Assembly: GCF_002973535.1 (NCBI RefSeq)
Contig: NZ_PVEP01000003.1
Location: forward strand, 62,001 to 126,000
Reading direction: 5' to 3'
Source: Albidovulum denitrificans
GTDB lineage: Bacteria > Pseudomonadota > Alphaproteobacteria > Rhodobacterales > Rhodobacteraceae
Length of the DNA: 64,000 bases
Shown: in pieces, positions 1-64,000 of the stretch
How positions within the stretch are numbered: the stretch's first letter is position 1
How the letters are laid out: every line of letters begins with the position of its first letter
Notes under the pieces: generated by a model
Told to the model about the DNA's origin: nothing
Database searches by the model: none
What the model saw: only the letters and a program-made list of their open reading frames with translations
Translations under genes and position numbers: made by a program

Positions 1-419
1 GTTTCGACGACGGCGTCCTGCGCCGCCAGATCGCCCTCATCAACTCGATGACCAAGAAGGAACGCGCCAACCCCGACCTGCTGCAAGCCAGCCGCAAGAA
101 ACGCATCGCGGCGGGCGCGGGGCTTGAGGTGTCCGATCTCAACAAGCTTCTCAAGATGCACCGCCAGATGGCGGACATGATGAAGAAGATGGGCAAGATG
201 GGCAAAGGCGGAATGCTGAAACAGGCCATGAAGGGCATGTTCGGCAAGGGTGGCATGCCCGACCCGTCGAAGATGTCGCCCGCCGAACTGGAAGCCATGT
301 CCAAGGGCATGCAGGAAAGCCTTGGCGCGGGCGGCAAGCTGCCGGGCCTTGGCGGCCTTGGCGGCATGAACCTTCCCGGCGGGCTTTCGGGTCTTGGCGG
401 CTTCGGGAAGAAGAAGTAG
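1..419 (+). CDS. ffh: Signal recognition particle protein Ffh, C-terminal part (5' end outside window)
   Basis: The reading frame is open from the first base and ends at TAG 417-419, so only the end of the gene is present (about 138 codons). Visible residues belong to the M domain: a basic helix with SRKKRIAAGAG, then LNKLLKMHRQMADMMKKMGKMG, and a Gly/Met-rich tail, as expected for the 4.5S RNA- and signal-peptide-binding domain of SRP54/Ffh. The GTPase NG domain would lie upstream. Ffh binds signal sequences of nascent inner-membrane proteins and delivers ribosomes to FtsY. It heads the translation-related block that follows. Confidence 0.95.
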   Translation, partial: FDDGVLRRQIALINSMTKKERANPDLLQASRKKRIAAGAGLEVSDLNKLLKMHRQMADMMKKMGKMGKGGMLKQAMKGMFGKGGMPDPSKMSPAELEAMSKGMQESLGAGGKLPGLGGLGGMNLPGGLSGLGGFGKKK

Positions 420-495
420 CCGCATGCGGTCACCCTGGTCCAGAATCGCCCGCAATAAGCACGATCCCGCACCCGCGGATCGTGCGGCAGCGGGC

Positions 496-1005
496 ATGGG
501 CCGCGCCCCCGATCTGATGACCGACCGGCTGCGCCTGCGCATGCCCCGGCTTGAGGATTTCGAACACCGCGCCGCCTTCTATGCCAGCCCCCGCGCCGCG
601 CATGAGGACGGGCCGGTGAACCGCGCGATGGCCTGGCGGATCTGGGCCTCCGAGGTCGGCCAATGGCCGCTTCTGGGCTACGGCCCCTTCTCGGTCGAGG
701 ATCGCAAGACCGCCGCCTATCTGGGCGAGGTCGGGATCTACAACCCCGTCGGCTTCCCCGAACCCGAACTCGGCTGGTTCGTGACGCCGGAGGCAGAGGG
801 CAAGGGTTATGCGGCCGAGGCCGCGCTGGCCGTCATGCGCTGGGCGCGCGCGCGTTTCGGCTGGGACCACATCATCAACATCATCGCCCCCGCCAACACC
901 CGCTCCATCGCGCTGGCCCGCCGCCTCGGCGGCGTCCATTCCAACCGCCCCGGCCTCGACGAAGGCGACGTGGTGATCCTGCATGACCTGAGGGCGCTGG
1001 CATGA
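496..1005 (+). CDS. GNAT family N-acetyltransferase (RimJ/RimL-like)
   Basis: The product has the RimJ/RimL-type opening TDRLRLRMPRLEDF, a central LGYGPFSVEDR...YLGEVGIYNP strand and the acetyl-CoA loop region ELGWFVTPEAEGKGYAAEA, followed by NIIAPANTRSIALARRLGG, which is the typical C-terminal half of a GNAT fold. Such enzymes acetylate amino groups of proteins or small molecules; the substrate here is unknown. The start is uncertain: ATG 496 and ATG 517 sit right before the conserved domain, whereas ATG 424 (just after ffh) would add 24 low-complexity residues. None has a convincing Shine-Dalgarno sequence. Same strand as ffh, probably read through from it. Confidence 0.75.
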   Translation: MGRAPDLMTDRLRLRMPRLEDFEHRAAFYASPRAAHEDGPVNRAMAWRIWASEVGQWPLLGYGPFSVEDRKTAAYLGEVGIYNPVGFPEPELGWFVTPEAEGKGYAAEAALAVMRWARARFGWDHIINIIAPANTRSIALARRLGGVHSNRPGLDEGDVVILHDLRALA

Positions 1006-1012
1006 TCGTCCC

Positions 1013-1036
1013 GGCTTCTTCGTTGCCCAAATACTC
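1013..1036. repeat. 24-bp extragenic repeat, copy 1 (inverted relative to copy at 22204)
   Basis: The reverse complement (GAGTATTTGGGCAACGAAGA plus AGCC) is identical over 24 bases to 22204-22227. Both copies follow the stop codon of a gene (GNAT here, the ZIP transporter there). A degenerate relative, GGATATTTGGGCAAG, occurs near 60458. Confidence 0.7.
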
Positions 1037-1135
1037 AAACGGCACCGCCCCCGCCGCAGCCCGCCGGTCGGTGGCATGTCGCTACAGATACCCTACGCGA
1101 ACCCGACGCATCCCCTACGGTTTCAGGAGGTCCGA

Positions 1136-1432
1136 ATGACTGACGCAACGACCCGCGCCGCGGCCCTTCTCAAGGGCCACCGGGAGTCGATCGACCGCCT
1201 CGACGCCATCCTCGTCTTCACGCTTGCCGAACGGTTCAAGCACACCCAGGCGGTCGGCCGGCTCAAGGCCGAACACGATCTTCCGCCCTCCGACCCGGCG
1301 CGTGAGGCAAGCCAGATCGAGCGTCTGGAAAAGCTTTCGGATGAGGCCGATCTCGACCCCGAATTCGCCAGGAAATTCCTGAACTTCGTCATCAGCGAAG
1401 TCATCAGGCATCACGAGAAACTGCAAAAATGA
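1136..1432 (+). CDS. Chorismate mutase, AroQ type
   Basis: A 98-aa all-helical protein. It shows the AroQ pattern: ESIDRLDAILVFTLAERFKHTQAVGRLKAEHDLPPSDPARE near the N-terminus and a C-terminal helix FLNFVISEVIRHHEKLQK. It would convert chorismate to prephenate for Phe/Tyr synthesis. ATG 1136 is chosen because AGGAGG lies 7 bases upstream; an earlier in-frame ATG at 1076 lacks one. The length is normal for a monofunctional AroQ. The first copy of a perfect 28-bp palindrome lies between its stop and rpsP. Confidence 0.85.
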   Translation: MTDATTRAAALLKGHRESIDRLDAILVFTLAERFKHTQAVGRLKAEHDLPPSDPAREASQIERLEKLSDEADLDPEFARKFLNFVISEVIRHHEKLQK

Positions 1433-1438
1433 AACGCC

Positions 1439-1466
1439 GTAGGATGGGCAATATTGCCCATCCTAC
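1439..1466. repeat. 28-bp perfect palindrome, copy 1
   Basis: Half-arm GTAGGATGGGCAAT is followed immediately by its exact reverse complement, so the element has no loop. An identical copy is at 3356-3383. It sits in the 59-bp gap between the chorismate mutase gene and rpsP. There is no T-tract, so it is not a classical intrinsic terminator; a REP-like element or cruciform is more likely. Confidence 0.9.
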
Positions 1467-1491
1467 GCAGCCATAAATAGGAGAAACTGAC

Positions 1492-1896
1492 ATGGCTATG
1501 AAGATCCGTCTCGCCCGTGGGGGTTCCAAGAAGCGCCCGCATTATTCGATCGTCGCCTCCGACTCGCGCATGCCGCGCGACGGCCGCTTCATCGAAAAGC
1601 TCGGCACCTACAACCCGCTCTTGCCGAAAGACAGCGAGGATCGCGTCAAGATGAACATGGAGCGCGTGCAATACTGGCTTTCCCAGGGCGCCCAGCCGAC
1701 CGACCGCATCGCCCGCATGCTTGAGGCCGCCGGCGTCCGCGAGAAGGCCACGCGCGCCAACATGAAGAAGGCCGAGCCGGGCGACAAGGCCAAGAAGCGG
1801 GCCGAGGAAAAGGCCGCGAAATCGGCCCAGGCCAGCGAAGCCGCTGCCGCCCCAGCCGAGGAAGCGCCCGCTGCCGAAGAAGCGGCCTCCGAATAA
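1492..1896 (+). CDS. rpsP: 30S ribosomal protein S16
   Basis: The N-terminal 80 residues are classical S16: [38 protein letters not shown] and a C-terminal [17 protein letters not shown] segment. The protein is 134 aa, with a Lys/Ala/Glu-rich tail after residue 90 as often seen in alphaproteobacterial S16. The start ATG 1492 follows AGGAGAAACTGAC; ATG 1498 is the only near alternative. It opens the rpsP-(small ORF)-rimM-trmD unit. Confidence 0.97.
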
Positions 1897-1910
1897 GGCT
1901 TTGAAAACAC

Positions 1911-2063
1911 ATGCTGGTCGGCTTCTTCCTGCGCCGGATCGTCACCGTCACGCTGTGTGCGGGATCGTTCTGGCTGGGGATCAAGACCGACCGGCTGTTC
2001 ACGGCAAACCCGGCCGCCGCCCCGGTGGCGGCCGATTGCGGGGGGACCACCGATGGCAACTGA
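1911..2063 (+). CDS. Small predicted membrane protein (50 aa) between rpsP and rimM
   Basis: ATG 1911 to TGA 2063 encodes 50 residues. It starts [20 protein letters not shown], has one hydrophobic helix (about residues 2-24) and ends in an Ala/Pro/Gly-rich tail containing a single Cys (ADCGG). Its last 11 bases overlap the rimM start region (ATG 2053 lies inside the last codons), the usual picture of translational coupling, and the gene fits neatly between the rpsP stop (14 bp upstream) and rimM. No Shine-Dalgarno of normal strength is visible. The function is unknown; the tail looks periplasmic or exposed. Confidence rests on the tight operon fit and the clear membrane segment. Confidence 0.6.
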
Positions 2064-2562
2064 CCGGGTCTGCGTCGGCGCCATTGGCGGCGCCTTCGGC
2101 GTGCGCGGCGAGGTGCGGCTGAAAAGCTTCTGCGCCCAGCCCGAGGCGATCGCGGCCTATGCGCCGCTTTATACCGAGGATGGCAGCCGCAGCTTCACCG
2201 TCCGCATCACCCGCACCATCCCGAACGGCTTCGCCGCGCGGCTCTCTGGCATCGCGACCAAGGAAGAGGCCGACGCGCTGCGCAACGTCAACCTTTACGC
2301 CGACCGGGCGATGCTGCCGAACCTGCCGGACGACGAATTCTACCACGCCGACCTGATCGGGCTTGAGGTTTTCGACACCGGCGGCGCAAGGCTCGGCACC
2401 GTCCGCGCGATCTTCAATCACGGCGCGGGCGATATTCTTGAGATCTACGCGCCCGGCCGCAAGACCGCGCTTCTGCTGCCCTTCACCCGCGCGATCGTTC
2501 CGACCGTGGACCTGACCGCAGGCCGCATCGTCGCCGACCCACCGGAGGAATCCGAGGCGTGA
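2053..2562 (+). CDS. rimM: 16S rRNA processing protein RimM
   Basis: A 169-aa protein with the RimM N-terminal barrel ([19 protein letters not shown]), the linker [13 protein letters not shown] and the PRC-barrel half ([32 protein letters not shown]). It assists maturation of the 30S head, binding S19. The start ATG 2053 gives [13 protein letters not shown], standard for the family; longer in-frame extensions upstream run into the small membrane-protein gene. The stop overlaps the GTG start of trmD by 4 bp. Confidence 0.95.
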
Positions 2563-3359
2563 GCGGGGAGGAAAAACCCAAGTCCCACGGACGTTTGCGG
2601 GTGTCTGTCTCGGCTCAGCCGCGTGACCTGATGGCGCCGCAGCGGGTCAAGGGCGCCTGGGCCGCGCGGATCGTCACGTTGTTCCCCGAGGCGTTTCCCG
2701 GCACGCTCGGCCTTTCCCTTACCGGCAAGGCGCTGGATCAGGGGCTTTGGTCGCTGGAAACCATCGACCTGCGGCCCTTCGGCATCGGCAAGCATCGCAA
2801 CGTCGATGACACGCCCGCCGGTGGCGGCGCGGGCATGGTGCTGCGCGCCGATGTCGTGGCCGCCGCGCTCGATCAGGCCGCCATCGGCACGCCCCCCGAC
2901 CGCGCCGCCTGGCCGGTCGTCTACCTGTCGCCGCGGGGAAAGCCCTTCGACCAGGCCATGGCCCGCCGCTGGGCCGCGGCCGAGGGCATCACGCTGCTTT
3001 GCGGAAGGTTCGAGGGTGTGGACCAGCGCGTGCTGGACCATTACGCGATCGAGGAGGTGAGCCTTGGCGACTTCGTCCTGACCGGCGGCGAGATCGCCGC
3101 GCAGGCGATGATAGACGCCACGGTGCGGCTTTTGCCCGGCGTCCTTGGCAATGCCTCTTCCACCGAGGAAGAAAGCCATTCCCACGGCCTTCTGGAGCAT
3201 CCGCAGTATACAAGACCGGCAGTCTGGGAGGGACGGGAGATCCCATCCGTCCTCACCTCCGGCAATCACGCCGAGGTGGAGAAATGGCGGCGGACGGAAG
3301 CGGAACGGCTGACGCGGGAGAGGCGGCCGGATTTGTGGGCAAAACGGCGTGGGCCGTAG
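2559..3359 (+). CDS. trmD: tRNA (guanine-N1)-methyltransferase TrmD
   Basis: A 266-aa SPOUT methyltransferase making m1G37 in tRNA. Family motifs: [13 protein letters not shown] (about residues 36-48), [45 protein letters not shown] and the C-terminal [18 protein letters not shown]. The GTG start at 2559 (GGAGGA upstream) overlaps rimM by 4 bp and gives about 35 residues before the core, longer than the usual TrmD N-terminus; the next in-frame ATG is at 2631. The TAG stop (3357-3359) lies inside the second 28-bp palindrome, so the repeat supplies the end of this gene. Confidence 0.95.
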
Positions 3360-3383
3360 GATGGGCAATATTGCCCATCCTAC
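3356..3383. repeat. 28-bp perfect palindrome, copy 2, containing the trmD stop codon
   Basis: Base-for-base identical to 1439-1466. The stop codon of trmD (TAG) is bases 2-4 of the element, so its insertion or retention defines the TrmD C-terminus. No poly-T follows. The 258-bp stretch from here to rplS shows no convincing gene. Confidence 0.9.
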
Positions 3384-3641
3384 ATAGGCCTCCCGGCCCT
3401 TGACCCACCCCTCCACCACAACTATACCCCGCCCGTCCGGGGCTTTGACGAGTCGTCCGGGCTGTTGTCCGTTGGCCCATGCCCTTCGCTTTCTTCGGCA
3501 AGGTCGGCCACAGGGCGGCATGAAAAGGAACGATGACCTGAACCTCCGGCGGGCGCGGCATGCGGACCCGATGAAGACGCGGAGCTCTGAGGCGCGAACA
3601 CCATCGCGGACCCACCGCGAGCAACTGGAAAGGATCACGCG

Positions 3642-4016
3642 ATGAACCTGATCGCGCAACTGGAGGCCGAGCAGATCGCCGCTCTCGGCAAGTCCATCCC
3701 GGACTTCAAGGCGGGCGACACGGTCCGTGTCGGCTACAAGGTGACGGAAGGCACGCGCTCGCGCGTCCAGATGTACGAAGGCGTCTGCATCTCCCGCAAG
3801 GGCGGCGGCATCGCGGCCTCGTTCACCGTCCGCAAGATTTCCTTCGGTGAGGGCGTCGAACGCGTCTTCCCGCTTTACGCGACCAACATCGACTCGATCG
3901 AGGTCGTGCGCCGCGGCCGTGTCCGCCGCGCCAAGCTTTACTACCTGCGCAGCCGTCGCGGCAAATCCGCCCGGATCGCGGAAGTCACCAACTACAAACC
4001 CAAGGCCGAAGCCTGA
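3642..4016 (+). CDS. rplS: 50S ribosomal protein L19
   Basis: A 124-aa protein with the L19 signature: [62 protein letters not shown] and [25 protein letters not shown]19 sits at the 30S-50S interface. The start ATG 3642 follows GGAAAGGATCACGCG. Preceded by about 258 bp of gene-free sequence after trmD, so it may have its own promoter; rpmE follows after 11 bp. Confidence 0.97.
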
Positions 4017-4027
4017 GGAGCGGGACC

Positions 4028-4249
4028 ATGAAAAAAGACATCCATCCCGAATACCACACGATCTCGGTCAAGATGACCGACGGGACGATCTATCAGACCC
4101 GTTCGACCTGGGGCAAGGAAGGCGACACCATGTCGCTCGACATCGACCCGCTGGCGCATCCGGCCTGGACCGGCGGCAATGCCAAGCTGATGGATACCGG
4201 CGGCCGCGTGTCGAAGTTCAAGAACAAGTACGCGGGCCTCGGATTCTGA
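4028..4249 (+). CDS. rpmE: 50S ribosomal protein L31 (cysteine-free type)
   Basis: A 73-aa protein: [60 protein letters not shown]. It matches L31 but has no cysteine, so it is the zinc-independent form. GAGGAGCGGGACC upstream serves as ribosome binding site. It is the last gene of the translation block, with a strong intrinsic terminator 44 bp downstream. Confidence 0.95.
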
Positions 4250-4292
4250 GCCTGCCGCGCTTTGCAAGTCGAAGCGCACAACATATAGTAGG

Positions 4293-4318
4293 GGCGCGCT
4301 GGAAACAGCGCGCCTTTT
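4293..4318 (+). terminator. Intrinsic terminator after rpmE
   Basis: Nine-base perfect stem GGCGCGCTG / CAGCGCGCC with a GAAA tetraloop, followed by TTTT. It separates the ribosomal block from mipZ. Confidence 0.9.
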
Positions 4319-4354
4319 GATTCCGGCAGGCCGGAAAAAGTCGGGGACAGTCGC

Positions 4355-5164
4355 GTGGCACATATCATCGTCGTGGGGAACGAAAAGGGCGGTTCGGGGA
4401 AATCCACCACCTGCATGCATGTGGCGACGGCCCTTGCGCGGATGGGCCACAAGGTCGGTGCGCTGGATCTCGACCTTCGGCAGCGCAGTTTCGGGCGCTA
4501 TATCGAGAACCGCCGCGCCTTCATCCGCAAGGAAGGCATCGACCTGCCGCTGGCCGATTACCGCGACCTGCCGGAGGTGGACCAGTCCACGCTGGCCGAG
4601 GGGGAGAACGCCTTTGACCACCGCCTGTCGGCCGCCGTCGCGACGCTTGAGCATGAGGCAGACTTCATCATCATCGACTGCCCCGGTTCGCATACGCGGC
4701 TAAGCCAGGTGGCGCATTCGCTGGCCGATACACTCATCACGCCGCTGAATGACAGTTTCATCGACTTCGACCTGCTGGCGCGGGTCGATCCCGATACCAG
4801 CCGCGTCATCGGCCCGTCGATCTATTCGGAAATGGTCTGGCATGCGCGGCAGTTGCGCGCGCGGGCCGGGCTGAAGCCCATCGACTGGATCGTGGTGAGA
4901 AACCGCCTTGGCGCGCAGCAGATGCACAACAAGCGGAAGGTCGGCGCGGCGCTTGAGCAGCTGTCGAAGCGGATCGGGTTCCGCGTCGCGCCCGGTTTTT
5001 CAGAGCGGGTGATCTTCCGCGAGCTGTTTCCCCGCGGCCTGACGCTTCTGGATCTGAAGGATGTCGGGGTCGAAAACCTCAACATCTCGAACGTCGCCGC
5101 GCGTCAGGAGGTCCGGGACCTGATGAAGGAGCTTCACCTGCCCGGCGTCACCGTCAACTTCTGA
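4355..5164 (+). CDS. mipZ: Division-plane positioning ATPase MipZ (ParA/MinD superfamily)
   Basis: A 269-aa ParA-like ATPase. It has the deviant Walker A NEKGGSGKSTT (residues 8-18), LDLDLRQRSFGRYIENR after it, and the DFIIIDCPGSHTRLSQVAHSLADTLITPLNDSFIDFD segment characteristic of MipZ rather than ParA or MinD. In alphaproteobacteria MipZ forms gradients from the ParB-parS poles and blocks FtsZ assembly away from midcell. GTG 4355 is the start, with GGGGA upstream. Monocistronic by position, after the rpmE terminator; a small gene converges on it from the other strand. Confidence 0.93.
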   Translation: MAHIIVVGNEKGGSGKSTTCMHVATALARMGHKVGALDLDLRQRSFGRYIENRRAFIRKEGIDLPLADYRDLPEVDQSTLAEGENAFDHRLSAAVATLEHEADFIIIDCPGSHTRLSQVAHSLADTLITPLNDSFIDFDLLARVDPDTSRVIGPSIYSEMVWHARQLRARAGLKPIDWIVVRNRLGAQQMHNKRKVGAALEQLSKRIGFRVAPGFSERVIFRELFPRGLTLLDLKDVGVENLNISNVAARQEVRDLMKELHLPGVTVNF

Positions 5165-5177
5165 GGCCAAGGCGGCC

Positions 5178-5336
5178 TCAGATAGCCTGCGCGTGACGCA
5201 CGAAGAGCGAGGGGGCGACCATGCGCTTGCGGCGCTGCGCTTCCTTGCCGAGGTTGGACAGACGCTTTTCGAACGCGTCGGGCTTGTCCGACTTGGTGCG
5301 AGAGAACTGGCTGATGATCTTTTCTGCGAGTTTCAT
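5178..5336 (-). CDS. Small basic hypothetical protein (52 aa), convergent to mipZ
   Basis: Reading the minus strand from ATG 5336 to TGA 5178 gives 52 residues beginning MKLAEKIISQFSRTKSDKPD and ending RKRMVAPSLFVRHAQAI. It is Lys/Arg-rich, predicted helical and has no membrane segment or Cys. GGAAG lies a few bases before the ATG. It ends 13 bp from the mipZ stop, tail to tail. The coding-like composition on the minus strand and this placement favour a real gene over the plus-strand reading frame covering the same bases. No function can be assigned. Confidence 0.6.
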   Translation of the reverse strand: MKLAEKIISQFSRTKSDKPDAFEKRLSNLGKEAQRRKRMVAPSLFVRHAQAI

Positions 5337-5673
5337 GTCTTCCGTCCCGTGGTGATCGTTGTCGTTGGATCAAAGATGCTGATGCGGGGTGGCGAAAACG
5401 TGGCGCGGAAGCGGAAATACACGGGATTTATCGCGGCGGTTGAAGGGGTTATTGTTCCGGGTGACCGCAACAATAGGGCGAAAGCGCCGTGATCCGGCTG
5501 CCATCGGGTACAACGTCACGGGTAAAACACAATCGGAGCGCGAATCCGGGCCTTATTTTGTCACGCCCCCCCGACCCCCAACCGGTCGACCATGGGCCAG
5601 GCCCCGGCTTGCATTTCCCGCCCCGCTGGCCGACACGAAGACGGGACCTCAACGCGGGGAGAGGGCGAAAACC
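5337..5673. other. Gene-free divergent intergenic region (337 bp)
   Basis: Lies between the minus-strand 52-aa gene and the plus-strand oxidoreductase, so it should hold promoters for both. The only structure seen is an inverted repeat TATTGTT-N12-AACAATA at 5450-5475, a possible operator. A reading frame continuous with the oxidoreductase runs through it but looks non-coding (low-complexity RPPTGRPWARPR-type text) and has no start signal. Confidence 0.5.
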
Positions 5674-6600
5674 ATGCGAATCGCAGTGATCGGCGCGGGC
5701 TCGATCGGGCGCCGCCACCACGGCAATCTGGAAACGCTGGGGGCAAAGGCGGTCCTGATCCCTTATCGGGAGTTCCGGCCAGACGGCAGCCAGCTTGAGG
5801 GTTGCGACGGTGTGGTCGTCGCCACCGCCACCCAGATCCGCCGCCCATTGATCGAACTTGCGGCGGCGCGCGGCCTGCCCTTCTACGTCGAAAAGCCGCT
5901 CAGCCATGACCGCGCCGAACTGGCCGCGATCGAGGCCGCCGCCGCCACGGTCGCCGAACGGTCGATGATCGGCTATATGATGCGCTATCACCCGGCCTTC
6001 CGGTACCTTGCCCGTATGGACCTGTCCGACATCTACCGCGCCCGGTTCGAGATCGGCCATGACGTCCGGCAGTGGCGCGAGAACTGGAACTTCGCCGACA
6101 GCTACGCGGCCCGGTCGGGCGGCGGCGGCGTTCTTCTGGACCTGTGTCATGAGCTTGACATGGCGGTCACGCTGTTCCCGGCCCTGACGCCCGACAGCGT
6201 GACGAGCCTTGGGCATGATCGCTATCCCGGCGTCGATTTTTCCGATGAGATCGCGCTGTCCGGGGGTAATGCCGCCGCGACCGTGTCGATGGACTATCTC
6301 TCCCCCGCCTTCCTGCGTCGGCTGAACCTGCGCGGCACCACGCATACGGTCGAATTCGATCTTCACGCCGAAAACTACCTGATCGCGACGCATGGGGTGT
6401 GGGAACAGCTGTCCCTGCCCTTCGAACGCAATGCGATGTTTCTGGCGGCGATGGCCGATTTCCTTGCCCTGATCGCGGGGGAAACCGTGTCGGACGTTGA
6501 ACACCTGCCGCGCTTCGATCTGGCCTTGCCGTCGGCCCGCAGGATCGTAGAAGCCTATGAGGCCCGGCATTTCACCGGCACCATCGCGGGGGATTACTGA
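5674..6600 (+). CDS. Gfo/Idh/MocA family oxidoreductase of the nonulosonate/glycan cluster
   Basis: A 308-aa NAD(P)-dependent dehydrogenase. The N-terminal Rossmann motif GAGSIGRRHHGNL (residues 7-19) is followed by the catalytic YVEKP motif (Glu73-Lys74-Pro75) and a C-terminal substrate domain with GGGGVLLDLCHELD. ATG 5674 is chosen over upstream in-frame codons because it places the Rossmann motif at the N-terminus. The next gene, a CMP-sugar synthetase, starts at the last base of its stop codon (TGATG). In Campylobacter-type legionaminic acid loci a comparable oxidoreductase accompanies the CMP-sugar synthetase; a role in making or modifying the sugar precursor is inferred. Confidence 0.85.
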   Translation: MRIAVIGAGSIGRRHHGNLETLGAKAVLIPYREFRPDGSQLEGCDGVVVATATQIRRPLIELAAARGLPFYVEKPLSHDRAELAAIEAAAATVAERSMIGYMMRYHPAFRYLARMDLSDIYRARFEIGHDVRQWRENWNFADSYAARSGGGGVLLDLCHELDMAVTLFPALTPDSVTSLGHDRYPGVDFSDEIALSGGNAAATVSMDYLSPAFLRRLNLRGTTHTVEFDLHAENYLIATHGVWEQLSLPFERNAMFLAAMADFLALIAGETVSDVEHLPRFDLALPSARRIVEAYEARHFTGTIAGDY

Positions 6601-7307
6601 TGATCATCGGCCATATCGGTGTGCGCAAGGGATCGAAGGGCGTTCCGGGCAAGAACTTCCGCCCGCTCTGCGGCCGCCCGCTGATCGACTGGTCGCTCGA
6701 TCAGCTTCTGGACCACCCAGAGGTCGATACCGTCGTCGTTTCCACCGACAGCGAGGAAATCCTGGCCCATGCCGTCAAGCGCGGCTGTCTCGACATCGGG
6801 TTGCGCCCGGCCCATCTGGCGACCGACAGCGCCGGGAAATGGGGCGTCTGGCAGCACGCGCTTGACGCGGCCGAGGCGCTGGCGGGCAAGGCCGGGGCCT
6901 TCCTTGACCTCGACGCGACATCACCGCTGCGCGACCCAGAGGACATCACAAGGGCGCTGGCGCTTTTCCACGATCAGCGCCCGGACATGGTGATGTCCTG
7001 CTGCGAGGCACGCAAGAACCCCTATTTCAACCTGGTGGAACCGGATGAAACCGGTGCGCTTCATGTCTCCAAACCCCTGCCCGGCGGCGTCGTCGCGCGT
7101 CAGCAGGCCCCGGTGGTCTATGAACATGCGGCATCGACCTATGTCGTGGCGACCGGCTACCTGCGCCGCGCGAAGGGCCTTTATGAAGGCCGCGTCATCC
7201 CCTACCTGATGGACCCGGAGCGCTGCGTCGATATCGACAGCGAGTTCGACTTCCGTCTGGTGGAATTCCTCATGTCCGAAAAGCTGAAAGGTCAGGCCCA
7301 TGTCTGA
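6600..7307 (+). CDS. Acylneuraminate cytidylyltransferase family protein (CMP-nonulosonate synthetase, NeuA/PtmB-like)
   Basis: A 235-aa nucleotidyltransferase. The N-terminal signature VRKGSKGVPGKNFRPLCGRPLIDW is the CTP-binding loop of CMP-sialate/legionaminate synthetases (R..SKG.PGKN). VVSTDSEEILAHA and FLDLDATSPLRDPEDI follow in the family's order, and the Cys/Arg-containing MSCCEARKNPYFN region binds the sugar. It activates a nonulosonic acid with CTP. Start ATG 6600 overlaps the preceding stop by one base, and the end overlaps the following SDR by 8 bp, so the three genes form one translation-coupled unit. Confidence 0.88.
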   Translation: MIIGHIGVRKGSKGVPGKNFRPLCGRPLIDWSLDQLLDHPEVDTVVVSTDSEEILAHAVKRGCLDIGLRPAHLATDSAGKWGVWQHALDAAEALAGKAGAFLDLDATSPLRDPEDITRALALFHDQRPDMVMSCCEARKNPYFNLVEPDETGALHVSKPLPGGVVARQQAPVVYEHAASTYVVATGYLRRAKGLYEGRVIPYLMDPERCVDIDSEFDFRLVEFLMSEKLKGQAHV

Positions 7308-8091
7308 GCAATTGAAAGGCCGCACCGTCTTCATCACCGGCTCGGGCGGTGTGCTGGGGTCCACCTATGTGCGCCGGATGCTGACGGCGGGGGCGCGGGT
7401 GGTGTCCTCGGACCTGCCGGGGCATCGGGCGGACGCGCTGAAGGCCGCGCATGAGGGGAACGGGAACTTTCGTTTCTACGACCTCGACGTCGGCGACGAG
7501 GCGCAGGTGGAGGGTATCTTCAAGCGCATCATGGCGGACGGGTGGGAACCGAACGTCGTCCTGAACAACGCCGCCATCACGGGCGAGCTTCTGATGGGCG
7601 CGGGCAAGAGCTTTCCCGACTTCGCCAATACCTCGGTCGCGGACTGGGAAAAGACGCTGCGCACCAACCTGACCGGCGCCTTCATGATCGCCCGCCAGAT
7701 GGACCGCGACATCGTCGGGCGCTACCCGGCGGCGCTGATCAACGTGGCGTCTATGTACGCGCTCAATGGCCCGCATCACCAGATCTACGAAGGGATGCCG
7801 TTCAAGAGCTTCTCGGCCTATTCGACGACCAAGGCGGGCATTCACGGGCTGACGCTGTGGCTGGCGGGGTACTGGGCCAAGCGGCAGGCGACGGTCAACA
7901 CCATCGCGCCGGGCGCCGTCTTCAACGGCCATTCTGACGAATTCCAGCGCCGGGTGGGGGAGCTTATCATGGCCGGCCGGATGGGCGCGCCGGATGAGAT
8001 TGCGGACGTGATGCTGTTTCTTTGCTCGAAGGAAGCGGGCTATATGACCGGCCAGCTTGTGAACGTCGACGGCGGGTTCAGCGGCTGGTAG
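7300..8091 (+). CDS. SDR family oxidoreductase (PtmA-like)
   Basis: A 263-aa short-chain dehydrogenase: TGSGGVLGSTY cofactor loop, DLDVGDEAQVE, NNAAITGE, a Ser in NVASMYAL and the catalytic YSTTK, then APGAVFNGH and a C-terminal GQLVNVDGGFSGW. The insertion between the Ser and Tyr strands (PHHQIYEGMPFKSFSA) resembles PtmA-type proteins of legionaminic acid clusters; that similarity is from memory of the family. It is third in a plus-strand unit and ends tail-to-tail over 14 bp with the minus-strand glycosyltransferase gene. Confidence 0.85.
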   Translation: MSEQLKGRTVFITGSGGVLGSTYVRRMLTAGARVVSSDLPGHRADALKAAHEGNGNFRFYDLDVGDEAQVEGIFKRIMADGWEPNVVLNNAAITGELLMGAGKSFPDFANTSVADWEKTLRTNLTGAFMIARQMDRDIVGRYPAALINVASMYALNGPHHQIYEGMPFKSFSAYSTTKAGIHGLTLWLAGYWAKRQATVNTIAPGAVFNGHSDEFQRRVGELIMAGRMGAPDEIADVMLFLCSKEAGYMTGQLVNVDGGFSGW

Positions 8092-9415
8092 CGGCCAGAA
8101 GCTTTGGAATCGCCGCCAGCGTCCGTTCCGTCGCCCCGGCATGGGCCGCGAAGAAGGCGGCGATCTGCGCATCGGTCGGCGCGAAACCCGCGCCGGGGGC
8201 AAGGGCCGCATCCAGTTCGGCGGGGGTCTGCACATGCAGGCAGACACCGGCGGCGATCGCCTCGACCGCCGGATATTCGATGGTGTGAATGTCCGGCCCG
8301 ACGATAACGGGCTTTTTCACCGCCAGCGGCTCGATGATGTTATGCGCGCCGTGGGGGGTAAAGCCGCCGCCGACGATCACCCGGTCGGCCAGGGCGAGGT
8401 AGAAATACATCTCCCCCAGACTGTCGCCCAGAAGGATGTCGGCGGGCGCCGCCTGCGTCACAGCCAGATCGGTGCCGAACATCGCGCTGCGCCGCGCGAA
8501 GGGCAGCCCGCGCGTTGAAAGAAGCCCTGCGACCGTGGCGAAGCGTTCGGGCGCGCGGGGGACATAGACGAAGACCGGGCGCGGCAGACCGGCGGCGTCA
8601 TGGGCGGCAAGGCTGCGTTCGATGGCGTCAAGGTAAAGGTCATCCTCCCCCTCCACCACGCTGGCCAGCGTTACCACCGGCCTGTCGGCGGCAAGTGCGG
8701 CGCGCGCGGCCGGTGCCGCCGCCAGAAGCGCGGGCGGGATCGGCTGATCAAAGCGCGTCTCACCCGTCACCGCGATGGGCGCGACACCCACCGAGGCGAA
8801 GCGGTCGCGCTGAAGATTCGATTTCACCAGCGCCCCGGCGAAACCGCGCATCAGCTCGGCGCGAAGGCCAAGGCCCTGCCGGTCCCGCGCATAGGATTTC
8901 GACGGATACTGCGCGTTGCACATGAAAAGCGGCACGCCCGCCTTGCGGCATTCCATGATCATCGCGGGCCAGATCTCGATCTCCATCACCAGACCGAAGA
9001 ACGGGCGGAAGGCGCGGAAGAAACGCCGCCAGGCAAAGCCGAATTCGAACGGCACCCAGACGGTGCGAACCGTTCCGGCGGCGATCTCCGGGGCGAAGAC
9101 CTTTTCCGCCTCGCGCCGCCCGGCGGGGGTGAAATGGGTCAGGACGACATGCGCGCCGCCCTCAAGGAACGCCCGCACCAGCGGCGCGGCGGACCGCATT
9201 TCGCCCAGCGAGACGGCATGGACCCAGACCGGCGGATCGCCCGCCATCGGCGTGTGGCGGCCGAAGCGTTCGGACAGGTGGCGGGTGTAGTCGGCATCCT
9301 TGCGGCCGCGCTTGCGCAGGTAGAGCAGCACGAAGGGCAGCCCGATCCACCAAAGCGCGCGATAGGCCCAAAGCGCGATCCGCAACCGCGGCGACGGGAA
9401 GGCAGGATCAGCCAT
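8078..9415 (-). CDS. 3-deoxy-D-manno-octulosonic acid transferase-like glycosyltransferase (GT30), second of a tandem pair
   Basis: A 445-aa GT-B enzyme. An N-terminal membrane anchor (RALWWIGLPFVLLYLRKRGRKD, about residues 15-38) is followed by the acceptor-side motifs HAVSLGEMRSAAPLV and MEIEIWPAMI, then the donor-side GDSLGEMYFYLALADRVIVGGGFTPHGAHNIIEPL. These are WaaA/KdtA motifs. ATG 9415 lies inside the end of the upstream paralogue (8-bp overlap). In this context it may transfer Kdo or another ulosonic acid to a surface glycan or lipid A; which sugar cannot be told. It ends 14 bp into the convergent SDR gene. Confidence 0.85.
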   Translation of the reverse strand: MADPAFPSPRLRIALWAYRALWWIGLPFVLLYLRKRGRKDADYTRHLSERFGRHTPMAGDPPVWVHAVSLGEMRSAAPLVRAFLEGGAHVVLTHFTPAGRREAEKVFAPEIAAGTVRTVWVPFEFGFAWRRFFRAFRPFFGLVMEIEIWPAMIMECRKAGVPLFMCNAQYPSKSYARDRQGLGLRAELMRGFAGALVKSNLQRDRFASVGVAPIAVTGETRFDQPIPPALLAAAPAARAALAADRPVVTLASVVEGEDDLYLDAIERSLAAHDAAGLPRPVFVYVPRAPERFATVAGLLSTRGLPFARRSAMFGTDLAVTQAAPADILLGDSLGEMYFYLALADRVIVGGGFTPHGAHNIIEPLAVKKPVIVGPDIHTIEYPAVEAIAAGVCLHVQTPAELDAALAPGAGFAPTDAQIAAFFAAHAGATERTLAAIPKLLAATSR

Positions 9416-10682
9416 GCGCCCCCTCCCCCAACAGTGCGACGAGCCTGTCGGCAAGATCGGCGATGTCGGCGGCGCCCTCCTTAGCCAACGCCCCGGCGCG
9501 CGCCGCGACGGGGGCCAGATCGCCGGACAGTTCCGCCACGACGCCGTCAGCATCCTGCACCGGGCGCGCCGCATCCGCCGCGTCCAGCACCGCGTAATCC
9601 GCCGCGAAATTCGCCACGCGCGGGCCGTGCAACACCGCCGCCCCCAGCCGCGCCGGTTCCCATGGGTTATGCCCCTCTACCGGCCCGAAGGTGCCGCCCA
9701 TCAGCACCCGGTCGCAAAGCCTGTACCATAGCCCCATCTCGCCGAAGGTGTCGGCGATATAGACATCCACCCCCTCCGGCCCCGCGCCGGTGGCGCGTTG
9801 CGCGACACTGAACCCCGCGCGCCCGGCGGCATCGGCAATCTCTGCCCCCCGCTCAACCCGGCGCGGCGCGAGGATGAGGAGCGCGCCGTCCCCCGCCCGT
9901 CGCAGGGCGGCAAGGGCCTTGAACGCCACCCCCTCATCCTCGGGGTGGGAGGAGGCCAGACACCAGCGCGCGCGCGCGCCCAGCGCCGCCTCAAGCGCCG
10001 CGAGCGCCTGCGGATCGGCAGCCAGCGGCGGCGCCGCGACTTTCAGCGAACGGTGCCGCAATACCGGCCCCGGCGCGCCCAGCGCCTCCAACGCCTGTGC
10101 GCTGCCCTCATCCTGCGCCGCGATCAGGGAAAAGCGGGCGTAGAGATCGGCGTAAAGCCGCCCCGCCCGCGCCCGCGACCGGCCCGCCCGATCATTCATC
10201 CGCGCATTGACCAGCGCCAGAGGGATGCCCCGGTCATGGATCGCCCGCACGAAATTGGGCCACAGGTCCTGTTCCGACCAGACCGACAGATCGGGCCGCC
10301 AGTGGTCAAGAAAGGCGCCGACAAAACGCGGCGCATCGACGGGCAGGAATTGATGCACCGTCCGGGGCGGCAGGTTCGCGGCCACGACTTCGGCCGAGGA
10401 ACGCGCGGTAGAGGTGATGAGGAAATGCAGATCCGGCCGCAGCCCGGCCATCTCGGCGATCAGCCCGCGCAGCGCCATGACCTCCCCCAGCCCCACGGCG
10501 TGGAGCCAGACGAGCGGCCCCGTGGGCCGCGCCAGCCCCGTTTCCGCCAGCTTCTCGCGCCAGCGCGTTGGGTCCTCCTTGCCGCGTGCCAGCCGTCGCC
10601 TCAGCACCATGGGCGCGATCAGCCCAAGGCCCCGCGCCGCCCAGCCATAGACCCGAAGGGCCATGCCGGTCGGTGCGCTCAT
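9408..10682 (-). CDS. 3-deoxy-D-manno-octulosonic acid transferase-like glycosyltransferase (GT30), first of a tandem pair
   Basis: A 424-aa GT30-type protein with MVLRRRLARGKEDPTRWREKL near the N-terminus (the Kdo-transferase head), WLHAVGLGEVMALRGLI, SEQDLWPNFV (equivalent to the SEIWPN motif) and a C-terminal ADTFGEMGLWYRLCDRVLMGGTFGPVEGHNPWEPA. It is clearly related to, but divergent from, the gene that follows it. ATG 10682 overlaps the neuC stop by 4 bp. Two back-to-back transferases of this type inside a nonulosonate locus suggest sequential ulosonic acid additions. Confidence 0.85.
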   Translation of the reverse strand: MSAPTGMALRVYGWAARGLGLIAPMVLRRRLARGKEDPTRWREKLAETGLARPTGPLVWLHAVGLGEVMALRGLIAEMAGLRPDLHFLITSTARSSAEVVAANLPPRTVHQFLPVDAPRFVGAFLDHWRPDLSVWSEQDLWPNFVRAIHDRGIPLALVNARMNDRAGRSRARAGRLYADLYARFSLIAAQDEGSAQALEALGAPGPVLRHRSLKVAAPPLAADPQALAALEAALGARARWCLASSHPEDEGVAFKALAALRRAGDGALLILAPRRVERGAEIADAAGRAGFSVAQRATGAGPEGVDVYIADTFGEMGLWYRLCDRVLMGGTFGPVEGHNPWEPARLGAAVLHGPRVANFAADYAVLDAADAARPVQDADGVVAELSGDLAPVAARAGALAKEGAADIADLADRLVALLGEGAHG

Positions 10683-11812
10683 GCGCCGTCCCGGTTGTGG
10701 TCGTGGAATTTCTTCTGAAGCGTCCCGTCCCAGAAGGCGGGATCGTTCAACACCTCCACGAACCGCGCCGCCGCGCGGCCCGCGCCAAAGGCTTCATGGC
10801 GGGGGAAGCTGCGGCCCCAGTCGTCACGCAAAAACCGCGCGATGGTCGCCGCGTCGTCGGCCGTAGCCGAAGTGATCGAGGGCGCGTCAGAGCGGTTGGT
10901 CTGCCGGGTGCCGATGTCAAGCGAGGGGATGCCCAGGAACGGCGCCTCCCGCACCCCGGCCGAGGAATTGCCGACCATCGCCTTGGCGTTCTTCATCAGT
11001 TCGGAGAAATGCGAAAACCGCATCGAGGGCAGCACCCGGAAGCGGTCCGAGGGCAGCGCGTCGAGCGCCTTGAACACCGCCGCTGATCCGGGATCGTTGT
11101 TCGGCGCGATGACCACGAAATTGCGCCCCGAGGCATCGAGCGCATCAAAAAGCGCCGCCGCCTGCCGGCCCATCGTCTCGGCCTCGGAGGTCACGGGATG
11201 AAAGACGCAGACGCCGTAATCCGCGAAGGGAATGTCATAGCGCGCGCGGACCGCGTCGATGCCGACACCCGAGGGCGCGGCGTGAAAGTCCAGCTCGGGC
11301 GAGCCGATGACATGGATACGCTCCGACGGCTCCCCCAATGTCCGCACCCGGTCGGCCGCGGCCTCGGAGGACACGAAATGGTGGCTGGCGAGCTTGGTGT
11401 TGCAGTGGCGAAAGACCTCGTCAATGGTGCCGGAGACCTCCCCCCCCTCGATATGGGCGGAACGGATGTAATTCGTCGCCGCCACCAGCGCGGTCGCCAG
11501 CGCCTCGACCCGGTCGCCATGGACGACGACGAGGTCGGGGCGGTGTTCGGCGACATAGTCGGAAAAGCCGGTCACGGTCTTGGCCAGCACAATGTCCTGC
11601 GGATCGCCCGCGCGCTGGTTGAGGAATTCGTGGACCCGCACACCTTCGACCCGGTGAACCTCATTCTTGGTCAGCCCGTAGCGGTCGAGCATATGCATCC
11701 CGGTGACGAAGAAGCCCACGCCATAGCCCGCATCACGGGCCGCGATCGCCAGGGGTTCGATCTTGCCGAAATCAGCACGGGTGCCGGTCACGAAGAGGAG
11801 GGAGCGGGTCAT
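10679..11812 (-). CDS. neuC: UDP-N-acetylglucosamine 2-epimerase (hydrolysing), NeuC/LegG-like
   Basis: A 377-aa epimerase. It has FVTGTRADFGKIEPL at the N-terminus (RADF/Y-K signature), DLVVVHGDRVEALA, HIEGGEVSGTIDEVFRH and the C-terminal MVGNSSAGVREAPFLGIPSLDIGTRQ, all diagnostic for the hydrolysing 2-epimerases that give ManNAc-type sugars for nonulosonic acid synthesis. The product would be the substrate of NeuB nearby. The start ATG 11812 lies 12 bp after the methyltransferase gene upstream. Distinguishing NeuC from LegG needs phylogeny. Confidence 0.88.
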   Translation of the reverse strand: MTRSLLFVTGTRADFGKIEPLAIAARDAGYGVGFFVTGMHMLDRYGLTKNEVHRVEGVRVHEFLNQRAGDPQDIVLAKTVTGFSDYVAEHRPDLVVVHGDRVEALATALVAATNYIRSAHIEGGEVSGTIDEVFRHCNTKLASHHFVSSEAAADRVRTLGEPSERIHVIGSPELDFHAAPSGVGIDAVRARYDIPFADYGVCVFHPVTSEAETMGRQAAALFDALDASGRNFVVIAPNNDPGSAAVFKALDALPSDRFRVLPSMRFSHFSELMKNAKAMVGNSSAGVREAPFLGIPSLDIGTRQTNRSDAPSITSATADDAATIARFLRDDWGRSFPRHEAFGAGRAAARFVEVLNDPAFWDGTLQKKFHDHNRDGA

Positions 11813-11824
11813 GGAGCCAGCTCT

Positions 11825-12547
11825 TTATTCCTGTCGCTCGAATGCGACGACCGTCCCCCCGAACAGATCCACACGCGGAGACAGGCCCGCGGACAGGCAG
11901 GTCTCGAACAGCCGCTTGATCTTCTCGGGGGAGACGAGCGAGGGATGAACCTCAATCACCGCAGCACGGAAGCCCGACAGGTCGATGCCGTCGAACAGTT
12001 CCGCTTCGGCCCCCTCGATGTCACAGATAAGAATGTCGGGACGGAACTCGGCCACAACGTCGGGGAAGGCGACGACGGGAACTTCGACCGTGCCAGCCAC
12101 TTTCTTGTGTTCGACGACGGAACTGGCGCCAAAACTGTTGTGAACGAAGAAGGAGCGGCCCTGCGCATCAGCCTTCGGAAACACGAGTTGGTTGCGGATT
12201 TCCGTATTGGTCAGGCCATTGAGCTTGTGCAGCGTCTTGATGTGGGGAATCAGCGCCGGGTTGGCCTCGAAGATCAGAAGATGCGCGTTATCCGCGGCAT
12301 TTGCGGCAACACCCGAGACGATGCCAAGACCGCCCCCTAGCTCAAGCAGCCTGTCGCCCTTGCGGACAAGACCCAGAAGGGCGTTCACTTCGGGTCCCTC
12401 GTAATCGCCGCGGTATACGAACTTGAACGTTGTCCAGGTCGTCCGGCCCAGATGGAACCCGTCAAAGGGAACCCTGATGCCGTAGAACGGCAGCGAAGAC
12501 CGCAAAAAGCGCGTGTAGTACATTATGCGGGCGATCAGCTTATTCAT
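11825..12547 (-). CDS. FkbM family methyltransferase
   Basis: A 240-aa SAM-dependent methyltransferase. It has LLELGGGLGIVSGVAANAAD (motif I), IFEANPALIPHI (post-motif I acidic residue) and ILICDIEGAEAELFDGI, the FkbM-specific block. Such enzymes O-methylate sugars or other hydroxyls in polysaccharides and antibiotics. ATG 12547 has GGAG 9 bp upstream; in-frame codons further upstream encode an unlikely Arg-rich stretch. Inside the glycan cluster it probably methylates the surface polysaccharide. Confidence 0.85.
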   Translation of the reverse strand: MNKLIARIMYYTRFLRSSLPFYGIRVPFDGFHLGRTTWTTFKFVYRGDYEGPEVNALLGLVRKGDRLLELGGGLGIVSGVAANAADNAHLLIFEANPALIPHIKTLHKLNGLTNTEIRNQLVFPKADAQGRSFFVHNSFGASSVVEHKKVAGTVEVPVVAFPDVVAEFRPDILICDIEGAEAELFDGIDLSGFRAAVIEVHPSLVSPEKIKRLFETCLSAGLSPRVDLFGGTVVAFERQE

Positions 12548-12599
12548 TATCGTTGGCTCCAATCCTCTGGCGGGGTCGTCCCTTTTCCCCTTGTCCGCG

Positions 12600-13730
12600 T
12601 CAAGCACCATTCCCCGGGATCGAGGCCCTGATCTCGTCCAGCACGTCCTTATATGGCGGGGGGAGGTCTCCTGCCGCAACGGCGTCGAGATAGCGCATCC
12701 GCATTTGGACGTGAAGCGATTGCGCCCCGGCGCCGGTAGGGCCTGTCGAACGTTTCATAAAGTCCATACCGAGCAGGGAGAGTGACGGATAGGGGAAAGA
12801 GGCGTTGAACCTGCGCCGTGTCGTCGTCCGCCGCACATGGGCAAGCACCTCGCGCCGCCACGTTTCATCCGGGGTGCGGGCGCGAAGGGCCGCCCCTTGG
12901 GCGGCAAGGTCATCTTCAGTATAGACACCGTATTTAAGCGTCAGGGACAGGGTGTCATCATCCGCCCGGTCCAGCGCTTCGACAAGCGTATCGGCAGAGA
13001 AGAGGCCAACGACCCGCAGCCCCCCCTTGCGCATGGCCTTCGAAAAGCCGCGTTCGCCCAGCCTAACGGCGTTGAACTTGTTGCTGGAGACGCGGTAGCG
13101 CTGCCAGTAAGACTTGAATACCGGGCTCTGCATCGCCGCGCCGTCGATGGCATAGAGATAGGATTCCACGAAGCCGCGACGAACAGACTTGACCACCCTG
13201 CGGCGTTCCTTGTCCGGGTGGAGGATTGTCCCGATCACGTCGCCGCTTGCCGTTTCCATCCGGGTGATCAGCGTCGATCCGGGCGCAAGCGGAAGCCAGA
13301 TACTGTCATTGAGAACCAGAAGCCGTTCAGGCCGCACCCCCCATTGGTCCAGCAGCAGGATACCGTCGCGATAGCCGCCAAAGTCATAGCCGAAATTCGG
13401 CCGTTCGATCATCCGCCAGACCAGGGGATGCAGCGTATCGCGATCAACAGCCGAGAGCGGCGCATTGGAAATGATAAGCGGGGTATAGCCATTATCAACC
13501 AGATGTCGCAGCGTGATCAACACTGAGCGCGCGATACCCCTCGGCTGGTAAAGCAGAAAGACCGCCACCTTCGGCCCCAGCGGCACGCCGCCATCCTCGG
13601 GTTGCGGCAAGGCCCGGCGCCAGCGGTCGTGGCGCAGCTTGAGGATCGGTTCGTAGGCCAGGCCCGACAAAGCCCAGAAGTGCTGGCGCAACCGCCCGAT
13701 CTCGCGACGGAGTTTCCAGGCCGGGATCAC
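12600..13730 (-). CDS. Rhamnan synthesis F (RgpF)-like glycan biosynthesis protein
   Basis: A 376-aa protein with the RgpF-family order: VAVFLLYQPRGIARSVLITL, NGYTPLIISNAPLS, ERPNFGYDFGGYRDGI and RLLVLNDSIWLPLAPG. The family is associated with rhamnose-containing polysaccharide assembly; activity on the glycan here is inferred. The start is taken as GTG 13730, which overlaps the TGA of the upstream KpsS-like gene (GTGA). A much longer in-frame extension upstream is Arg/Pro-rich and lies wholly inside the neighbour. 52 bp separate it from the FkbM gene. Confidence 0.75.
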   Translation of the reverse strand: MIPAWKLRREIGRLRQHFWALSGLAYEPILKLRHDRWRRALPQPEDGGVPLGPKVAVFLLYQPRGIARSVLITLRHLVDNGYTPLIISNAPLSAVDRDTLHPLVWRMIERPNFGYDFGGYRDGILLLDQWGVRPERLLVLNDSIWLPLAPGSTLITRMETASGDVIGTILHPDKERRRVVKSVRRGFVESYLYAIDGAAMQSPVFKSYWQRYRVSSNKFNAVRLGERGFSKAMRKGGLRVVGLFSADTLVEALDRADDDTLSLTLKYGVYTEDDLAAQGAALRARTPDETWRREVLAHVRRTTTRRRFNASFPYPSLSLLGMDFMKRSTGPTGAGAQSLHVQMRMRYLDAVAAGDLPPPYKDVLDEIRASIPGNGA

Positions 13731-14884
13731 GACAGGGCCTCCGTGCAGGCCCACAACCCGCGCGGATCGGGGCCGTGGAGGCGGGCGGTGACCTTGGCGG
13801 CCTCGTCCGGGTGCAGCGTGCCGTCCGCCGCGTCGCGGTTCAACATCGGATAGTAGGCATCCGCCAGAAAGCTCAGGAACGCGGCGCGGGCAGCGGGATC
13901 GAAGGACAGCGCCCCGGGGTCCGAAAGCGCGGATGAGAGCGCTTCGGGCGTCGGGCAGTACCCGGCAATGCCGGGGATCGCCCAGAAACACTGGCCCAGC
14001 GCGACGACAGGCTTTTCGTAAAACATCGCCTCGAGGCCCACGGAGGAATTCACCGTTACCACCGCACGCGAGGCGGCAACCTGGGCGAAGGTGTCCGTGG
14101 CATTGTCGAGGACAAGTTTTGGGTGCTTGAGGCGGTCGATCAAATCCCCGAACGCCACCGGCGAGGTCGGGTGTTCCTTAAGCCTGAGGTGCCAGCCGTC
14201 GGGGAGACGTTTCGCCGCCTCTGCCATCGCCTCGATCACCGCCTCGACAGTGCGGAAGGCGCCGCCGAAAAGGCGAAGCTGACTGTCGCCCGGAACCTGA
14301 AGCGGGACAAAGACGAAAGGCTCGGTCAAAGGCCGGTCGCCCGCAGTCTCCTCGCGCGGGATAGCGCGGGTACGGGCGCGGATCGTTTCGCGCACCGTTC
14401 GCCAGCTTTCGGCCCCGTTGTCTTTCGCCCAGTCCAGATAGAAGGCCCCATCACGCGGCAGGCCGTTCTGGAAGTTTACGCCGCAAGGGTCCACCGTTAC
14501 GCGGCCGGGAAACGGACAGAGTTCGAAATATAGTGTGCGGGCGCCGGCATCGCGGGCGCCGTCCATATAGACCCTTCGGCTGCCGTTCAGGCCGTTCCAC
14601 GCCACCGCGACGGCATCGCGATTGGCCTCGAACAGCGCGCGGGCGCCGTTGTATTGCAGCCGCAGAAGAACCCGCTTGGCCGCAGCTTTGGCACCTTCGG
14701 CGGGCTTCTTCGTAGCGGTTTCGAAGGCCGCGGCAGCACGGTCGCGTGTTTCGGGATATCCCCTGACCCGCATCGGCGGCACCTTCAGCCAGCGGAACTG
14801 CCCCAGCGGCGAAAGCGTCCTTTCGACCGTCGCGCGCTTTGCCTTGCGCGGATCAAGGCAGAAGAAGCGGAGCGCCTCAGCCAT
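13727..14884 (-). CDS. Capsular polysaccharide export/biosynthesis protein, KpsS/KpsC-like
   Basis: A 385-aa protein related to the Capsule_synth family. The best evidence is the C-terminal half: FVFVPLQVPGDSQLR, GWHLRLKEHPTSPVA and RAVVTVNSSVGLEAMFYEKPVVALG, the pattern of KpsC/KpsS beta-Kdo transferases, which build the poly-Kdo linker on lipid for capsule export. The start ATG 14884 has GGAGG 8 bp upstream and overlaps the neuB stop by 8 bp; a GTG two codons earlier is too close to the Shine-Dalgarno. With the GT30 pair it points to a Kdo- or nonulosonate-anchored glycan. Confidence 0.75.
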   Translation of the reverse strand: MAEALRFFCLDPRKAKRATVERTLSPLGQFRWLKVPPMRVRGYPETRDRAAAAFETATKKPAEGAKAAAKRVLLRLQYNGARALFEANRDAVAVAWNGLNGSRRVYMDGARDAGARTLYFELCPFPGRVTVDPCGVNFQNGLPRDGAFYLDWAKDNGAESWRTVRETIRARTRAIPREETAGDRPLTEPFVFVPLQVPGDSQLRLFGGAFRTVEAVIEAMAEAAKRLPDGWHLRLKEHPTSPVAFGDLIDRLKHPKLVLDNATDTFAQVAASRAVVTVNSSVGLEAMFYEKPVVALGQCFWAIPGIAGYCPTPEALSSALSDPGALSFDPAARAAFLSFLADAYYPMLNRDAADGTLHPDEAAKVTARLHGPDPRGLWACTEALS

Positions 14885-15920
14885 TGGCACCGCCCTCCAA
14901 ATCCCCCCATTTCAACTGCGTGTTCCGCGTCACCGCCCGTGTCAGCCGCTTGCCCACGACCTTGTCGAAGTCATAGCCCGCGATCTCTCCTGAACCGGGG
15001 CGACGCGCCCAGATGTCGGCTTCTTCGATCACATGGCCTTCGGGCAGGTCGCGGTCGGCAACGACCGAGGCGCGGGCGAAGCGGTAGACGGGTTCCTCGG
15101 CCTCGGTCCGTTGCTTGGGGTTGTTCGCGGCGATCCAGATTTCCTTCGAACGGTCGATGAGGAACCGCAGTTCCGCCGGGTCCATGGAATTGATGATATC
15201 CGGCCCCTTGCGATAGCGCGTGTCGGTGTAGTGCCGTTCCAGGATCGAGGCGCCCAGCGCGACCGAGGCCAGCGCCATTTCCGGCCCGATGGAATGGTCC
15301 GAAAACCCGACGACGGCGCGGGGGAAGGCGTTGCGCAGCTCCGTCACGCCCTTCAGCGACACGATCTCGGCCGGGCTGGGGTAAAGATTGGTGCATTCCA
15401 GCAGCGCGTAGTCCACGCCCGCCTCATCCAGGATCGCGACGCTGGCGCGGATCGTCTCGATGGTCTGCATCCCGGTCGACATAATCACCGGCTTGCCCTT
15501 TCGCGCGATGTGACGGATCAGCGGCAGATTGTCCGCCTCGCCCGAGCCGATCTTGTAGGCTGGCATGTCCAGTTCTTCCAGAAAATCGGCCGCCGCGCGG
15601 GAAAACGGCGTGGAAATCCAGATCATGCCCAGGGATTCGGTATAGCGTTTCAGCTCTGCCTCATCCTCCTGCGACAGGGCGCAGGCGGCCATCACGTCCC
15701 AGATCGAGACATCGGCATTGGGCGGGAAGATCGACTTCGCCTCATCCGTCATCTCGTCTTCAAGGATATGGGTCTGATGCTTGATCATCTCACACCCCGC
15801 CCCGGCGGCAAGGCGCACCATGTCCTTCGCGACGGCAAGATCGCCGCCATGGTTGATGCCGATCTCGGCGATCACAAGGGGTGGATGGGCGGGGCCGATC
15901 TCGCGGTGGGCGATCTTCAT
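14877..15920 (-). CDS. neuB: N-acetylneuraminate synthase family protein (NeuB)
   Basis: A 347-aa nonulosonate synthase condensing PEP with ManNAc or a related hexose. Motifs: PPLVIAEIGINHGGDLAVAKDMV near the N-terminus, MIKHQTHILEDEM, WISTPFS, AYKIGSGEADNLPLI, PVIMSTGMQ, GFSDHSIG and a C-terminal SAF (antifreeze-like) domain VVADRDLPEGHVIEEADIWARRPG. The start ATG 15920 puts the catalytic domain at the N-terminus; an earlier in-frame ATG (16010) adds 30 Arg-rich residues without support. It heads the minus-strand glycan operon neuB-kpsS-rgpF-fkbM-neuC-GT30-GT30. Confidence 0.92.
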   Translation of the reverse strand: MKIAHREIGPAHPPLVIAEIGINHGGDLAVAKDMVRLAAGAGCEMIKHQTHILEDEMTDEAKSIFPPNADVSIWDVMAACALSQEDEAELKRYTESLGMIWISTPFSRAAADFLEELDMPAYKIGSGEADNLPLIRHIARKGKPVIMSTGMQTIETIRASVAILDEAGVDYALLECTNLYPSPAEIVSLKGVTELRNAFPRAVVGFSDHSIGPEMALASVALGASILERHYTDTRYRKGPDIINSMDPAELRFLIDRSKEIWIAANNPKQRTEAEEPVYRFARASVVADRDLPEGHVIEEADIWARRPGSGEIAGYDFDKVVGKRLTRAVTRNTQLKWGDLEGGANG

Positions 15921-15991
15921 GGGGCTCTCACGGGTGGGACGGTGTCTTTTGCCGTGCTTACACGCTCTGCCCTGCGTTGAACAGGCCAGGG

Positions 15992-16492
15992 TCAGGCGGG
16001 CGCGCGACACCAGTTGAGGATCGCGGCGGCATCGGCGGGCAAGGCGGTGGCGAGGTCTTCGGCGAAGGCGGCGAACGCCGCCCGGTGGTCATGGCTGACG
16101 CCGGTCAGGACGGGGATGCCCGCGCCCAGCGCCTCGGCGATCAGCGGGCGGAAACCGCGTCCCTCGGCCTCTTGCCGACCGAACTTGTTGACGATGAGAA
16201 GCCGGGGCCGCTGCCCGAGCGCGACCGCCACGCGCCCCGCCGCCTCTTCCAGCCCGGCGGTGTCAAGCTTGCAGCCATTCGCTCCGCGGCCAAGCGTCTG
16301 GCTGATGCGGATCGTGCCGGACCCGTCGAGAAGCCGCAGGTCCATGTCGCAATCGCCGGTATCGCACCTGCCTGCGTTCACCTGCACCGCACCGGCCAGC
16401 GCCCAGCCCTCGGCCGCAAGGGTTTCGGCCACCTCGGCCAGAAGCCGGTCGATGCCGCCGCGTGTCGCCTCGGCCGTCACATATCCGAACAT
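15992..16492 (-). CDS. DUF2478 protein (molybdenum-cofactor-associated NTPase-like)
   Basis: About 166 aa. It begins MFGYVTAEATRGGIDRLLAEVAETL and contains AGAVQVNAGRCDTGDCDMDLRLLDG, LGRGANGCKLDTAGLEEA and RPRLLIVNKFGRQEAEGRGFRPLI, the DUF2478 pattern. In related genomes these proteins sit with molybdate transport or Mo-cofactor genes, which agrees with mobA close by. The exact biochemical role is unknown. The start is chosen at the codon giving MFGYV; an in-frame ATG 24 codons earlier overlaps the divergent GNAT promoter. It lies 71 bp upstream of neuB on the same strand. Confidence 0.75.
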   Translation of the reverse strand: MFGYVTAEATRGGIDRLLAEVAETLAAEGWALAGAVQVNAGRCDTGDCDMDLRLLDGSGTIRISQTLGRGANGCKLDTAGLEEAAGRVAVALGQRPRLLIVNKFGRQEAEGRGFRPLIAEALGAGIPVLTGVSHDHRAAFAAFAEDLATALPADAAAILNWCRAPA

Positions 16493-16573
16493 CGCCCGCT
16501 TCCGCTTGAACCTTCGGGCAGAGCCATACAGGATCGCCGCGGGCCTTGAAAGACGGGGCCGCATGAGGTGACG

Positions 16574-17032
16574 ATGACCGCTGATTTCCGCCCCGCGACC
16601 GATGACGACATTCCCGCCGTGCTGGACCTTTGGCAGCGCGCGGGCATGACGCGGCCATGGAACCCGCCAGAGGCGGACATCGCGGCGATCCGCGCCAATC
16701 CGAAATCCGCCCTGCTGGTGGCGCTACGGGACGGGCGCGCGGTGGCAAGCGTCGCGGTCGAGGATGGCGGCCACCGCGCCTGGGTCTATTACCTTTGCGC
16801 CGATCCCGGCTTGCGCGGTCAGGGCTGGGGGCGGCGCGCGATGGCCGCGGCAGAGGAATGGGCGCGGGCCAGCGGCCATACGAAGCTGCAATTGCTGGTC
16901 CGCAACTCCAACGCGCCGGTCCTGTCCTTCTATGACGCGCTTGGCTATGAGGAGAGCGCGGTGAAGGTGCTTCAGAAATGGCTCGACCCGGCGCGCGAGA
17001 AGGCCTTTCGCGACAATCCCGATGTCCACTGA
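16574..17032 (+). CDS. GNAT family N-acetyltransferase (YpeA-like)
   Basis: A 152-aa single-domain acetyltransferase: FRPATDDDIPAVLDLWQRAG, then AWVYYLCADPGLRGQGWGRRAMAAAEEWA, where RGQGWG is the acetyl-CoA pyrophosphate loop, and LLVRNSNAPVLSFYDALGYEE. ATG 16574 is preceded by GAGG at the right distance; GTG 16568 is possible. It overlaps mobA by 11 bp and is divergent from the DUF2478 gene. The substrate is unknown. Confidence 0.85.
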   Translation: MTADFRPATDDDIPAVLDLWQRAGMTRPWNPPEADIAAIRANPKSALLVALRDGRAVASVAVEDGGHRAWVYYLCADPGLRGQGWGRRAMAAAEEWARASGHTKLQLLVRNSNAPVLSFYDALGYEESAVKVLQKWLDPAREKAFRDNPDVH

Positions 17033-17648
17033 TCCGGGTGGCATCCTGCCCGCCGTGATCCTTGCGGGCGGGCGCGGTACGCGGATGGGCGGGGCGGACA
17101 AGGCGTTCCTGCGCCTTGCCGGGCGGCCAATGATCGCGCATCTGATCGACCGGCTGGGGCGGCAATGCGCGCCGCTGGCCATCAACGCGGGCGGAGAGGC
17201 CGGACGCTTTGCCTTTACCCAGTTGCCGGTGCTGTCCGACAGCGTCGCGGGGCAGCCCGGACCGCTGGCCGGTATCCTTGCCGCGATGGACTGGGCGGCG
17301 GCGCTGGGGGCCGGTTGTGTCGTGACCGCCGCCGTGGACACGCCGTTCCTGCCCGCCGACCTTGCCGACCGCCTGCGACGGGCGGCGGGGCCGTCCGGCC
17401 TTGCCATCGCCGCCAGCGCCGACGACACCGGCCGGATGCGGCGGCACCCGACCTTCGGCCTCTGGCCGGTGCGCTTGCGCGGGCCGCTGCGGGCGGCGCT
17501 GAACACAGGGGAGCGGAAGGTGATGCTCTGGGCCGAGGCGCAGGGGGCGACGGTCGCGGAGTTTGGCGCCACGCCCTTCGATCCGTTCTTCAACATCAAC
17601 ACGCCCGAGGATCTTGCCGAGGCAGAACGGCTTGGCGCCGGGCTTTGA
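17022..17648 (+). CDS. mobA: Molybdenum cofactor guanylyltransferase MobA
   Basis: A 208-aa enzyme that joins GMP to Mo-molybdopterin to form the MGD cofactor of DMSO-reductase-family enzymes. Signature VILAGGRGTRMGGADKAFL (GTP-binding) at residues 12-30, GPLAGILAAMDWA, VDTPFLPADL and a C-terminal FFNINTPEDLAEAE. The start overlaps the GNAT gene by 11 bp. Convergent with the TusA gene 42 bp downstream. Confidence 0.93.
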   Translation: MSTDPGGILPAVILAGGRGTRMGGADKAFLRLAGRPMIAHLIDRLGRQCAPLAINAGGEAGRFAFTQLPVLSDSVAGQPGPLAGILAAMDWAAALGAGCVVTAAVDTPFLPADLADRLRRAAGPSGLAIAASADDTGRMRRHPTFGLWPVRLRGPLRAALNTGERKVMLWAEAQGATVAEFGATPFDPFFNINTPEDLAEAERLGAGL

Positions 17649-17690
17649 AGACGTCCTTGACCGATGGTCCCCCCGACCACGCGCTTCCGA

Positions 17691-17939
17691 TCAACCCTCA
17701 CCCGCCGGGCCGTCACCGCGCCGGATGAAATAGGCCATCCCGGCACCATCCGGCGTGTCGGTAAGGAACTGATGCCCCGCCTCGCGGCAGAAATGCGGGA
17801 CATCGACCACGGCGGCGGGATCGGTGGCGCGAAGCCGCAGAACCCTGCCCGGCGCCATCGCCAGCAGGCGCTTGCGCGCCCTCAGCACCGGCAGCGGGCA
17901 GATCAGCCCGCGCGCGTCGATATCCTCATCAAACTCCAT
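17691..17939 (-). CDS. TusA-family sulfurtransferase
   Basis: An 82-aa protein with the TusA/SirA fold: IDARGLICPLPVLRARKRLL carries the CPxP motif (Cys14-Pro-Leu-Pro17), followed by PGRVLRLRATDPAAVVDVPHFCREAGH. The Cys is the persulfide carrier. Near mobA it may deliver sulfur to molybdopterin synthesis or to a molybdoenzyme, but TusA paralogues also act in tRNA thiolation and sulfur metabolism. AGGGAAACGTC precedes the ATG. A repeat cluster lies in its upstream region. Confidence 0.88.
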   Translation of the reverse strand: MEFDEDIDARGLICPLPVLRARKRLLAMAPGRVLRLRATDPAAVVDVPHFCREAGHQFLTDTPDGAGMAYFIRRGDGPAGEG

Positions 17940-17953
17940 GACGTTTCCCTATA

Positions 17954-18046
17954 GCGTTTCGGGTTTTCGTTAAGAAAGTAAGTATCAGAATTCGAACGAA
18001 ATAAGTTCGAATTCTGAGTCAGGGTAAACCCGAAATGCTTCAGGCG
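17954..18046. repeat. Nested inverted-repeat element, copy 1
   Basis: Outer arms GCGTTTCGGGTTT (17954-17966) and AAACCCGAAATGC (18026-18038) pair with one mismatch and are followed by TTCAGGCG. Inside is a perfect 13-bp inverted repeat, TCAGAATTCGAAC (17985-17997) and GTTCGAATTCTGA (18005-18017), around a GAAATAA loop. The outer arms and the TTCAGGCG tail recur at 22233-22281 without the inner hairpin. Confidence 0.75.
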
Positions 18047-18060
18047 CCTAGGCCCATGGC

Positions 18061-18096
18061 CACAAACTAAAAGGGCGGAACCCTGCGGTTCCGCCC
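18061..18096 (-). terminator. Intrinsic terminator of rplY
   Basis: Ten-base perfect stem GGGCGGAACC (18073-18082) / GGTTCCGCCC (18087-18096) with a 4-base loop. On the minus strand it is followed by TTTTAGTTTGTG. It lies 25 bp after the rplY stop. Confidence 0.85.
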
Positions 18097-18121
18097 CCTG
18101 TCTCTGGCATCGCCCGGAAGA

Positions 18122-18754
18122 TCACTCTTCCTCGGCCTCGCCTTCGGCTTCTTCCGCGCCGTCCTCGGCCTCGGCCGACCGCAGGCCCGACGGGGCCGCA
18201 AGGTTGGCGATGACGAAGTTACGCTTGATGGTCGGCGTGGCGCCCTTCGGCAGCTCGATATCGCCGATGTGGATGACGTCACCGATTTCACGGCCGGTCA
18301 GGTCGACGGTGATGTGATCGGGGATGTCGCCCGCGGTCACTTCCAGTTCCACCTCCGGGCGCACGATCACAAGCGTACCGCCCTTCTTCAGCCCCGGTGC
18401 CTTCTCGTGATTCTCGAAGGTAACGTGGATGAAGAGGTTGATGCGCGAGGTCCGCTTCAGCCGCATCAGGTCGAGATGCGTCGGAAGGTCCTTCACGACG
18501 TCGCGCTGAACGCCACGGCAGATGACGCGGACATCGTCCTTGCCTTCGACCTTGAGGTTGAAGAGCGTGGACAGGAAGCGGCCTGCCTTCAGCTTTTTCA
18601 GAAGCGCGTAGTAGTTCACGTTGATCGCGAGCGGGTCTTCCCCACCGCCATAAACGATGCCGGGTACGTAGCCCTCACGACGAGCTTGACGAGCGGCCCC
18701 CTTGCCTGTCCCCGTCCGTACCTCGGCGACAAGATCAGGGATCTTACCAGCCAT
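18122..18754 (-). CDS. rplY: 50S ribosomal protein L25/general stress protein Ctc
   Basis: A 210-aa two-domain L25 (Ctc type): N-terminal [30 protein letters not shown], the 5S rRNA-binding HLDLMRL region, and a C-terminal domain ([41 protein letters not shown]) ending in an acidic Glu/Ala tail. ATG 18754 has GGAGAGA upstream; the codon 12 bp earlier lacks support. Own terminator downstream; monocistronic. Confidence 0.95.
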
Positions 18755-18954
18755 TGGTCTCTCCATAGATGTTTAAGGGCATCCTCCAAGGGTGCATGCC
18801 CATGAGGCGCGGGCTATACGGCGCTTTGATCCGAAAGGAAAGCGGATTCTGCCCCGCGCGCGGCTGTCGCGAACGGTCGCATTTCGTGACTCCCCCCCGG
18901 CGAGGCCCTGTGTTAGCGCTTGAACCGCGACAGAACCAGACGAGCAGGAACACC

Positions 18955-20112
18955 ATGTCTTTTGCCGAGGCCGCACGGATCGCGCGCGCCCCGAATGCGG
19001 CCCTTGCCGCCGTCGGGGTCTTCTGGGGCGGGTTTTCGGCCTATGTCCCCGCGATCAAGGCCGGGATCGAGGCGCCGGACGCGGCCTTCGGCCTTGCGAT
19101 GATGATGTCGGCCGTGGGCGGTATCACCGCGATGGCGCTGGCGCCACGGATCATGGCGCGCCTGGGGGCGAACGGGCTTTGGGTGGCGGGGCTTTTGCTG
19201 GTCTTGGCCTTCGCCTATCCGGTGGCCGCGCGCGGGATCGCAGGCTTTGGCGTCGCCATGGCCCTGGTGGGGGCCAGCGTCTCGCTTCTCGACATCGGGG
19301 CCAACATGCGCCTGTCGGTGATGGAGGCGCGGTTCGACCGCCACCTGATGAACTTCTCCCACGCGATGTTTTCCTTCGCCTTCGCGGGCTCGGCGCTGGT
19401 GGCGAGCCTGCTGCGCAGCGCGGGGCTGTCGGCGCCTGCCGCCTTCGCGCTTCTGGCCGCCGTCGCGCTGGTGCTGGTGCCGCCGATGCGTCAGCGGCGT
19501 GACTGGCAGCCCGATGAGGCCGCCCCCGAAGGGTCGGATATCCGCAATCCCTGGGGACCGATCGCCATGACCGCCGCGATCCTCTTCATCTCCTTCGTCA
19601 GCGAGAACACGACGGAGACATGGTCGGCGCTGCATATCGAGCGCACGCTGGGCGGCGCAGCGGGGCATGGCGGGTTCGGCCCCGTCGCCCTTGGCCTGAC
19701 GATGGGCTTCGGGCGGCTGGCCGGTCAGGTCGCCGCGCGCCGTCTGGGTGAGGCGGGGCTGGTCATGTGGTCCGCCGTCGTGGGCGTTCTGGGCGCCGCC
19801 GTCATCGCCCTTGCCCCGACGCCCGCGATTGCGGTCCTTGGCGTCGGCCTGCTGGGTCTGGGGGTTGCCGTCACGGTGCCTTCGGCGAACTCGATCCTTG
19901 GCAAGCTCGTCCGTCCCGATCAGCGTTCGCTGGCGATCTCGCGCGCCTGGATGGTCGGCTTCACGGGCTTTTTCCTTGGCCCTTCGCTGATGGGCCTGAT
20001 CGCGCAGACCGAGGGGCTGCGGGTGGTCTTCGTCACCGTCGCGGTCATGCTGGCCGCGATCGTGCCGCTTGTCCTTCTGATGAAGGCGCGGGCAGGCGGG
20101 CGTCAGCTGTAA
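18955..20112 (+). CDS. MFS transporter
   Basis: A 385-aa protein with about 12 hydrophobic segments, e.g. ALAAVGVFWGGFSAYVP, GLWVAGLLLVLAFAYPVA, VALVGASVSLLDIGANM and FFLGPSLMGLIAQ. The SLLDIGANMRLSVMEARFDRHLMNFSHAMFSFAFAGS region resembles a YbjJ-like sugar/drug MFS branch. No substrate can be named. ATG 18955 follows AGGAACACC; longer in-frame text upstream is not membrane-like. Divergent from rplY (200 bp apart) and overlapping lldD tail to tail by 10 bp. Confidence 0.85.
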   Translation: MSFAEAARIARAPNAALAAVGVFWGGFSAYVPAIKAGIEAPDAAFGLAMMMSAVGGITAMALAPRIMARLGANGLWVAGLLLVLAFAYPVAARGIAGFGVAMALVGASVSLLDIGANMRLSVMEARFDRHLMNFSHAMFSFAFAGSALVASLLRSAGLSAPAAFALLAAVALVLVPPMRQRRDWQPDEAAPEGSDIRNPWGPIAMTAAILFISFVSENTTETWSALHIERTLGGAAGHGGFGPVALGLTMGFGRLAGQVAARRLGEAGLVMWSAVVGVLGAAVIALAPTPAIAVLGVGLLGLGVAVTVPSANSILGKLVRPDQRSLAISRAWMVGFTGFFLGPSLMGLIAQTEGLRVVFVTVAVMLAAIVPLVLLMKARAGGRQL

Positions 20113-21266
20113 CCGTCAAGGAAGCCGTTCGGCACAAGGACGTTGTGACGGCCAAGGCCGGAGACCTGCGTCTCGCCTGAGAGAGCCATGGAGGTTTCCA
20201 GTTCCTTCTGGATCACCTCAAGCGCGCGGGTCACGCCCGCCTCGCCCATCGCGCCCAGACCATAGACGAAGGCACGGCCGATCATCACGCCCTTTGCCCC
20301 CAGTGCCAGCGCCTTCAGCACGTCCTGGCCCGACCGGATACCGCCATCCATCCAGACCTCGGTCCCGCCCCCCACCGCTGCGGCGATCTGCGGCAGCATG
20401 CGGATCGAGGACAGCGCACCGTCCAGCTGCCGCCCGCCGTGGTTCGACACCACGATGGCGTCGGCCCCGGCGCTTGCGGCCTTTTCCGCATCCTCGGGGT
20501 CAAGGATGCCCTTCAGGATCACCTTGCCGCCCCACATGTCCATCAGCTTCTTGATCTTGTCCCAGTTCAGCGCCGGGTCGAACTTTTCCGCCGTCCAGGC
20601 GGAAAGCGAGGAAGGATCGCTGATCCCCTCGACATGGCCGACGATATTGCCGAAGAAACGGCGCTTGGTCTGAAGCATCTCGATCCCCCAGCCCCATTTG
20701 GTCGCAAGGTCCATCAGGACCGGCAGGGTGAATTTCGGCGGCGCGGACATGCCGTTCTTGATATCCTTGTGACGCTGGCCAAGGATCTGAAGATCGACGG
20801 TGATGACAAGGGCCGAACAGCCCGCCGCCCGCGCCCGGTCGAGAATGCGGCGGTTAAAATCGTCGTCGTTCAGCGTGTAGATCTGAAACCAGAAGGGTTT
20901 CGTCACATGCGCGGCCACATCCTCGATCGAGCAGATCGACATGGTGGACAGCGTGAAAGGTACGCCGAACTTCTCGGCCGCGCGTGCTGCCTTGATCTCC
21001 CCATCCGCGCTTTGCATGCCGGTCAGCCCCACCGGCGCCAGCGCGACCGGCATCGCCACGTCCTGTCCGATCATCGCCGAGCGCGTGCCGCGCCCGGTCA
21101 TGTCGACGGCGATCCGTTGCCGCAGCCGGATCTGCGCGAAATCCGAGGAGTTTTCGCGGAAGGTCTGCTCGGTCCAGCTTCCCGTTTCGGCATAATCGTA
21201 AAACATCTTCGGAACCCGGCGGCGGTAGATGCGCTTCAGATCCTCGATACAGGTGATGACGGGCAT
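20103..21266 (-). CDS. lldD: FMN-dependent L-lactate dehydrogenase (alpha-hydroxy acid oxidase family)
   Basis: A 387-aa TIM-barrel flavoprotein oxidising L-lactate to pyruvate at the inner membrane. Seen: DYAETGSWTEQTFREN, PVALAPVGLTGMQSADGEIKAARAAE, FWFQIYTLND, ALVITVDLQILGQRHKD, LKGILDPEDAEKA, the active-site VVSNHGGRQLDG and the FMN-phosphate site DGGIRSGQDVLKALALGAKGVMIGR. ATG 21266 has GGAGA upstream; an ATG six codons earlier is possible. A sister alpha-hydroxy acid enzyme (glycolate or mandelate) cannot be excluded from motifs. A TTGGT/ACCAA inverted repeat lies just upstream. Confidence 0.85.
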   Translation of the reverse strand: MPVITCIEDLKRIYRRRVPKMFYDYAETGSWTEQTFRENSSDFAQIRLRQRIAVDMTGRGTRSAMIGQDVAMPVALAPVGLTGMQSADGEIKAARAAEKFGVPFTLSTMSICSIEDVAAHVTKPFWFQIYTLNDDDFNRRILDRARAAGCSALVITVDLQILGQRHKDIKNGMSAPPKFTLPVLMDLATKWGWGIEMLQTKRRFFGNIVGHVEGISDPSSLSAWTAEKFDPALNWDKIKKLMDMWGGKVILKGILDPEDAEKAASAGADAIVVSNHGGRQLDGALSSIRMLPQIAAAVGGGTEVWMDGGIRSGQDVLKALALGAKGVMIGRAFVYGLGAMGEAGVTRALEVIQKELETSMALSGETQVSGLGRHNVLVPNGFLDGYS

Positions 21267-21282
21267 GGCGGGATCTCCGTTC

Positions 21283-21305
21283 ATTGGTCATTTTTACTTA
21301 CCAAT
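21283..21305. promoter_or_regulatory. Candidate operator between lldD and the ZIP transporter gene
   Basis: Perfect 6-bp inverted repeat ATTGGT-N11-ACCAAT, 17 bp upstream of the lldD start codon. GntR/FadR-family regulators, including LldR, bind TTGGT..ACCAA half-sites, though usually with a shorter spacer, so regulator identity is only a guess. No regulator gene is adjacent. Confidence 0.35.
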
Positions 21306-21384
21306 TCACCACCGCCATCGCAATGCGCTTTCGCACTTGCGCTGCCCGCACGGGCAGTATCGACTGCCCGCGAAAGAGGGGCAC

Positions 21385-22158
21385 ATGGATACGATCTGGT
21401 GGGGGTTTCTGGGCGGATGCGTGGCCGCCATGGCGACGACGCTTGGCGCGGTACCTGCCCTGATCGGGCGGACCATGTCGCAGCGGACCTCGGACACGAT
21501 GCTGGGCTTCGCCGCCGGGGTCATGCTGTCGGCCTCATACTTCTCGCTGATCCTGCCGGGTATCGACGCGGCCGAGGGGCTTTATGGCTCTCTCCTCGCC
21601 GCGGCACTGGTCGCCGGGCTGGGCATCGCCCTTGGCGCGGGCTTCGTCGCCTGGCTGAACAGCGCGCTGCCGCATGAGCATTTCACCTCGGGCCGCGAGG
21701 GAGCCGAAGCGGCGGCGATGGCGCGGATCTGGCTGTTCGTGATCGCCATCACCATCCACAACTTCCCCGAGGGCCTGTCGATCGGCGTCTCTTTTGGCGG
21801 CGGCAATCTCTCAAACGGGCTGTCGGTGATGACCGGCATCTCGCTTCAGGACATGCCCGAGGGGCTGGCCGTCGCCGTGGCGCTGGTCGGGCGCGGCTAT
21901 TCGCGTCCCCGCGCCTTCCTGGTCGCGCTGCTGACCGGCGTCGTGGAACCCGTGGGCAGCCTGATCGGCGCCGCGGCGGTGTCCGTTTCCGGCGCGCTTC
22001 TGCCCTGGGGGCTGACCTTCGCCGCGGGCGCAATGCTATACATCATCAGCCATGAGATCCTGCCCGAGACGCATCGCAACGGCCATCAGGACCGCGCGAC
22101 GGCGGGGCTGATCTTCGGGTTGATCCTGATGATGATCCTCGACGTGACGCTGGGCTGA
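21385..22158 (+). CDS. ZIP family metal transporter
   Basis: A 257-aa integral membrane protein with about eight helices. Metal-binding motifs lie in helices IV and V: ITIHNFPEGLSIGVSFGGG and ISLQDMPEGLAVAVALVG; ISHEILPETH follows near the C-terminus. The cytosolic loop after helix III contains HEHFTSG. ZIP proteins import Zn2+ or other divalent metals. ATG 21385 follows GAGGGGCAC. Divergent from lldD; stop followed by an extragenic repeat cluster. Confidence 0.88.
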   Translation: MDTIWWGFLGGCVAAMATTLGAVPALIGRTMSQRTSDTMLGFAAGVMLSASYFSLILPGIDAAEGLYGSLLAAALVAGLGIALGAGFVAWLNSALPHEHFTSGREGAEAAAMARIWLFVIAITIHNFPEGLSIGVSFGGGNLSNGLSVMTGISLQDMPEGLAVAVALVGRGYSRPRAFLVALLTGVVEPVGSLIGAAAVSVSGALLPWGLTFAAGAMLYIISHEILPETHRNGHQDRATAGLIFGLILMMILDVTLG

Positions 22159-22203
22159 ACCGCGCCTGAACCCGGCCCTTCGCGCCCGGCCGGCCTCCGG
22201 CGG

Positions 22204-22227
22204 GAGTATTTGGGCAACGAAGAAGCC
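22204..22227. repeat. 24-bp extragenic repeat, copy 2
   Basis: GAGTATTTGGGCAACGAAGA plus AGCC, identical over 24 bases to the reverse complement of 1013-1036. Preceded by GCCTCCGGCGG and located 45 bp after the ZIP gene stop, abutting the inverted-repeat element at 22233. Confidence 0.7.
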
Positions 22228-22232
22228 CTATG

Positions 22233-22281
22233 GCATTTCGGGTTTACGATGAATCAACGCAAACCCGAAACGCTTCAGGCG
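22233..22281. repeat. Inverted-repeat element, copy 2, supplying the trpA stop codon
   Basis: Arms GCATTTCGGGTTT (22233-22245) and AAACCCGAAACGC (22261-22273) pair with one mismatch over a 15-base loop, followed by TTCAGGCG as in the copy at 17954. The TCA in that tail (22275-22277) is the complement of the trpA stop TGA, so the repeat forms the end of trpA. It might act as a bidirectional terminator. Confidence 0.7.
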
Positions 22282-23066
22282 GAATGGGCGCCGTCGGCGA
22301 GGCCCTTGACGAAGGCGAGGATCTCGGCGACCGGGCGCTTTTCCTCGACCAGTTTCACGATCGCGGTGCCGACCACGGCGCCGTCGGCGACCGAGGCGAT
22401 GGCCTTTGCCGTCTCGGGGCTGCGGATGCCGAAGCCGACGATGACCGGCAGATCGGTCGCGGCCTTGATCCGGGCGACCTCGGGGGCGACATCGGTGGCC
22501 TCGGCCGCCGCCGCGCCGGTGATGCCGGTGATCGAGACATAGTAGACGAAGCCGGAGGTGTTTTGCAGCACCTTCGGCAGGCGCCGGTCATCGGTCGTGG
22601 GCGTCGCGAGGCGGATGAAGTTCATGCCCGCGCGGTTGGCCGGGATGCAAAGCTCCTCATCCTCTTCCGGCGGCAGGTCGACGACGATCAGGCCATCGAC
22701 GCCCGCGGCGGTGGCGTCGGCGAGGAACCTTTCCACGCCGCGCGAGTAGATCGGGTTGTAATAGCCCATCATCACGATGGGCGTGGTGTTATCGCCCTTG
22801 CGGAACTCCGCCACCATGTCGAGCGTCTTTTGCAGCGTCTGGCCGCCTTCCAGCGCGCGCTGACCGGCAAGCTGGATCGTCGGGCCGTCGGCCATCGGGT
22901 CGGTGAAGGGCATCCCAAGCTCGATCACGTCGACACCGGCGGCGGGCAGGCCCTTCATCAGTTCAAGCGAGGTGGCGACATCGGGGTCGCCTGCCATGAT
23001 GTAAGAGACAAAGGCCTTGCGCCCTTGCGCGCGCAGCCGGGCGAAGCAGTCGTCAATTCTGGTCAT
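22275..23066 (-). CDS. trpA: Tryptophan synthase alpha subunit
   Basis: A 263-aa TIM barrel converting indole-3-glycerol phosphate to indole and glyceraldehyde 3-phosphate, in complex with TrpB. Diagnostic motifs: [35 protein letters not shown] (catalytic Glu in VIELGMPF), [27 protein letters not shown] (catalytic Asp), [12 protein letters not shown] and [17 protein letters not shown] 23066 gives [11 protein letters not shown], the normal start; an open frame far upstream is unrelated sequence antisense to ychF. trpB is not adjacent. Confidence 0.97.
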
Positions 23067-23183
23067 GGCGGTCCCCGTCCTTACACTCGCATGGCCTTGC
23101 ACGGGCCGGGCGGGAAAATCAAGGGGCGGCGCGCAGTGTCGCGCCCCCTTGCGCCGCGCGCGGCGAAAGGGCATCCAAGCCGG

Positions 23184-23597
23184 ATGGACTGGCTGAAGAT
23201 CATACATATTCTCTGCGTGATGGGGTGGATGACCTCTATCTTCGCGGTGCCGCGCGCGCTGATCTACTGGAAGCGCGAACATGCGAAGCTGGGCGGGTTC
23301 GGGCCGCTGGGCGACCTGACCATCCGACTTTACCGCTTTTCCGCAGGGCTGGGCGTGATCGCGGTGGCGACCGGGCTCTGGCTTGGCTGGCAGGTCTGGT
23401 CCTTTGCGCCCTGGGTGCATGTCAAGCTGACGCTGGTCCTGCTGCTGGCGCTGCATTACATCTGGACCGGCGTTCTGGTCCGGCGCGCGAAGCGGGGGGA
23501 GTTTCGCGAATCCGACCTTTTCCTGCGCATTTTCAACGAGATCAGCGTGGTCGCCGTGATCGCGATCCTTTGGGTCGTGGTGGTCAAGCCGTTCTGA
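23184..23597 (+). CDS. HemJ/CopD-like small membrane protein
   Basis: A 137-aa protein with four hydrophobic helices. The N-terminus [29 protein letters not shown] resembles HemJ (conserved His8, W and PRxxxY), and [16 protein letters not shown] matches its third helix. HemJ is the protoporphyrinogen IX oxidase of many alphaproteobacteria; CopD-like proteins have a similar shape. Whether this is the haem enzyme or a paralogue is undecided. Divergent from trpA, 117 bp apart, and 61 bp before ychF. Confidence 0.65.
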
Positions 23598-23658
23598 CGC
23601 TTGCCTCGCCCCCCTGCCTGCCCTAGAAGCGCGACCGACCTTAGCGCCGGAGGGTAAG

Positions 23659-24756
23659 ATGGGTTTCAGGATGGGCATCGTCGGGCTGCCGAACGTGGGC
23701 AAGTCCACCCTTTTCAATGCGCTGACGAAAACCGCCGCCGCGCAGGCCGCGAATTTCCCCTTCTGCACCATCGAGCCGAACGTGGGCGACGTGGCCGTGC
23801 CGGACCCGCGTCTGGACCAGTTGGCCGCCATTGCCGGGTCGAAACAGACGATCCCGACGCGGATCACCTTCGTCGACATCGCGGGCCTTGTGCGCGGCGC
23901 GTCCAAGGGCGAAGGGCTGGGCAACCAGTTCCTTGCCAATATTCGTGAGGTCGACGCCATCGCCCACGTCCTGCGCTGCTTCGAGGATGACGACGTCACC
24001 CATGTCGAGGGCAAGATCGACCCGATCGCCGATGCCGAGACGATCGAGACCGAGCTGATGATCGCCGATATGGAAAGCATCGAGCGGCGACTGGCCAATA
24101 TCGCCCGCAAGATCAAGGGTGGCGACAAGGAGGCCGTGGCGCAGGAAAAGCTGATGAAACAGGCGCTTGCGGCGCTTGAATCAGGCAAGCCCGCGCGCAA
24201 CGTCGAGGTCGCGGCAGAGGATGAGAAGGCGTGGCGGATGCTTCAGCTTCTGACCTCAAAACCCGTTCTCTTCGTCTGCAATGTCGAGGAAAGCTCGGCC
24301 GCATCGGGCAATTCGCTGTCGGCGAAGGTGGCGGAGATGGCCGCACGGCAGGGCGCGGCCTCGGTCGTGATCTCGGCCAAGATCGAGGAAGAGCTGGCGC
24401 AGATGGATGCCGGTGATGCGGAGATGTTCCTGGAAGAGATGGGGCTGCATGAGGCGGGGCTGGATCGCCTGATCCGCGCGGGCTACGACCTTCTGGGCCT
24501 TCAAACCTATTTCACCGTCGGCCCGAAAGAGGCCCGCGCCTGGACCATCGAGAAGGGGACGCTGGCCCCGCAGGCCGCCGGTGTGATCCACGGCGATTTC
24601 GAACGTGGCTTCATCCGGGCCGAGACCATCGCCTTTGCCGATTATGTCGCCGGGAACGGCGAGGCGGGCGCGCGCGAGGCGGGCAAGTTCCGTGTCGAGG
24701 GCAAGACCTATGAGGTCAAGGACGGCGACGTCCTGCACTTCCTTTTCAACGCCTGA
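23659..24756 (+). CDS. ychF: Ribosome-binding ATPase YchF (OLA1/Obg family)
   Basis: A 365-aa P-loop protein: [20 protein letters not shown] (G1), [51 protein letters not shown] (G3), a coiled-coil insertion around residues 130-175 and a C-terminal TGS-like domain ([53 protein letters not shown]). YchF proteins hydrolyse ATP, bind ribosomes and respond to oxidative stress. Full length for the family. Convergent with the CMD-family gene 6 bp away. Confidence 0.95.
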
Positions 24757-24762
24757 ACCGGG

Positions 24763-25317
24763 CTACGGGTCGATGGGGTCAGCCCGCAGGGCGGCGGCGA
24801 TGTCGCCATCCAGCGGGGTGGCAAAGGATTTCAGGATGAAGGCGAGGGTGGAGTAGAACCCGACCGTCGCGATCAGGTCGAGCGCGCCTTCCGCGCCCAT
24901 CTCCGCCAATAGCCGCGCCTTCGTCGCCGGGGTCAATTCCGCACCGTCCAGAAGCTCGTCCACCGCCGTGGCAAGCAGCGCGTCGGCGGGGGCCATCTGG
25001 TCGGGCGATCCCCGCATCGACCGGATGCGCGTGTCATCCAGCCCGCATGTGCGCGCGCGGACAACGTGCTGCGCCCATTCATAGGCGGACCCCAGTCGCA
25101 CCCCGGTGCGCAAGATCACCACTTCGGACCGGTCGCGGCCCAGCGAGGTCCGGTTGACGACGTGTTCGCGAAGGTCCGACCATGCCTTCAGAAGTGCCGG
25201 ATGGTGGGCCATCACGCGATAGACGTTCAGGCCCCCGGCAAAGCCGCTGCGCATCTCGGGGATCGACTCGGGCCAGTCCTCATCGGAGACCGGCAGCATG
25301 GGATTGTCGTTGGCCAT
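24763..25317 (-). CDS. Carboxymuconolactone decarboxylase (CMD) family protein
   Basis: A 184-aa helical protein: MRSGFAGGLNVYRVMAHHPALLKAWSDLREHVV, then RDRSEVVILRTGVRLGSAYEWAQHVVRARTCGL, which is the CMD core with the Glu and His of the YEWxxH motif. The AhpD-type CxxC pair is absent, so it belongs with the decarboxylase/isomerase-like members, often found in catabolic operons. It is the last gene of a nine-gene minus-strand run and starts 9 bp after the aminotransferase stop. Reaction unknown. Confidence 0.8.
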   Translation of the reverse strand: MANDNPMLPVSDEDWPESIPEMRSGFAGGLNVYRVMAHHPALLKAWSDLREHVVNRTSLGRDRSEVVILRTGVRLGSAYEWAQHVVRARTCGLDDTRIRSMRGSPDQMAPADALLATAVDELLDGAELTPATKARLLAEMGAEGALDLIATVGFYSTLAFILKSFATPLDGDIAAALRADPIDP

Positions 25318-25326
25318 ATTCGTTCC

Positions 25327-26649
25327 TCAGCCCAGCGCCACGTCTATCGCGCCTGAAAGCTTGTCGACAAGCTCATCCAGTTGCGCGTCCTCGATGATGA
25401 AGGGCGGCGCGAGCAGGACGTGATCGCCGCTCCGCCCGTCGATGGTCCCCGCCATCGGGTAGCAGATCAGCCCGGCCTCGAACGCGGCCTTCTTGATCTT
25501 TCCCGCAATGCCGCGCGACGGGTCGAAGGGGGCCTTGCTGTCCCGGTCATCGACCAGTTCGATGCCCCGGAACAGACCCCGCCCGCGCAGGTCACCGATA
25601 TGGGGGTGCTGGCCGAAACGGTCCTGAAGCCGCGCCATCAGCTTGTCGCCCTGTACCTTCACCCGGTCGACCAGCCCGCGGTCGAGAATGGCCGAAACCA
25701 CCGCATGCCCCGCCGCCGCCGCGACCGGATGGCCGATATAGGTGTGACCGTGCTGGAAGAAGCCCGACCCGCCCGCAATGGCATCGTAGATGTCGGAGGT
25801 ACACAGCATCGCCCCGATCGGCTGGTAGCCCGCGCCAAGGCCCTTGGCGATGCAAAGGATATCGGGCGCGACATCGTCCTGTTCGCAGGCGAAAAGCGTC
25901 CCGGTCCGGCCCATGCCGCACATGACCTCATCAAGGATGAGGAGGACGCCGTATGTGTCGCAGATCTCACGGATACGGCGGAAGTATCCCGGCGCGGGCG
26001 GGAGCGCACCCGCCGTCGCGCCGACGACGGGTTCGGCCATGAAAGCCATCACCGTTTCCGGCCCAAGGCGCAGGATTTCCGCCTCAAGCGCGTCGGCGGC
26101 GCGGCGGCCATAGGCCTCTGGGCTTTCCCCCTCGGCGCGGTAGCGGTAGTCGTAGCAGGGGTCGATATGGCTGACATCCAGCAGGAGCGGCCCGAACTGC
26201 GCCCGGCGCCATTCGTTGCCACCGGCCGACAGGGCGCCGATGGTATTGCCGTGATAACTTTGCTTGCGCGCGATCAGGCGGCCGCGCTGCGGTTCGCCCT
26301 TCTCGACCCAGTATTGCCGCGCCAGCTTGATCGCCGCTTCGGTCGCCTCGGACCCGCCGGAGACAAGGTAGACCCGGTCGAGCCTGCCCGGCGCGTGGGC
26401 GATCAGCAGATCGGCGAGCGCCTCGGCCGGTTCCGAGGTCAGAAAGCCGGTATGCGCGAAGGCGAGCTTGTCCAGCTGCGCCTTGATCGCCTCGGTCACC
26501 GCCGTGTCGCCATGGCCCAGGCACGACACCGCCGCGCCGCCCGACCCGTCGAGATAACGCTTGCCGGTGCTGTCGAGCAGATAGCAACCTTCGCCGCCCA
26601 CAGCGACGGGCGGGGCGGATTTCGTGTGCCGGGGGAAGATATGGGACAT
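25327..26649 (-). CDS. Class-III pyridoxal-phosphate aminotransferase
   Basis: A 440-aa fold-type I aminotransferase. SGGSEATEAAIKLARQYW (residues 97-114), SYHGNT (131-136), LLILDEVMCGMGRTG with Asp240-Glu241, and the PLP lysine Lys269 in CIAKGLGAGYQPIGA. The HGHTYIGHPVAAAAGHAV stretch matches omega-transaminases (class III), which act on terminal amines such as putrescine, beta-alanine or taurine. It follows the C45-type gene after 37 bp in the same transcription unit; a role in the breakdown of an amine made by the upstream decarboxylase is inferred. Confidence 0.88.
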   Translation of the reverse strand: MSHIFPRHTKSAPPVAVGGEGCYLLDSTGKRYLDGSGGAAVSCLGHGDTAVTEAIKAQLDKLAFAHTGFLTSEPAEALADLLIAHAPGRLDRVYLVSGGSEATEAAIKLARQYWVEKGEPQRGRLIARKQSYHGNTIGALSAGGNEWRRAQFGPLLLDVSHIDPCYDYRYRAEGESPEAYGRRAADALEAEILRLGPETVMAFMAEPVVGATAGALPPAPGYFRRIREICDTYGVLLILDEVMCGMGRTGTLFACEQDDVAPDILCIAKGLGAGYQPIGAMLCTSDIYDAIAGGSGFFQHGHTYIGHPVAAAAGHAVVSAILDRGLVDRVKVQGDKLMARLQDRFGQHPHIGDLRGRGLFRGIELVDDRDSKAPFDPSRGIAGKIKKAAFEAGLICYPMAGTIDGRSGDHVLLAPPFIIEDAQLDELVDKLSGAIDVALG

Positions 26650-26686
26650 GATCGGCTCCTACCGTTTCACTGGCCCGCGGCGGGCC

Positions 26687-27676
26687 TCAGGATGCGTGGG
26701 GCTGCGGTTCGGGCATGACGATCCGCCGCGCGCCCTCGGCGAAGGCATTCAGGGTCAGAGGCCAGGTCGCGCGCGGCCAGCGCAGTTCCATCTCCCCCAG
26801 TCGGGGACGATATACCGCCGTGTAAAGCGTTCCGAAACCGCGATCGAAGGCGGTGGAGTAGATCGGGCGGCGCAGGAAGGCCGAAATGAACTTGTCCTCC
26901 GGCTCCACATGCAGGGTGAGGCGCTGCAAGAGGAAACGTTCGCGTTCCACCGTCGCGGTCATGCGGGCATGGGCATCCCATTCGACCCGCTCCTGATGGT
27001 TGGTGGCGACCGCCGCATGGGTCAGGAGGGTGGCGCGATCCGGGGCCATCAGTGCGGTCAGGAAATTCCGCTTCCGGTCCAGAACGGTGACATTGTAGCT
27101 CATATGCGTGGGGATGCGGACCAGGGCGCGGCCGGCCTCCTCGGCCGTTGTACAGGTCTGAAGCACATAGCGCAGGATCAGCGGCACGCCGAACCCGTCC
27201 CCCACCACGCGCCGCCCGCCAAAGGTCAGCGACACCGCAAGCCCGGCGTCGTTGACCCCGTCGACCAGCCCCCAGAGACCGTCCGAGGTCCCCATGACGG
27301 TCCGCCCCTGCCAGCCGGTATGCAGCACGATCCCTTCGAAGGACCGCGGATCGTAGTCGTAGTTGCGCACCAGAACGGGTTCCCTGCCGGGCCAGATCGC
27401 CTGACTGCATCCCGACAGATAGGGCGGCGGGCGGTATAAGCTGAGGAAACGGGCGGCCAGATCGCCGCCACCGGCCAGCGCGCAAAGCTCTTCGTAAAGC
27501 GGCAGGATTTCGGGCATGTGGGTTTCAAGCGCCCGCAGACTTTCGCGGTAGGTCGGGCGCGCATCCTCCCCTTCCCGCAGCCACCATGTGCGGTAGGCGG
27601 GCCAAAGCTCCTCGAAAAGCGCGGCCCATTTCGGGCCGGGCCGGTCTTCGCTTATGGCCCGCCACCAGAGGTCCAT
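26687..27676 (-). CDS. C45-type autoproteolytic Ntn acyltransferase/hydrolase
   Basis: A 329-aa protein resembling acyl-CoA:6-aminopenicillanate acyltransferase-like Ntn hydrolases. Gly89-Cys90 in YLSGCSQAIW is the expected cleavage/nucleophile site; Arg103-Asn104-Tyr-Asp106 (VRNYDYDP) is the conserved block after it, then GTSDGLWGLVDGVNDAGLAVSLTFGG. These enzymes make or break amide bonds between acyl groups and amines. ATG 27676 shares a base with the stop of the ATP-grasp gene (TAATG), indicating translational coupling with the ligase. The substrate is unknown. Confidence 0.75.
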   Translation of the reverse strand: MDLWWRAISEDRPGPKWAALFEELWPAYRTWWLREGEDARPTYRESLRALETHMPEILPLYEELCALAGGGDLAARFLSLYRPPPYLSGCSQAIWPGREPVLVRNYDYDPRSFEGIVLHTGWQGRTVMGTSDGLWGLVDGVNDAGLAVSLTFGGRRVVGDGFGVPLILRYVLQTCTTAEEAGRALVRIPTHMSYNVTVLDRKRNFLTALMAPDRATLLTHAAVATNHQERVEWDAHARMTATVERERFLLQRLTLHVEPEDKFISAFLRRPIYSTAFDRGFGTLYTAVYRPRLGEMELRWPRATWPLTLNAFAEGARRIVMPEPQPHAS

Positions 27677-29136
27677 TACATGATCTTGAACGCGGGATCG
27701 GAAAGCGCCGGACCGGCCGCCGTCATCGGCAATGGATCGGCCGAGAAGGCGGACTTGATCCCGTGGATCCACTTCAGCGCGCGTTCGTTCAGCCGGAACC
27801 CGTTGGTCATCGACCGGCCGCGCGTGACGAGGATACCAAGATCGGCGCCTTCATAGCGATAATCGCCGGGCTTCAGGATGCGCAGGAAGAAGGCCTCATT
27901 CTCCGATTCCACCGCGCGGCGGTGATAGTCGAAGCGGTCGAAGACCACGCGACCATCTTCCAGCATCCGGTAGATGCCCGTCTGCGGCGCGCCCGTCAGC
28001 CGGTCCACCGAATCCTCGGTATGCTTGATGACCATCTGGCTCCAGCCGTCGATCATGTCCGGGTCGGCCCAGCGGGCGTTCAGCTCATCCACGTCCAGCT
28101 TGAACTGCGCTTTGGAGAATTCGAGCAGGTGGAACAGGAACAGGGGCGCGTCCGCATGGGCGAAGGCGGCGTGGTTGGTCATGGAAGAGGCGCCGGTGAT
28201 GCGCGGGTTCAACTCCCCCAGCCAGATGTCGCCGGTCTTCTTGTCAATCAGGAAATCAAGCTCGAAATAACCACGATAGCCTTCCTTGCGAAGCTGTTCG
28301 CCAAACTTGAAGGTCAGGTCGCGGGCCTTCTGCCGAACCTTGGGCGCGAAGGCGGTGGCGAAGATCTCATTCCCGCACCAGCCGCCGCGATAGGGGGTCA
28401 GTTCCCTGAAGCCCACAAGCTCTGTCATCAGGGGGCCGACGATGGTGCCTTCGCTGGTCGCGCAGCCCTCGATGGCGGAGCCGCGACAGTCGATCCGCTT
28501 CATGATCTTGATCTCGCCCTCGCCGACGATCTCATGTTCATGGCGGCGGAAATCGGCCTCGGACTTGATGAAGAAGGTGGTGTGACCGCTGTCGCCAAAG
28601 GCCGATTGCAGGACGAGGTCATGGCCAAGCCCGGCCTTCTCGCAGGTCTTCTTCAGGTCCTCATAGCTTTTGACCTCGGCCAGCGTATTCGGCACCGATG
28701 GCACACCGGCCTTGTTGCCGACGCGCACCGTCTCGATCTTGTTGTCCATCTTGGTGCGAAGCTTCGCCTTCGGGAACCAGACATCGCCACCCAGTTCCTT
28801 TGCCAGGCGCTCCGTCTCCTCATCGAACATCAGGAAGACGAATTTCGGCTTGCCGCCGCGCCGCTTGATGAGGTCGATCACCTCCTTGTGCTGGAGGAGG
28901 TAGTTGTTGATGTCCTCGATCGACTGGAATTCGGCATGCGGCTGCTCGGAGGGGCAGAAGACGTTGGGGTGACGTCCGTCATAGCAATCTATGTAGCAGA
29001 TATACTTGAAGTTCTTGCACCACTCATCAATCCCCAGAAGGTTGAAGTTCGTGGCCGAGACGAAATAGACCGGGTCCTCGTTACGGTGAAAGAAGCGGCG
29101 GATTTCCGAGATGTTGTTCAGCTTTGTCTTGGACAT
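27676..29136 (-). CDS. ATP-grasp domain ligase (biotin carboxylase-like annotation class)
   Basis: A 486-aa protein. After an N-terminal Rossmann-like half (DPVYFVSATNFNLLGIDEW) comes the ATP-grasp fold: KMDNKIETVRVGNKAGVPSVP, HDLVLQSAFGDSGHTTFFI (Gly-rich loop), IMKRIDCRGSAIEG, then GYFELDFLIDKKTGDIWLGELNPRITGAS with Glu292, Glu308 and Asn310 as Mg/ATP ligands. It lacks biotin carboxyl carrier features. ATP-grasp enzymes couple a carboxylate to an amine or thiol via acyl phosphate. The start follows AGAGAGTAAGACATG. Coupled to the C45 gene downstream and 18 bp after the decarboxylase. Confidence 0.8.
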   Translation of the reverse strand: MSKTKLNNISEIRRFFHRNEDPVYFVSATNFNLLGIDEWCKNFKYICYIDCYDGRHPNVFCPSEQPHAEFQSIEDINNYLLQHKEVIDLIKRRGGKPKFVFLMFDEETERLAKELGGDVWFPKAKLRTKMDNKIETVRVGNKAGVPSVPNTLAEVKSYEDLKKTCEKAGLGHDLVLQSAFGDSGHTTFFIKSEADFRRHEHEIVGEGEIKIMKRIDCRGSAIEGCATSEGTIVGPLMTELVGFRELTPYRGGWCGNEIFATAFAPKVRQKARDLTFKFGEQLRKEGYRGYFELDFLIDKKTGDIWLGELNPRITGASSMTNHAAFAHADAPLFLFHLLEFSKAQFKLDVDELNARWADPDMIDGWSQMVIKHTEDSVDRLTGAPQTGIYRMLEDGRVVFDRFDYHRRAVESENEAFFLRILKPGDYRYEGADLGILVTRGRSMTNGFRLNERALKWIHGIKSAFSADPLPMTAAGPALSDPAFKIM

Positions 29137-29154
29137 GTCTTACTCTCTCCCTCT

Positions 29155-31887
29155 CTATTCCGCCGCGGTGGCGAGTTTGGTCATCTGGCTGGCCAGCGCA
29201 TCCTCGGTGAACACCCTGAGACCAAGTTCGGCGCGGTAGCCGTGGATCTCGTTCACGTCGAGCGCGCGCATGAAGGCAAGGATTTCCCGGCTCACGACCT
29301 GTCCGGGGACAAGGATCGGGAAGCCCGGCGGATAGGGGATGATGAAAGACGCCGAGACGACCGCGCGGCCCTTGTCCATCTCCTTCTCGATCCCGCCTTC
29401 CAGTTCGAGGTAGTCGCACTTGTTTTCATCGTAGGACAGGAAGAAGGCGCTGCGGATGTCGCCTTCGCCGGTCTCAGCATCGGTGCAGAAGGCCGGGTGG
29501 AACTGCGAGAAGTCGGGCAAGGGCGGCAGGTCCTGCATCAGGTTCCTGACGCGCCGCTCGAAGGCCAGCCGCTCCATCTTCGAGGCATCGTCAAGCCGGT
29601 CGTCCAGTTCCTTCGCGATCTCCACCAGAACCTCGATCAGATAGGCGACCGAGGATCGCGTGGTCCCGATATTGGTCATGAAAAGGACCGTGTTGCGCGA
29701 GGTCTTGTTGATCTGGATGCCGTATTTATCCATGAGAACTTGCGTCTTGAACGTGTCACCGTCCCATCCGGTTCCCCCCACGGCCAGCGTGACCCGCGTA
29801 GCATCAAGGACGAATTCGTCCTTTTCCCAGCACTCCCAGATATCGGTCCAGCCCTGATCGGGGTCGTAATAGCTTTCCACCCCGCTTTCGCGGAAATCCT
29901 CGGGGATCATGTCGCCTGCGGCAAGGACCTTGAAGTATTTCTGCAAGAGCGGGTGGGTAGAGATCGCGCGGCGCATGGCCATCGCCGCCTCAACCTGGCG
30001 CTGGACGAATTCGAACCCTTCCAGTTCCACCTGCCGCCGCCCGACGTCGAGCGAGGCGATGATCTGGTAATTCGGGCTGGTCGAGGTGTGGGTCATATAG
30101 GCTTCGTGGAAGCTTTGCTCCACCTCGCCCTTGAAGTCCTGATCGTTGACATGGATCATCGACCCCTGCCTGAGCGCAGTCAGCGTCTTGTGCGTCGATT
30201 GTGTGGTGTAAACCCGCACCCGCGCCGTGGGCGGCGGGATCAGTCGGGTTTTCAGCAGCGTCGCCTCATCGGCATCCTCCAGCTTTTCGGCCTGTTTGGC
30301 ATGGGCCTTGGCGTGTTCGGGCGACCGCAGCCGTTCACGCAGCACATTGGCGGCGTTCATGCCGGTACGCTGGCGGTAGGTCGGGCCGAAGCGGGCGAAG
30401 GCGAACCATGCCTCGTCCCACAGGAAGATCAGGTCGGGCTTGATGGCGAGGCATTCCTCCATCACCCGTTCGACGTTATAGACGATGCCATCGAAGGTGC
30501 AGTTGGTCAGCAGAAGCATCCTGACCTTGTCGAGCTTGCCCGCCGCCTTCAGCTTCAGAAGCTGATGCTTGATCTCCCGCAGCGGCACCGCACCATACAT
30601 CGAGTATTCGTTCAGCGGATAACTGTCGAGGTAACGCACCTGCGCGCCGGCCAGCACCATCCCGTAATGGTGCGACTTGTGGCAGTCGCGGTCGATCAGC
30701 ACGATATCCCCCGGCCGGACCAGCGCCTGCACGACGATCTTGTTGCAGGTCGAGGTGCCGTTGGTGGCAAAGAAGGTCTGCTTCGACCCGAAGGCGCGGG
30801 CGGCGTATTCCTGCGCCTTCTTGATCGGCCCGGTCGGTTCCAGAAGGCTGTCCAGCCCGCCCGATGTCGCCGATGTTTCGGCCAGGAAGATGTTGGGGCC
30901 ATAAAAGGCGCCCATGTCCTGAATCCAGTGCGAACGGGAAATGGACTTGCCCCGGCTGATCGGCATCGCATGGAAGACGCCGGTGGGCTGTTTGGAATAT
31001 TCCACCAGCGCGGTGAAGAACGGCGTCTTGAACCGTGACTGAACGCCGCGAAGGATGTTCAGATGCAGTTCCATGAAGTCTTCCTGATTGTAGAAAACCC
31101 TGCGGCAGATCCCCAGATCGAGACCTGCGATGTCCTCGACCGAGCGGTCGGTCACCAGATAAGCGTCAAGTTCCGGCCGCACCCGCGCGATCAGGCGGCA
31201 CAGTTCCGGCCCGTAATCCTCGGGCGGGATGTCCTCGATCCGGTCCTCGCCGCCCGCGCGGTTCAGGTAGCGCGTCAGGATCGGCAGATCGACATCGGAT
31301 TCAAGCCGTAGGCCCGGCCGCACAACGATGGCCTGGATGTTGTAGTTGAAGAGGATCCCGATCAGCGCGTCCTTGAGGCTTGGCACCACGACGGGTTCGT
31401 AGATGAAGGCATCCTCGGGCCTGCGCATCGAGGTCATGTTGGCCTTCAGCCAGCGTTCCTGATGCTCATTCACGTCATCGACGATCAGCACCTCGAAATA
31501 GGGCTTCGTCAGCGCCCGCGCCTCGGGCGGCAGAAGCGCCTCTTCTTCCTGCTCCTCGTCAAGGCTGCCGCGCTCCAGCGGGATATGCCGACGGCGATAG
31601 GCGCCGGTGCCAAGGCCACGGGTCACACGGCGGGCGGCGAATGCGACCTCTTCGATCAGCCCGTGATCGAACTGCCGCCGCATGTGGTCAAAGGCGGATA
31701 CGCCGGGAAAGGCCCAGTAGCGTTCGATGACCGCCAGCGCCTCGAAAAGCGCCGCCGCCTCGGCCCTGATCTGTTTCGAGCGCCTTCCCTCCGGCTCACG
31801 CTCAAGCTGATCCAGCTTTTCGCGCAAGGCGCTCCAGCGGTCGGACCGCAGTTGCACCGCCGAGTAGTAGTCGCCCATCGACTGCAT
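29155..31887 (-). CDS. Orn/Lys/Arg decarboxylase-type PLP enzyme, long form (910 aa)
   Basis: Fold-type I decarboxylase. The N-terminal about 270 residues contain a receiver-like wing (FEVLIVDDVNEHQERWLKAN, 131-150, to IQAIVVRPGLRLESD). The PLP domain shows FFATNGTSTCNKIV (372-385), DRDCHKSHHYG (399-409), LWDEAWFAF with Asp491, and Lys567 in TTQSTHKTLTALRQGSMIH. The C-terminal domain follows. Typical bacterial lysine/ornithine/arginine decarboxylases are about 710-780 aa, so this is a longer subfamily. It would release CO2 from a basic amino acid or derivative. Start ATG 31887 has an excellent GAGGAGGAACG. Confidence 0.85.
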   Translation of the reverse strand: MQSMGDYYSAVQLRSDRWSALREKLDQLEREPEGRRSKQIRAEAAALFEALAVIERYWAFPGVSAFDHMRRQFDHGLIEEVAFAARRVTRGLGTGAYRRRHIPLERGSLDEEQEEEALLPPEARALTKPYFEVLIVDDVNEHQERWLKANMTSMRRPEDAFIYEPVVVPSLKDALIGILFNYNIQAIVVRPGLRLESDVDLPILTRYLNRAGGEDRIEDIPPEDYGPELCRLIARVRPELDAYLVTDRSVEDIAGLDLGICRRVFYNQEDFMELHLNILRGVQSRFKTPFFTALVEYSKQPTGVFHAMPISRGKSISRSHWIQDMGAFYGPNIFLAETSATSGGLDSLLEPTGPIKKAQEYAARAFGSKQTFFATNGTSTCNKIVVQALVRPGDIVLIDRDCHKSHHYGMVLAGAQVRYLDSYPLNEYSMYGAVPLREIKHQLLKLKAAGKLDKVRMLLLTNCTFDGIVYNVERVMEECLAIKPDLIFLWDEAWFAFARFGPTYRQRTGMNAANVLRERLRSPEHAKAHAKQAEKLEDADEATLLKTRLIPPPTARVRVYTTQSTHKTLTALRQGSMIHVNDQDFKGEVEQSFHEAYMTHTSTSPNYQIIASLDVGRRQVELEGFEFVQRQVEAAMAMRRAISTHPLLQKYFKVLAAGDMIPEDFRESGVESYYDPDQGWTDIWECWEKDEFVLDATRVTLAVGGTGWDGDTFKTQVLMDKYGIQINKTSRNTVLFMTNIGTTRSSVAYLIEVLVEIAKELDDRLDDASKMERLAFERRVRNLMQDLPPLPDFSQFHPAFCTDAETGEGDIRSAFFLSYDENKCDYLELEGGIEKEMDKGRAVVSASFIIPYPPGFPILVPGQVVSREILAFMRALDVNEIHGYRAELGLRVFTEDALASQMTKLATAAE

Positions 31888-31953
31888 TCGTTCCTCCTCA
31901 TGCAGAGGCGTCCGCCAGCCGATGCGCCGTCCTCCCGGACGCCTCGGCCGGTG

Positions 31954-32931
31954 TCAGCCCGTGGAAATACGCCCCGCCAGCGGCGGCACGCCGTCATCAT
32001 CGCGGAACGGCGGACCCATCGACTTGTGCGCCTCACCGATCACGGTTGTCTCGCGCGGGTTGATGCCGGACAGCGACCCCTGCCGTGGCATTTCAAGCGC
32101 GCCAAGGCTGTGAAGATAGGCATCCGCCCCGCTGGCCCGGTCATAGACCGGGAAATCGACCGACCTGTCGCGGAAGCTTTTCAGCACCTGACCAAGGCCC
32201 TTCATCCCCGTCTCGCGCGTCCGCCGGACAAGGGCGAGGTCGACCTCGATCGGGAACATATCCTCCTGCCCCGCCGACTGGTGCAGCACCGTGGCCGACG
32301 GGTCGACAACACAGGACCGGCCGTTGCCCCCGGCGCCAAGGCCGTTCACGTCGACAACATAGCACTGGAACTGCGCCGCCGTCGCCCGCGCGATGGCCAG
32401 TTCCGCGTCGCGATCCGTGGTGCCGGTCAGGACCGGGTGCAGCAGCACCTCCACCCCCTGCGCGGTCAGTTGCCGCGTGGTTTCCGGGAACCAGATGTCA
32501 TAACAGATCGACAGGCCGAAACGCCCGACATCCGGCACGTCGAAGACGCAGAACTCCGTCCCCGCCTCGACCTCCGTCTCATAGGGCCGGAAAGGAAACA
32601 TCTTGCGATAGCTCGCCACGATCTCGCCCGCGGGATTGATGACGGCGGCGGTGTTGAAGATGCGGCCATCCTCGGTTCTTTCGAACATCGAACCGGGGAT
32701 CAGCCAGATATTGTGCTTGCGCGCGGCGTCCTGAAACCGCGACAGGCTGTCATTGTGGAACGGCAGCGCGAATTTCGGCAGCGGCCCAAAGGGTGCGAGT
32801 TCCGAAAACAGCACCATCTGCGTCCAGGGAAACCGCGCCATCAGGATGTCCAGCCGGTGAAGCATGCCATCGGTGTTGGACTGAAGCGCGTTGACGTACA
32901 TCTGCACGCCGGCGATAGCGAAAGGGGTCAT
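31954..32931 (-). CDS. Carbon-nitrogen hydrolase (nitrilase superfamily)
   Basis: A 325-aa protein. The Glu-Lys-Cys triad is intact: Glu44 in LFSELAPFG, Lys110 in SYRKMFPFRPYE and Cys143 in LSICYDIWFPE. LHPVLTGTTDRDAELAIARATAAQFQCYVVDVNGLG follows. Members hydrolyse amides or carbamoyl compounds such as N-carbamoylputrescine. ATG 32931 puts FAIAGVQMYVN at the N-terminus as usual; ATG 32982, one base after the preceding stop, would add 17 low-complexity residues. It lies between the stress-protein and decarboxylase genes of the same run. Substrate undetermined. Confidence 0.82.
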   Translation of the reverse strand: MTPFAIAGVQMYVNALQSNTDGMLHRLDILMARFPWTQMVLFSELAPFGPLPKFALPFHNDSLSRFQDAARKHNIWLIPGSMFERTEDGRIFNTAAVINPAGEIVASYRKMFPFRPYETEVEAGTEFCVFDVPDVGRFGLSICYDIWFPETTRQLTAQGVEVLLHPVLTGTTDRDAELAIARATAAQFQCYVVDVNGLGAGGNGRSCVVDPSATVLHQSAGQEDMFPIEVDLALVRRTRETGMKGLGQVLKSFRDRSVDFPVYDRASGADAYLHSLGALEMPRQGSLSGINPRETTVIGEAHKSMGPPFRDDDGVPPLAGRISTG

Positions 32932-32983
32932 ATGCGGGCCTGTATCGTTCCCGGCCCCTGCTGCGGGCCGTTCCCTCGCCATA

Positions 32984-33406
32984 TCACCGCACGACCAGAA
33001 CGGAAACCGGCGAGCGCCGGACAACCCTGTCGGCGCGCGATCCGACCAGGAACTCCCTGACCCGGTCGGGCGCGTGGCTGGCCATCACCACAAGGTCCGC
33101 CCCGGTCGAGGTGATGTGGTCAAGGACAACGTCATGCACCCGGCCCACCGCGACATGGCTGATGGCCTCTCGCGCCCCCGCCCCGTCAAGCAGCGCGTCA
33201 AGCTTTTCCTTGGCCGCTTTCAGCGCGTTTTTCTGAAAGTCCGGCGGAAAGTCCGCCGCCACAAGGGCCGCCCCGTAATCCGGCACGACCGACAGGACAT
33301 GAAGCGCGGCGGCGGAGTCGCGCGCGATTTCCATCGCCGTGGGCAGCGCCTTTTGCCATGAGGCGGCATCGCCCAGATCGACGGTCAGGAGGATGGTCTT
33401 GTACAT
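32984..33406 (-). CDS. Universal stress protein (UspA family)
   Basis: A 140-aa Rossmann-like protein: YKTILLTVDLGDAASWQKALPTAMEIARD, LHVLSVVP and the C-terminal nucleotide-binding ADLVVMASHAPDRVREFLVGSRADRVVRRSPVSVLVV (G-x9-GS type pattern, first Gly not conserved). UspA proteins next to TRAP genes, such as TeaD beside TeaABC, regulate the transporter by binding ATP. It starts 12 bp after the TRAP permease stop, so the same role is plausible. Confidence 0.87.
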   Translation of the reverse strand: MYKTILLTVDLGDAASWQKALPTAMEIARDSAAALHVLSVVPDYGAALVAADFPPDFQKNALKAAKEKLDALLDGAGAREAISHVAVGRVHDVVLDHITSTGADLVVMASHAPDRVREFLVGSRADRVVRRSPVSVLVVR

Positions 33407-33418
33407 CTCTTGCCCTCC

Positions 33419-36181
33419 TCAGGCTTCGGCCCGGCGCGGCTTCGGCGCGCGGCCCCGTTGCAGCATCACCACACCCGCCAGAACCAGAAGCGCGGGGATG
33501 AACATCCAGTATTTCGACGGCACCGAGGCCGGTTTCAGGACGCGCAGCACCTCCTGATCCCAGTCGAGCCCTGCCTTCTGCGCGGGCGAGTCATAGGCGG
33601 CATCGTCGATGATCATCTTGTCGCCGTCCTGCCGGAAGGCAAGACCGGCGGCGGCCAGCTTTTCGTCCCCCGTCGCCTCGGCGCCCATCGGGACCAGGGC
33701 GACAAACTGGATCGGATCGCCCAGATCGTTGACGCCCGCCACCCGGACACGAAGGTTTTCACCCGCAGGCGTATCGGCGGCGGCGGCGGCGATCTCGGAC
33801 GGGGCGACCTCGGTGAAGGGCGGATAGATCATGTCCATCCAGAAGCCGGGCCGGAACAGAGTGAAGGCAACAAGCAGCAGGGCGATCCCTTCATGGAAGC
33901 GGTTCCTTGCAAGGAACCACCCCTGCGTCGCCGCCGCGAAGAGGAGCATGGCGATGGTGGCGACGCAGAAGATGAAGATGCCGTGCAGCCAGTCCACGTT
34001 GATGAGCAGGAGGTCCGTGTTGAAGATGAACAGGAACGGCAGCGCGGCGGTTCTGAGCGAATAGAAGAAGGCCACGACGCCGGTCTTGATCGGATCGCCC
34101 CCCGACACGGCGGCGGCGGCAAAGCTTGCCAGACCGACCGGCGGCGTCACGTCGGCCATGATGCCGAAATAGAAGACGAAGAGATGGACCGCGATCAGCG
34201 GCACGATCAGCCCGTTCTGCTGGCCCAGCGTGACGATCACCGGCGCAAGCAGGGCCGACACGACGATATAATTCGCCGTCGTCGGCAGGCCCATCCCGAG
34301 GATCAGCGACAGAACGGCGGTCAGGACAAGGATGGCAAGGATATTGCCGCCCGACAGGACCTCAACCACATCGGCGAGCGCGGACCCCACGCCCGTCTGG
34401 CTGACGGCGCCGACGATGATGCCCGCCGTCGCGGTGGCGATGCCGATGCCGATCATGTTGCGCGCACCGGTGATGAGGCCGTCGAAAAGGTCGCTGACGC
34501 CCTTGCGCACAGCGCCGCCGAACGCCCCCTCGCCGCGCATCATCGCCATCAGGGGGCGCTGGGTCAGCAGGATGAAGATCATGTAGGCGGTCGCCCAGAA
34601 GGCGGAAAGGCCCGGCGACAGGCGATCGACCATCAGCGCCCAGACCAGCACCACGACCGGCAGGATGTAATGCAGCCCCGCGCGGATCGTCGGCCCCGGC
34701 AGCGGCAGTTGCGTGACCGGCGCGTTCGGATCGTCCAGATGCAGCGGCTCTTCCTTCGACGCGATCCAGAGGAGGCCGACATAGACCAGCGTCAGGAAGG
34801 CGAAGACGATGTAGCCCGCCGTTGCCGGGAAGGCCGGGCGGACCCAGCCCATGCCATAATACACGGCCAGCGAGACAGCGCAGATCGCGGCGATGGTAAA
34901 GGCGATGCCGATCAGGCGCTGGACGATAGGCTTGGGCGTATAGGCGCGCGGCAGCCCCTCCATCCCCGCCTTCATCGCCTCAAGATGCACGATATAGACC
35001 AGCGCGATGTAGGAGATGACGGCGGGCAGGAAGGCATGGCGCACCACGTCGAAATAGGGAATGCCGACATATTCGACCATCAGGAAGGCGGCCGCGCCCA
35101 TCACCGGCGGCATGATCTGGCCGTTGACCGAGGACGCGACCTCGACCGCGCCGGCCTTTTCGGACGAGAAGCCCACCTTCTTCATCAGCGGGATGGTGAA
35201 GGTGCCGGTCGTGACCACGTTGGCGATGGACGAACCCGAGATCAGGCCCGTCATCGCCGAGGAGACGACAGCGGCCTTGGCAGGCCCGCCGCGCATATGG
35301 CCCATCAGGGAAAAGGCGACCTGGATGAAGTAGTTCCCCGCACCCGCCTTGTCGAGGAGCGAGCCGAAGAGGACGAAGAGGAAGACGAAGGAGGTCGAGA
35401 CGCCCAGCGCGATGCCAAAGACCCCCTCGGTCGTGATCCATTGGTGGTTCACGATTTCGGACAGGTTGTTGCCCTTGTGGGCGATGATCTCGGGCATGTA
35501 GGGGCCAAGGACCGTGTAGACGAGAAAGACGCTCGCCACGATCATCAGCGCCGGGCCAAGCGCGCGGCGCGTGGCTTCGAGAAGGATCAGGAGGCCGATC
35601 ACCGAAACGACGAAATCCTGCAAGATCGGCGCGCCGACACGGCCGGAGATGTCCTTGTAATAGACATAGAGGTAAAGCGCGGTCGCGGCACCCACCACGG
35701 CCAGCGCCCATTCCCAGGGCGGTATCCGGTCCTTGGGTGAGCCAAGCAGGATCGCGGCGACGATGGCCAGCGACACCAGCGGAATCCACCAGACCGGCGT
35801 GCCTTCCTTGGCCGAGACGAAGAACAGGATGCCAAGGATCACAGGCACCCCGATGCCAAGCGCAAGCTGCACCTTGGTGCGCGCGGCCGGGAAGGCGGCG
35901 AAGGCCAGGAAGATCGCGAAGGCGAGGTGGATGGAGCGCGCCTCGGTATCGTTGAAGACGCCGAAGCCGAGCATGAAGGGGATCGGAGAGGCAATCCAGA
36001 TCTGGAACAGCGACCACGCCAGTGCGACGATCGCGATGAAGGCGCCGACCGGCCCCTGTTGACCGCGCGCGCCGGTGTCCGACGACGCGACGAGTTCGTC
36101 AAGCTCCGCCTGGCTGAGGCCACCATGTCCGGCGGCTTCATTTTCGACCACGGCGGCTTGCTGCTGGTCCTGTCCTGTCAT
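33419..36181 (-). CDS. TRAP transporter fused permease, TAXI type (4TM/12TM fusion)
   Basis: A 920-aa polytopic protein: a DctQ-like small subunit fused to a DctM-like large subunit. TM segments begin at about residue 45 (GAFIAIVALAWSLFQIWIA). The large-subunit signature LILGMGLPTTANYIVVSALLAPVI and GLISGSSIANVVTTGTFTIPLMKK are present, and a soluble C-terminal tail (about 800-890) precedes the last helix. It imports the TAXI ligand using an ion gradient. It is 122 bp downstream of the receptor gene and directly followed by the stress-protein gene. Confidence 0.93.
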   Translation of the reverse strand: MTGQDQQQAAVVENEAAGHGGLSQAELDELVASSDTGARGQQGPVGAFIAIVALAWSLFQIWIASPIPFMLGFGVFNDTEARSIHLAFAIFLAFAAFPAARTKVQLALGIGVPVILGILFFVSAKEGTPVWWIPLVSLAIVAAILLGSPKDRIPPWEWALAVVGAATALYLYVYYKDISGRVGAPILQDFVVSVIGLLILLEATRRALGPALMIVASVFLVYTVLGPYMPEIIAHKGNNLSEIVNHQWITTEGVFGIALGVSTSFVFLFVLFGSLLDKAGAGNYFIQVAFSLMGHMRGGPAKAAVVSSAMTGLISGSSIANVVTTGTFTIPLMKKVGFSSEKAGAVEVASSVNGQIMPPVMGAAAFLMVEYVGIPYFDVVRHAFLPAVISYIALVYIVHLEAMKAGMEGLPRAYTPKPIVQRLIGIAFTIAAICAVSLAVYYGMGWVRPAFPATAGYIVFAFLTLVYVGLLWIASKEEPLHLDDPNAPVTQLPLPGPTIRAGLHYILPVVVLVWALMVDRLSPGLSAFWATAYMIFILLTQRPLMAMMRGEGAFGGAVRKGVSDLFDGLITGARNMIGIGIATATAGIIVGAVSQTGVGSALADVVEVLSGGNILAILVLTAVLSLILGMGLPTTANYIVVSALLAPVIVTLGQQNGLIVPLIAVHLFVFYFGIMADVTPPVGLASFAAAAVSGGDPIKTGVVAFFYSLRTAALPFLFIFNTDLLLINVDWLHGIFIFCVATIAMLLFAAATQGWFLARNRFHEGIALLLVAFTLFRPGFWMDMIYPPFTEVAPSEIAAAAADTPAGENLRVRVAGVNDLGDPIQFVALVPMGAEATGDEKLAAAGLAFRQDGDKMIIDDAAYDSPAQKAGLDWDQEVLRVLKPASVPSKYWMFIPALLVLAGVVMLQRGRAPKPRRAEA

Positions 36182-36303
36182 GTCCCCCCCTGACCCTTGC
36201 CGGGTTCATCACCGATTGAGATGAAAGTATCGTCCGGCGTCGACGAAGGTAGATCGGCCGGTCGTGGCGCCGCCCCACGGACGGGACGGCGCGAAGGGCT
36301 GGC

Positions 36304-37260
36304 TTACATCCAGCCGCGTTCCTTGTAGTATTTCTCCGCCCCCGGATGCAGCGGCGCGGACAGACCGTCCTTGATCATGTCCTCTTCCTTCAGGTTGGCG
36401 AAGGCCGGATGCAGACCCTTGAAGCGGTCGAAATTGTCGAAGACGGCCTTGACCACCTCATAGACCACATCGTCGGGGACGTCGGCCGAGGTCACGAAGG
36501 TTGCCTTCACGCCGAAGGTCTCGACGTCGTCCGGGCTGCCGGCATACATGCCGCCGGGGATAGTCGCCTTGGCATAATAGGGGTTGTCCGCGACCAGCTT
36601 GTCGATGGCTTCGCCGGTCACCGGAACCAGATTGGCCTCGACGGTCGAGGTCGCCTCCTGGATCGAGCCGTTCGGGTGGCCGACGGTGTAGATGATCGCA
36701 TCGACCTTGTTGTCGCCAAGGGCGGCGGCCTGTTCGGCGGGCTTGAGCTCCGAGGCCAGCGCAAAGTCGCTGTCGCTCCAGCCCATCGCACCCAGCACGA
36801 CCTCCATCGTCGCGCGCTGGCCGGAACCGGGATTGCCAACATTGACGCGCTTGCCCTTCAGATCCTCGAAGCTGGCGATGTTCGCATCCTTGCGGGCGAC
36901 GACGGTGAACGGTTCGCCATGCACGGAAAAGACCGCGCGCAGCTTGTCGACCTGCTTGCCCTCGAATTCCGAGGTGCCGTTATAGGCGTGGTACTGCCAG
37001 TCGGACTGGGCAACACCCATGTCCATGTCGCCCGCCGCGATGGCGTTGATATTGGCGATGGAGCCGCCCGTGGACGGCGCGGTGCATTTCAGCCCGGTCG
37101 TCGGGGTGTCGCGGTTCACCAGACGGCAGATCGACTGCCCGACGACGAAGTAGACGCCGGTCTGGCCGCCCGTTCCGATCGTGATGAACCTTTCCTCTGC
37201 GCCGGCAGCCGTCGCCAGAGCCATCGCACCCGCGAAGGTAAAGGTCTTGAGGTAACTCAT
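36304..37260 (-). CDS. TAXI family TRAP transporter solute-binding protein
   Basis: A 318-aa periplasmic receptor. Signal peptide about residues 1-20 ([21 protein letters not shown]), then the TAXI signature [56 protein letters not shown] and [22 protein letters not shown]. Known TAXI ligands include glutamate-like and C4-dicarboxylate compounds; this one is unknown. ATG 37260 has CAGGGAGAAACGCA upstream. First gene of the nine-gene run ending at 24763, so it probably names the substrate of the pathway. Confidence 0.92.
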
Positions 37261-37671
37261 TGCGTTTCTCCCTGTCGTACCAACCATGATGCTCGATGAC
37301 GTCCGGGATCTTCCGCCCCGGTTTGTCGCCTTTGCAGCCGCTCAATAGCCCCGGCACAGCTCACGCCGCAGCGAGAGTTTCAGCCTGCCGGGATCGGGTC
37401 TGTTCGCAGCAATGCCACATTCCGTGCGCGGGCTGGCCGCGCTGGATCTCCGGCGAGGCCGGGAAACGATCCGATTGGGAACATTGGCACATTCCATTAG
37501 GGATACGGTAGCGCCCAAACTTGCAGAGTTCAACGCCTGTCGTAACGGAAGCTTCGGTCGGCCTTTTCAGGGAAATCCGCATGGAAGAGGACAGAGGTGA
37601 CGCCATGGCGCTTCGGAATGCGGCAGGAACACTGTGCCGCGGACGAATCTTTGGCGCCCTGTCACGATCTG
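37261..37671. other. Gene-free region upstream of the TAXI-TRAP operon (411 bp)
   Basis: Lies between the TAXI receptor start (minus strand) and the end of the histidine kinase gene (minus strand), so it must hold the promoter of the nine-gene run. Only weak features are seen: a short inverted repeat CGGCA-N9-TGCCG near 37621-37639. No convincing reading frame or terminator was found. Confidence 0.5.
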
Positions 37672-39015
37672 TCAGTCTGGTTGCACGCGGTCGCCCGGCA
37701 GGGTGAAGCGTGCCTCGAACCCGCTATCCCGGCCCGCGCGCGGGGAGAGTAGGTCAAGCCGGGCGCCTGTGCGTTCGGCGATGGCAGCGACGATGGCAAG
37801 GCCAAGGCCGATTCCGTCGTCGCCGGTTCCGGCCCGTTCGAAGCGATCGGTCAGAGAGGCCAACCTGCCCGCCGGGACGGTGGGGCCGTCATTGGCGACG
37901 CTCAGGGTTCCGTCGGCGGTGAGCGTGACATCGACCGGCGCTTCCGCCGCGCCGTGGCGCAGGGCGTTCTCGATCAGGTTGCGCAGGAGGATGGCGAAGG
38001 CGTCGGGGTCCAGATCAGACATCACCGCGCCATCCGGCAGCGACAGGGCGATGCGCCCCTGCCCCACTGTCCGGGAAACGTCCCCGGCCACGACCTCGGC
38101 CACGGGGCGCAGGTCCGCCGCCTTGTCCCGCCTGAGCCGCCCGCCCTCGGCGCGGGCCAGTTGCATCAGCCGTTCCGACAGGCGCGTCAGGCGTTTCAGC
38201 GTGGCCTCGATCCCCGCCGCGCGGGCCCTGGCGTCGGGATCGCGGGTTTCCGCCTGCAAGCGCTGCGCCTGGGCGATGGCCCCGGCCAGCGGCGTGCGCA
38301 GTTCATGGGCGGCGTTGGCGGCAAAGCTGCGCTCGGCCTCGAAGGCCGAGGAGAGGCGGGCGAGAAGGCCGTTCATCGCATCGGCGACGGGGGCGATTTC
38401 CACCGGCAGGCCAGAGGCGGCCACCGGGCCAAGATCGCGCGCCCCACGCGCCGCCAGACGGTCGCGAAACTGGCGCAGGGGCGCAAGGCTGGCGCGGACG
38501 GCGAGGACGATGGTCAGCAGCGCCACCGGAAGCAGGATCAGCAGCGGCAGACCCAGGCCCATCTGAAGTTCCCGCGCAACGCTGGCGCGATGGTCCAGCG
38601 GTTCGGCCACGGTGATGCGGACCGTGCCTTGCACCGCCTCATCGTTGTAAAGCCGGTGCGTCGCGGTCTGACGGAAGCCGGTGCCGTCCCAGGCGGGAAA
38701 GCTCGCCGGATCGGCGCTGTGCGAGGTCAGCAGGACGCGCCCCTGATCGTCTCGCACGATGTAGGTGAAGAATTCCTCATGGTTGCGGATGGCGGCGAGG
38801 CGCTGGCTGATCCCCTCTTCCTCGCGGTTGAGGATATCAATGGCGGCAAGCGGCAGAAGACGCTGCGCGGTTTCCTGCAAGGCGGCGTCGAAGACCTCTT
38901 CCATCTCCGTCCGCGCAATCAGCGCCGTGACGCTGGCAGCCGCGATCCAGACCAGCGTCAGGCCGAGGCCGAGCCAGAGGCCCAGACGGCCCTGAAGGCT
39001 GCGCGGCGCCCTCAT
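37672..39015 (-). CDS. Sensor histidine kinase (QseC/PmrB-like)
   Basis: A 447-aa kinase: TM1 about residues 11-33, a periplasmic domain (about 35-150), TM2 about 151-175, a HAMP-like linker, HisKA with His237 in FAANAAHELRTPLAG, the N box LLRNLIENALRHG and the G box DDGIGLGLAIVAAIAERTG. Its start overlaps the response-regulator stop (ATGA). Together they would sense an envelope signal, possibly metal or redox given the neighbouring PepSY and cytochrome genes; the ligand is inferred, not seen. Confidence 0.9.
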   Translation of the reverse strand: MRAPRSLQGRLGLWLGLGLTLVWIAAASVTALIARTEMEEVFDAALQETAQRLLPLAAIDILNREEEGISQRLAAIRNHEEFFTYIVRDDQGRVLLTSHSADPASFPAWDGTGFRQTATHRLYNDEAVQGTVRITVAEPLDHRASVARELQMGLGLPLLILLPVALLTIVLAVRASLAPLRQFRDRLAARGARDLGPVAASGLPVEIAPVADAMNGLLARLSSAFEAERSFAANAAHELRTPLAGAIAQAQRLQAETRDPDARARAAGIEATLKRLTRLSERLMQLARAEGGRLRRDKAADLRPVAEVVAGDVSRTVGQGRIALSLPDGAVMSDLDPDAFAILLRNLIENALRHGAAEAPVDVTLTADGTLSVANDGPTVPAGRLASLTDRFERAGTGDDGIGLGLAIVAAIAERTGARLDLLSPRAGRDSGFEARFTLPGDRVQPD

Positions 39016-39671
39016 CCCCGCCCCAGCCGGTAGCCGAGGCCGCGCTCTGTCTCGATCACCCCGGCGCCCAGTTTCTTGCGCAGGCGGCTGACATGGACCT
39101 CGATCGTGTTGCTTTCGACGTCCGATCCGAAGGCGTAAAGCTTGTCTTCCAGCTGCGCCTTGGACAGAAGCTGGCCGGGGCGCGACAGGAACGCCTCGAA
39201 CAGCGCCCATTCCCGCGCGGTCAGGGTCACCGGGCGGCCGTCGCGGTGAATGCTGCGGGCGGCGAGGTCGATGGCAAGCGGCCCGTGCGTGACGATGGGG
39301 TTGGGGTTGCCGGCATAGCGCCGGGCGACAGAGCCGATGCGGGCAGACAGTTCGGCCAGATCGAAGGGCTTGACCAGATAGTCGTCGGCGCCCGCGTTCA
39401 GCCCCTCGATCCGGTCGCTGATCTGGTCAAGCGCGGTCAGGATGATGACCGGGGTGACATCGCCCTTCGCGCGCAGTTTGCGCAGGAAGGGGATGCCCCG
39501 TCCGTCGGGCAGCATCAGGTCGAGGAGAACAAGATCGAAGGCCGCCCCGGCGATCGCGTCGCCCGCCGCGTCCAGCCGTTGCACCCAGTCGACGGAATGG
39601 CCATCAGCCGCCACCTGATCGCGCACGGCGGCGCCCAGAACGGTGTCATCCTCAATCAGCAAAATCCTCAT
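39012..39671 (-). CDS. OmpR/PhoB family response regulator
   Basis: A 219-aa regulator. Receiver domain MRILLIEDDTVLG with phospho-acceptor Asp51 (LVLLDLMLPDG) and Lys101 (YLVKPFD), then a winged-helix DNA-binding domain (LTAREWALFEAFLSRPGQLLSKAQLEDKLYAF ... ESNTIEVHVSRLRKKLG). ATG 39671 is chosen because it places MRILLIEDD at the N-terminus. The gene is divergent from the PepSY gene; the four-half-site box at 39722-39773 lies between them and is a likely autoregulatory target. Confidence 0.93.
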   Translation of the reverse strand: MRILLIEDDTVLGAAVRDQVAADGHSVDWVQRLDAAGDAIAGAAFDLVLLDLMLPDGRGIPFLRKLRAKGDVTPVIILTALDQISDRIEGLNAGADDYLVKPFDLAELSARIGSVARRYAGNPNPIVTHGPLAIDLAARSIHRDGRPVTLTAREWALFEAFLSRPGQLLSKAQLEDKLYAFGSDVESNTIEVHVSRLRKKLGAGVIETERGLGYRLGRG

Positions 39672-39721
39672 CTTCCGTGCCGTCCCGTTGCCTTGCCCGT
39701 GGCTATCCATGCCCGCCCCCG

Positions 39722-39773
39722 CTGACGAAAAGCTGAAGCCCGGCGGCGGTCTTCTTCAGGCTGCTGTCAGCTT
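39722..39773. promoter_or_regulatory. Candidate response-regulator box, copy 1
   Basis: Four half-sites: CTGA at 39722 and 39733, then TCAG at 39756 and 39767, with start-to-start spacings of 11, 23 and 11 bp. Written out: TGACG-N2-AAGCTGAAGC-N16-TCAGG-N6-TCAGCTT. The same bases and spacings recur at 40820-40871. Eleven-base direct repeats are typical of OmpR-family binding. It lies between the response-regulator and PepSY genes. Confidence 0.65.
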
Positions 39774-39821
39774 CGCGGGGCATAACGCCCCCAAGACTGG
39801 CCGCGACCCGGAGTTTGGCGT

Positions 39822-40124
39822 ATGCGAAAGACCCTGACAATTCTAGCTTTTGTGACCTCTCTGCCCGCCGGTGCGGCGTTTGCGGACGATGACTGCTTTG
39901 TCCCGATGGCCGACTGGCAGCCGCGCGAAGAGGTTGCGGCGCTGGCCGCCCGTCAGGGCTGGACCGTGCGGCGGATCAAGATCGACGATGGCTGCTACAA
40001 GATCGACGGCCGCGATGCCGAAGGGCGCAAGATCGAGGTGAAGGTTCAGCCCGGCACCCTTCAGATCGTCGAGTTCGAGTATGACGACGATGGACGCGGG
40101 AGGAAGGACCGTGACGACGACTGA
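39822..40124 (+). CDS. Periplasmic PepSY domain protein
   Basis: A 100-aa protein with a signal peptide (about residues 1-21, MRKTLTILAFVTSLPAGAAFA), a DUF/PepSY-like core (PREEVAALAARQGWTVRRIKIDDGCYKIDGRDAEGRKIEVKV) and an acidic end (EYDDDGRGRKDRDDD). Two cysteines (DDDCF, DDGCY) could form a disulphide. PepSY domains are regulatory or binding modules found near redox and metal systems. GGAG precedes the ATG. The cytochrome gene overlaps its last 14 bp. Confidence 0.85.
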   Translation: MRKTLTILAFVTSLPAGAAFADDDCFVPMADWQPREEVAALAARQGWTVRRIKIDDGCYKIDGRDAEGRKIEVKVQPGTLQIVEFEYDDDGRGRKDRDDD

Positions 40125-40746
40125 CGGGGCATCGGCCGGGGCGGGCGTGGTGCGGGTCTGGGACCCGATGGTGCGGGCGTTCCACTGGTCGCTTGTAGCA
40201 GCCTTCGCCATCGCCTGGCTTAGCGCGGATGAGGTACAGCCGGTCCATGAGGTCGCGGGCTACGTCGTCGCGGGCCTGATTGCCTTCCGGCTGGTCTGGG
40301 GGATGATCGGCGGGCGCTATGCGCGGTTCTCGCAGTTCGTGAAAGGGCCGGGATCGACGCTGGCCTATCTTCGCACGATGCTGCGCGGGGCCGAGCGGCG
40401 CCATATCGGGCATAATCCGGCAGGGGCCGCGATGATCGTCGCGCTGTTGCTAAGCCTGTCGGGGACCGCACTGACCGGTTGGCTGTCGGCAGACCCCGCG
40501 CGGGTCGCGATGCTGCCCGCCATGCCGCAGATCGTCACCCCCGCCTGGGCCGATGACGACCGGGAAGAGGAGGGTGAAGAGGGCGCGCTGGAGGATCTGC
40601 ATGAGGTGCTGGCCAATCTGACGCTTCTCCTCGTCGCGTTTCATGTCGGCGGGGTTCTTCTGTCTTCGCTTCGCCACCGGGAAAACCTTGTCCGCGCCAT
40701 GGTCACCGGCCGGAAGCGCGCGCCCGGCGGCGACGACATCGCCTGA
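40111..40746 (+). CDS. Cytochrome b561-type (Ni/Fe-hydrogenase b-type) membrane protein
   Basis: A 211-aa protein with four helices and likely haem ligands His in VRAFHWSLVAAFAIAWL, PVHEVAGYVVAG, and LLVAFHVGGVLLSSLRHREN. An acidic loop (DDDREEEGEEGALEDLHE) sits before the last helix. It would carry electrons across or within the inner membrane. GTG 40111 is chosen for its GGGAGGAAGGACC Shine-Dalgarno; ATGs at 40081 and 40090 are alternatives deeper in the PepSY gene. An intrinsic terminator follows. Confidence 0.85.
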   Translation: MTTTDGASAGAGVVRVWDPMVRAFHWSLVAAFAIAWLSADEVQPVHEVAGYVVAGLIAFRLVWGMIGGRYARFSQFVKGPGSTLAYLRTMLRGAERRHIGHNPAGAAMIVALLLSLSGTALTGWLSADPARVAMLPAMPQIVTPAWADDDREEEGEEGALEDLHEVLANLTLLLVAFHVGGVLLSSLRHRENLVRAMVTGRKRAPGGDDIA

Positions 40747-40784
40747 TTTTCGTCCCGACCACTTGTCCCACTCGTGGTCCCACT

Positions 40785-40815
40785 GGCCCCGCCCTGTCCC
40801 GGCGGGGCCTTTTTT
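40785..40815 (+). terminator. Intrinsic terminator after the cytochrome b gene
   Basis: Nine-base stem GGCCCCGCC / GGCGGGGCC with a 7-base loop, followed by TTTTTT. It separates the PepSY-cytochrome unit from the next promoter, whose regulatory box begins 5 bp later. Confidence 0.92.
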
Positions 40816-40819
40816 CTTC

Positions 40820-40871
40820 CTGACGGCAAGCTGAAGCAGAAATGTCCCGACTGTCAGGAACCTCTCAGCTT
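40820..40871. promoter_or_regulatory. Candidate response-regulator box, copy 2
   Basis: Same arrangement as 39722-39773: CTGA at 40820 and 40831, TCAG at 40854 and 40865 (11/23/11 spacing), with TGACG-N2-AAGCTGAAGC-N16-TCAGG-N6-TCAGCTT. It lies 42 bp upstream of the Asp-rich protein gene, right after the terminator, so it should control the second half of the cluster. Confidence 0.65.
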
Positions 40872-40913
40872 GGGGGCCGAGATTGCCCGCATCTGATCCA
40901 AGGAGACCTGATA

Positions 40914-41297
40914 ATGAAGACCCCTTCCCCGCTGCTCTTTGCCTCCACCGCGCTGACCATGGCGCTTTCGCTACCGGCCTTTGCCGCCTCGCCTTTCGCG
41001 GGCGTTGCCGACGGGTCCGGCCGTGCGTCCTCGGCCACGATGCCGGGCGATGACGACGGAACCCTGCCGCTGATCCGTGTCAGCGATGACGACGATGATG
41101 ACGACGATCACCGAGGCCGGACCCGTCACGGGCACGACGATGACGATGACGACGATGATGATGACGACGACGACTGTGACGACGGCCGGTGTCAGGGTGC
41201 AGGCGGCCGGGGCAACCCCGCACCGGCCGGTACGGTGGCGCCGCCCGCCAACGGTCTGTTCGGCAACGGCGCCCCGCCGAAGGCCGTGACCAACTGA
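40914..41297 (+). CDS. Secreted Asp-rich low-complexity protein
   Basis: A 127-aa protein. It has a signal peptide (about 1-25, MKTPSPLLFASTALTMALSLPAFA) and two poly-Asp tracts (8 and 13 Asp), separated by HRGRTRHGHD and followed by CDDGRCQGAGGRG and a Pro/Gly-rich end. The tracts are built of GAC/GAT triplets (41084-41109 and 41134-41175). Such tracts would bind divalent cations such as Ca2+ or Mn2+. GGAGACCTGATA precedes the ATG. No known domain. Confidence 0.75.
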   Translation: MKTPSPLLFASTALTMALSLPAFAASPFAGVADGSGRASSATMPGDDDGTLPLIRVSDDDDDDDDHRGRTRHGHDDDDDDDDDDDDDCDDGRCQGAGGRGNPAPAGTVAPPANGLFGNGAPPKAVTN

Positions 41298-41333
41298 CCC
41301 CCCTGATCGCAGTTCAGACCGAAGGACCCGCTT

Positions 41334-41801
41334 ATGAAATCCCTTCTTGCCACGCTTGCCCTTTCCACCGCCCTGACGCTGCCGGGCCTTGCCATGGCGC
41401 GCCCCGTCACCCTGACCACCACGATGAACAGCTATGGTGGCGACGGGGCCTATCTTGCGCTTTACGTCACCGACACCTCTGGCGCCTATGTGGGCAGCCT
41501 TTGGATGGCGGGCGGAAAGTCGAAATACTACCAGCACCTGAGCGGCTGGTATGCCGCGACGGGCGGCGACCCCGCGCAGATCAACGGCATCACCGGGGCC
41601 AGCGTCGGCGCGGGCCGCACGCTCAAGGTCTCGCTGGATCTGGCCGATGCGCTCTTCGATGCGGGCTACACGCTGCATATCGACGCCGCGGTCGAGGATA
41701 TGCGCGAAAGCCCGGATGAGATCGCGGTACCGCTGACTGCCGATGGCGCTGGCAAGCCCGTGCAGGGCCGTCGCTACATCTCAAGCTTCACCTACGAGTA
41801 A
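41334..41801 (+). CDS. DUF2271 domain protein with flavinylation-type TGAS motif
   Basis: A 155-aa secreted protein (signal peptide about 1-22). The mature part (PVTLTTTMNSYGGDGAYLALYVTDTSGAYVGSLWMAGGK and YYQHLSGWYAATGG) matches DUF2271. Residues 84-90, NGITGAS, fit the ApbE target motif (D/N-x-x-S/T-G-A-S/T), so Ser90 may carry a covalent FMN. GAAGGA lies before the ATG. The apbE gene is two genes downstream and the redox fusion is next, so this could be the electron carrier between the membrane protein and its acceptor. Confidence 0.82.
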   Translation: MKSLLATLALSTALTLPGLAMARPVTLTTTMNSYGGDGAYLALYVTDTSGAYVGSLWMAGGKSKYYQHLSGWYAATGGDPAQINGITGASVGAGRTLKVSLDLADALFDAGYTLHIDAAVEDMRESPDEIAVPLTADGAGKPVQGRRYISSFTYE

Positions 41802-41816
41802 GACGGGGGCGATCCC

Positions 41817-44024
41817 ATGATCCGCGCGCTTCACCGCTGGCCGGGGCTTCTGGCCCTTGCCTTTCTCACCGTCCTCGCGCTGAGCGGCGCGGCGCTGTCG
41901 GTCTTCCCGGCGGCCGAGCGGATGTCGGCGCCGCAGGCGATGGCGGGGCAGAGCGTCGCCGATCTGGCGGCGCGTGTCGCCGCCCGCCATCCGGGGCTGG
42001 AGGAGATCCGCCGCGCGCCGTCGGGCAAGATCACCGCCTGGTGGTTCGCGGGCGGCACGCCGGGATCTGCCGTAGTGGACCCGGCGACCGGCGCGGATCT
42101 GGGGTCGGCCGACCCCAACCCGGTGCAGCGCTGGCTGACCAACCTGCACCGCTCGCTTTTCCTCGGCGATGCCGGGCGGCTGACGATGGCGGCCGGGGCG
42201 GCCGCGATGCTGATCCTGGCGATGTCGGGGGCGGCGCTGGTTGCGCGGCGGACCGGCGGCTGGCGGCGCTGGTTCGCGCCGCTGCGCGGCCCGCGCGCCG
42301 GGCGGCTGCATGTGGAACTGGCGCGGATCGCGGTCGTTGGCCTGTCGCTGTCGGCGACCACGGCACTTTGGATGACGGCGTCGACCTTCAACCTGCTGCC
42401 CGACAACGCCGCCCCTCCGGCCGCGCCCGCCACCGTCAGCGGCCAGACGGGATTTCCGCTTGATCAGATGGCGGCGCTGCGCGACGTGCCGGTCGATACC
42501 CTGCGCAAGCTGAGCTTTCCCTTTGAGAATGACGCGCAGGATGTCTTCACCCTGCACACCGACACCGGCACCGGGCTGATCGACCAGGGGACCGGCGCGC
42601 TGGTCGGCTGGACGGATCAGACAGCGGGGCAGCGGGTATCGGAGATCGTCTACATGCTGCACACCGGCGAGGGCGCGGCGGTTCTTGGCCTGATCCTTGG
42701 CCTGATCGCGCTGAGCCTTCCCGTGATGGGCGTGACCGGGGTCATGATCTGGGCCGCCGGGCGGCGCGGGCGACCCCGGATTGCGCAGAATGCAGCGGCA
42801 GGACGGGCCGAAACGGTAATCCTCGTCGGCTCTGAAAGCGGCAGCACCTGGGGGTTCGCGGCGACGCTGGCGAAGGCGTTGCAGACGGCCGGGCAGGCAG
42901 TGCGTGTCGCAGCGATGGCGGGCTTCGACCCGGCACGGCACCCGCGCGCCGAACGCTACCTGATCCTTGCCGCGACCTATGGCGAGGGCGACGCGCCCGC
43001 CTCGGCCAAGGGGTTCCTGAACGCCCTCACCGCTCTGGACCAGGCACCCAGCGCCCCTGTGGCCATTCTGGGCTTTGGCGACCGCAGCTTTCCCGCCTTC
43101 TGCGCCTTCGCGGCAGAGGTAGAGGCCGCCGCCCGCGACAAGCGGTGGGGGATGCTGCTGCCGATGGACGCGGTCGACCGCCAGTCGCCGCAGGACTTCG
43201 CGCGCTGGGGCCGTGCGCTTGGCGCGGCGATTGGCCTGACGCTTGAGCTTGACCATCACCCCGCGCGGCCCGAGGCGGAAAGCCTGACCCTGATCTCGCG
43301 CCGCGACCATGGGGCCGAGGTGCAGGCCCCGACCGCGATCCTGCGCTTCGCGCTGCCGAGGGCGGGGCTTTGGGCGCGCCTCACCGGGCGGGGGATCACG
43401 CGCTTTCAGGCCGGCGACCTTCTGGGCATCGTGCCTGAGGGCGCGACCGTCCCGCGTTTCTATTCGCTGGCCTCGGGCAGCCGGGACGGGTTTGTCGAGG
43501 TGGTGGTGAAGAAGCATCCGGGCGGGCTTTGTTCCGGTCAGTTGATGGACCTGGCGCCGGGGGACACCGTGCAGGCCTTCCTGCGCCGCAATCCGGGCTT
43601 CCGCGCCGGGCGTGGCGACGCGCCGCTGATCCTGATCGGCGCGGGGACCGGCATCGGGCCGCTTGCCGGGTTCATCCGCGCCAATGATCGGGGTCGGCCC
43701 GTGCATCTTTTCTTCGGGATGCGCCACCCGGACAGCGATTTCCTCTACCGCGAGGATCTGGGCGGCTGGCAGGACGACGGGCGGCTGGCCAGCCTGACCA
43801 CCGCCGTCTCGCGCGGGGCGCGCCCGCATTATGTGCAGGACGCGCTGAGGATGGAGGCCACGCAGGTGGCCGAGGCGATCCGCAAGGGCGCGAAGGTCAT
43901 GGTCTGTGGCGGGCGCGACATGGCGCAGGGGGTGGCGAAGGCGCTGGACGAAATCCTTGCGCCCTTCGGCCTGACCCCCGCAACACTGAAAGCCGAGGGG
44001 CGCTATGTCGAAGATGTTTACTGA
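41817..44024 (+). CDS. PepSY transmembrane / flavodoxin / ferredoxin-NADP reductase fusion
   Basis: A 735-aa fusion. Residues 1-310: PepSY_TM region with four helices (LHRWPGLLALAFLTVLALSG at 5-24; a last pair ending GVTGVMIWAAGRRG). About 325-465: flavodoxin-like FMN domain (VILVGSESGSTWGFAATLAKAL, ILAATYGEGDAP). About 480-735: FAD/NADPH reductase with RFYSLAS (from about 547) and IGAGTGIGPLAGF (about 607). It can pass NADPH electrons through FAD and FMN to the membrane. It starts 15 bp after DUF2271 and its end overlaps apbE by 20 bp. Confidence 0.88.
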   Translation: MIRALHRWPGLLALAFLTVLALSGAALSVFPAAERMSAPQAMAGQSVADLAARVAARHPGLEEIRRAPSGKITAWWFAGGTPGSAVVDPATGADLGSADPNPVQRWLTNLHRSLFLGDAGRLTMAAGAAAMLILAMSGAALVARRTGGWRRWFAPLRGPRAGRLHVELARIAVVGLSLSATTALWMTASTFNLLPDNAAPPAAPATVSGQTGFPLDQMAALRDVPVDTLRKLSFPFENDAQDVFTLHTDTGTGLIDQGTGALVGWTDQTAGQRVSEIVYMLHTGEGAAVLGLILGLIALSLPVMGVTGVMIWAAGRRGRPRIAQNAAAGRAETVILVGSESGSTWGFAATLAKALQTAGQAVRVAAMAGFDPARHPRAERYLILAATYGEGDAPASAKGFLNALTALDQAPSAPVAILGFGDRSFPAFCAFAAEVEAAARDKRWGMLLPMDAVDRQSPQDFARWGRALGAAIGLTLELDHHPARPEAESLTLISRRDHGAEVQAPTAILRFALPRAGLWARLTGRGITRFQAGDLLGIVPEGATVPRFYSLASGSRDGFVEVVVKKHPGGLCSGQLMDLAPGDTVQAFLRRNPGFRAGRGDAPLILIGAGTGIGPLAGFIRANDRGRPVHLFFGMRHPDSDFLYREDLGGWQDDGRLASLTTAVSRGARPHYVQDALRMEATQVAEAIRKGAKVMVCGGRDMAQGVAKALDEILAPFGLTPATLKAEGRYVEDVY

Positions 44025-44985
44025 TCCCGCCCGCCACGCCCTGAACGGGCCGACGATGGGGACCCGCTGGTCGGCGCTGTTCTTCGCGCAGCCCGGCCTT
44101 GACCCCGCCCCTTTGCAGGCGGCACTTCAGGCGGCCGTCGATGCGGTCGATGCGCAGATGTCGCTTTGGAAGCCTGCCAGTGACCTGATGCGCCTGAACG
44201 CGGCGCCGGTGGGGGACTGGCAGCAGGTGCCGCCCGATCTGGCCCGCGTCCTTGGGCTGGGGATCGCCATCGGGCGCGCCTCGGGCGGGGCGTTCGACAT
44301 GGGGATGGGTGACGCGGTGCGCGCCTGGGGCTTTGGTCCGCAGGACGCCGATCCGCAGGCGATCCGGGCCGCGATGGCCACCCGGCGCGCGCCCGCGCAT
44401 GAGGTGATCGAGATGGAGGGCGACCGGGTGCGCAAGATCGCCCCTGTGGCGCTGGACCTGAACGGGATCGCCAAAGGCCATGGCGTCGACCGTCTGGCCG
44501 AGGTGCTGCGCGCCCATGGCATCCGTGACGCGCTGGTGGGGATCGACGGAGAGATGCGGGCGCTTGGCCTGCGCCCCGACGGCGCCCCCTGGACCATCGC
44601 GGTCGAGGCCCCGTTCGCGGGCCGCCGCGTGCCGCATTCGATCCTGGGGCTTCAGGATGCCGCCGTCGCGACCTCGGGCGATTATCGCCACTGGGTCGAT
44701 GTGCAGGGCCGCCGCCTGTCGCATACGATGGACCCGCATCGGGGGGCGCCGCTGTTGTCCTCGCCCGCTTCGGTCACCGTGATCGCCGCCACCTGTGCCG
44801 AGGCCGACGCCTGGGCAACGGCCCTGATGGTCGCAGGTGCCGAGAAAGGCGCGCGGATGGCGGAGCAGGCCGGGCTTGACGCCCTCTTCCTTCTGCGCGC
44901 GCCCGATGGCGCGGTGGAAAGCCACCCCGTCGGCCGCCTGTTTTCGGGTGACGCCGGGACGATGGCACCGCCCCCCGCCGCGTGA
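44005..44985 (+). CDS. apbE: FAD:protein FMN transferase ApbE
   Basis: A 326-aa enzyme that attaches FMN from FAD to Ser/Thr of target proteins. Family motifs: NGPTMGTRWSALFF (14-27), GGAFDMGMGDAVRAWGFG, LDLNGIAKGHGVDRLAEVL, VATSGDYRHWVD and LSHTMDPHRGAPL, then CAEADAWATALMVAGAEKG. No signal peptide or lipobox is visible, unlike most ApbEs, since the catalytic domain begins by residue 14. Overlaps the redox fusion by 20 bp. The DUF2271 TGAS protein is its obvious local substrate. Confidence 0.92.
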   Translation: MSKMFTDPARHALNGPTMGTRWSALFFAQPGLDPAPLQAALQAAVDAVDAQMSLWKPASDLMRLNAAPVGDWQQVPPDLARVLGLGIAIGRASGGAFDMGMGDAVRAWGFGPQDADPQAIRAAMATRRAPAHEVIEMEGDRVRKIAPVALDLNGIAKGHGVDRLAEVLRAHGIRDALVGIDGEMRALGLRPDGAPWTIAVEAPFAGRRVPHSILGLQDAAVATSGDYRHWVDVQGRRLSHTMDPHRGAPLLSSPASVTVIAATCAEADAWATALMVAGAEKGARMAEQAGLDALFLLRAPDGAVESHPVGRLFSGDAGTMAPPPAA

Positions 44986-45095
44986 CCCGATCCGCCGGGG
45001 CGGCCCGTCACCGCCCGGCCCCCGTCGCGCCACATGCTTGACCTTCGCCCCATGCCTCGGCTACGCGGACTGCAACCCATTTCAGCGAGGTTTCC

Positions 45096-46202
45096 ATGGC
45101 CAATCCTTCCCTACTCATTCTCGCCGGCGACGGCATCGGCCCCGAGGTGATGGCCGAGGTCAAGAAGATCATTGGCTGGTTCGGCGCCAAGCGCGACATC
45201 GCCTTTGACGTCAGCGAGGATCTGGTCGGCGGCTGCGCCTATGACAAGCATGGCACGCCGCTGGCGGATGAGACGATGGCGAAGGCGCAAGAGGTCGATG
45301 CGGTGTTGCTTGGCGCCGTCGGCGGGCCGAAATACGACAAGCTCGACTTCTCCGTCAAACCGGAACGCGGTCTCTTGCGGCTCCGCAAGGAGATGGACCT
45401 TTACGCCAACCTGCGCCCGGCCCAGTGCTTTGACGCGCTGGCCGATTTTTCCTCGCTGAAAAAGGACGTCGTCGCGGGCCTCGACATCATGATCGTGCGC
45501 GAACTGACCTCGGGCGTCTATTTTGGCGAGCCGCGCGGCATCTTCACCGAGGGCAACGAACGGGTGGGCATCAACACCCAGCGCTATACGGAATCCGAGA
45601 TCGCGCGCGTCGCGCGGTCGGCCTTCGAACTGGCGAAGCGGCGGGACAACAAGGTCTGCTCGATGGAGAAGGCCAATGTGATGGAATCCGGGGTTCTCTG
45701 GCGCGAGGTCGTGCAAGAGGTCCACGACAAGGAATACCCGGATGTGGAGCTGTCGCACATGTATGCCGACGCGGGCGCCATGCAATTGACCCGCTGGCCG
45801 AAGCAGTTCGACGTGATCGTGACCGACAACCTGTTCGGCGACCTGCTGTCCGACCTTGCCGCGATGCTGACCGGCAGCCTTGGCATGCTGCCCTCGGCCA
45901 GCCTCGGCGCGCCGATGGCGAACGGTCGGCCCAAGGCGCTTTATGAGCCGGTCCACGGCTCTGCCCCCGACATCGCCGGGCAGGGCAAGGCCAACCCGAT
46001 CGCCTGCATCCTGTCCTTCGCGATGGCGCTGCGCTATTCCTTCGACCTTGGGGATGAGGCGACGCGGGTCGAGAAGGCGGTTGAGAAGGTCTTGGCAGAC
46101 GGTCTGCGCACCGCCGACCTGATGGGGCCTGAGGGCGGCAAGCCGGTTTCGACCTCGGAAATGGGCGACGCGGTCGTCAAGGCGCTGGATACCTCTCTCT
46201 GA
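45096..46202 (+). CDS. leuB: 3-isopropylmalate dehydrogenase
   Basis: A 368-aa enzyme oxidising and decarboxylating 3-isopropylmalate in leucine synthesis. Seen: [126 protein letters not shown] and [18 protein letters not shown]. Full family length. GCGAGG precedes ATG 45096. leuC and leuD are not adjacent. Intrinsic terminator downstream. Confidence 0.97.
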
Positions 46203-46235
46203 ATTTCACATTCAGGACAAAATGATCTGAGAACA

Positions 46236-46258
46236 GGGCGTTACTGACGCCCTTTTTT
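46236..46258 (+). terminator. Intrinsic terminator after leuB
   Basis: Six-base stem GGGCGT / ACGCCC, 5-base loop TACTG, followed by TTTTTT; 34 bp after the leuB stop. Confidence 0.85.
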
Positions 46259-46271
46259 CTTGAGGTCATTG

Positions 46272-47162
46272 ATGAGAACCCTTCTCGCCGCCGCCGTTGT
46301 CGCGGTCCTTTCGGCCCCTGCGGCCCTTGCCGCCAGCTTCGAGGAGATGTTCCCCGGCGTGGCCGAACAGATGCCCGAGGACCTGCGTCCGGGTCTTGAG
46401 GCGATGGATCTGAAGCAGGGCCACACCCGGATCGGCGCGATCGCCTCCATCGACGTGCCTGAGGGGTATTATTTCCTTGGCCCCAAGGATGCCGCGTTCG
46501 TCCTGACGACGCTTTGGGGCAATCCCGACGCCTCGCAGACGCTGGGCATGCTGTTCCCGCGCGACCGCAGCCCGGTGGACGGCGCCACATGGGGCGCGGA
46601 GATCACGTTTGACGAGATCGGCTATGTCTCGGACGAGGATGCCAAGGGCTATGACTATGACGCGCTGCTGCGCGACATGCAGGCCGACACGAAGGAAGAC
46701 AACAAATGGCGGGACCAGAACGGCTATGCCCGTGTCGATCTTCTGGGCTGGGCGGCGGAACCGCATTACGATCTGGAAAGCCGCAAGCTTTACTGGGCCA
46801 AGCGCCTGAAATTCGCCGATAACGAGGGCGAGACGCTGAACTACAACATCCGCGCCCTGGGGCGGAAGGGCGTGCTGGTGGTCAATTTCATCGCCGGGAT
46901 GGACCAGTTCGACGATGTCGAGGCGGCCGTGCCGGACGTGCTGACCATGGTCAACTTCACCGACGGCAACCGCTATAGCGACTTTGATCCGAAGATCGAC
47001 ACCGTCGCGGCGGTCGGCATCGGCGGGCTGATCGCGGGCAAGGTTCTGGCCAAGACCGGGCTACTGGCGATGGGCCTCGTGTTTCTGAAGAAATTCGGCG
47101 TGGTCCTGCTGCTGCCGCTTCTCGGGCTGAAGAGGCTTTTCTCCCGCCGGGGCAAGGACTGA
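46272..47162 (+). CDS. DUF2167 family membrane protein
   Basis: A 296-aa protein with a signal peptide (about 1-20, MRTLLAAAVVAVLSAPAALA). The exported domain has the DUF2167 pattern (RIGAIASIDVPEGYYFLGPKDA, LGMLFPRD, WGAEITFDEIGYVSDEDAKGYDYDALLRDM, YDLESRKLYWAKRLKF, TLNYNIRALGRKGVLVVNFIAG) and two C-terminal hydrophobic stretches (240-285). ATG 46272 has GAGG 6 bp upstream. Function unknown in the family. Confidence 0.85.
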   Translation: MRTLLAAAVVAVLSAPAALAASFEEMFPGVAEQMPEDLRPGLEAMDLKQGHTRIGAIASIDVPEGYYFLGPKDAAFVLTTLWGNPDASQTLGMLFPRDRSPVDGATWGAEITFDEIGYVSDEDAKGYDYDALLRDMQADTKEDNKWRDQNGYARVDLLGWAAEPHYDLESRKLYWAKRLKFADNEGETLNYNIRALGRKGVLVVNFIAGMDQFDDVEAAVPDVLTMVNFTDGNRYSDFDPKIDTVAAVGIGGLIAGKVLAKTGLLAMGLVFLKKFGVVLLLPLLGLKRLFSRRGKD

Positions 47163-47192
47163 CCCTCGGCCCCGCGACCGAGCCAGAGGGGT

Positions 47193-47218
47193 TGAACCTT
47201 TCCGCAGACAGGTTCAAA
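47193..47218. promoter_or_regulatory. Short inverted repeat upstream of the DMT transporter gene
   Basis: TTGAACC-N12-GGTTCAA, 37 bp before the transporter start. It could be an operator; there is no T-tract, so terminator function is less likely. Confidence 0.3.
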
Positions 47219-47254
47219 CGGAGATGGTAGCGGTATCGCGGCGGAGGAGCGAGC

Positions 47255-48220
47255 ATGTCCCACAACGTGAGAGGAGCCCTTCTGGCGCTGATCGCGATGG
47301 GCATATTCGCCACCCATGACGTCGTGGTGAAAACTCTGGGCGAGCATTACTCGGCGGTCCAGATCGTCTTTTTTGCCGCCCTTCTCAGCTTTCCCATCGT
47401 CAGCGTGATCCTTCTGAACGACGGGAAAGAGGCGAACCTCAGGCCGCGCCATCCGTGGTGGGTGTCGTTTCGCATGGTGCTGACGGTCATCACCGGCGTG
47501 ACGGCCTTTTACGCCTTCTCGGTCCTGCCGTTGGCGCAGGTCTATGTGATCCTCTTTTCCTCGCCGCTGCTGGTCACCATCCTGGCTATCCCGATCCTGG
47601 GCGAACGGGTGGGCTTTCACCGCTGGGCCGCGGTCGTGGCAGGGCTGATCGGCGTCATCATCGTGATGCGGCCGGGTCAGGCCCCGCTGTCGGCGGGCCA
47701 CCTCGCGGCCCTTGTGGCGGCGGTCTGCGGGGCGGCGGCCTCGGTCATCGTACGCAAGATCGGGGCCGAGGAACGGTCGGTCGTGCTGCTTCTCTATCCG
47801 ATGATCGGCAACTTCGTCGGCATGGGCCTTGCCCTGCCCTTCGTCTACAAGCCGATGCCGATCGAGCATCTGGGGCTTCTCGGCGTCATCGCCGTCTTTG
47901 GCCTGACCGCGTCCTTCCTCGTGATCCTGGCCTATCGGTCGGGCGAGGCGGCGATCGTCGCGCCGATGCAGTACAGCCAGATCCTCTGGGCCACGGGCTA
48001 TGGCTATGTCCTGTTCAAGGAACGGCTGGACCTGCCGACGGCGATTGGCGCGGGTGTCATCATCGCCTCGGGCCTCTACATCGTCTTCCGCGAAAGCCGG
48101 AAGGGGATTTCGGCCAACAGGCCCGTCACCCAGACGCGGGTGCGGCCCGAAACCGTCACCGCGCCCCGGTCGAGCATCTTGCAGCGCGTCCTTCCCCTGC
48201 GCCGCGGGGTCGGCGAGTAA
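47255..48220 (+). CDS. DMT (EamA) family transporter
   Basis: A 321-aa protein with ten hydrophobic segments in two EamA repeats: RGALLALIAMGIFATHDVVVKTLGEHYSAVQIVFFAAL and, in the second half, LAALVAAVCGAAASVIVRKIGAEE ... AAIVAPMQYSQILWATGYGYVLFKERLDLPTAIGAGVIIASGLYIVFRE. EamA proteins export metabolites such as amino acids. GGAGGAGCGAGC precedes the ATG. A tRNA-Pro gene follows 65 bp after the stop. Confidence 0.9.
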   Translation: MSHNVRGALLALIAMGIFATHDVVVKTLGEHYSAVQIVFFAALLSFPIVSVILLNDGKEANLRPRHPWWVSFRMVLTVITGVTAFYAFSVLPLAQVYVILFSSPLLVTILAIPILGERVGFHRWAAVVAGLIGVIIVMRPGQAPLSAGHLAALVAAVCGAAASVIVRKIGAEERSVVLLLYPMIGNFVGMGLALPFVYKPMPIEHLGLLGVIAVFGLTASFLVILAYRSGEAAIVAPMQYSQILWATGYGYVLFKERLDLPTAIGAGVIIASGLYIVFRESRKGISANRPVTQTRVRPETVTAPRSSILQRVLPLRRGVGE

Positions 48221-48285
48221 GCGAAACAACCCCGCCGTAGCCCCTTGCCAAAGCGCCCGAGTCGCGTTAGTCCCGCGCCCACGGT

Positions 48286-48362
48286 CGGAGCGTAGCGCAG
48301 CCTGGTAGCGCACCTGCTTCGGGAGCAGGGGGTCGGAGGTTCGAATCCTCTCGCTCCGACCA
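48286..48362 (+). tRNA. tRNA-Pro (anticodon CGG)
   Basis: Cloverleaf folds by eye: acceptor CGGAGCG / CGCTCCG, anticodon arm CCTGC-TTCGGGA-GCAGG with anticodon CGG, T arm around GGTTCGAATCC, discriminator A and encoded CCA at 48360-48362. 77 nt. tRNA genes are frequent integration sites; the 800 bp that follow are gene-poor. Confidence 0.96.
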
Positions 48363-49161
48363 ATTATCCCGATGTCGATAGTCACGGCATTTGCCCTTTC
48401 GGGTCACAAAATGCCCCTTGGGCGCCCCGCGCCTTGGCTCGCTTTGCCCGCCGCTAGAGGGAAAACACCTTATCTGCACCCGCCGCGCGGGTGCGCCGGT
48501 TCATAAAAACCTAGAGGTCGGTGCTGAGCCCTTCGCGGTCGCTCCCCCTGCCCGGAACCAAGGCGCGTCCCGCGCCGCCGGGCATCGCCCGACCGCCCCA
48601 CCGGGAGGGCAATGCCCGGCCTTTCAAACGGCAGCTTCGTCCGCATAGCTGCCCCTCGGGCCGCGCCCACATCGGACAAATCCCCTGACGAAAAAGGGCG
48701 CTTTCGTTGCCGATCCAAAATCGGCCCGCGTGTTTTCAAGGGGTTGCCGAAGTCCGAAAGGACAAATCCGGTGCCGCTCGACGCCCGGCATCGAAAACTC
48801 TCAGAGTTCCGGCCAGGTCGGGATGGGGCGACGGCGCCCTTCCGCAGGGGCGTGGCGATCCGCGATACCGGCGAAGCTGGTTATTGCCGCCCGGCACGTC
48901 CCTTGCCTGCTGGTCCCGCGAATTCGGACGGTTCCCCGTTAACAGGGCGCAAATACATCGCGCGTAACGTCCCCTTGGGATGAACCCGGCCGCTTTTCGC
49001 GCCCGTGCGGTGTCGTACCGTGCCTTGCTGGGCGGCCGGTCCACGACCGGAACGAACGGGAGGGCGGCGGCATCATATGGCCGCTGCCTGCCGGTGCCGT
49101 CGGCCCTTCATCCCATGTGACACCGCCCTCTGCCAGGCAGATTTGACAAGCGAGGCCGGTA
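48363..49161. other. Gene-poor region between tRNA-Pro and the RTX gene (799 bp)
   Basis: Several overlapping open frames occur on both strands, as expected for GC-rich DNA, but none has a good start signal or recognisable product. A long imperfect inverted repeat, GCCGGGCAT-C-GCCC (48577-48590) with GGGC-A-ATGCCCGGC (48607-48620), could be a terminator or structured RNA. A smaller hairpin GCCGAT-CCAAA-ATCGGC lies at 48710-48726. No second copy of the tRNA 3' end was found in the window. Confidence 0.5.
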
Positions 49162-52100
49162 ATGGCGACGATATTCGACGTTTTCTATCTGGGAACGGTT
49201 GCCGCCCTTGACCCCACCGAGGGCAATACGACCGCCGAAAACGCGGCAAGTCTCCTCGGGGCGACCTTCGGTTCGCGGACCGATCCGCTCTTCTCGGCCG
49301 TTCAGACCCTCGCGCCCGTCAGCTATTCAGGCGGCAGCAGCACCGCCTATGACACCGACAACCTCGCCGCGAACGACACGTTCAGCATCGACGGCGGGGC
49401 GGCGCAGACCTTCGACACGCTCGTCATCTACAACGCCACCATTACCTATGCCGATGGCAGCACCGCGATCATCACCGCCAATGTGATGCAGGACACCGCC
49501 GGCAATCTCTACCTGGTGCCGGAGACGACCTATAACACCGACCAGACCGCGCTTGAGGCCGCGCCGATCCGGTCGCTGACACTGGACAGCGTCGCTGGCG
49601 CGACCAGCAACATGACCGCCGACCGCTACGCCGCGACCTATGTCACGGGCGTTGAAGGCACGACCGGCAATGACAGCATGGGCGTCGGCTATACCGATGC
49701 CGACGGCGACCAGATCACCACCGGCGATGACCTGATCTATGGCGGCGACGGCAACGACACCATCGACGGCGGGGCAGGCAACGACAGCATCTTTGGCGGT
49801 GACGGGAACGACTCGATCACCGGCGGGGCGGGCAATGACAGCCTGGTGGGCGGCGCGGGCGACGACTATTTCAACGAGGCCGAGGGCGGCTAGGACACGA
49901 TTGACGGCGGCGAGGGCTATGACACCTTCGACGCGCGCGGGTTCACGACGGGCACCCTGTCGATCAGCTTCGACAATATCGAAGAAATCTATGGGACGAA
50001 TAACAACGACTACTGGAACTGGGCTGCCGGAGATGTCCTGTTCCACGGCGGCACGGGCAGCAGCACGATCAACGCCGGTACAGGCGACGACACGCTGTTG
50101 GGCGGCGCGGGTAATGACCTGCTGCGCGGTGGCGATGGGTCCGATATCTTTATCTTCGCGGATGGGTTCGGCGATGACACCATCGTCGGCGGGACGGGCG
50201 GGACCAATTACGATACGCTTGATTTCTCCGCCGTCACCTCGCCGCTGACCGTGGTCTATTCAGGCGACGGGGCCGGAACGGTCACCGACGCCACCTATAC
50301 CGTCACCTTCAGCGAAATCGAGCATCTCATCCTGACCGCGCAACCGGATCTGGTCGATGCGTCGGCCGACACGGCAGGGACGGAAATCGCCGCCGGATCG
50401 GGCAATGATACCATCACCGGCGGCGCGGGCAACGACGTTATCTGGGGCGGTGACGACAACGACCTGATCCATGGCGGCGGCGGGGACGATCACCTTTCCG
50501 CAGGCAACGGCAATGACACGGTCCATGGCGATGCCGGTAACGATTCGCTTTGGGGCGGCACCGGCGACGATCTGATCTATGGCGGGACCGGGGACGACTA
50601 TCTTGAGGGCGAGGCAGGCAGCAACACGCTCGACGGTGGCGACGGGTCCGACACCTTCAGCGTCAGCGACGGGGATACCGGCACCACCATCATCGGTGGT
50701 GAGGGCGGTTCGGACGCTGACACGCTCCTCCTGAGGTCCACTACATCGACGTCCGGGGTCACCGTTACCTTCACGGGTGACGAGGCCGGGACATTCTCAT
50801 TTGACGGAACGGCGGGCAGCGGCACCTTCACGCAGGTCGAGGCCATCTGGGGTACGGTCTATGACGACCTGATCGACGCTTCGGCGTCGAGTACCGGGCA
50901 GATACTGGGAGGTGACGGGGGCGCCGACCGCATCATCGGCGGCACGGGCGCCGATACGCTCTATGGCAACGCTGGCAACGACACGCTGATCGGCGGCGCG
51001 GGGGCCGACGTGCTTGACGGCGGATCGGGGCTGGATATTGCCGACTATTCCACCTCGACGGCGGGGGTGAATGTCAACCTTGGCGCCGGGGTTGGCAGCG
51101 GTGGCGATGCCGAAGGCGACAGCTTCCTTGGCATCGATGGCGCCATCGGATCGGATTACAACGATACCCTTTCCGGCTACGATCCGACCTTCACCGAGGA
51201 GGGACAGACCTTCTCCAACATGTTCGATGGCGGGGCCGGGGACGACTACATCCTTGGCTACGGCGGCGAAGACACGCTTTACGGCGGCGCGGGTGACGAC
51301 ACCCTCGTCGGCGGTCAGGGCAACGACCTGCTGAGCGGCGGCGGCGGGAACGATACCTTCCTTTACGCGATCGGCAACGGGGCCGACACGATCACCGATT
51401 TCAACGCGGGCAATACCGGCGCGCTGGATGACGGCGATGCCACCAACAACGATTTCATCGACCTTACCCCGTATTACGACAACCTTGCAGAGCTTTATGC
51501 CGACCAGGCCGATGACGGCATCCTGAATCAATCGAACACGACCGATGCCAATGGCCGCGTCGTCGATTATTCGGACAACACCCAGTTTGGCACAAGCAGC
51601 CTTACCTTTACCGGGGCCACGGCCAACAACACCTTCTTCACCGCCGAAAATACCGGCGTCACCTGCTATCTTGCCGGAACCCGCATCCTGACCCCGGAGG
51701 GTGAGGTGCCGATCGAGCGTCTTCGCGTGGGGGACCTTGTGACGACCCGCGATCATGGCGCACAGCCGATCCGCTGGATCGGCGTGTCCGAGGTGATCGT
51801 GACGCCCCCGGTCGCGCCGATCCATATCGGTGCCGGTGCGCTTGGCCCCAGCCTGCCGCGGCGCGATCTTTACGTTTCGCCGCAGCACCGGATGCTTGTG
51901 CGCTCGCGCATCGTGGAGAGGATGATGGGCGTGGACGAGGGGCTGGTGGCGGCGAAAAAGCTGACCGCGTTGCCCGGCATTTCGGCCATCGGGGCGACCG
52001 GGCGGCTGCGCTACCATCACCTGATGTGCGACGCGCATGAGATCATCTTTGCCGAAGGGGGGCATCGGAAACGCTTTTGCCCGGCCCGCAGGCCCGCAAG

Positions 52101-52307
52101 ATGCTGGGCGCCGACGCCTGGGCGGAGCTTTCGGCGATCTTTCCCGACCTGGCCGTCGATGCGCCCGCGCCCACCCCCGCGCGGCCGATCCTTCAGGGGC
52201 CGCGCCTGCGGCGGATGGTCGAACGGCACGGGCGCAACGCCCCGGCCCCTGTTCGAGACCGCGCCCCTCTGACCGACAGCGCCGCGCGACGGCCCTATGC
52301 GGGCTGA
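49162..52307 (+). pseudogene. RTX calcium-binding/Hint-domain secreted protein, interrupted by an amber codon and a frameshift
   Basis: One protein of about 1050 aa when repaired. The N-terminus MATIFDVFYLGTVAALDPTEGN is typical of Rhodobacterales Hint-domain proteins. Many GGxGxDxLx nonapeptides follow (about 49735-51400), then a Hint domain ([51 protein letters not shown]). TAG at 49891-49893 is in frame, and the frame continues open on the other side to 52272. After HEIIFAEG, at a G6 tract (52057-52062), the family-like C-terminus ([22 protein letters not shown]) continues in another frame to TGA 52307. Pseudogene, phase-variable gene or sequencing error are all possible. GAGG precedes ATG 49162. 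Confidence 0.8.
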
Positions 52308-52463
52308 CCCGGCAGCGCCGGGCGCGAAGCGTCCCGTCGTTCTGCGATTCGGCGCGTTTCCGGGCGGGCCGCATGGCAAACCGTGCCGCCGCGCGCCCTG
52401 TCGGGGCCGCCCCACGGCAACGCCGACCCTTTTCCCGACCGATCCTACGTAGCCTCTCAATAT

Positions 52464-52500
52464 CCGTATTGCAAAACTAAATTCCGTATATCAGAATTAA
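52464..52500. promoter_or_regulatory. Candidate IclR-type operator upstream of the ThDP enzyme gene
   Basis: Two related 17-mers in direct repeat, CCGTATTGCAAAACTAA (52464) and CCGTATATCAGAATTAA (52484), 20 bp apart. The second lies in an inverted repeat AATTC-N9-GAATT (52480-52498), as in several IclR operators. A similar 17-mer, CCGCAATGCAAAATTAA, is found on the minus strand at 58294-58310 in front of tctC. An IclR gene is located between. Confidence 0.45.
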
Positions 52501-52533
52501 TAGCAAGACACGCTGGCGGAGGAGAAGGGCGAC

Positions 52534-54246
52534 ATGAGAACGAATGAAGGCGTCATCGCGACGTTCATCGAGGCGGGCATCACGCGGGGCTTCACACTGC
52601 CCGGCCTTGGCATCACCTGGTCGCTCCCGGCCTTCCACGACCGCAAGTCGGAATTCGACCTCGTGCTGGCGCGGACCGAACAGTCCGCCTCGGTCATGGC
52701 GCAGGTCGCGGGCAAGCTGACGGGCAAGCCCGGCCTTCTGATGGCGCAGGGTCCCTTCGCGACGACCACCGGCGCCTTCGGTATTCTCGAGGCCTATTTC
52801 TCGTCCTCGCCCATGGTCATCATGACCGACACCTCCTGCTATGACGGTTTCGCGCAATACGGCGTCTACCAGACGATGACCGGCGATTACGGCGCGGGCG
52901 ACGCCTTTGCCGTCCTCAAGACGATGACCAAGTTCGCGACCTATGCCACCACCCCGGCCGAGGCCGTCTATGGCACGCAGATGGCCATCAAGCACGCGAT
53001 GACGCCGCGCCAGGGACCGGCCGCCATGGTCATGCGCACCAACATCATCCGCGAGGAGATCCCGGAGCAGACCCGCGCGGCGCTTTACCCGACCGAGGGC
53101 TATCTGCGCCACACGCCGATGGTGCCGGACCGCGCCGCGCTGGACAGGATCGCCGCCACGCTGGCCGGGGCGAAGACCCCGGTCATCATCGCGGGCAACG
53201 GCATCTACATGAGCCGCTCGGGAGAGAAGTTGCAGGCGCTGGCCACCCGCGACGGGATCGCCGTCGCCTCAAGCTATCACGGCAAGGGGACGATCGACGA
53301 AACCACCGACATCGCGGTCGGCATGATGGGCAACTGGGCCGCGGCGGCCGCCAACCGGATGGTTCAGGCGGCCGATGTGATCCTTGTCCTGGGGTGCAGC
53401 CTCGGGCCGGAATACACCCGGTTCCGCGACACCCGGATGATGCGGCCCAGCGACCAGACGATCATCCAGGTCGATATCGACCCGTTGCAGGCAGGCTGGG
53501 TCATGCCGGTCGATCAGGCGGTGACGGCGGATGTCGCCGACGTGCTGGACTTTCTCCTGACCCGGAAGGGCGCCGAACCCGGCGTCGTGGCGGCGCGCAA
53601 GGACCGGATCGCGACGATCAAGCTTGAGAACGACTATGGCGTCCTGCCGGTCTATGACACCCGGCCCGGCACGGTGCATTACGCCGACATCATGCGCGGG
53701 CTGGGGGATTTCCTGACCGCCGACGATCTCTTGACGCTTGACGCAGGCACCAACCGGATCTGGGCAACCTCACGCCTGCCGCTGCGCCATCCGCATCAGT
53801 TGGTCGCGCCGGGCGGGATCGGCGGCATGGGGTGGAGTACGCCCGCCGCGACCGGGGCGAAGGTCGTCTGCCCGCAAAAGCGGGTGACGGGGGTGATCGG
53901 CGACGGCGGCTTCGTGATGACGATGGACGCCATCGCGACGGCGGCGGAACGGGGGCTGGACGTCGTTTACGTCGTCGCCAACAATGCCGGGCTTGGCATG
54001 GTGCGCGACAACCTCGGCAATCAGGCGATCGGCGTCGATTTCGCCGATCATGACTTCACCAAGGTGGCCGAAGGCCTGGGCGGCAGTGGCGTGACGGTGA
54101 CCGAGGCGGATCAGATCGGCGACGCGCTGCGCGAGGCGCACAAGCGCGGCGGGCCGGTCGTGGTGGACGTCAAGGTCGATCCAGCCGCAAGCCACCGGGA
54201 TTGTTCGGACTATGCCGACCTGCCGGAGGGCGCATTGCTCAAATAG
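52534..54246 (+). CDS. Thiamine pyrophosphate-dependent enzyme (acetolactate synthase/benzoylformate decarboxylase-like)
   Basis: A 570-aa ThDP enzyme in the usual three-domain order. Pyr domain with Glu49 in ARTEQSASVMAQVAGKLTGKPG, central domain KTPVIIAGNGIYMSRSG with LVLGCSLGPEYT, and PP domain with VTGVIGDGGFVMTMDAIATAAERGLDVVYVVANN (GDG...NN cofactor motif, about residues 452-485). Such enzymes decarboxylate or ligate 2-oxo acids. It is not a catalytic acetolactate synthase subunit by context, since no small subunit is present. GGAGGAGAAGGGCGAC precedes the ATG. Probably acts on a sugar-acid or aromatic 2-oxo acid imported by TctABC (inferred). Confidence 0.85.
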   Translation: MRTNEGVIATFIEAGITRGFTLPGLGITWSLPAFHDRKSEFDLVLARTEQSASVMAQVAGKLTGKPGLLMAQGPFATTTGAFGILEAYFSSSPMVIMTDTSCYDGFAQYGVYQTMTGDYGAGDAFAVLKTMTKFATYATTPAEAVYGTQMAIKHAMTPRQGPAAMVMRTNIIREEIPEQTRAALYPTEGYLRHTPMVPDRAALDRIAATLAGAKTPVIIAGNGIYMSRSGEKLQALATRDGIAVASSYHGKGTIDETTDIAVGMMGNWAAAAANRMVQAADVILVLGCSLGPEYTRFRDTRMMRPSDQTIIQVDIDPLQAGWVMPVDQAVTADVADVLDFLLTRKGAEPGVVAARKDRIATIKLENDYGVLPVYDTRPGTVHYADIMRGLGDFLTADDLLTLDAGTNRIWATSRLPLRHPHQLVAPGGIGGMGWSTPAATGAKVVCPQKRVTGVIGDGGFVMTMDAIATAAERGLDVVYVVANNAGLGMVRDNLGNQAIGVDFADHDFTKVAEGLGGSGVTVTEADQIGDALREAHKRGGPVVVDVKVDPAASHRDCSDYADLPEGALLK

Positions 54247-54307
54247 CGGCGAGCGGGTCCGGCAAGTTGCCGGTGACTTGGCCGTCCGGCTAAGGTACAC
54301 CGCTGGG

Positions 54308-55156
54308 ATGAATGACGAAGCCGCCGGAAAACCCGTGAAGCCCCGCCGGGGCCGCCCGCGCCAGGACATCGGCGCGGCGGCCCTGAACGATGACCGGCCC
54401 TTTGTCAGTTCGCTGGCGCGGGGCATGTCGATCCTGCGCGCCTTCCGGGCCGAGGACAAGGTTCTGGGGACGCAGGCGCTTGCCGAACGGACAGGGCTTC
54501 ACAAGACCACCGTGTCGCGCCTTCTGGGGACGCTGACCAAGCTTGGCTACCTGCGTTACATGCCCGAATACGGCAAATACGCGGTGTCGAACCAGGTTCT
54601 GACGCTGGGCTATGCGGCGCTGGGGCGGTTCGGCTTTGGCGAGTTGATCCGCGGCCGGATGGAGGAGATCGCCGCCAGCGGCGATTGCGTCGTCGCGCTG
54701 AGCGTGCGCGACGGGCTGGACATGATGTTCGTCGAGCTGATCCGCAAGCCGACGGCCGTTGCGCTGCATCTCAACGTCGGCTCCCGCATCCCGCTGGCGG
54801 AGTCCGCGCCGGGGCGCGCCTACCTTTGCGCCGCCGAGCCGGAGATCCGGGACCAGGCGTTCCGCGATCTGGAAAAGCTTCACGGCGCGGCGTGGAAGGC
54901 CGGGAAAGAGGCCGCCCTTCTGGCCGCGCTTGAGCGTATGAAGGTGCAGGGCCATTCCGATTCCTTCGGCGAATGGAAGGCCGAGCATAATGCCATCGGC
55001 ATTCCCCTGCGCGATCCGCTGACCGGCGACATCTATACGCTGAGCGTTGGTGGCAATGCGGCCAACCTCCCGCCCGATCTGCTGCGGCGTGAACATCTGC
55101 CGAAACTGATGGGCGCGGCGCGCGACATCGCGGCACTGGGCGGCGGGGCGGTCTAG
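54308..55156 (+). CDS. IclR family transcriptional regulator
   Basis: A 282-aa regulator: a basic Pro-rich N-terminus, winged helix (SSLARGMSILRAFRAEDKVLGTQALAERTGLHKTTVSRLLGTLTKLGYL, about 35-85) and an IclR effector domain (IAASGDCVVALSVRDGLDMMFVELI, RIPLAESAPGRAYLCA, GEWKAEHNAIGIPLRDPLTG). It follows the ThDP gene by 61 bp and converges on tctA with a 4-bp overlap. The likely targets are the flanking promoters, which share an AT-rich motif. The ATG 54308 choice is supported only by a weak AAGG. Confidence 0.92.
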   Translation: MNDEAAGKPVKPRRGRPRQDIGAAALNDDRPFVSSLARGMSILRAFRAEDKVLGTQALAERTGLHKTTVSRLLGTLTKLGYLRYMPEYGKYAVSNQVLTLGYAALGRFGFGELIRGRMEEIAASGDCVVALSVRDGLDMMFVELIRKPTAVALHLNVGSRIPLAESAPGRAYLCAAEPEIRDQAFRDLEKLHGAAWKAGKEAALLAALERMKVQGHSDSFGEWKAEHNAIGIPLRDPLTGDIYTLSVGGNAANLPPDLLRREHLPKLMGAARDIAALGGGAV

Positions 55157-56637
55157 GTCCGTTCGCGCGCCCGAAGCCGTCGGACCAGCGGCCAAAGCAG
55201 GATCGCCGCCGTGATGATGAACAGCATCAGCGCGATGGGCCGCTGGAAGAAGGCGAGGGCATCGCCCCGCGTCAGGATCAGCCCCTGGCGCAGCGACATC
55301 TCGATCGTCGGACCCAGCACCATGCCGATCACGATCGGCGCGACGGGATAGCTGAAATACCGCAGGATCGCCCCCGCCACGCCCGCGCCAAAGGCGATCC
55401 AGACGTCGAAGAGGTTGCCGTTCACGCCGTAGGCCCCGACCGTCGAGATGATAAGGATGAGGCCGATCAGGATCGGCTCGGGGATGCGCAGGACGCGGGT
55501 GAAGATCGGGGCGCCCAGCGCGCCGATGGCGAACATCACCACGTTGACGATGACCAGCACCAGAAAGATCGCATAGATCAGGTCGAGGTGGTTGACGAAA
55601 AGCTGCGGCCCCGGCGCGACGCCCTGAATGACCAGCGCGCCCAGCATCACCGCCGTGACCGGATCGCCCGGAATGCCAAGCGCCAGCGTCGGGACCAGGG
55701 CGCTGCCCGTGACCGCGTTGTTGGCGCTTTCGCAGGCGACGAGGCCATCGGCCTCTCCCTTGCCGAAGTTCGCGCGCCGGGGCGAGGTTCGCTGCGCCTC
55801 GGAATAGGCGATGAAAGAGGCGGTCGCGGCGCCGGTGCCGGGCAGCGCGCCGACGAAGGAGCCGATCAGCGAGCCGCGCAGCAGCATGCCCAGCCGGGGG
55901 CGCCAGTCGGCCCAGCGCGGCAGCCGGAACCCGACGCGCATGTCCTTCGCGGCGGTCTTCCCGGCGTCAAGGTCGAGGACGCGCAGGAACATCTCGGAAA
56001 AGGCGAACAGCCCGACGATGACCGGGATCAGCCCGATCCCGGCGGTAAGCTGGAAGCTGTGGAAGGTGAAGCGCAGGTCGCCGGTGACAGGATCGGCGCC
56101 GATCATCGACAGGATGATGCCGATGCCGCCGGCCATCAGCCCCTTGGCCAGCGCGCCGGAGGAGACGCCCGCGATACAGGTCATCGCAAAAAGGCCCAGC
56201 GCGAAGTACTCGATCGGCGTGAACTGAAGCGAGAAGGTCGCCAGCGTCGGCCCGGCCAGCGCAAGGACGGCGACGGAGAAAAGCCCGCCCAGCGTCGAGG
56301 CCGCCGTCACCCAGCCGATGGCCAGGTCCGCCTCGCCGCGCTGGGCCATCGGAAACCCCTCCATCGCGGTGGCCGCCGATTGCGGCGTTCCCGGCGTGTT
56401 CAGCACGATGGCGGTGATCGACCCGCCATAGACCGACCCGCAATAGACGCCCAGCATCAGCGCAATGGCGGGGATCTGCGGCATGGCGAAGGTGAAGGGC
56501 AGCACCATGGTCAGCCCGAGGACAGAGCCAAGGCCCGGCAGCACGCCGACGATCACGCCGACGAAGGTCCCCGCGACGATGGCCAAAAGCGTCATCGGCG
56601 TCGCGATCTGCGTGACAGCGGTCAGTAACAACTCCAT
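55153..56637 (-). CDS. tctA: Tripartite tricarboxylate transporter permease TctA
   Basis: A 494-aa large subunit with about 12 helices and the repeated TctA motif: GVLPGLGSVLGLTMVLPFTF in the first half and GALPGTGAATASFIAYSEAQ in the second. GVYCGSVYGGSITAIVLNTPGTPQSAATAMEGFPMA is diagnostic. ATG 56637 has AAGGAGCGCCG. It is the third gene of tctC-tctB-tctA. Substrates of this family include citrate, tricarballylate, terephthalate and other carboxylates; not determined here. Confidence 0.95.
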   Translation of the reverse strand: MELLLTAVTQIATPMTLLAIVAGTFVGVIVGVLPGLGSVLGLTMVLPFTFAMPQIPAIALMLGVYCGSVYGGSITAIVLNTPGTPQSAATAMEGFPMAQRGEADLAIGWVTAASTLGGLFSVAVLALAGPTLATFSLQFTPIEYFALGLFAMTCIAGVSSGALAKGLMAGGIGIILSMIGADPVTGDLRFTFHSFQLTAGIGLIPVIVGLFAFSEMFLRVLDLDAGKTAAKDMRVGFRLPRWADWRPRLGMLLRGSLIGSFVGALPGTGAATASFIAYSEAQRTSPRRANFGKGEADGLVACESANNAVTGSALVPTLALGIPGDPVTAVMLGALVIQGVAPGPQLFVNHLDLIYAIFLVLVIVNVVMFAIGALGAPIFTRVLRIPEPILIGLILIISTVGAYGVNGNLFDVWIAFGAGVAGAILRYFSYPVAPIVIGMVLGPTIEMSLRQGLILTRGDALAFFQRPIALMLFIITAAILLWPLVRRLRARERT

Positions 56638-56665
56638 CGGCGCTCCTTTCTGGCTGGCGGTCCGG

Positions 56666-57184
56666 TCAGAAACCAAGCCCGAAGGGCGAGGCGGGCAGGA
56701 TGATCAGAAAGATCTTCTCGAACAGCAGCCACACGGCGACGGCATAGCTGAGGGCGATCGCGGCCAGCATGAGGTAACCGCGCTGGCCCAGCAGGACCGG
56801 CACGAGACCCCCGAAAAGCACGCTTGCCAGCAGAAAGCCGATGACGCCGATGGCCGCGCAATAGGCCGCCGTCGCGAGGATGACAAAAATCATGCGGACA
56901 AGGGGGGCGCGTTCGGGCAAAAGCGCCGCCCTTTGCCTGATTCCGACAAGCAGCACCGGGATCAAAATCGCCATCCCCCCCAGAACGATACGGGGGAAGA
57001 AGTACGGCCCGCGCCCGCTGCTGGCCTGCGCGAAGGCGCTGGTCTTGCCGAAACTGGCGGCAAGAAACAGGGCCAGCGCGGCAACGAGAAGCGCGACGAT
57101 CATGATTTCAGTCAACCGTCCGGCCCTTTGGCGGCGCGGCGACACCGCATCGCTTTCCAACCCCGGCGCATTGCCAGCATCCAT
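56666..57184 (-). CDS. tctB: Tripartite tricarboxylate transporter small subunit TctB
   Basis: A 172-aa protein with four hydrophobic helices (about residues 25-45, 67-83, 95-120 and 133-160) and the TctB-type ASSGRGPYFFPRIVLGGMAILIPVLLV stretch. ATG 57184 has GGGGGGAGGGGAC upstream. It lies between tctC (70 bp upstream) and tctA. Confidence 0.85.
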   Translation of the reverse strand: MDAGNAPGLESDAVSPRRQRAGRLTEIMIVALLVAALALFLAASFGKTSAFAQASSGRGPYFFPRIVLGGMAILIPVLLVGIRQRAALLPERAPLVRMIFVILATAAYCAAIGVIGFLLASVLFGGLVPVLLGQRGYLMLAAIALSYAVAVWLLFEKIFLIILPASPFGLGF

Positions 57185-57254
57185 GTCCCCTCCCCCCGAA
57201 GATGACGCAGCAACCGGCCGGGGCGATGCAGGCACCCCCCGGCCACAACCCGCA

Positions 57255-58226
57255 TCACTTTGCCAAAAGGCCTGCCTTTTCAAGCAGTTTGCGGTTGGTT
57301 TCGTACTTTTCATGCACGAAAGCCGCAAAGTCGCCAGCGCCCAGATAGGCTGAGGGTTGTTTCAGCGTCGCCATGCGGTCCTGGAACGGCTTGGAATCGA
57401 TAGCACCCTTGCAGGCGGCCTCCAGCTTGCCCTTGACGGCATCTTCCAGCCCCGCAGGCGCCACCAGCCCGCCCCAGATCGGGAAGTCGAGGGCATAGCC
57501 CTGTTCCGCCGCGGTCGCCAGGTCGGGCTGTTCGGCCAGCCGATCCGCCTGCAACAGCGCCAGCGATTTCAGCTGGTCGGCATTGGTCGAATAGAAGGAG
57601 ACATGCGGGATGAAGAGATCGGCCGTCCCGTCGAGAAGCGCCTTGAGCGCCGGACCGTCACCGTTCACGGGCAGATAGTTCATCTCGATCCCCGCCGCAT
57701 CGGCAAGGCCAAGACCTGCGATATGCGGGATCGAGCCGATGGCCTGCACGGCAAAGGTCAACTCGCCCGGATGCTCCTTGCCATAGGCCACGAGATCGCC
57801 AAGCGAGGTGAAGGGCGAATCCTTGCGCACCGCGATCACCGTTGGCGCCGAATAGGCCAGGCAGATATAGTCGAAGCTGTCGACATCATAGGGCAGTTCG
57901 CGCAGATGCGGCTGGGTGGTCAGCGGCCCGACCGGCGCCATGGCCAGCGTGGTGCCGTCCGGCTTCGCGCGGGCGACCTCGCTGACGCCGATGGTGCCGC
58001 CGGCGCCTGCGGTGTTCTTCACGACAACATTGGCGTCAAGCGCCTTGGCCATGCCTTCCTGCATGGCGCGGGTGGTGATGTCGGTCCCGCCACCGGCGGC
58101 GAAGGGGACGACGACGGTCACCGGACGGTTGCCTTGCGCCTGAACGGGGGCGGCGGTCAGTGCGGCCGAAGCGCCCATTACGGCCACGAGGCCAAAGCCC
58201 CGCAGGATGGCTGCGATGTCTTTCAT
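57255..58226 (-). CDS. tctC: Tripartite tricarboxylate transporter substrate-binding protein TctC
   Basis: A 323-aa periplasmic receptor of the Bug family: signal peptide ending GASAALTAAPVQA (about 1-30), NRPVTVVVPFAAGGGTDITTRAMQEGMAKAL, NTAGAGGTIGVSEVARAKPDG, LPYDVDSFDYICLAYSAPTVIAVRKDSPF and PVNGDGPALKALLDGTADLF. AGGGAGGAACAAGGA precedes the ATG. First gene of the tctCBA unit, divergent from the SDR gene, with an IclR-like motif upstream. Confidence 0.93.
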   Translation of the reverse strand: MKDIAAILRGFGLVAVMGASAALTAAPVQAQGNRPVTVVVPFAAGGGTDITTRAMQEGMAKALDANVVVKNTAGAGGTIGVSEVARAKPDGTTLAMAPVGPLTTQPHLRELPYDVDSFDYICLAYSAPTVIAVRKDSPFTSLGDLVAYGKEHPGELTFAVQAIGSIPHIAGLGLADAAGIEMNYLPVNGDGPALKALLDGTADLFIPHVSFYSTNADQLKSLALLQADRLAEQPDLATAAEQGYALDFPIWGGLVAPAGLEDAVKGKLEAACKGAIDSKPFQDRMATLKQPSAYLGAGDFAAFVHEKYETNRKLLEKAGLLAK

Positions 58227-58293
58227 TCCTTGTTCCTCCCTTTGTCGGTTCGTGCCTTGCCGCATTTCCCCGCGAAAGGCGAGTTGCGGCATA

Positions 58294-58310
58294 TTAATTT
58301 TGCATTGCGG
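58294..58310 (-). promoter_or_regulatory. Candidate IclR-type half-site in the tctC/SDR divergent promoter
   Basis: Minus strand CCGCAATGCAAAATTAA differs at 3 positions from CCGTATTGCAAAACTAA at 52464 in front of the ThDP gene. The 155-bp divergent region (58227-58381) is markedly AT-rich for this genome, as is the first site. Confidence 0.4.
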
Positions 58311-58381
58311 TATTATGTCCCGATATATTTAATATAGCAAGCGGCCAATCGACCGCTGTTTCAGGTTTCGGAGGACGGCGG

Positions 58382-59152
58382 ATGGCGGCAGGGCTGCACG
58401 GGAAAATGGCGCTGGTTTCGGGGGCGGCGGACGGGCTGGGCGCGGCGATCGCGGCGCGGCTTGCGGCCGATGGCGCGCGGGTCGCGGTTCTGGATCGCAG
58501 CGCCGAGGCGATCGCGCTGTCGGCGGCGCGGCCCGACATGGCAGGCGTGCATTTCGAACAGGTCGACCTGTCGGATGCGGCCGGGATCGCGGCAGCGTTA
58601 TCGCGGCTCGATCAGGCCGGGTTTCGCTTCGACATCCTCGTGAACAACGCGGGCGGATCGCTTCACACGCCGCGCGCCTTCGTCGAGGAAACCGATGAGG
58701 ACTGGGCGCGGGTCATGGACCTGAACGTCACCGCCGCCGTGCGGCTGATCCGCGCCATCGTGCCGGGCATGGCCGAACGCGGCTATGGGCGGATCATCAA
58801 CCTCGGCTCCAAGGCCGGGCGCTATGGCAGCTTGTTCACGGGCGCCAACTATGTCGCGGCCAAGGGGGCGGTGCAGTCGATGACCTTGCAACTGGCGCAG
58901 GAATTCGGGCCGCGGGGGATCACCTGCAACGCGGTCTGCCCCGGCGCGATCCTGACACCGCGGGTCGAACGGCTGCTGAGCGAACGCCAGACGCCCGAGG
59001 AACGCGCCGCCGTGCGCAACGCAATCCCGGTCCGCCGCCACGGCCGGGTCGAGGATGTGGCGGCCGCAGTCGCCTTCTTCGCCTCGGAGGAAAGCGGCTT
59101 CATCACCGGGCAGTTGCTTGACGTCAACGGCGGGCAGGGGATGGCGTCATGA
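58382..59152 (+). CDS. SDR family NAD(P)-dependent oxidoreductase
   Basis: A 256-aa classical SDR: ALVSGAADGLGAAIAARLA cofactor loop, VLDRS after beta-2, NNAGGSLHTP, a Ser in IINLGSKAGRYG and the catalytic YVAAK, then CPGAILTPRV and ITGQLLDVNGGQ. It would oxidise or reduce a hydroxyl or ketone of the substrate. GGAGGACGGCGG precedes the ATG. Overlaps the next gene by 4 bp (ATGA), so they are co-translated. Divergent from tctC. Confidence 0.88.
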   Translation: MAAGLHGKMALVSGAADGLGAAIAARLAADGARVAVLDRSAEAIALSAARPDMAGVHFEQVDLSDAAGIAAALSRLDQAGFRFDILVNNAGGSLHTPRAFVEETDEDWARVMDLNVTAAVRLIRAIVPGMAERGYGRIINLGSKAGRYGSLFTGANYVAAKGAVQSMTLQLAQEFGPRGITCNAVCPGAILTPRVERLLSERQTPEERAAVRNAIPVRRHGRVEDVAAAVAFFASEESGFITGQLLDVNGGQGMAS

Positions 59153-60054
59153 GCGGGGTGTCCACGGTCGGGCCGGTCCTTGTCACCGGCGGGTCGGGCT
59201 TTCTTGGCCGTGCTCTTTGCGCGGCGCTGCTGGCGCGGGGGGAAAGCGTCGTGGTCTTCGACCTTGCACCGCCGAAGGCCCCCATCCGGCATGACGCGAT
59301 CCGGTATGAGACGGGCGACATCCGCGATCTGTCCGCGCTGAGCGAGGTGGCCGGGCGGCACGGCATCCGGGCGATCGTCCATCTTGCCGCGCTGGTCATT
59401 CCGGCCTGCCGCGCCAATCCGGTGCTGGGGGCCGAGGTCAATATCATCGGCCATATCAACGTGCTGGAACTGGCCCGCATGACGGGGATTTCGCGCGTCG
59501 TCTATACAAGCTCTCTCGCCGCGAAACCGCGCGGGGCGCTTGCCTCTCCGGTCAATCTTTACGGCGCCTACAAGCATTGCTGCGAGGAGATTTCGAAGGT
59601 CTATTTCCTTGACCACGGCATCGCATCGGTCGGGCTGCGCCCGAATGTCGTCTACGGGCCAGGGCGGATCGAGGGCGAGACAGCCGCGATCACCCAGGTG
59701 ATCCGTGCCGCCGCCACCGGCGAAAGCTATGAGATGCCCTTTTCCGGCGAGATGTGCTTTCAGCATATCGATGAGGTGACGGAGATCTTCCTGCGCTGTC
59801 TTGCGGCCACGCCCGACGGGCCGGTCGTCAGCGATCTGACCACCGACGTCCGGTCGACCGCGGACCTGCTGGCGGCGATCCTGCGGCTGGCGCCCGATGC
59901 CAGGGTCGACGCCGCGCCGGTCCACCGCGCGGGGCCAAAGGGCCTCGACAACACGCCCCTGCGGGATCTGATCGGGGACTGGGCCGCCGTTCCGCTGGAG
60001 GAGGGCGTGGCCCGGACGCTGGCAGCGTTCCGGGACGGTGGCGGGGAAAGCTGA
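59149..60054 (+). CDS. NAD-dependent epimerase/dehydratase
   Basis: A 301-aa extended [61 protein letters not shown], catalytic YGAYK (59560-59574) and [11 protein letters not shown]. Such proteins epimerise or oxidise sugars or sugar acids (uronate-dehydrogenase-like). Start ATG 59149 is coupled to the SDR stop. With the ThDP enzyme and TctABC it suggests degradation of a sugar-acid-like carboxylate; this is inference. Confidence 0.85.
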
Positions 60055-60119
60055 CGCGAACGCAACTATGCGCGCGGCGAACCTGACCTGCGGCACCGTG
60101 GTGTCGGTGCGGGAGACGC

Positions 60120-60207
60120 TGGCGGATGAGGTGGGATTCGAACCCACGGAACCTTTCGGTTCGCTGGTTTTCAAGACCAGTGCCTTCAACCACTCGGCCA
60201 CTCATCC
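60120..60207 (-). tRNA. tRNA-Ser (anticodon TGA)
   Basis: Minus strand: acceptor GGATGAG / CTCATCC, anticodon arm CTGGT-CTTGAAA-ACCAG with anticodon TGA, a long variable arm (CGAACCGAAAGGTTCG) typical of class II tRNAs, T arm GTGGGTTCGAATCCCAC, discriminator G and encoded CCA. 88 nt. Confidence 0.96.
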
Positions 60208-60508
60208 ATCCGTCCGGGCGGCGCGGGCGCTTTGGGATCGTCCCTGCCCAGCCTCCGGTCGGCCGGGCTTAGCGTGGCTCACGCGATTCTGAAAGGTCGG
60301 GGCGGGCTGAAATCCGCATGTCGCGGCGCGCGGCCTTTTCTTGTGACGTGGGAGCCGCTAAACTTCGCGCCAAATCGCGTGCGCCGGGGTCAGCCCCGCA
60401 AGCGCGCGGCAGACGGGCAGGAGACCGGCGCGACGGGCGATCCCGCAGCTTCCGGTCGGATATTTGGGCAAGACAGTGCGGATCGCAACCGCACAAACGG
60501 GGGCAAGA
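60208..60508. other. Gene-free region between tRNA-Ser and the SPOR lipoprotein gene (301 bp)
   Basis: Nothing convincing is encoded here. It should contain the tRNA-Ser promoter (minus strand) and that of the SPOR protein. GGATATTTGGGCAAG near 60458 is a degenerate relative of the repeat at 1013 and 22204. Confidence 0.5.
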
Positions 60509-61534
60509 ATGAAACCTCAGGGACTTGGGTTGCTTGCGGGCGCGGCGGGGGCGGCGTTGCTTCTGGCGGGCTGCCAGACCGGAACCTCACCCTTCTCGAA
60601 AGAGACGGTGACGACGCCGGGCGCCGAGCAGGGCATCGTGACGATGGAGCAGGACATCGAGTCCCCCGACGTCTTCAACCTGAACGGCGAGGCGCTTTGG
60701 GACGGGCGGCCCTCGCTCGGCGGGGTCTGGGTCGCGCATTCCTCGGTCAAGGACCCGGAACGGGTGATGATCCGCAACGAGAAGAACGGTAAGAGCGTGG
60801 TCGGCGCGCTTTTCCGGCGTGAGATCGACAATCCGGGGCCGAGCATCCAGGTGTCTTCCGACGCCGCCGAGGCGCTTGGGATGCTGGCCGGTCAGCCCGC
60901 CAAGATCGCCATCGTCGCGCTGCGCCGCAAGGAGGTCGACCTGACCCCGGCCAGCGAGGTGACGCCGGAAACCGAAGCCGCCGCCGTGGCCGCGGCCAGC
61001 CCCGAGGCTGCCGATACCACCGCCACACCGACACCCGCCGCCGTGGCGACCGACCTTGCCGCCGCGCCCGTCGACGGCACCGAGGCGCCGGTGGCCGAGG
61101 CGCCGAAGAAGAAACGCGGGCTTTTCGCCGGGCTCTTCAAGCGCAAGCCGAAGGCCGAAGACACGATGACGGCCCCGGTCGCTGCCGGTGCCACCGGCGG
61201 CGCGATCGACGCGGCCCCGCTCGACCCGGTCGTCGGCACGGCCGCCGCCGGGATCGCCGCCGCCGAGGCGAAGCAGGCCGCGCCCGCCGCCCAACCGGCG
61301 CTGAAGCGCGCCTATGTCCAGATCGGCATCTTCAGCACCGAGGCCAACGCCACCCGCGCGCAGGGCCAGATGCAGAAGGCCGGGCTTCTGTCCAGGGTCG
61401 TCCCCGACCAGAGCAACGGCAAGACCTATTGGCGCGTGATCGTCGGCCCGGCCGACAGCGTGGCGGGCCGCGACGCGACGGCCGCCAAGGTCAAGGGCAT
61501 CGGCTATCCCGACGCCTACCCGGTCTCGAAGTAA
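60509..61534 (+). CDS. SPOR-domain lipoprotein, possibly RlpA-related
   Basis: A 341-aa lipoprotein: LLAGAAGAALLLAGC is a signal peptide with lipobox (Cys about residue 22). Residues about 50-150 (DVFNLNGEALWDGRPSLGGVWVAHSSV, VMIRNEKNGKSVVGALFRREIDNPGPSIQVSSDAAEALGM) look like a double-psi beta-barrel of RlpA. A long Ala/Pro/Lys linker follows, then a SPOR domain from about 265 (RAYVQIGIFSTEANATRAQGQMQKAG). SPOR binds denuded septal peptidoglycan. ATG 60509 follows ACGGGGGCAAGA. Next to the D-Ala-D-Ala carboxypeptidase gene, fitting a cell-wall role. Confidence 0.8.
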   Translation: MKPQGLGLLAGAAGAALLLAGCQTGTSPFSKETVTTPGAEQGIVTMEQDIESPDVFNLNGEALWDGRPSLGGVWVAHSSVKDPERVMIRNEKNGKSVVGALFRREIDNPGPSIQVSSDAAEALGMLAGQPAKIAIVALRRKEVDLTPASEVTPETEAAAVAAASPEAADTTATPTPAAVATDLAAAPVDGTEAPVAEAPKKKRGLFAGLFKRKPKAEDTMTAPVAAGATGGAIDAAPLDPVVGTAAAGIAAAEAKQAAPAAQPALKRAYVQIGIFSTEANATRAQGQMQKAGLLSRVVPDQSNGKTYWRVIVGPADSVAGRDATAAKVKGIGYPDAYPVSK

Positions 61535-61550
61535 AGGGAGCTTTCCGCAG

Positions 61551-62699
61551 GTGATCCTCAGACTTGCCGCCCTTATCGTTCTGGCCCTGACCGTCGCCCT
61601 GCCCGCGCGCGCCTTCGAGACGCGCGCGAAGGCGGCCTGGGTCTATGACGTTTCGACCGGGACCGTGCTTCTGGAAAAGAATGCGCATGAAAAGCTGCCA
61701 CCGGCCTCGATGTCGAAGCTGATGACGATCAACATGCTGTTCGAGGCGCTGCGCGACGGGCGCGTGAACCTCGACGACCGTTTTCCGGTCTCGTCCCATG
61801 CCAAGTCGATGCAGGGCTCGACCATGTTCCTCAACGAAACCGACCGGCCGACGGTGGAGGAGTTGATCAAGGGCATTGTCGTCCTTTCCGGCAACGATGC
61901 CTGCGTGGTGGTGGCCGAAGGGCTGGCCGGCACCGAAGAAGCCTTCGCGCGCCAGATGAACGAGCGTGCCAAGGCCCTTGGCATGACCGACAGCACCTTT
62001 GCCAATGCCAGCGGCTGGCCGAACCCGAACCAGCGGATGAGCATGCATGACCTCGGCATCCTCGCCGCGCGGCTGATCCGCGAGTTTCCCGAATATTACG
62101 GCTATTTCGGCCTGACGGAATTTCCCTATGACAACCGCGCGCCCGACAACCGCTTCAACCGCAACCCGCTCCTGAAGCTCGGGATCGGGGCGGATGGCCT
62201 CAAGACCGGGCATACCGAGGAATCGGGCTATGGTCTTGTCGGCTCGGCCATCCAGAACGGCCGCCGCATCGTCGTGGTCATCACCGGAATGGCCACCGAC
62301 CGTGAGCGTTCGCAAGAGGCAGAGCGGATCCTGAACTGGGCCTTCCGCGAATTCGTGCAGAAGACCGTGGCGACCAAGGGGACGCGCATCACCGATGCCG
62401 ATGTCTGGATGGGGTCGAAGACCAAGGTCGGCCTCGTGCTGGATCAGGACCTGTCGATGCTGCTGCCCTCGCTGGCGCAGGACAAGCTGAAGGCCGAGGT
62501 CGCCTTTACCACCCCGATCGAGGCGCCGATTGCCGAAGGGCAGAAGCTGGCCGAGATGACGATCACGGTGCCGGGGATGGAACCGACGACGGTCCCGCTT
62601 GTCGCCGATCAGCCGGTCGCCAAGGGCGGCTTCGCGAGCCGGATGAAGACCGCCTTCGGCGTGCTGACGCAGCGCGCGCTTGTCGCCATCGGCAGCTGA
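61551..62699 (+). CDS. D-alanyl-D-alanine carboxypeptidase (PBP5/6-like)
   Basis: A 382-aa penicillin-binding protein. Signal peptide about 1-21 (MILRLAALIVLALTVALPARA); catalytic SxxK Ser53-Met-Ser-Lys56 (ASMSKLM), SGN at Ser113-Gly-Asn115 and KTG at Lys218-Thr-Gly220. It trims the terminal D-Ala of pentapeptides in the periplasm. The C-terminal beta domain (about 260-340) and an amphipathic end resemble DacA/DacC. GTG 61551 follows GGGAGCTTTCCGCAG. Confidence 0.93.
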   Translation: MILRLAALIVLALTVALPARAFETRAKAAWVYDVSTGTVLLEKNAHEKLPPASMSKLMTINMLFEALRDGRVNLDDRFPVSSHAKSMQGSTMFLNETDRPTVEELIKGIVVLSGNDACVVVAEGLAGTEEAFARQMNERAKALGMTDSTFANASGWPNPNQRMSMHDLGILAARLIREFPEYYGYFGLTEFPYDNRAPDNRFNRNPLLKLGIGADGLKTGHTEESGYGLVGSAIQNGRRIVVVITGMATDRERSQEAERILNWAFREFVQKTVATKGTRITDADVWMGSKTKVGLVLDQDLSMLLPSLAQDKLKAEVAFTTPIEAPIAEGQKLAEMTITVPGMEPTTVPLVADQPVAKGGFASRMKTAFGVLTQRALVAIGS

Positions 62700-62709
62700 C
62701 CGGCGCGCG

Positions 62710-63321
62710 ATGTTCATCACCTTCGAGGGGATCGACGGGTCCGGCAAATCCACCCAGGCGCGGCTTCTGGCAGAAACGCTTCGCAAGGCGGGGCATGAGG
62801 TGGTGCTGACCCGCGAACCCGGCGGCAGTCCGGGGGCGGAGGAAATCCGGCGGCTGGTCCTTGAGGGCGACCCCGACCGCTGGTCGGCGGAGACGGAGAT
62901 CCTGCTGTTCACCGCCGCCCGGCGCGACCACCTTGAACGGGTGATCGACCCCGCCTTGGCGGCGGGCAGGATCGTCATTTCCGACCGTTTCGCGGATTCG
63001 ACGCGGATGTATCAGGGCCTGTCGCGTGGCGATCTGCGCGGGCTGGTTGACAAGCTTCACGCCCTGATGATCGGGCGCGAACCCGACCTGACTTTCATCA
63101 TCGACATGGACCCGGAGACGGGTCTGGCCCGCGCCAAGGGGCGCGGCGGCACCGAGGAGCGGTTCGAGGATTTCGGCGCCGATCTGCAACGGCGGATGCG
63201 GGCGGGGTTTCTTGACCTCGCGCGGGAATTCCCCGACCGCTGCCTGGTGATCGACGGCGCCCGCGCGCCGGAGGCCGTCGCGGATGAGGTCGCGGCCATC
63301 GCGACACGGGCGCTGGGATGA
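62710..63321 (+). CDS. tmk: Thymidylate kinase
   Basis: A 203-aa kinase for dTMP to dTDP: FITFEGIDGSGKSTQARLL (Walker A, residues 7-15), VLTREPGGSPGAEEIRRLVLEG, AARRDHLERVIDPALAAGRIVISDRFADSTRMYQG (DR motif) and a LID with GRGGTEERFE. The start ATG 62710 lies 10 bp after the carboxypeptidase stop. The stop overlaps holB (ATGA). Confidence 0.95.
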   Translation: MFITFEGIDGSGKSTQARLLAETLRKAGHEVVLTREPGGSPGAEEIRRLVLEGDPDRWSAETEILLFTAARRDHLERVIDPALAAGRIVISDRFADSTRMYQGLSRGDLRGLVDKLHALMIGREPDLTFIIDMDPETGLARAKGRGGTEERFEDFGADLQRRMRAGFLDLAREFPDRCLVIDGARAPEAVADEVAAIATRALG

Positions 63322-64000
63322 GCGAGGCCGCCATCCCCGAGCCCGACCGGATCGAGGGCGCCCCCCATCCCCGCGACACGCGGCACCTGATCGGTCAGGA
63401 CCATGCCGAGGCGGGGTTCCTTGACGCCTACGCCGCCGACCGGCTGCACCATGCATGGCTTCTGACCGGCCCGCTTGGCGTCGGCAAGGCGACGCTCGCC
63501 TGGCGGCTGGCGCGCTTCCTCCTTGCCACGCCCGCGGCGGAGGGGGGCGGGCTTTTCGGCGATGCCCCGCCCGCGCCCACGACGCTCGACATTCCCGACG
63601 ACCACCCTGTCGCGCGCCGCATCCATGCCGGTTCCGAGGGGCGACTTTACCTGCTGCGCCGGGCCTGGGACGAGGACAAGAAGCGTCTCAAGACCGTCAT
63701 CACCGTGGATGAGGTGCGCAAGCTGCGGAACTTCCTGCACCTTTCCTCGACCGATGGCGGGCGGCGGGTGGTGATCGTCGATCCGGCGGATGAGATGAAC
63801 ATCTCGGCCGCCAACGCGCTTCTGAAGATGCTTGAGGAACCGCCCCATGGCGTTGTCTTCCTGCTGATCAGCCACCGCCCCTCGGGCCTGCTGCCCACCA
63901 TCCGGTCGCGGTGCCGGGAACTACGGCTGACCACGCTGTCGCCCGACGACCTCAGCCGCGCCATCGCGGCGGCCGGGATCGACCATGGCGACGGCGCGGC
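63318..64000 (+). CDS. holB: DNA polymerase III delta' subunit, 5' part (runs off the window)
   Basis: ATG 63318 overlaps tmk by 4 bp; the frame is open to the window end (about 227 codons). An AAA+ clamp-loader subunit: LIGQDHAEAGFLDAYAADRLHHAWLLTGPLGVGKATLAWRLARFLL (Walker A-like GPLGVGKAT), ITVDEVRKLRNFLHLSS, RRVVIVDPADEMNISAANALLKMLEEPP and SHRPSGLLPTIRSRCREL (sensor 1/SRC motif). The usual CxxC zinc cysteines are not evident in the visible part, which is common in alphaproteobacterial forms. Confidence 0.92.
   Translation, partial: MSEAAIPEPDRIEGAPHPRDTRHLIGQDHAEAGFLDAYAADRLHHAWLLTGPLGVGKATLAWRLARFLLATPAAEGGGLFGDAPPAPTTLDIPDDHPVARRIHAGSEGRLYLLRRAWDEDKKRLKTVITVDEVRKLRNFLHLSSTDGGRRVVIVDPADEMNISAANALLKMLEEPPHGVVFLLISHRPSGLLPTIRSRCRELRLTTLSPDDLSRAIAAAGIDHGDGA

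Follow-up and report, generated by a model that had tools for sequence, protein, structure and literature searches.

Nine closely spaced genes lie on the minus strand of the 64-kb stretch of Albidovulum denitrificans DNA analysed here (the window), and the question they raise is whether they encode a single pathway, as a preliminary description of the locus had proposed, and what such a pathway would do. A check of the open reading frames (ORFs) of the window against protein profiles gave nine ORFs, all on the minus strand, between 24763 and 37287 (core and accessory refer to conservation in relatives, described below):

24763..25317, minus strand: CMD-family (AhpD-like) protein, accessory (PF02627, 26.9 bits, cut-off 23)
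25327..26649, minus strand: class-III aminotransferase (NF005685/PRK07483), accessory (PF00202; 765 bits, cut-off 485)
26687..27676, minus strand: C45 Ntn-type amidohydrolase/acyltransferase, core (PF03417; NF040521, 185 bits, cut-off 85)
27676..29136, minus strand: ATP-grasp ligase, core, annotated 'biotin carboxylase' (NF005096/PRK06524, 760 bits, cut-off 684)
29155..31887, minus strand: AAT-fold OKR-type PLP decarboxylase, Rv2531c-like, core but replaceable (PF01276; PDB 9n0o, E 5.7e-249)
31954..32931 or 32982 (start uncertain), minus strand: nitrilase-superfamily amidohydrolase, core (PF00795)
32984..33406, minus strand: UspA-family protein, accessory (PF00582)
33419..36181, minus strand: fused TRAP permease with DUF3394, accessory importer (TIGR02123, 652 bits)
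36304..37260 or 37287 (two starts), minus strand: TAXI solute-binding protein, accessory importer (TIGR02122, 368 bits)

The Pfam and NCBIfam/TIGR matches agree with the families first assigned to all nine genes, and the coordinates bear out the layout first described. Gaps of 9 bp (CMD/aminotransferase), 37 bp (aminotransferase/C45), 18 bp (ligase/decarboxylase) and 12 bp (UspA/TRAP) separate neighbours, and the C45 and ligase genes have base 27676 in common (TAATG). The remaining gaps are 66 bp (decarboxylase/nitrilase), 1 or 52 bp depending on the start (nitrilase/UspA) and 122 bp (TRAP/TAXI). Scanning for promoters and terminators returned signals at or below chance level. A response regulator and a kinase encoded upstream (37672-39710) were dropped as dedicated regulators, since their matches were distant (28-40% identity) and confined to 4/80 loci.

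Four of the nine genes form a conserved unit

Loci were taken for the best 80 among 456 relatives, and the counts therefore describe close relatives; 14 with incomplete flanks were excluded, leaving 66 full Rhodobacterales-type loci. The nitrilase, decarboxylase, ATP-grasp ligase and C45 genes occur together in all 66, whereas a TAXI gene is found near them in 31, a TRAP permease gene in 30, an aminotransferase gene in 27, a UspA gene in 25 and a CMD gene in 3. Among these best 80 relatives only two loci, L014 and L015, carry all nine genes in identical order and strand, and L014, whose ligase is 100% identical to that of the window, must come from this genome itself or from one very close to it; in L019 the CMD and aminotransferase genes are inverted. 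The scattering in relatives that the preliminary description had considered is thus seen for the five accessory genes, while the four core genes stay together. We take the linkage of these four to exceed chance because it is kept in every full locus, a judgement made without a numerical null on loci that are close kin (ligases 87-100% identical). The four genes are a conserved unit and the nine are not: we reject the nine-gene pathway as a unit because many relatives lack the genes for importer, UspA, aminotransferase and CMD, which are only optional neighbours. Chance neighbourhood or a decayed cluster would account for those five, but is highly improbable overall and contradicted for the core, whose genes adjoin in 66/66 loci and in 22/22 loci of a second family (f54, below) with active sites intact.

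Of 244 sampled Rhodobacterales genomes, 52 encode a ligase over the family cut-off, and the ligase also occurs in several further proteobacterial groups. Among the literature matches listed there was no publication on the four-gene module, nor did a search by family name return a title concerning it, in agreement with the earlier remark that no characterised pathway has such a gene set.

Active-site residues of the core enzymes

The ligase has an E-x-N-x-R motif (E308, N310 and R312, present in 167/167 loci) that aligns with EVNPR of pyruvate carboxylase. In biotin carboxylase this motif is followed by Gln-Val-Glu-His, the bicarbonate/biotin residues. Where pyruvate carboxylase has IQVEH, the aligned stretch of the ligase reads ITGAS; the bicarbonate motif is absent, and for this reason we reject the identity 'biotin carboxylase' and drop biotin-free carboxylation of urea or guanidine. 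Against Pfam, all 23 ligase members scanned matched mainly CPSase_L_D2 (best E 2.3e-5; the ligase of the window, at 0.025, falls below the cut-off), with further ATP-grasp families matched by fewer members. An AlphaFold model was poor (mean pLDDT 43.5); of the 38 sequences behind it, all but that of the window share 87-89% identity with the window ligase. The ligase and its neighbours carry misleading names in annotations: 'biotin carboxylase', 'ornithine decarboxylase' and 'peptidase'.

The C45 gene lies 72 bp from the ligase gene in L111 and L112. Its product keeps the nucleophile Cys122 in 162/162 loci, and the best fold match of its predicted model (pLDDT 81.2) is isopenicillin N acyltransferase (2x1c, E 2.4e-11, TM 0.63); the C45 profile found nothing useful among PDB sequences. 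The nucleophile cysteine and the modelled AAT fold fit the C45/AAT Ntn-hydrolase family, and the activity is predicted from that membership. In the nitrilase, the Glu-Lys-Cys residues first read as intact are indeed E75, K141 and C174 of the ORF, kept in all 125 covered loci of 126. With TIGR03381, the curated model of N-carbamoylputrescine amidase, it scores 66 bits, far below the cut-off of 410. One chain labelled nitrilase/beta-ureidopropionase matches it at E 3.1e-15 and others at between 6e-5 and 7e-5, and several enzymes from elsewhere in the nitrilase family match it as well as or better than these chains.

In the decarboxylase, the PLP-binding Lys567 of the STHK motif is kept in 152/152 covered loci of 155. 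By alignment, Asn727 occupies the position of LdcI Glu526 and is Asn in 154/154 covered loci, whereas the LdcI and arginine decarboxylase chains aligned have Glu. The available text of one study (PMC5607190) postulates that Glu526 of lysine decarboxylase holds the distal amine, on the strength of docking and of a proposal that it cites. Arg731 is present in 153/154 covered loci; Rv2531c has Ile at the aligned position. Three relatives of the decarboxylase (48-51% identity; L170, L171 and L172) adjoin genes annotated aspT (aspartate:alanine antiporters), and the three antiporters scanned, from L171 and L172, all exceed the TIGR03802 cut-off; L170 additionally carries aspD and an HdeA/B-type gene. 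One other relative (L169) lies near arginase and ornithine cyclodeaminase genes, on a plasmid whose arginine-type ligase operon is elsewhere. Because Asn replaces the distal-amine Glu and relatives adjoin aspartate:alanine antiporters, the alignment and neighbourhoods make an acidic substrate, with Glu giving GABA or Asp giving beta-alanine, likelier than a basic amino acid. The same two observations are evidence against the basic-amino-acid and diamine chemistry of the preliminary description.

Genomic settings of the core

In family f54 the core sits within an ectoine-degradation operon. Among 29 genomes with a match, six were left out and 22 loci were read (L107, L108 and L141-L160): all 22 show this setting with doeCD immediately downstream, and in 21 doeA-doeB lie upstream, the core standing between doeAB-Lrp and doeCD. 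One further f54 genome (G1386, L167, 45% identity) has the ligase, C45 and an amidase-like gene without decarboxylase or nitrilase. This placement would suit an accessory ectoine route in which the decarboxylase acts on 2,4-diaminobutyrate or an N-acetyl derivative and the amine is then handled by the ligase and hydrolases. We consider such a route quite unlikely, given that no doe genes were recognised beside the Rhodobacterales cores when the window genes and the plasmid reference genes were sought there by name, that the best DoeA of the window's own genome is below the cut-off (586 bits versus 613), and that the f54 arrangement may be a single ancestral insertion. Across the 244 genomes, the co-occurrence of DoeA and the ligase stands at 25/52 versus 38/192 with a cut of 613 bits (p 1.2e-4) and at 10/52 versus 24/192 with one of 684 bits (p 0.26), a dependence on the cut-off that also led us to lower a general ectoine function of the core.

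On a rhizobial plasmid the core, without the nitrilase, adjoins nif genes, and on rhizobial plasmids it is also found near quorum-sensing and RiPP genes. These settings, together with an amide ligase adjoining a C45 protein whose nearest fold is a biosynthetic acyltransferase, are what one would expect if a small amide (osmolyte, signal or buffer dipeptide) were made from a decarboxylated amino acid and finished or recycled by the C45 protein and nitrilase. Biosynthesis of this kind is nevertheless unlikely: genes for importers (TRAP, peptide-type ABC, amino-acid permease) and for catabolism often lie beside the core, and an unsystematic look at neighbours recognised no conserved exporter or carrier-protein gene.

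A third setting is arginine catabolism. In five loci (L117, L124, L125, L135 and L138, hereafter L117-type) the core invariably lacks the decarboxylase (5/5) and is accompanied by the genes of a route to GABA, namely those for a racemase, a D-amino-acid dehydrogenase, a 5-guanidino-2-oxopentanoate decarboxylase, an ALDH and an agmatinase-family protein. Elsewhere, in L164, one unassigned ORF separates an arginase-family gene from nitrilase-decarboxylase-ligase. A GabT-like gene at least 50% identical to Roseobacter ponti GabT is present in 22/80 loci, that of L133 encoding a protein over the TIGR00700 cut-off, and 18/80 loci have a cupin regulator gene that shares 40% identity or more with its R. 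ponti counterpart; by eye we take this regulator to resemble PuuR.

The arginine genes and this regulator bring to mind Puu/Pau, the gamma-glutamyl route of amine catabolism with its GS-like PuuA and amidotransferase-like PuuD. In a protected-amine route of that kind, a basic amino acid would yield a diamine or agmatine, the ligase would acylate one amine, an aminotransferase and ALDH would oxidise the other and the C45 protein would deacylate the product, which gives ligase, aminotransferase and hydrolase a sensible order. We regard it as doubtful, however: the Asn in place of the distal-amine Glu and the AspT partners point away from a basic substrate, the L117-type operons form the aldehyde directly with no diamine, and the nitrilase is left unexplained.

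A proposed role in omega-amino acid metabolism

The reading we prefer, at a probability of roughly 0.38, is that the core is a mobile four-enzyme module that makes and processes an omega-amino acid, most likely GABA or beta-alanine, and is served by interchangeable importers. We infer both the substrates and the order of the steps. The PLP decarboxylase would take the alpha-carboxyl group off an acidic amino acid, most likely turning Glu into GABA or Asp into beta-alanine. The ATP-grasp enzyme, whose activity class follows from its motifs, would activate a carboxylate as an acyl phosphate and couple this with an amine; the product would be an amide of the omega-amino acid, most probably formed through the latter's own carboxyl. 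The presumably autoproteolytic C45 protein and the Glu-Lys-Cys nitrilase, classed by family and residues, would hydrolyse this amide or a product derived from it, and adjoining class-III aminotransferases (PRK07483 here, GabT elsewhere) may turn the freed omega-amino acid into its semialdehyde. Operons that convert arginine to GABA would dispense with the decarboxylase, and ectoine operons, which yield aspartate, would feed it.

In favour of the omega-amino acid module are the retention of the core (66/66) and its active-site residues, the Asn727 kept in every covered locus and the near-invariant Arg731, the aspT neighbours, the absence of the decarboxylase where a GABA route is present, the GabT-like genes and the doe placement in f54. 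Against it, the Glu-to-Asn change is read from an alignment, the role of Glu526 is itself a docking result and cited proposal, and Rv2531c departs at Arg731. A ligase and two amidohydrolases working on the same amide would cancel each other out unless some step came between them, and we can name none. Moreover, the L117-type GABA route seems to lack no step even when ligase, C45 and nitrilase are set aside; in six loci (L105, L106, L131, L136, L137 and L167) a ligase of about 45% identity is paired with C45 but no decarboxylase; and the L169 relative keeps arginase and ornithine cyclodeaminase for company, apart from the arginine-type ligase operon.

Comparison with known systems

With biotin carboxylase and pyruvate carboxylase the ligase has the ATP-grasp core and the E-x-N-x-R motif in common, but the nine-gene cluster has no carrier or carboxyltransferase gene. 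Like Puu/Pau, the locus combines a ligase and an amide hydrolase with aminotransferase/ALDH-type neighbours; within the nine-gene cluster, however, the ligase is an ATP-grasp enzyme and the hydrolase a C45 protein in place of PuuA- and PuuD-type enzymes, and a decarboxylase and nitrilase are added. Carnosine-type and Ebony/Tan cycles are beta-alanyl cycles, and a bolder proposal, which we think rather unlikely, is that an AAT-fold decarboxylase group for Glu or Asp is joined to an ATP-grasp/C45 pair that builds and dismantles an omega-aminoacyl amide in a bacterial analogue of such a cycle. In this proposal plasmids would have helped to spread the system through alphaproteobacteria, betaproteobacteria and one additional class, where it would have become part of loci for ectoine, arginine and symbiotic nitrogen fixation.

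In the doeABX/doeCD ectoine-degradation genes of Halomonas elongata, as given in the available text, doeX directly precedes doeC (PMC3187862); the flanking doe genes of the f54 loci are alike, but f54 carries a four-gene insertion at the doeX/doeC point. The CATCH-N arginine transamination network of Sinorhizobium meliloti converts arginine to GABA with an AruI-like decarboxylase, a ureohydrolase and dehydrogenases (PMC7268258), the same enzyme kinds as in the L117-type operons; the terms 'biotin carboxylase' and 'C45' are absent from the available part of that paper.

With the OKR_DC_1 lysine and arginine decarboxylases (LdcI, AdiA) the decarboxylase shares its fold family and the PLP-lysine motif STHK, but it has Asn at the Glu526 position, about 900 residues and a longer N-terminal part. 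By E-value it is far closer to Rv2531c (5.7e-249) than to LdcI/AdiA (6.7e-62 or weaker). A 2026 census, in its available text, places Rv2531c among the putative amino acid decarboxylases and describes its activity as unclarified (PMC12910592), and if the window decarboxylase takes acidic amino acids, an activity would be suggested for the group that includes Rv2531c.

Four of the nine genes form the conserved unit

The preliminary description of this DNA read nine minus-strand open reading frames (ORFs) as a candidate amine-amide pathway, and its gene list, coordinates and gaps all agree with ours. Family assignments came from Pfam and NCBIfam models and from sequence searches of the PDB; the ligase in the window scored 760 bits against NF005096 (cut-off 684) and had no Pfam match at E 0.001. 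The flanking families listed here were called by eye.

24763-37287, minus strand: TAXI, TRAP, UspA, nitrilase, PLP decarboxylase, ATP-grasp ligase, C45 hydrolase, aminotransferase and CMD genes
37672-39710, minus strand (that of the cluster), upstream: response regulator and histidine kinase
39822-44024, plus strand (opposite): small PepSY-like ORF, cytochrome-b561-like ORF, ORF containing a long stretch of Asp codons, and PepSY/flavodoxin-reductase-like fusion

Scans of the sequence found 0 promoters (mean 2.2 in shuffles) and 7 terminator-like elements (mean 9.0 in shuffles), neither above chance, and neither support nor disprove a single transcript.

A ligase scan of one genome collection gave 456 relatives, of which the best 80 were retained; 66 of these loci, whose flanks extended 9.9 kb or more upstream and 4 kb or more downstream, were counted. 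The nitrilase, decarboxylase and C45 genes each lay on the ligase strand in 66/66, whereas the other five genes of the proposed nine-gene unit were optional (TAXI 31, TRAP 30, aminotransferase 27, UspA 25 and CMD 3 of the 66). The unit is thus four genes, not nine. Among the loci that had a match, median identity to the window was 88% for the ligase, 81% for the decarboxylase, 78% for the nitrilase and 74% for C45; the ligase of Gemmobacter nectariphilus DSM 15620 (locus L014) is 100% identical. Of the 80 loci, 8 carry an ABC binding protein of the peptide type found in R. ponti, and 7 of these 8 lack TAXI; a GabT-like gene occurs in 22 of the 80.

Active sites and identity of the ligase

The nitrilase Glu-Lys-Cys triad is kept in 125/125 covered loci (of 126), the C45 nucleophile in 162/162 loci, ligase E308/N310/R312 in 167/167 and the PLP lysine of the decarboxylase in 152/152 covered loci (of 155). 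Judged by these residues, all four core enzymes are predicted to be active. By its predicted structure (pLDDT 81.2), C45 has isopenicillin N acyltransferase as its closest match. In an alignment with pyruvate carboxylase, the ligase has the E-x-N-P-R motif and carries ITGAS at the IQVEH stretch, which holds bicarbonate; because that stretch is replaced, we would discard the name 'biotin carboxylase'. Full-text searches covering few subscription journals gave, among the matches listed, no paper on this module as judged by title or the start of the abstract, and the terms 'biotin carboxylase' and 'C45' are absent from the CATCH-N paper (PMC7268258).

Substrate of the decarboxylase

The nearest solved relative of the decarboxylase is Rv2531c (PDB 9n0o), its activity unclarified according to a 2026 account (PMC12910592). 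In the lysine decarboxylase LdcI, Glu526, just before K-T-G, is linked to substrate binding by docking and an earlier proposal (PMC5607190). Among the alignments listed, the lysine and arginine decarboxylase chains have Glu at this position; Asn occupies it in the window protein, in Rv2531c and in 154/154 covered fetched loci. An Arg follows four residues later in 153 of the 154, where Rv2531c has Ile.

Plasmids of Rhizobium sp. T1473 (L170), Ensifer adhaerens (L171) and Rhodobacter sp. CZR27 (L172) carry decarboxylase relatives (48-51% identity) that adjoin one or two aspT-annotated genes. Three antiporters of L171 and L172 were scanned and all exceed the TIGR03802 cut-off, and L170 also carries an aspartate 4-decarboxylase and an HdeA/B-type gene. 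These relatives look like an acid-resistance enzyme with an acidic substrate; with aspT they make a candidate undescribed acid-resistance pair. For the window enzyme we infer Glu or Asp as substrate. Basic amino acids, suggested initially, are now less likely given the invariant Asn in place of Glu and the aspT neighbours, although one relative, L169, has arginase and ornithine cyclodeaminase genes nearby, which counts against an acidic substrate.

The module in other genomic settings

In a family of another class within the phylum, 29/121 genomes had a ligase match. The order nitrilase-ligase-C45-decarboxylase, then doeC-doeD, held in 22/22 loci read, with an Lrp gene upstream in 22/22 and doeA-doeB in 21/22. 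At L107, DoeA, DoeB and EutB exceed curated cut-offs (TIGR02993, TIGR02994, NF005680); doeC and doeD were called by position, since the models go no further than an ALDH resembling succinate-semialdehyde dehydrogenase (below cut-off) for the one and an aminotransferase for the other. In H. elongata doeC directly follows doeX (PMC3187862). Across 244 genomes of the order, counted by hand from match lists, DoeA of at least 613 bits occurred in 25/52 genomes with the ligase versus 38/192 without (p 1.2e-4, uncorrected for relatedness), and at 684 bits or more in 10/52 versus 24/192 (p 0.26); the best DoeA match in the window's own genome, 586 bits, is below cut-off. Ectoine as the general function of the module is not robust.

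Five arginine-type loci (L117, L124, L125, L135, L138; Shinella, Roseateles and Sinorhizobium plasmids and two genomes) all combine nitrilase, ligase and C45 with an amino-acid permease, UspA, an agmatinase-family protein, 5-guanidino-2-oxopentanoate decarboxylase (737 bits in L117, cut-off 500), ALDH, D-amino-acid dehydrogenase, racemase, RidA and Lrp. The PLP decarboxylase is present in 0/5; the Roseateles plasmid has one of this kind elsewhere. The order gabT-nitrilase-decarboxylase-ligase-C45 occurs in L133, L134 and L139, the L133 gabT exceeding the TIGR00700 cut-off. R. leguminosarum plasmids (L115, L116, L122) carry decarboxylase-ligase-C45 without nitrilase, followed by ABC transporter and amidase genes, and in strain Vaf10 the trio adjoins nifHDKEN. 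By record annotation, a Nif11-leader RiPP precursor and two radical SAM maturase genes lie a few kb upstream in L116 and L122.

Paralogues of 41-48% identity occur as ligase-C45-nitrilase without decarboxylase (L105, L106, L131), ligase-C45 (L136, L137, L167), decarboxylase-ligase-C45 (L111, L112, L129), with C45 scattered or divergent (L110, L128) or as ligase alone (L166). C45 was found in 42/44 loci (L105-L140 and L161-L168; exceptions L166 and L165, which ends with its contig) and the decarboxylase in 30/44, so the minimal set that recurs is the ligase with C45. In L106 (8995-13472) the paralogous ligase-C45-nitrilase set stands beside ABC transporter genes and is immediately preceded by a gene for a class-I glutamine amidotransferase (PF00117). 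Incomplete copies include L116 (C45 and amidase in two ORFs), L119 (C45 matched along 0.2 of its length, next to an IS30-type gene), L165 (module cut by the contig end) and L168 (short ligase ORF).

The ligase exceeded its cut-off in 52/244 genomes of the order, the remaining 192 giving weak matches only, and matched strongly in 17/22 of its own genus. In wider, overlapping samples, matches at E 1e-40 or better, to the ligase or a paralogue of 40-48% identity, numbered 12/397 (phylum), 9/318 (class) and 6/194, 3/148 and 10/199 (three other orders). Matching plasmid records numbered 32, of which 24 cover at least 80% of the ligase; 24 were typed as conjugative. Because the distribution is patchy and plasmid records match, horizontal spread is likely.

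A possible role at the omega-amino acid

A decarboxylase acting on an acidic substrate would yield GABA or beta-alanine, and the ligase, C45 and nitrilase would act at this omega-amino acid. We make this placement tentatively, at a probability of about 0.38, because the omega-amino acid is the common point of the arginine setting, the expected decarboxylase product, the recurring GabT neighbour and the ectoine setting. Its weakest point is that the GABA route of L117 looks complete without ligase, C45 and nitrilase; the possible functions of the module are narrowed. Among the settings compared, the arginine-type operons, without the decarboxylase, end in GABA, and the ectoine operon ends in aspartate.
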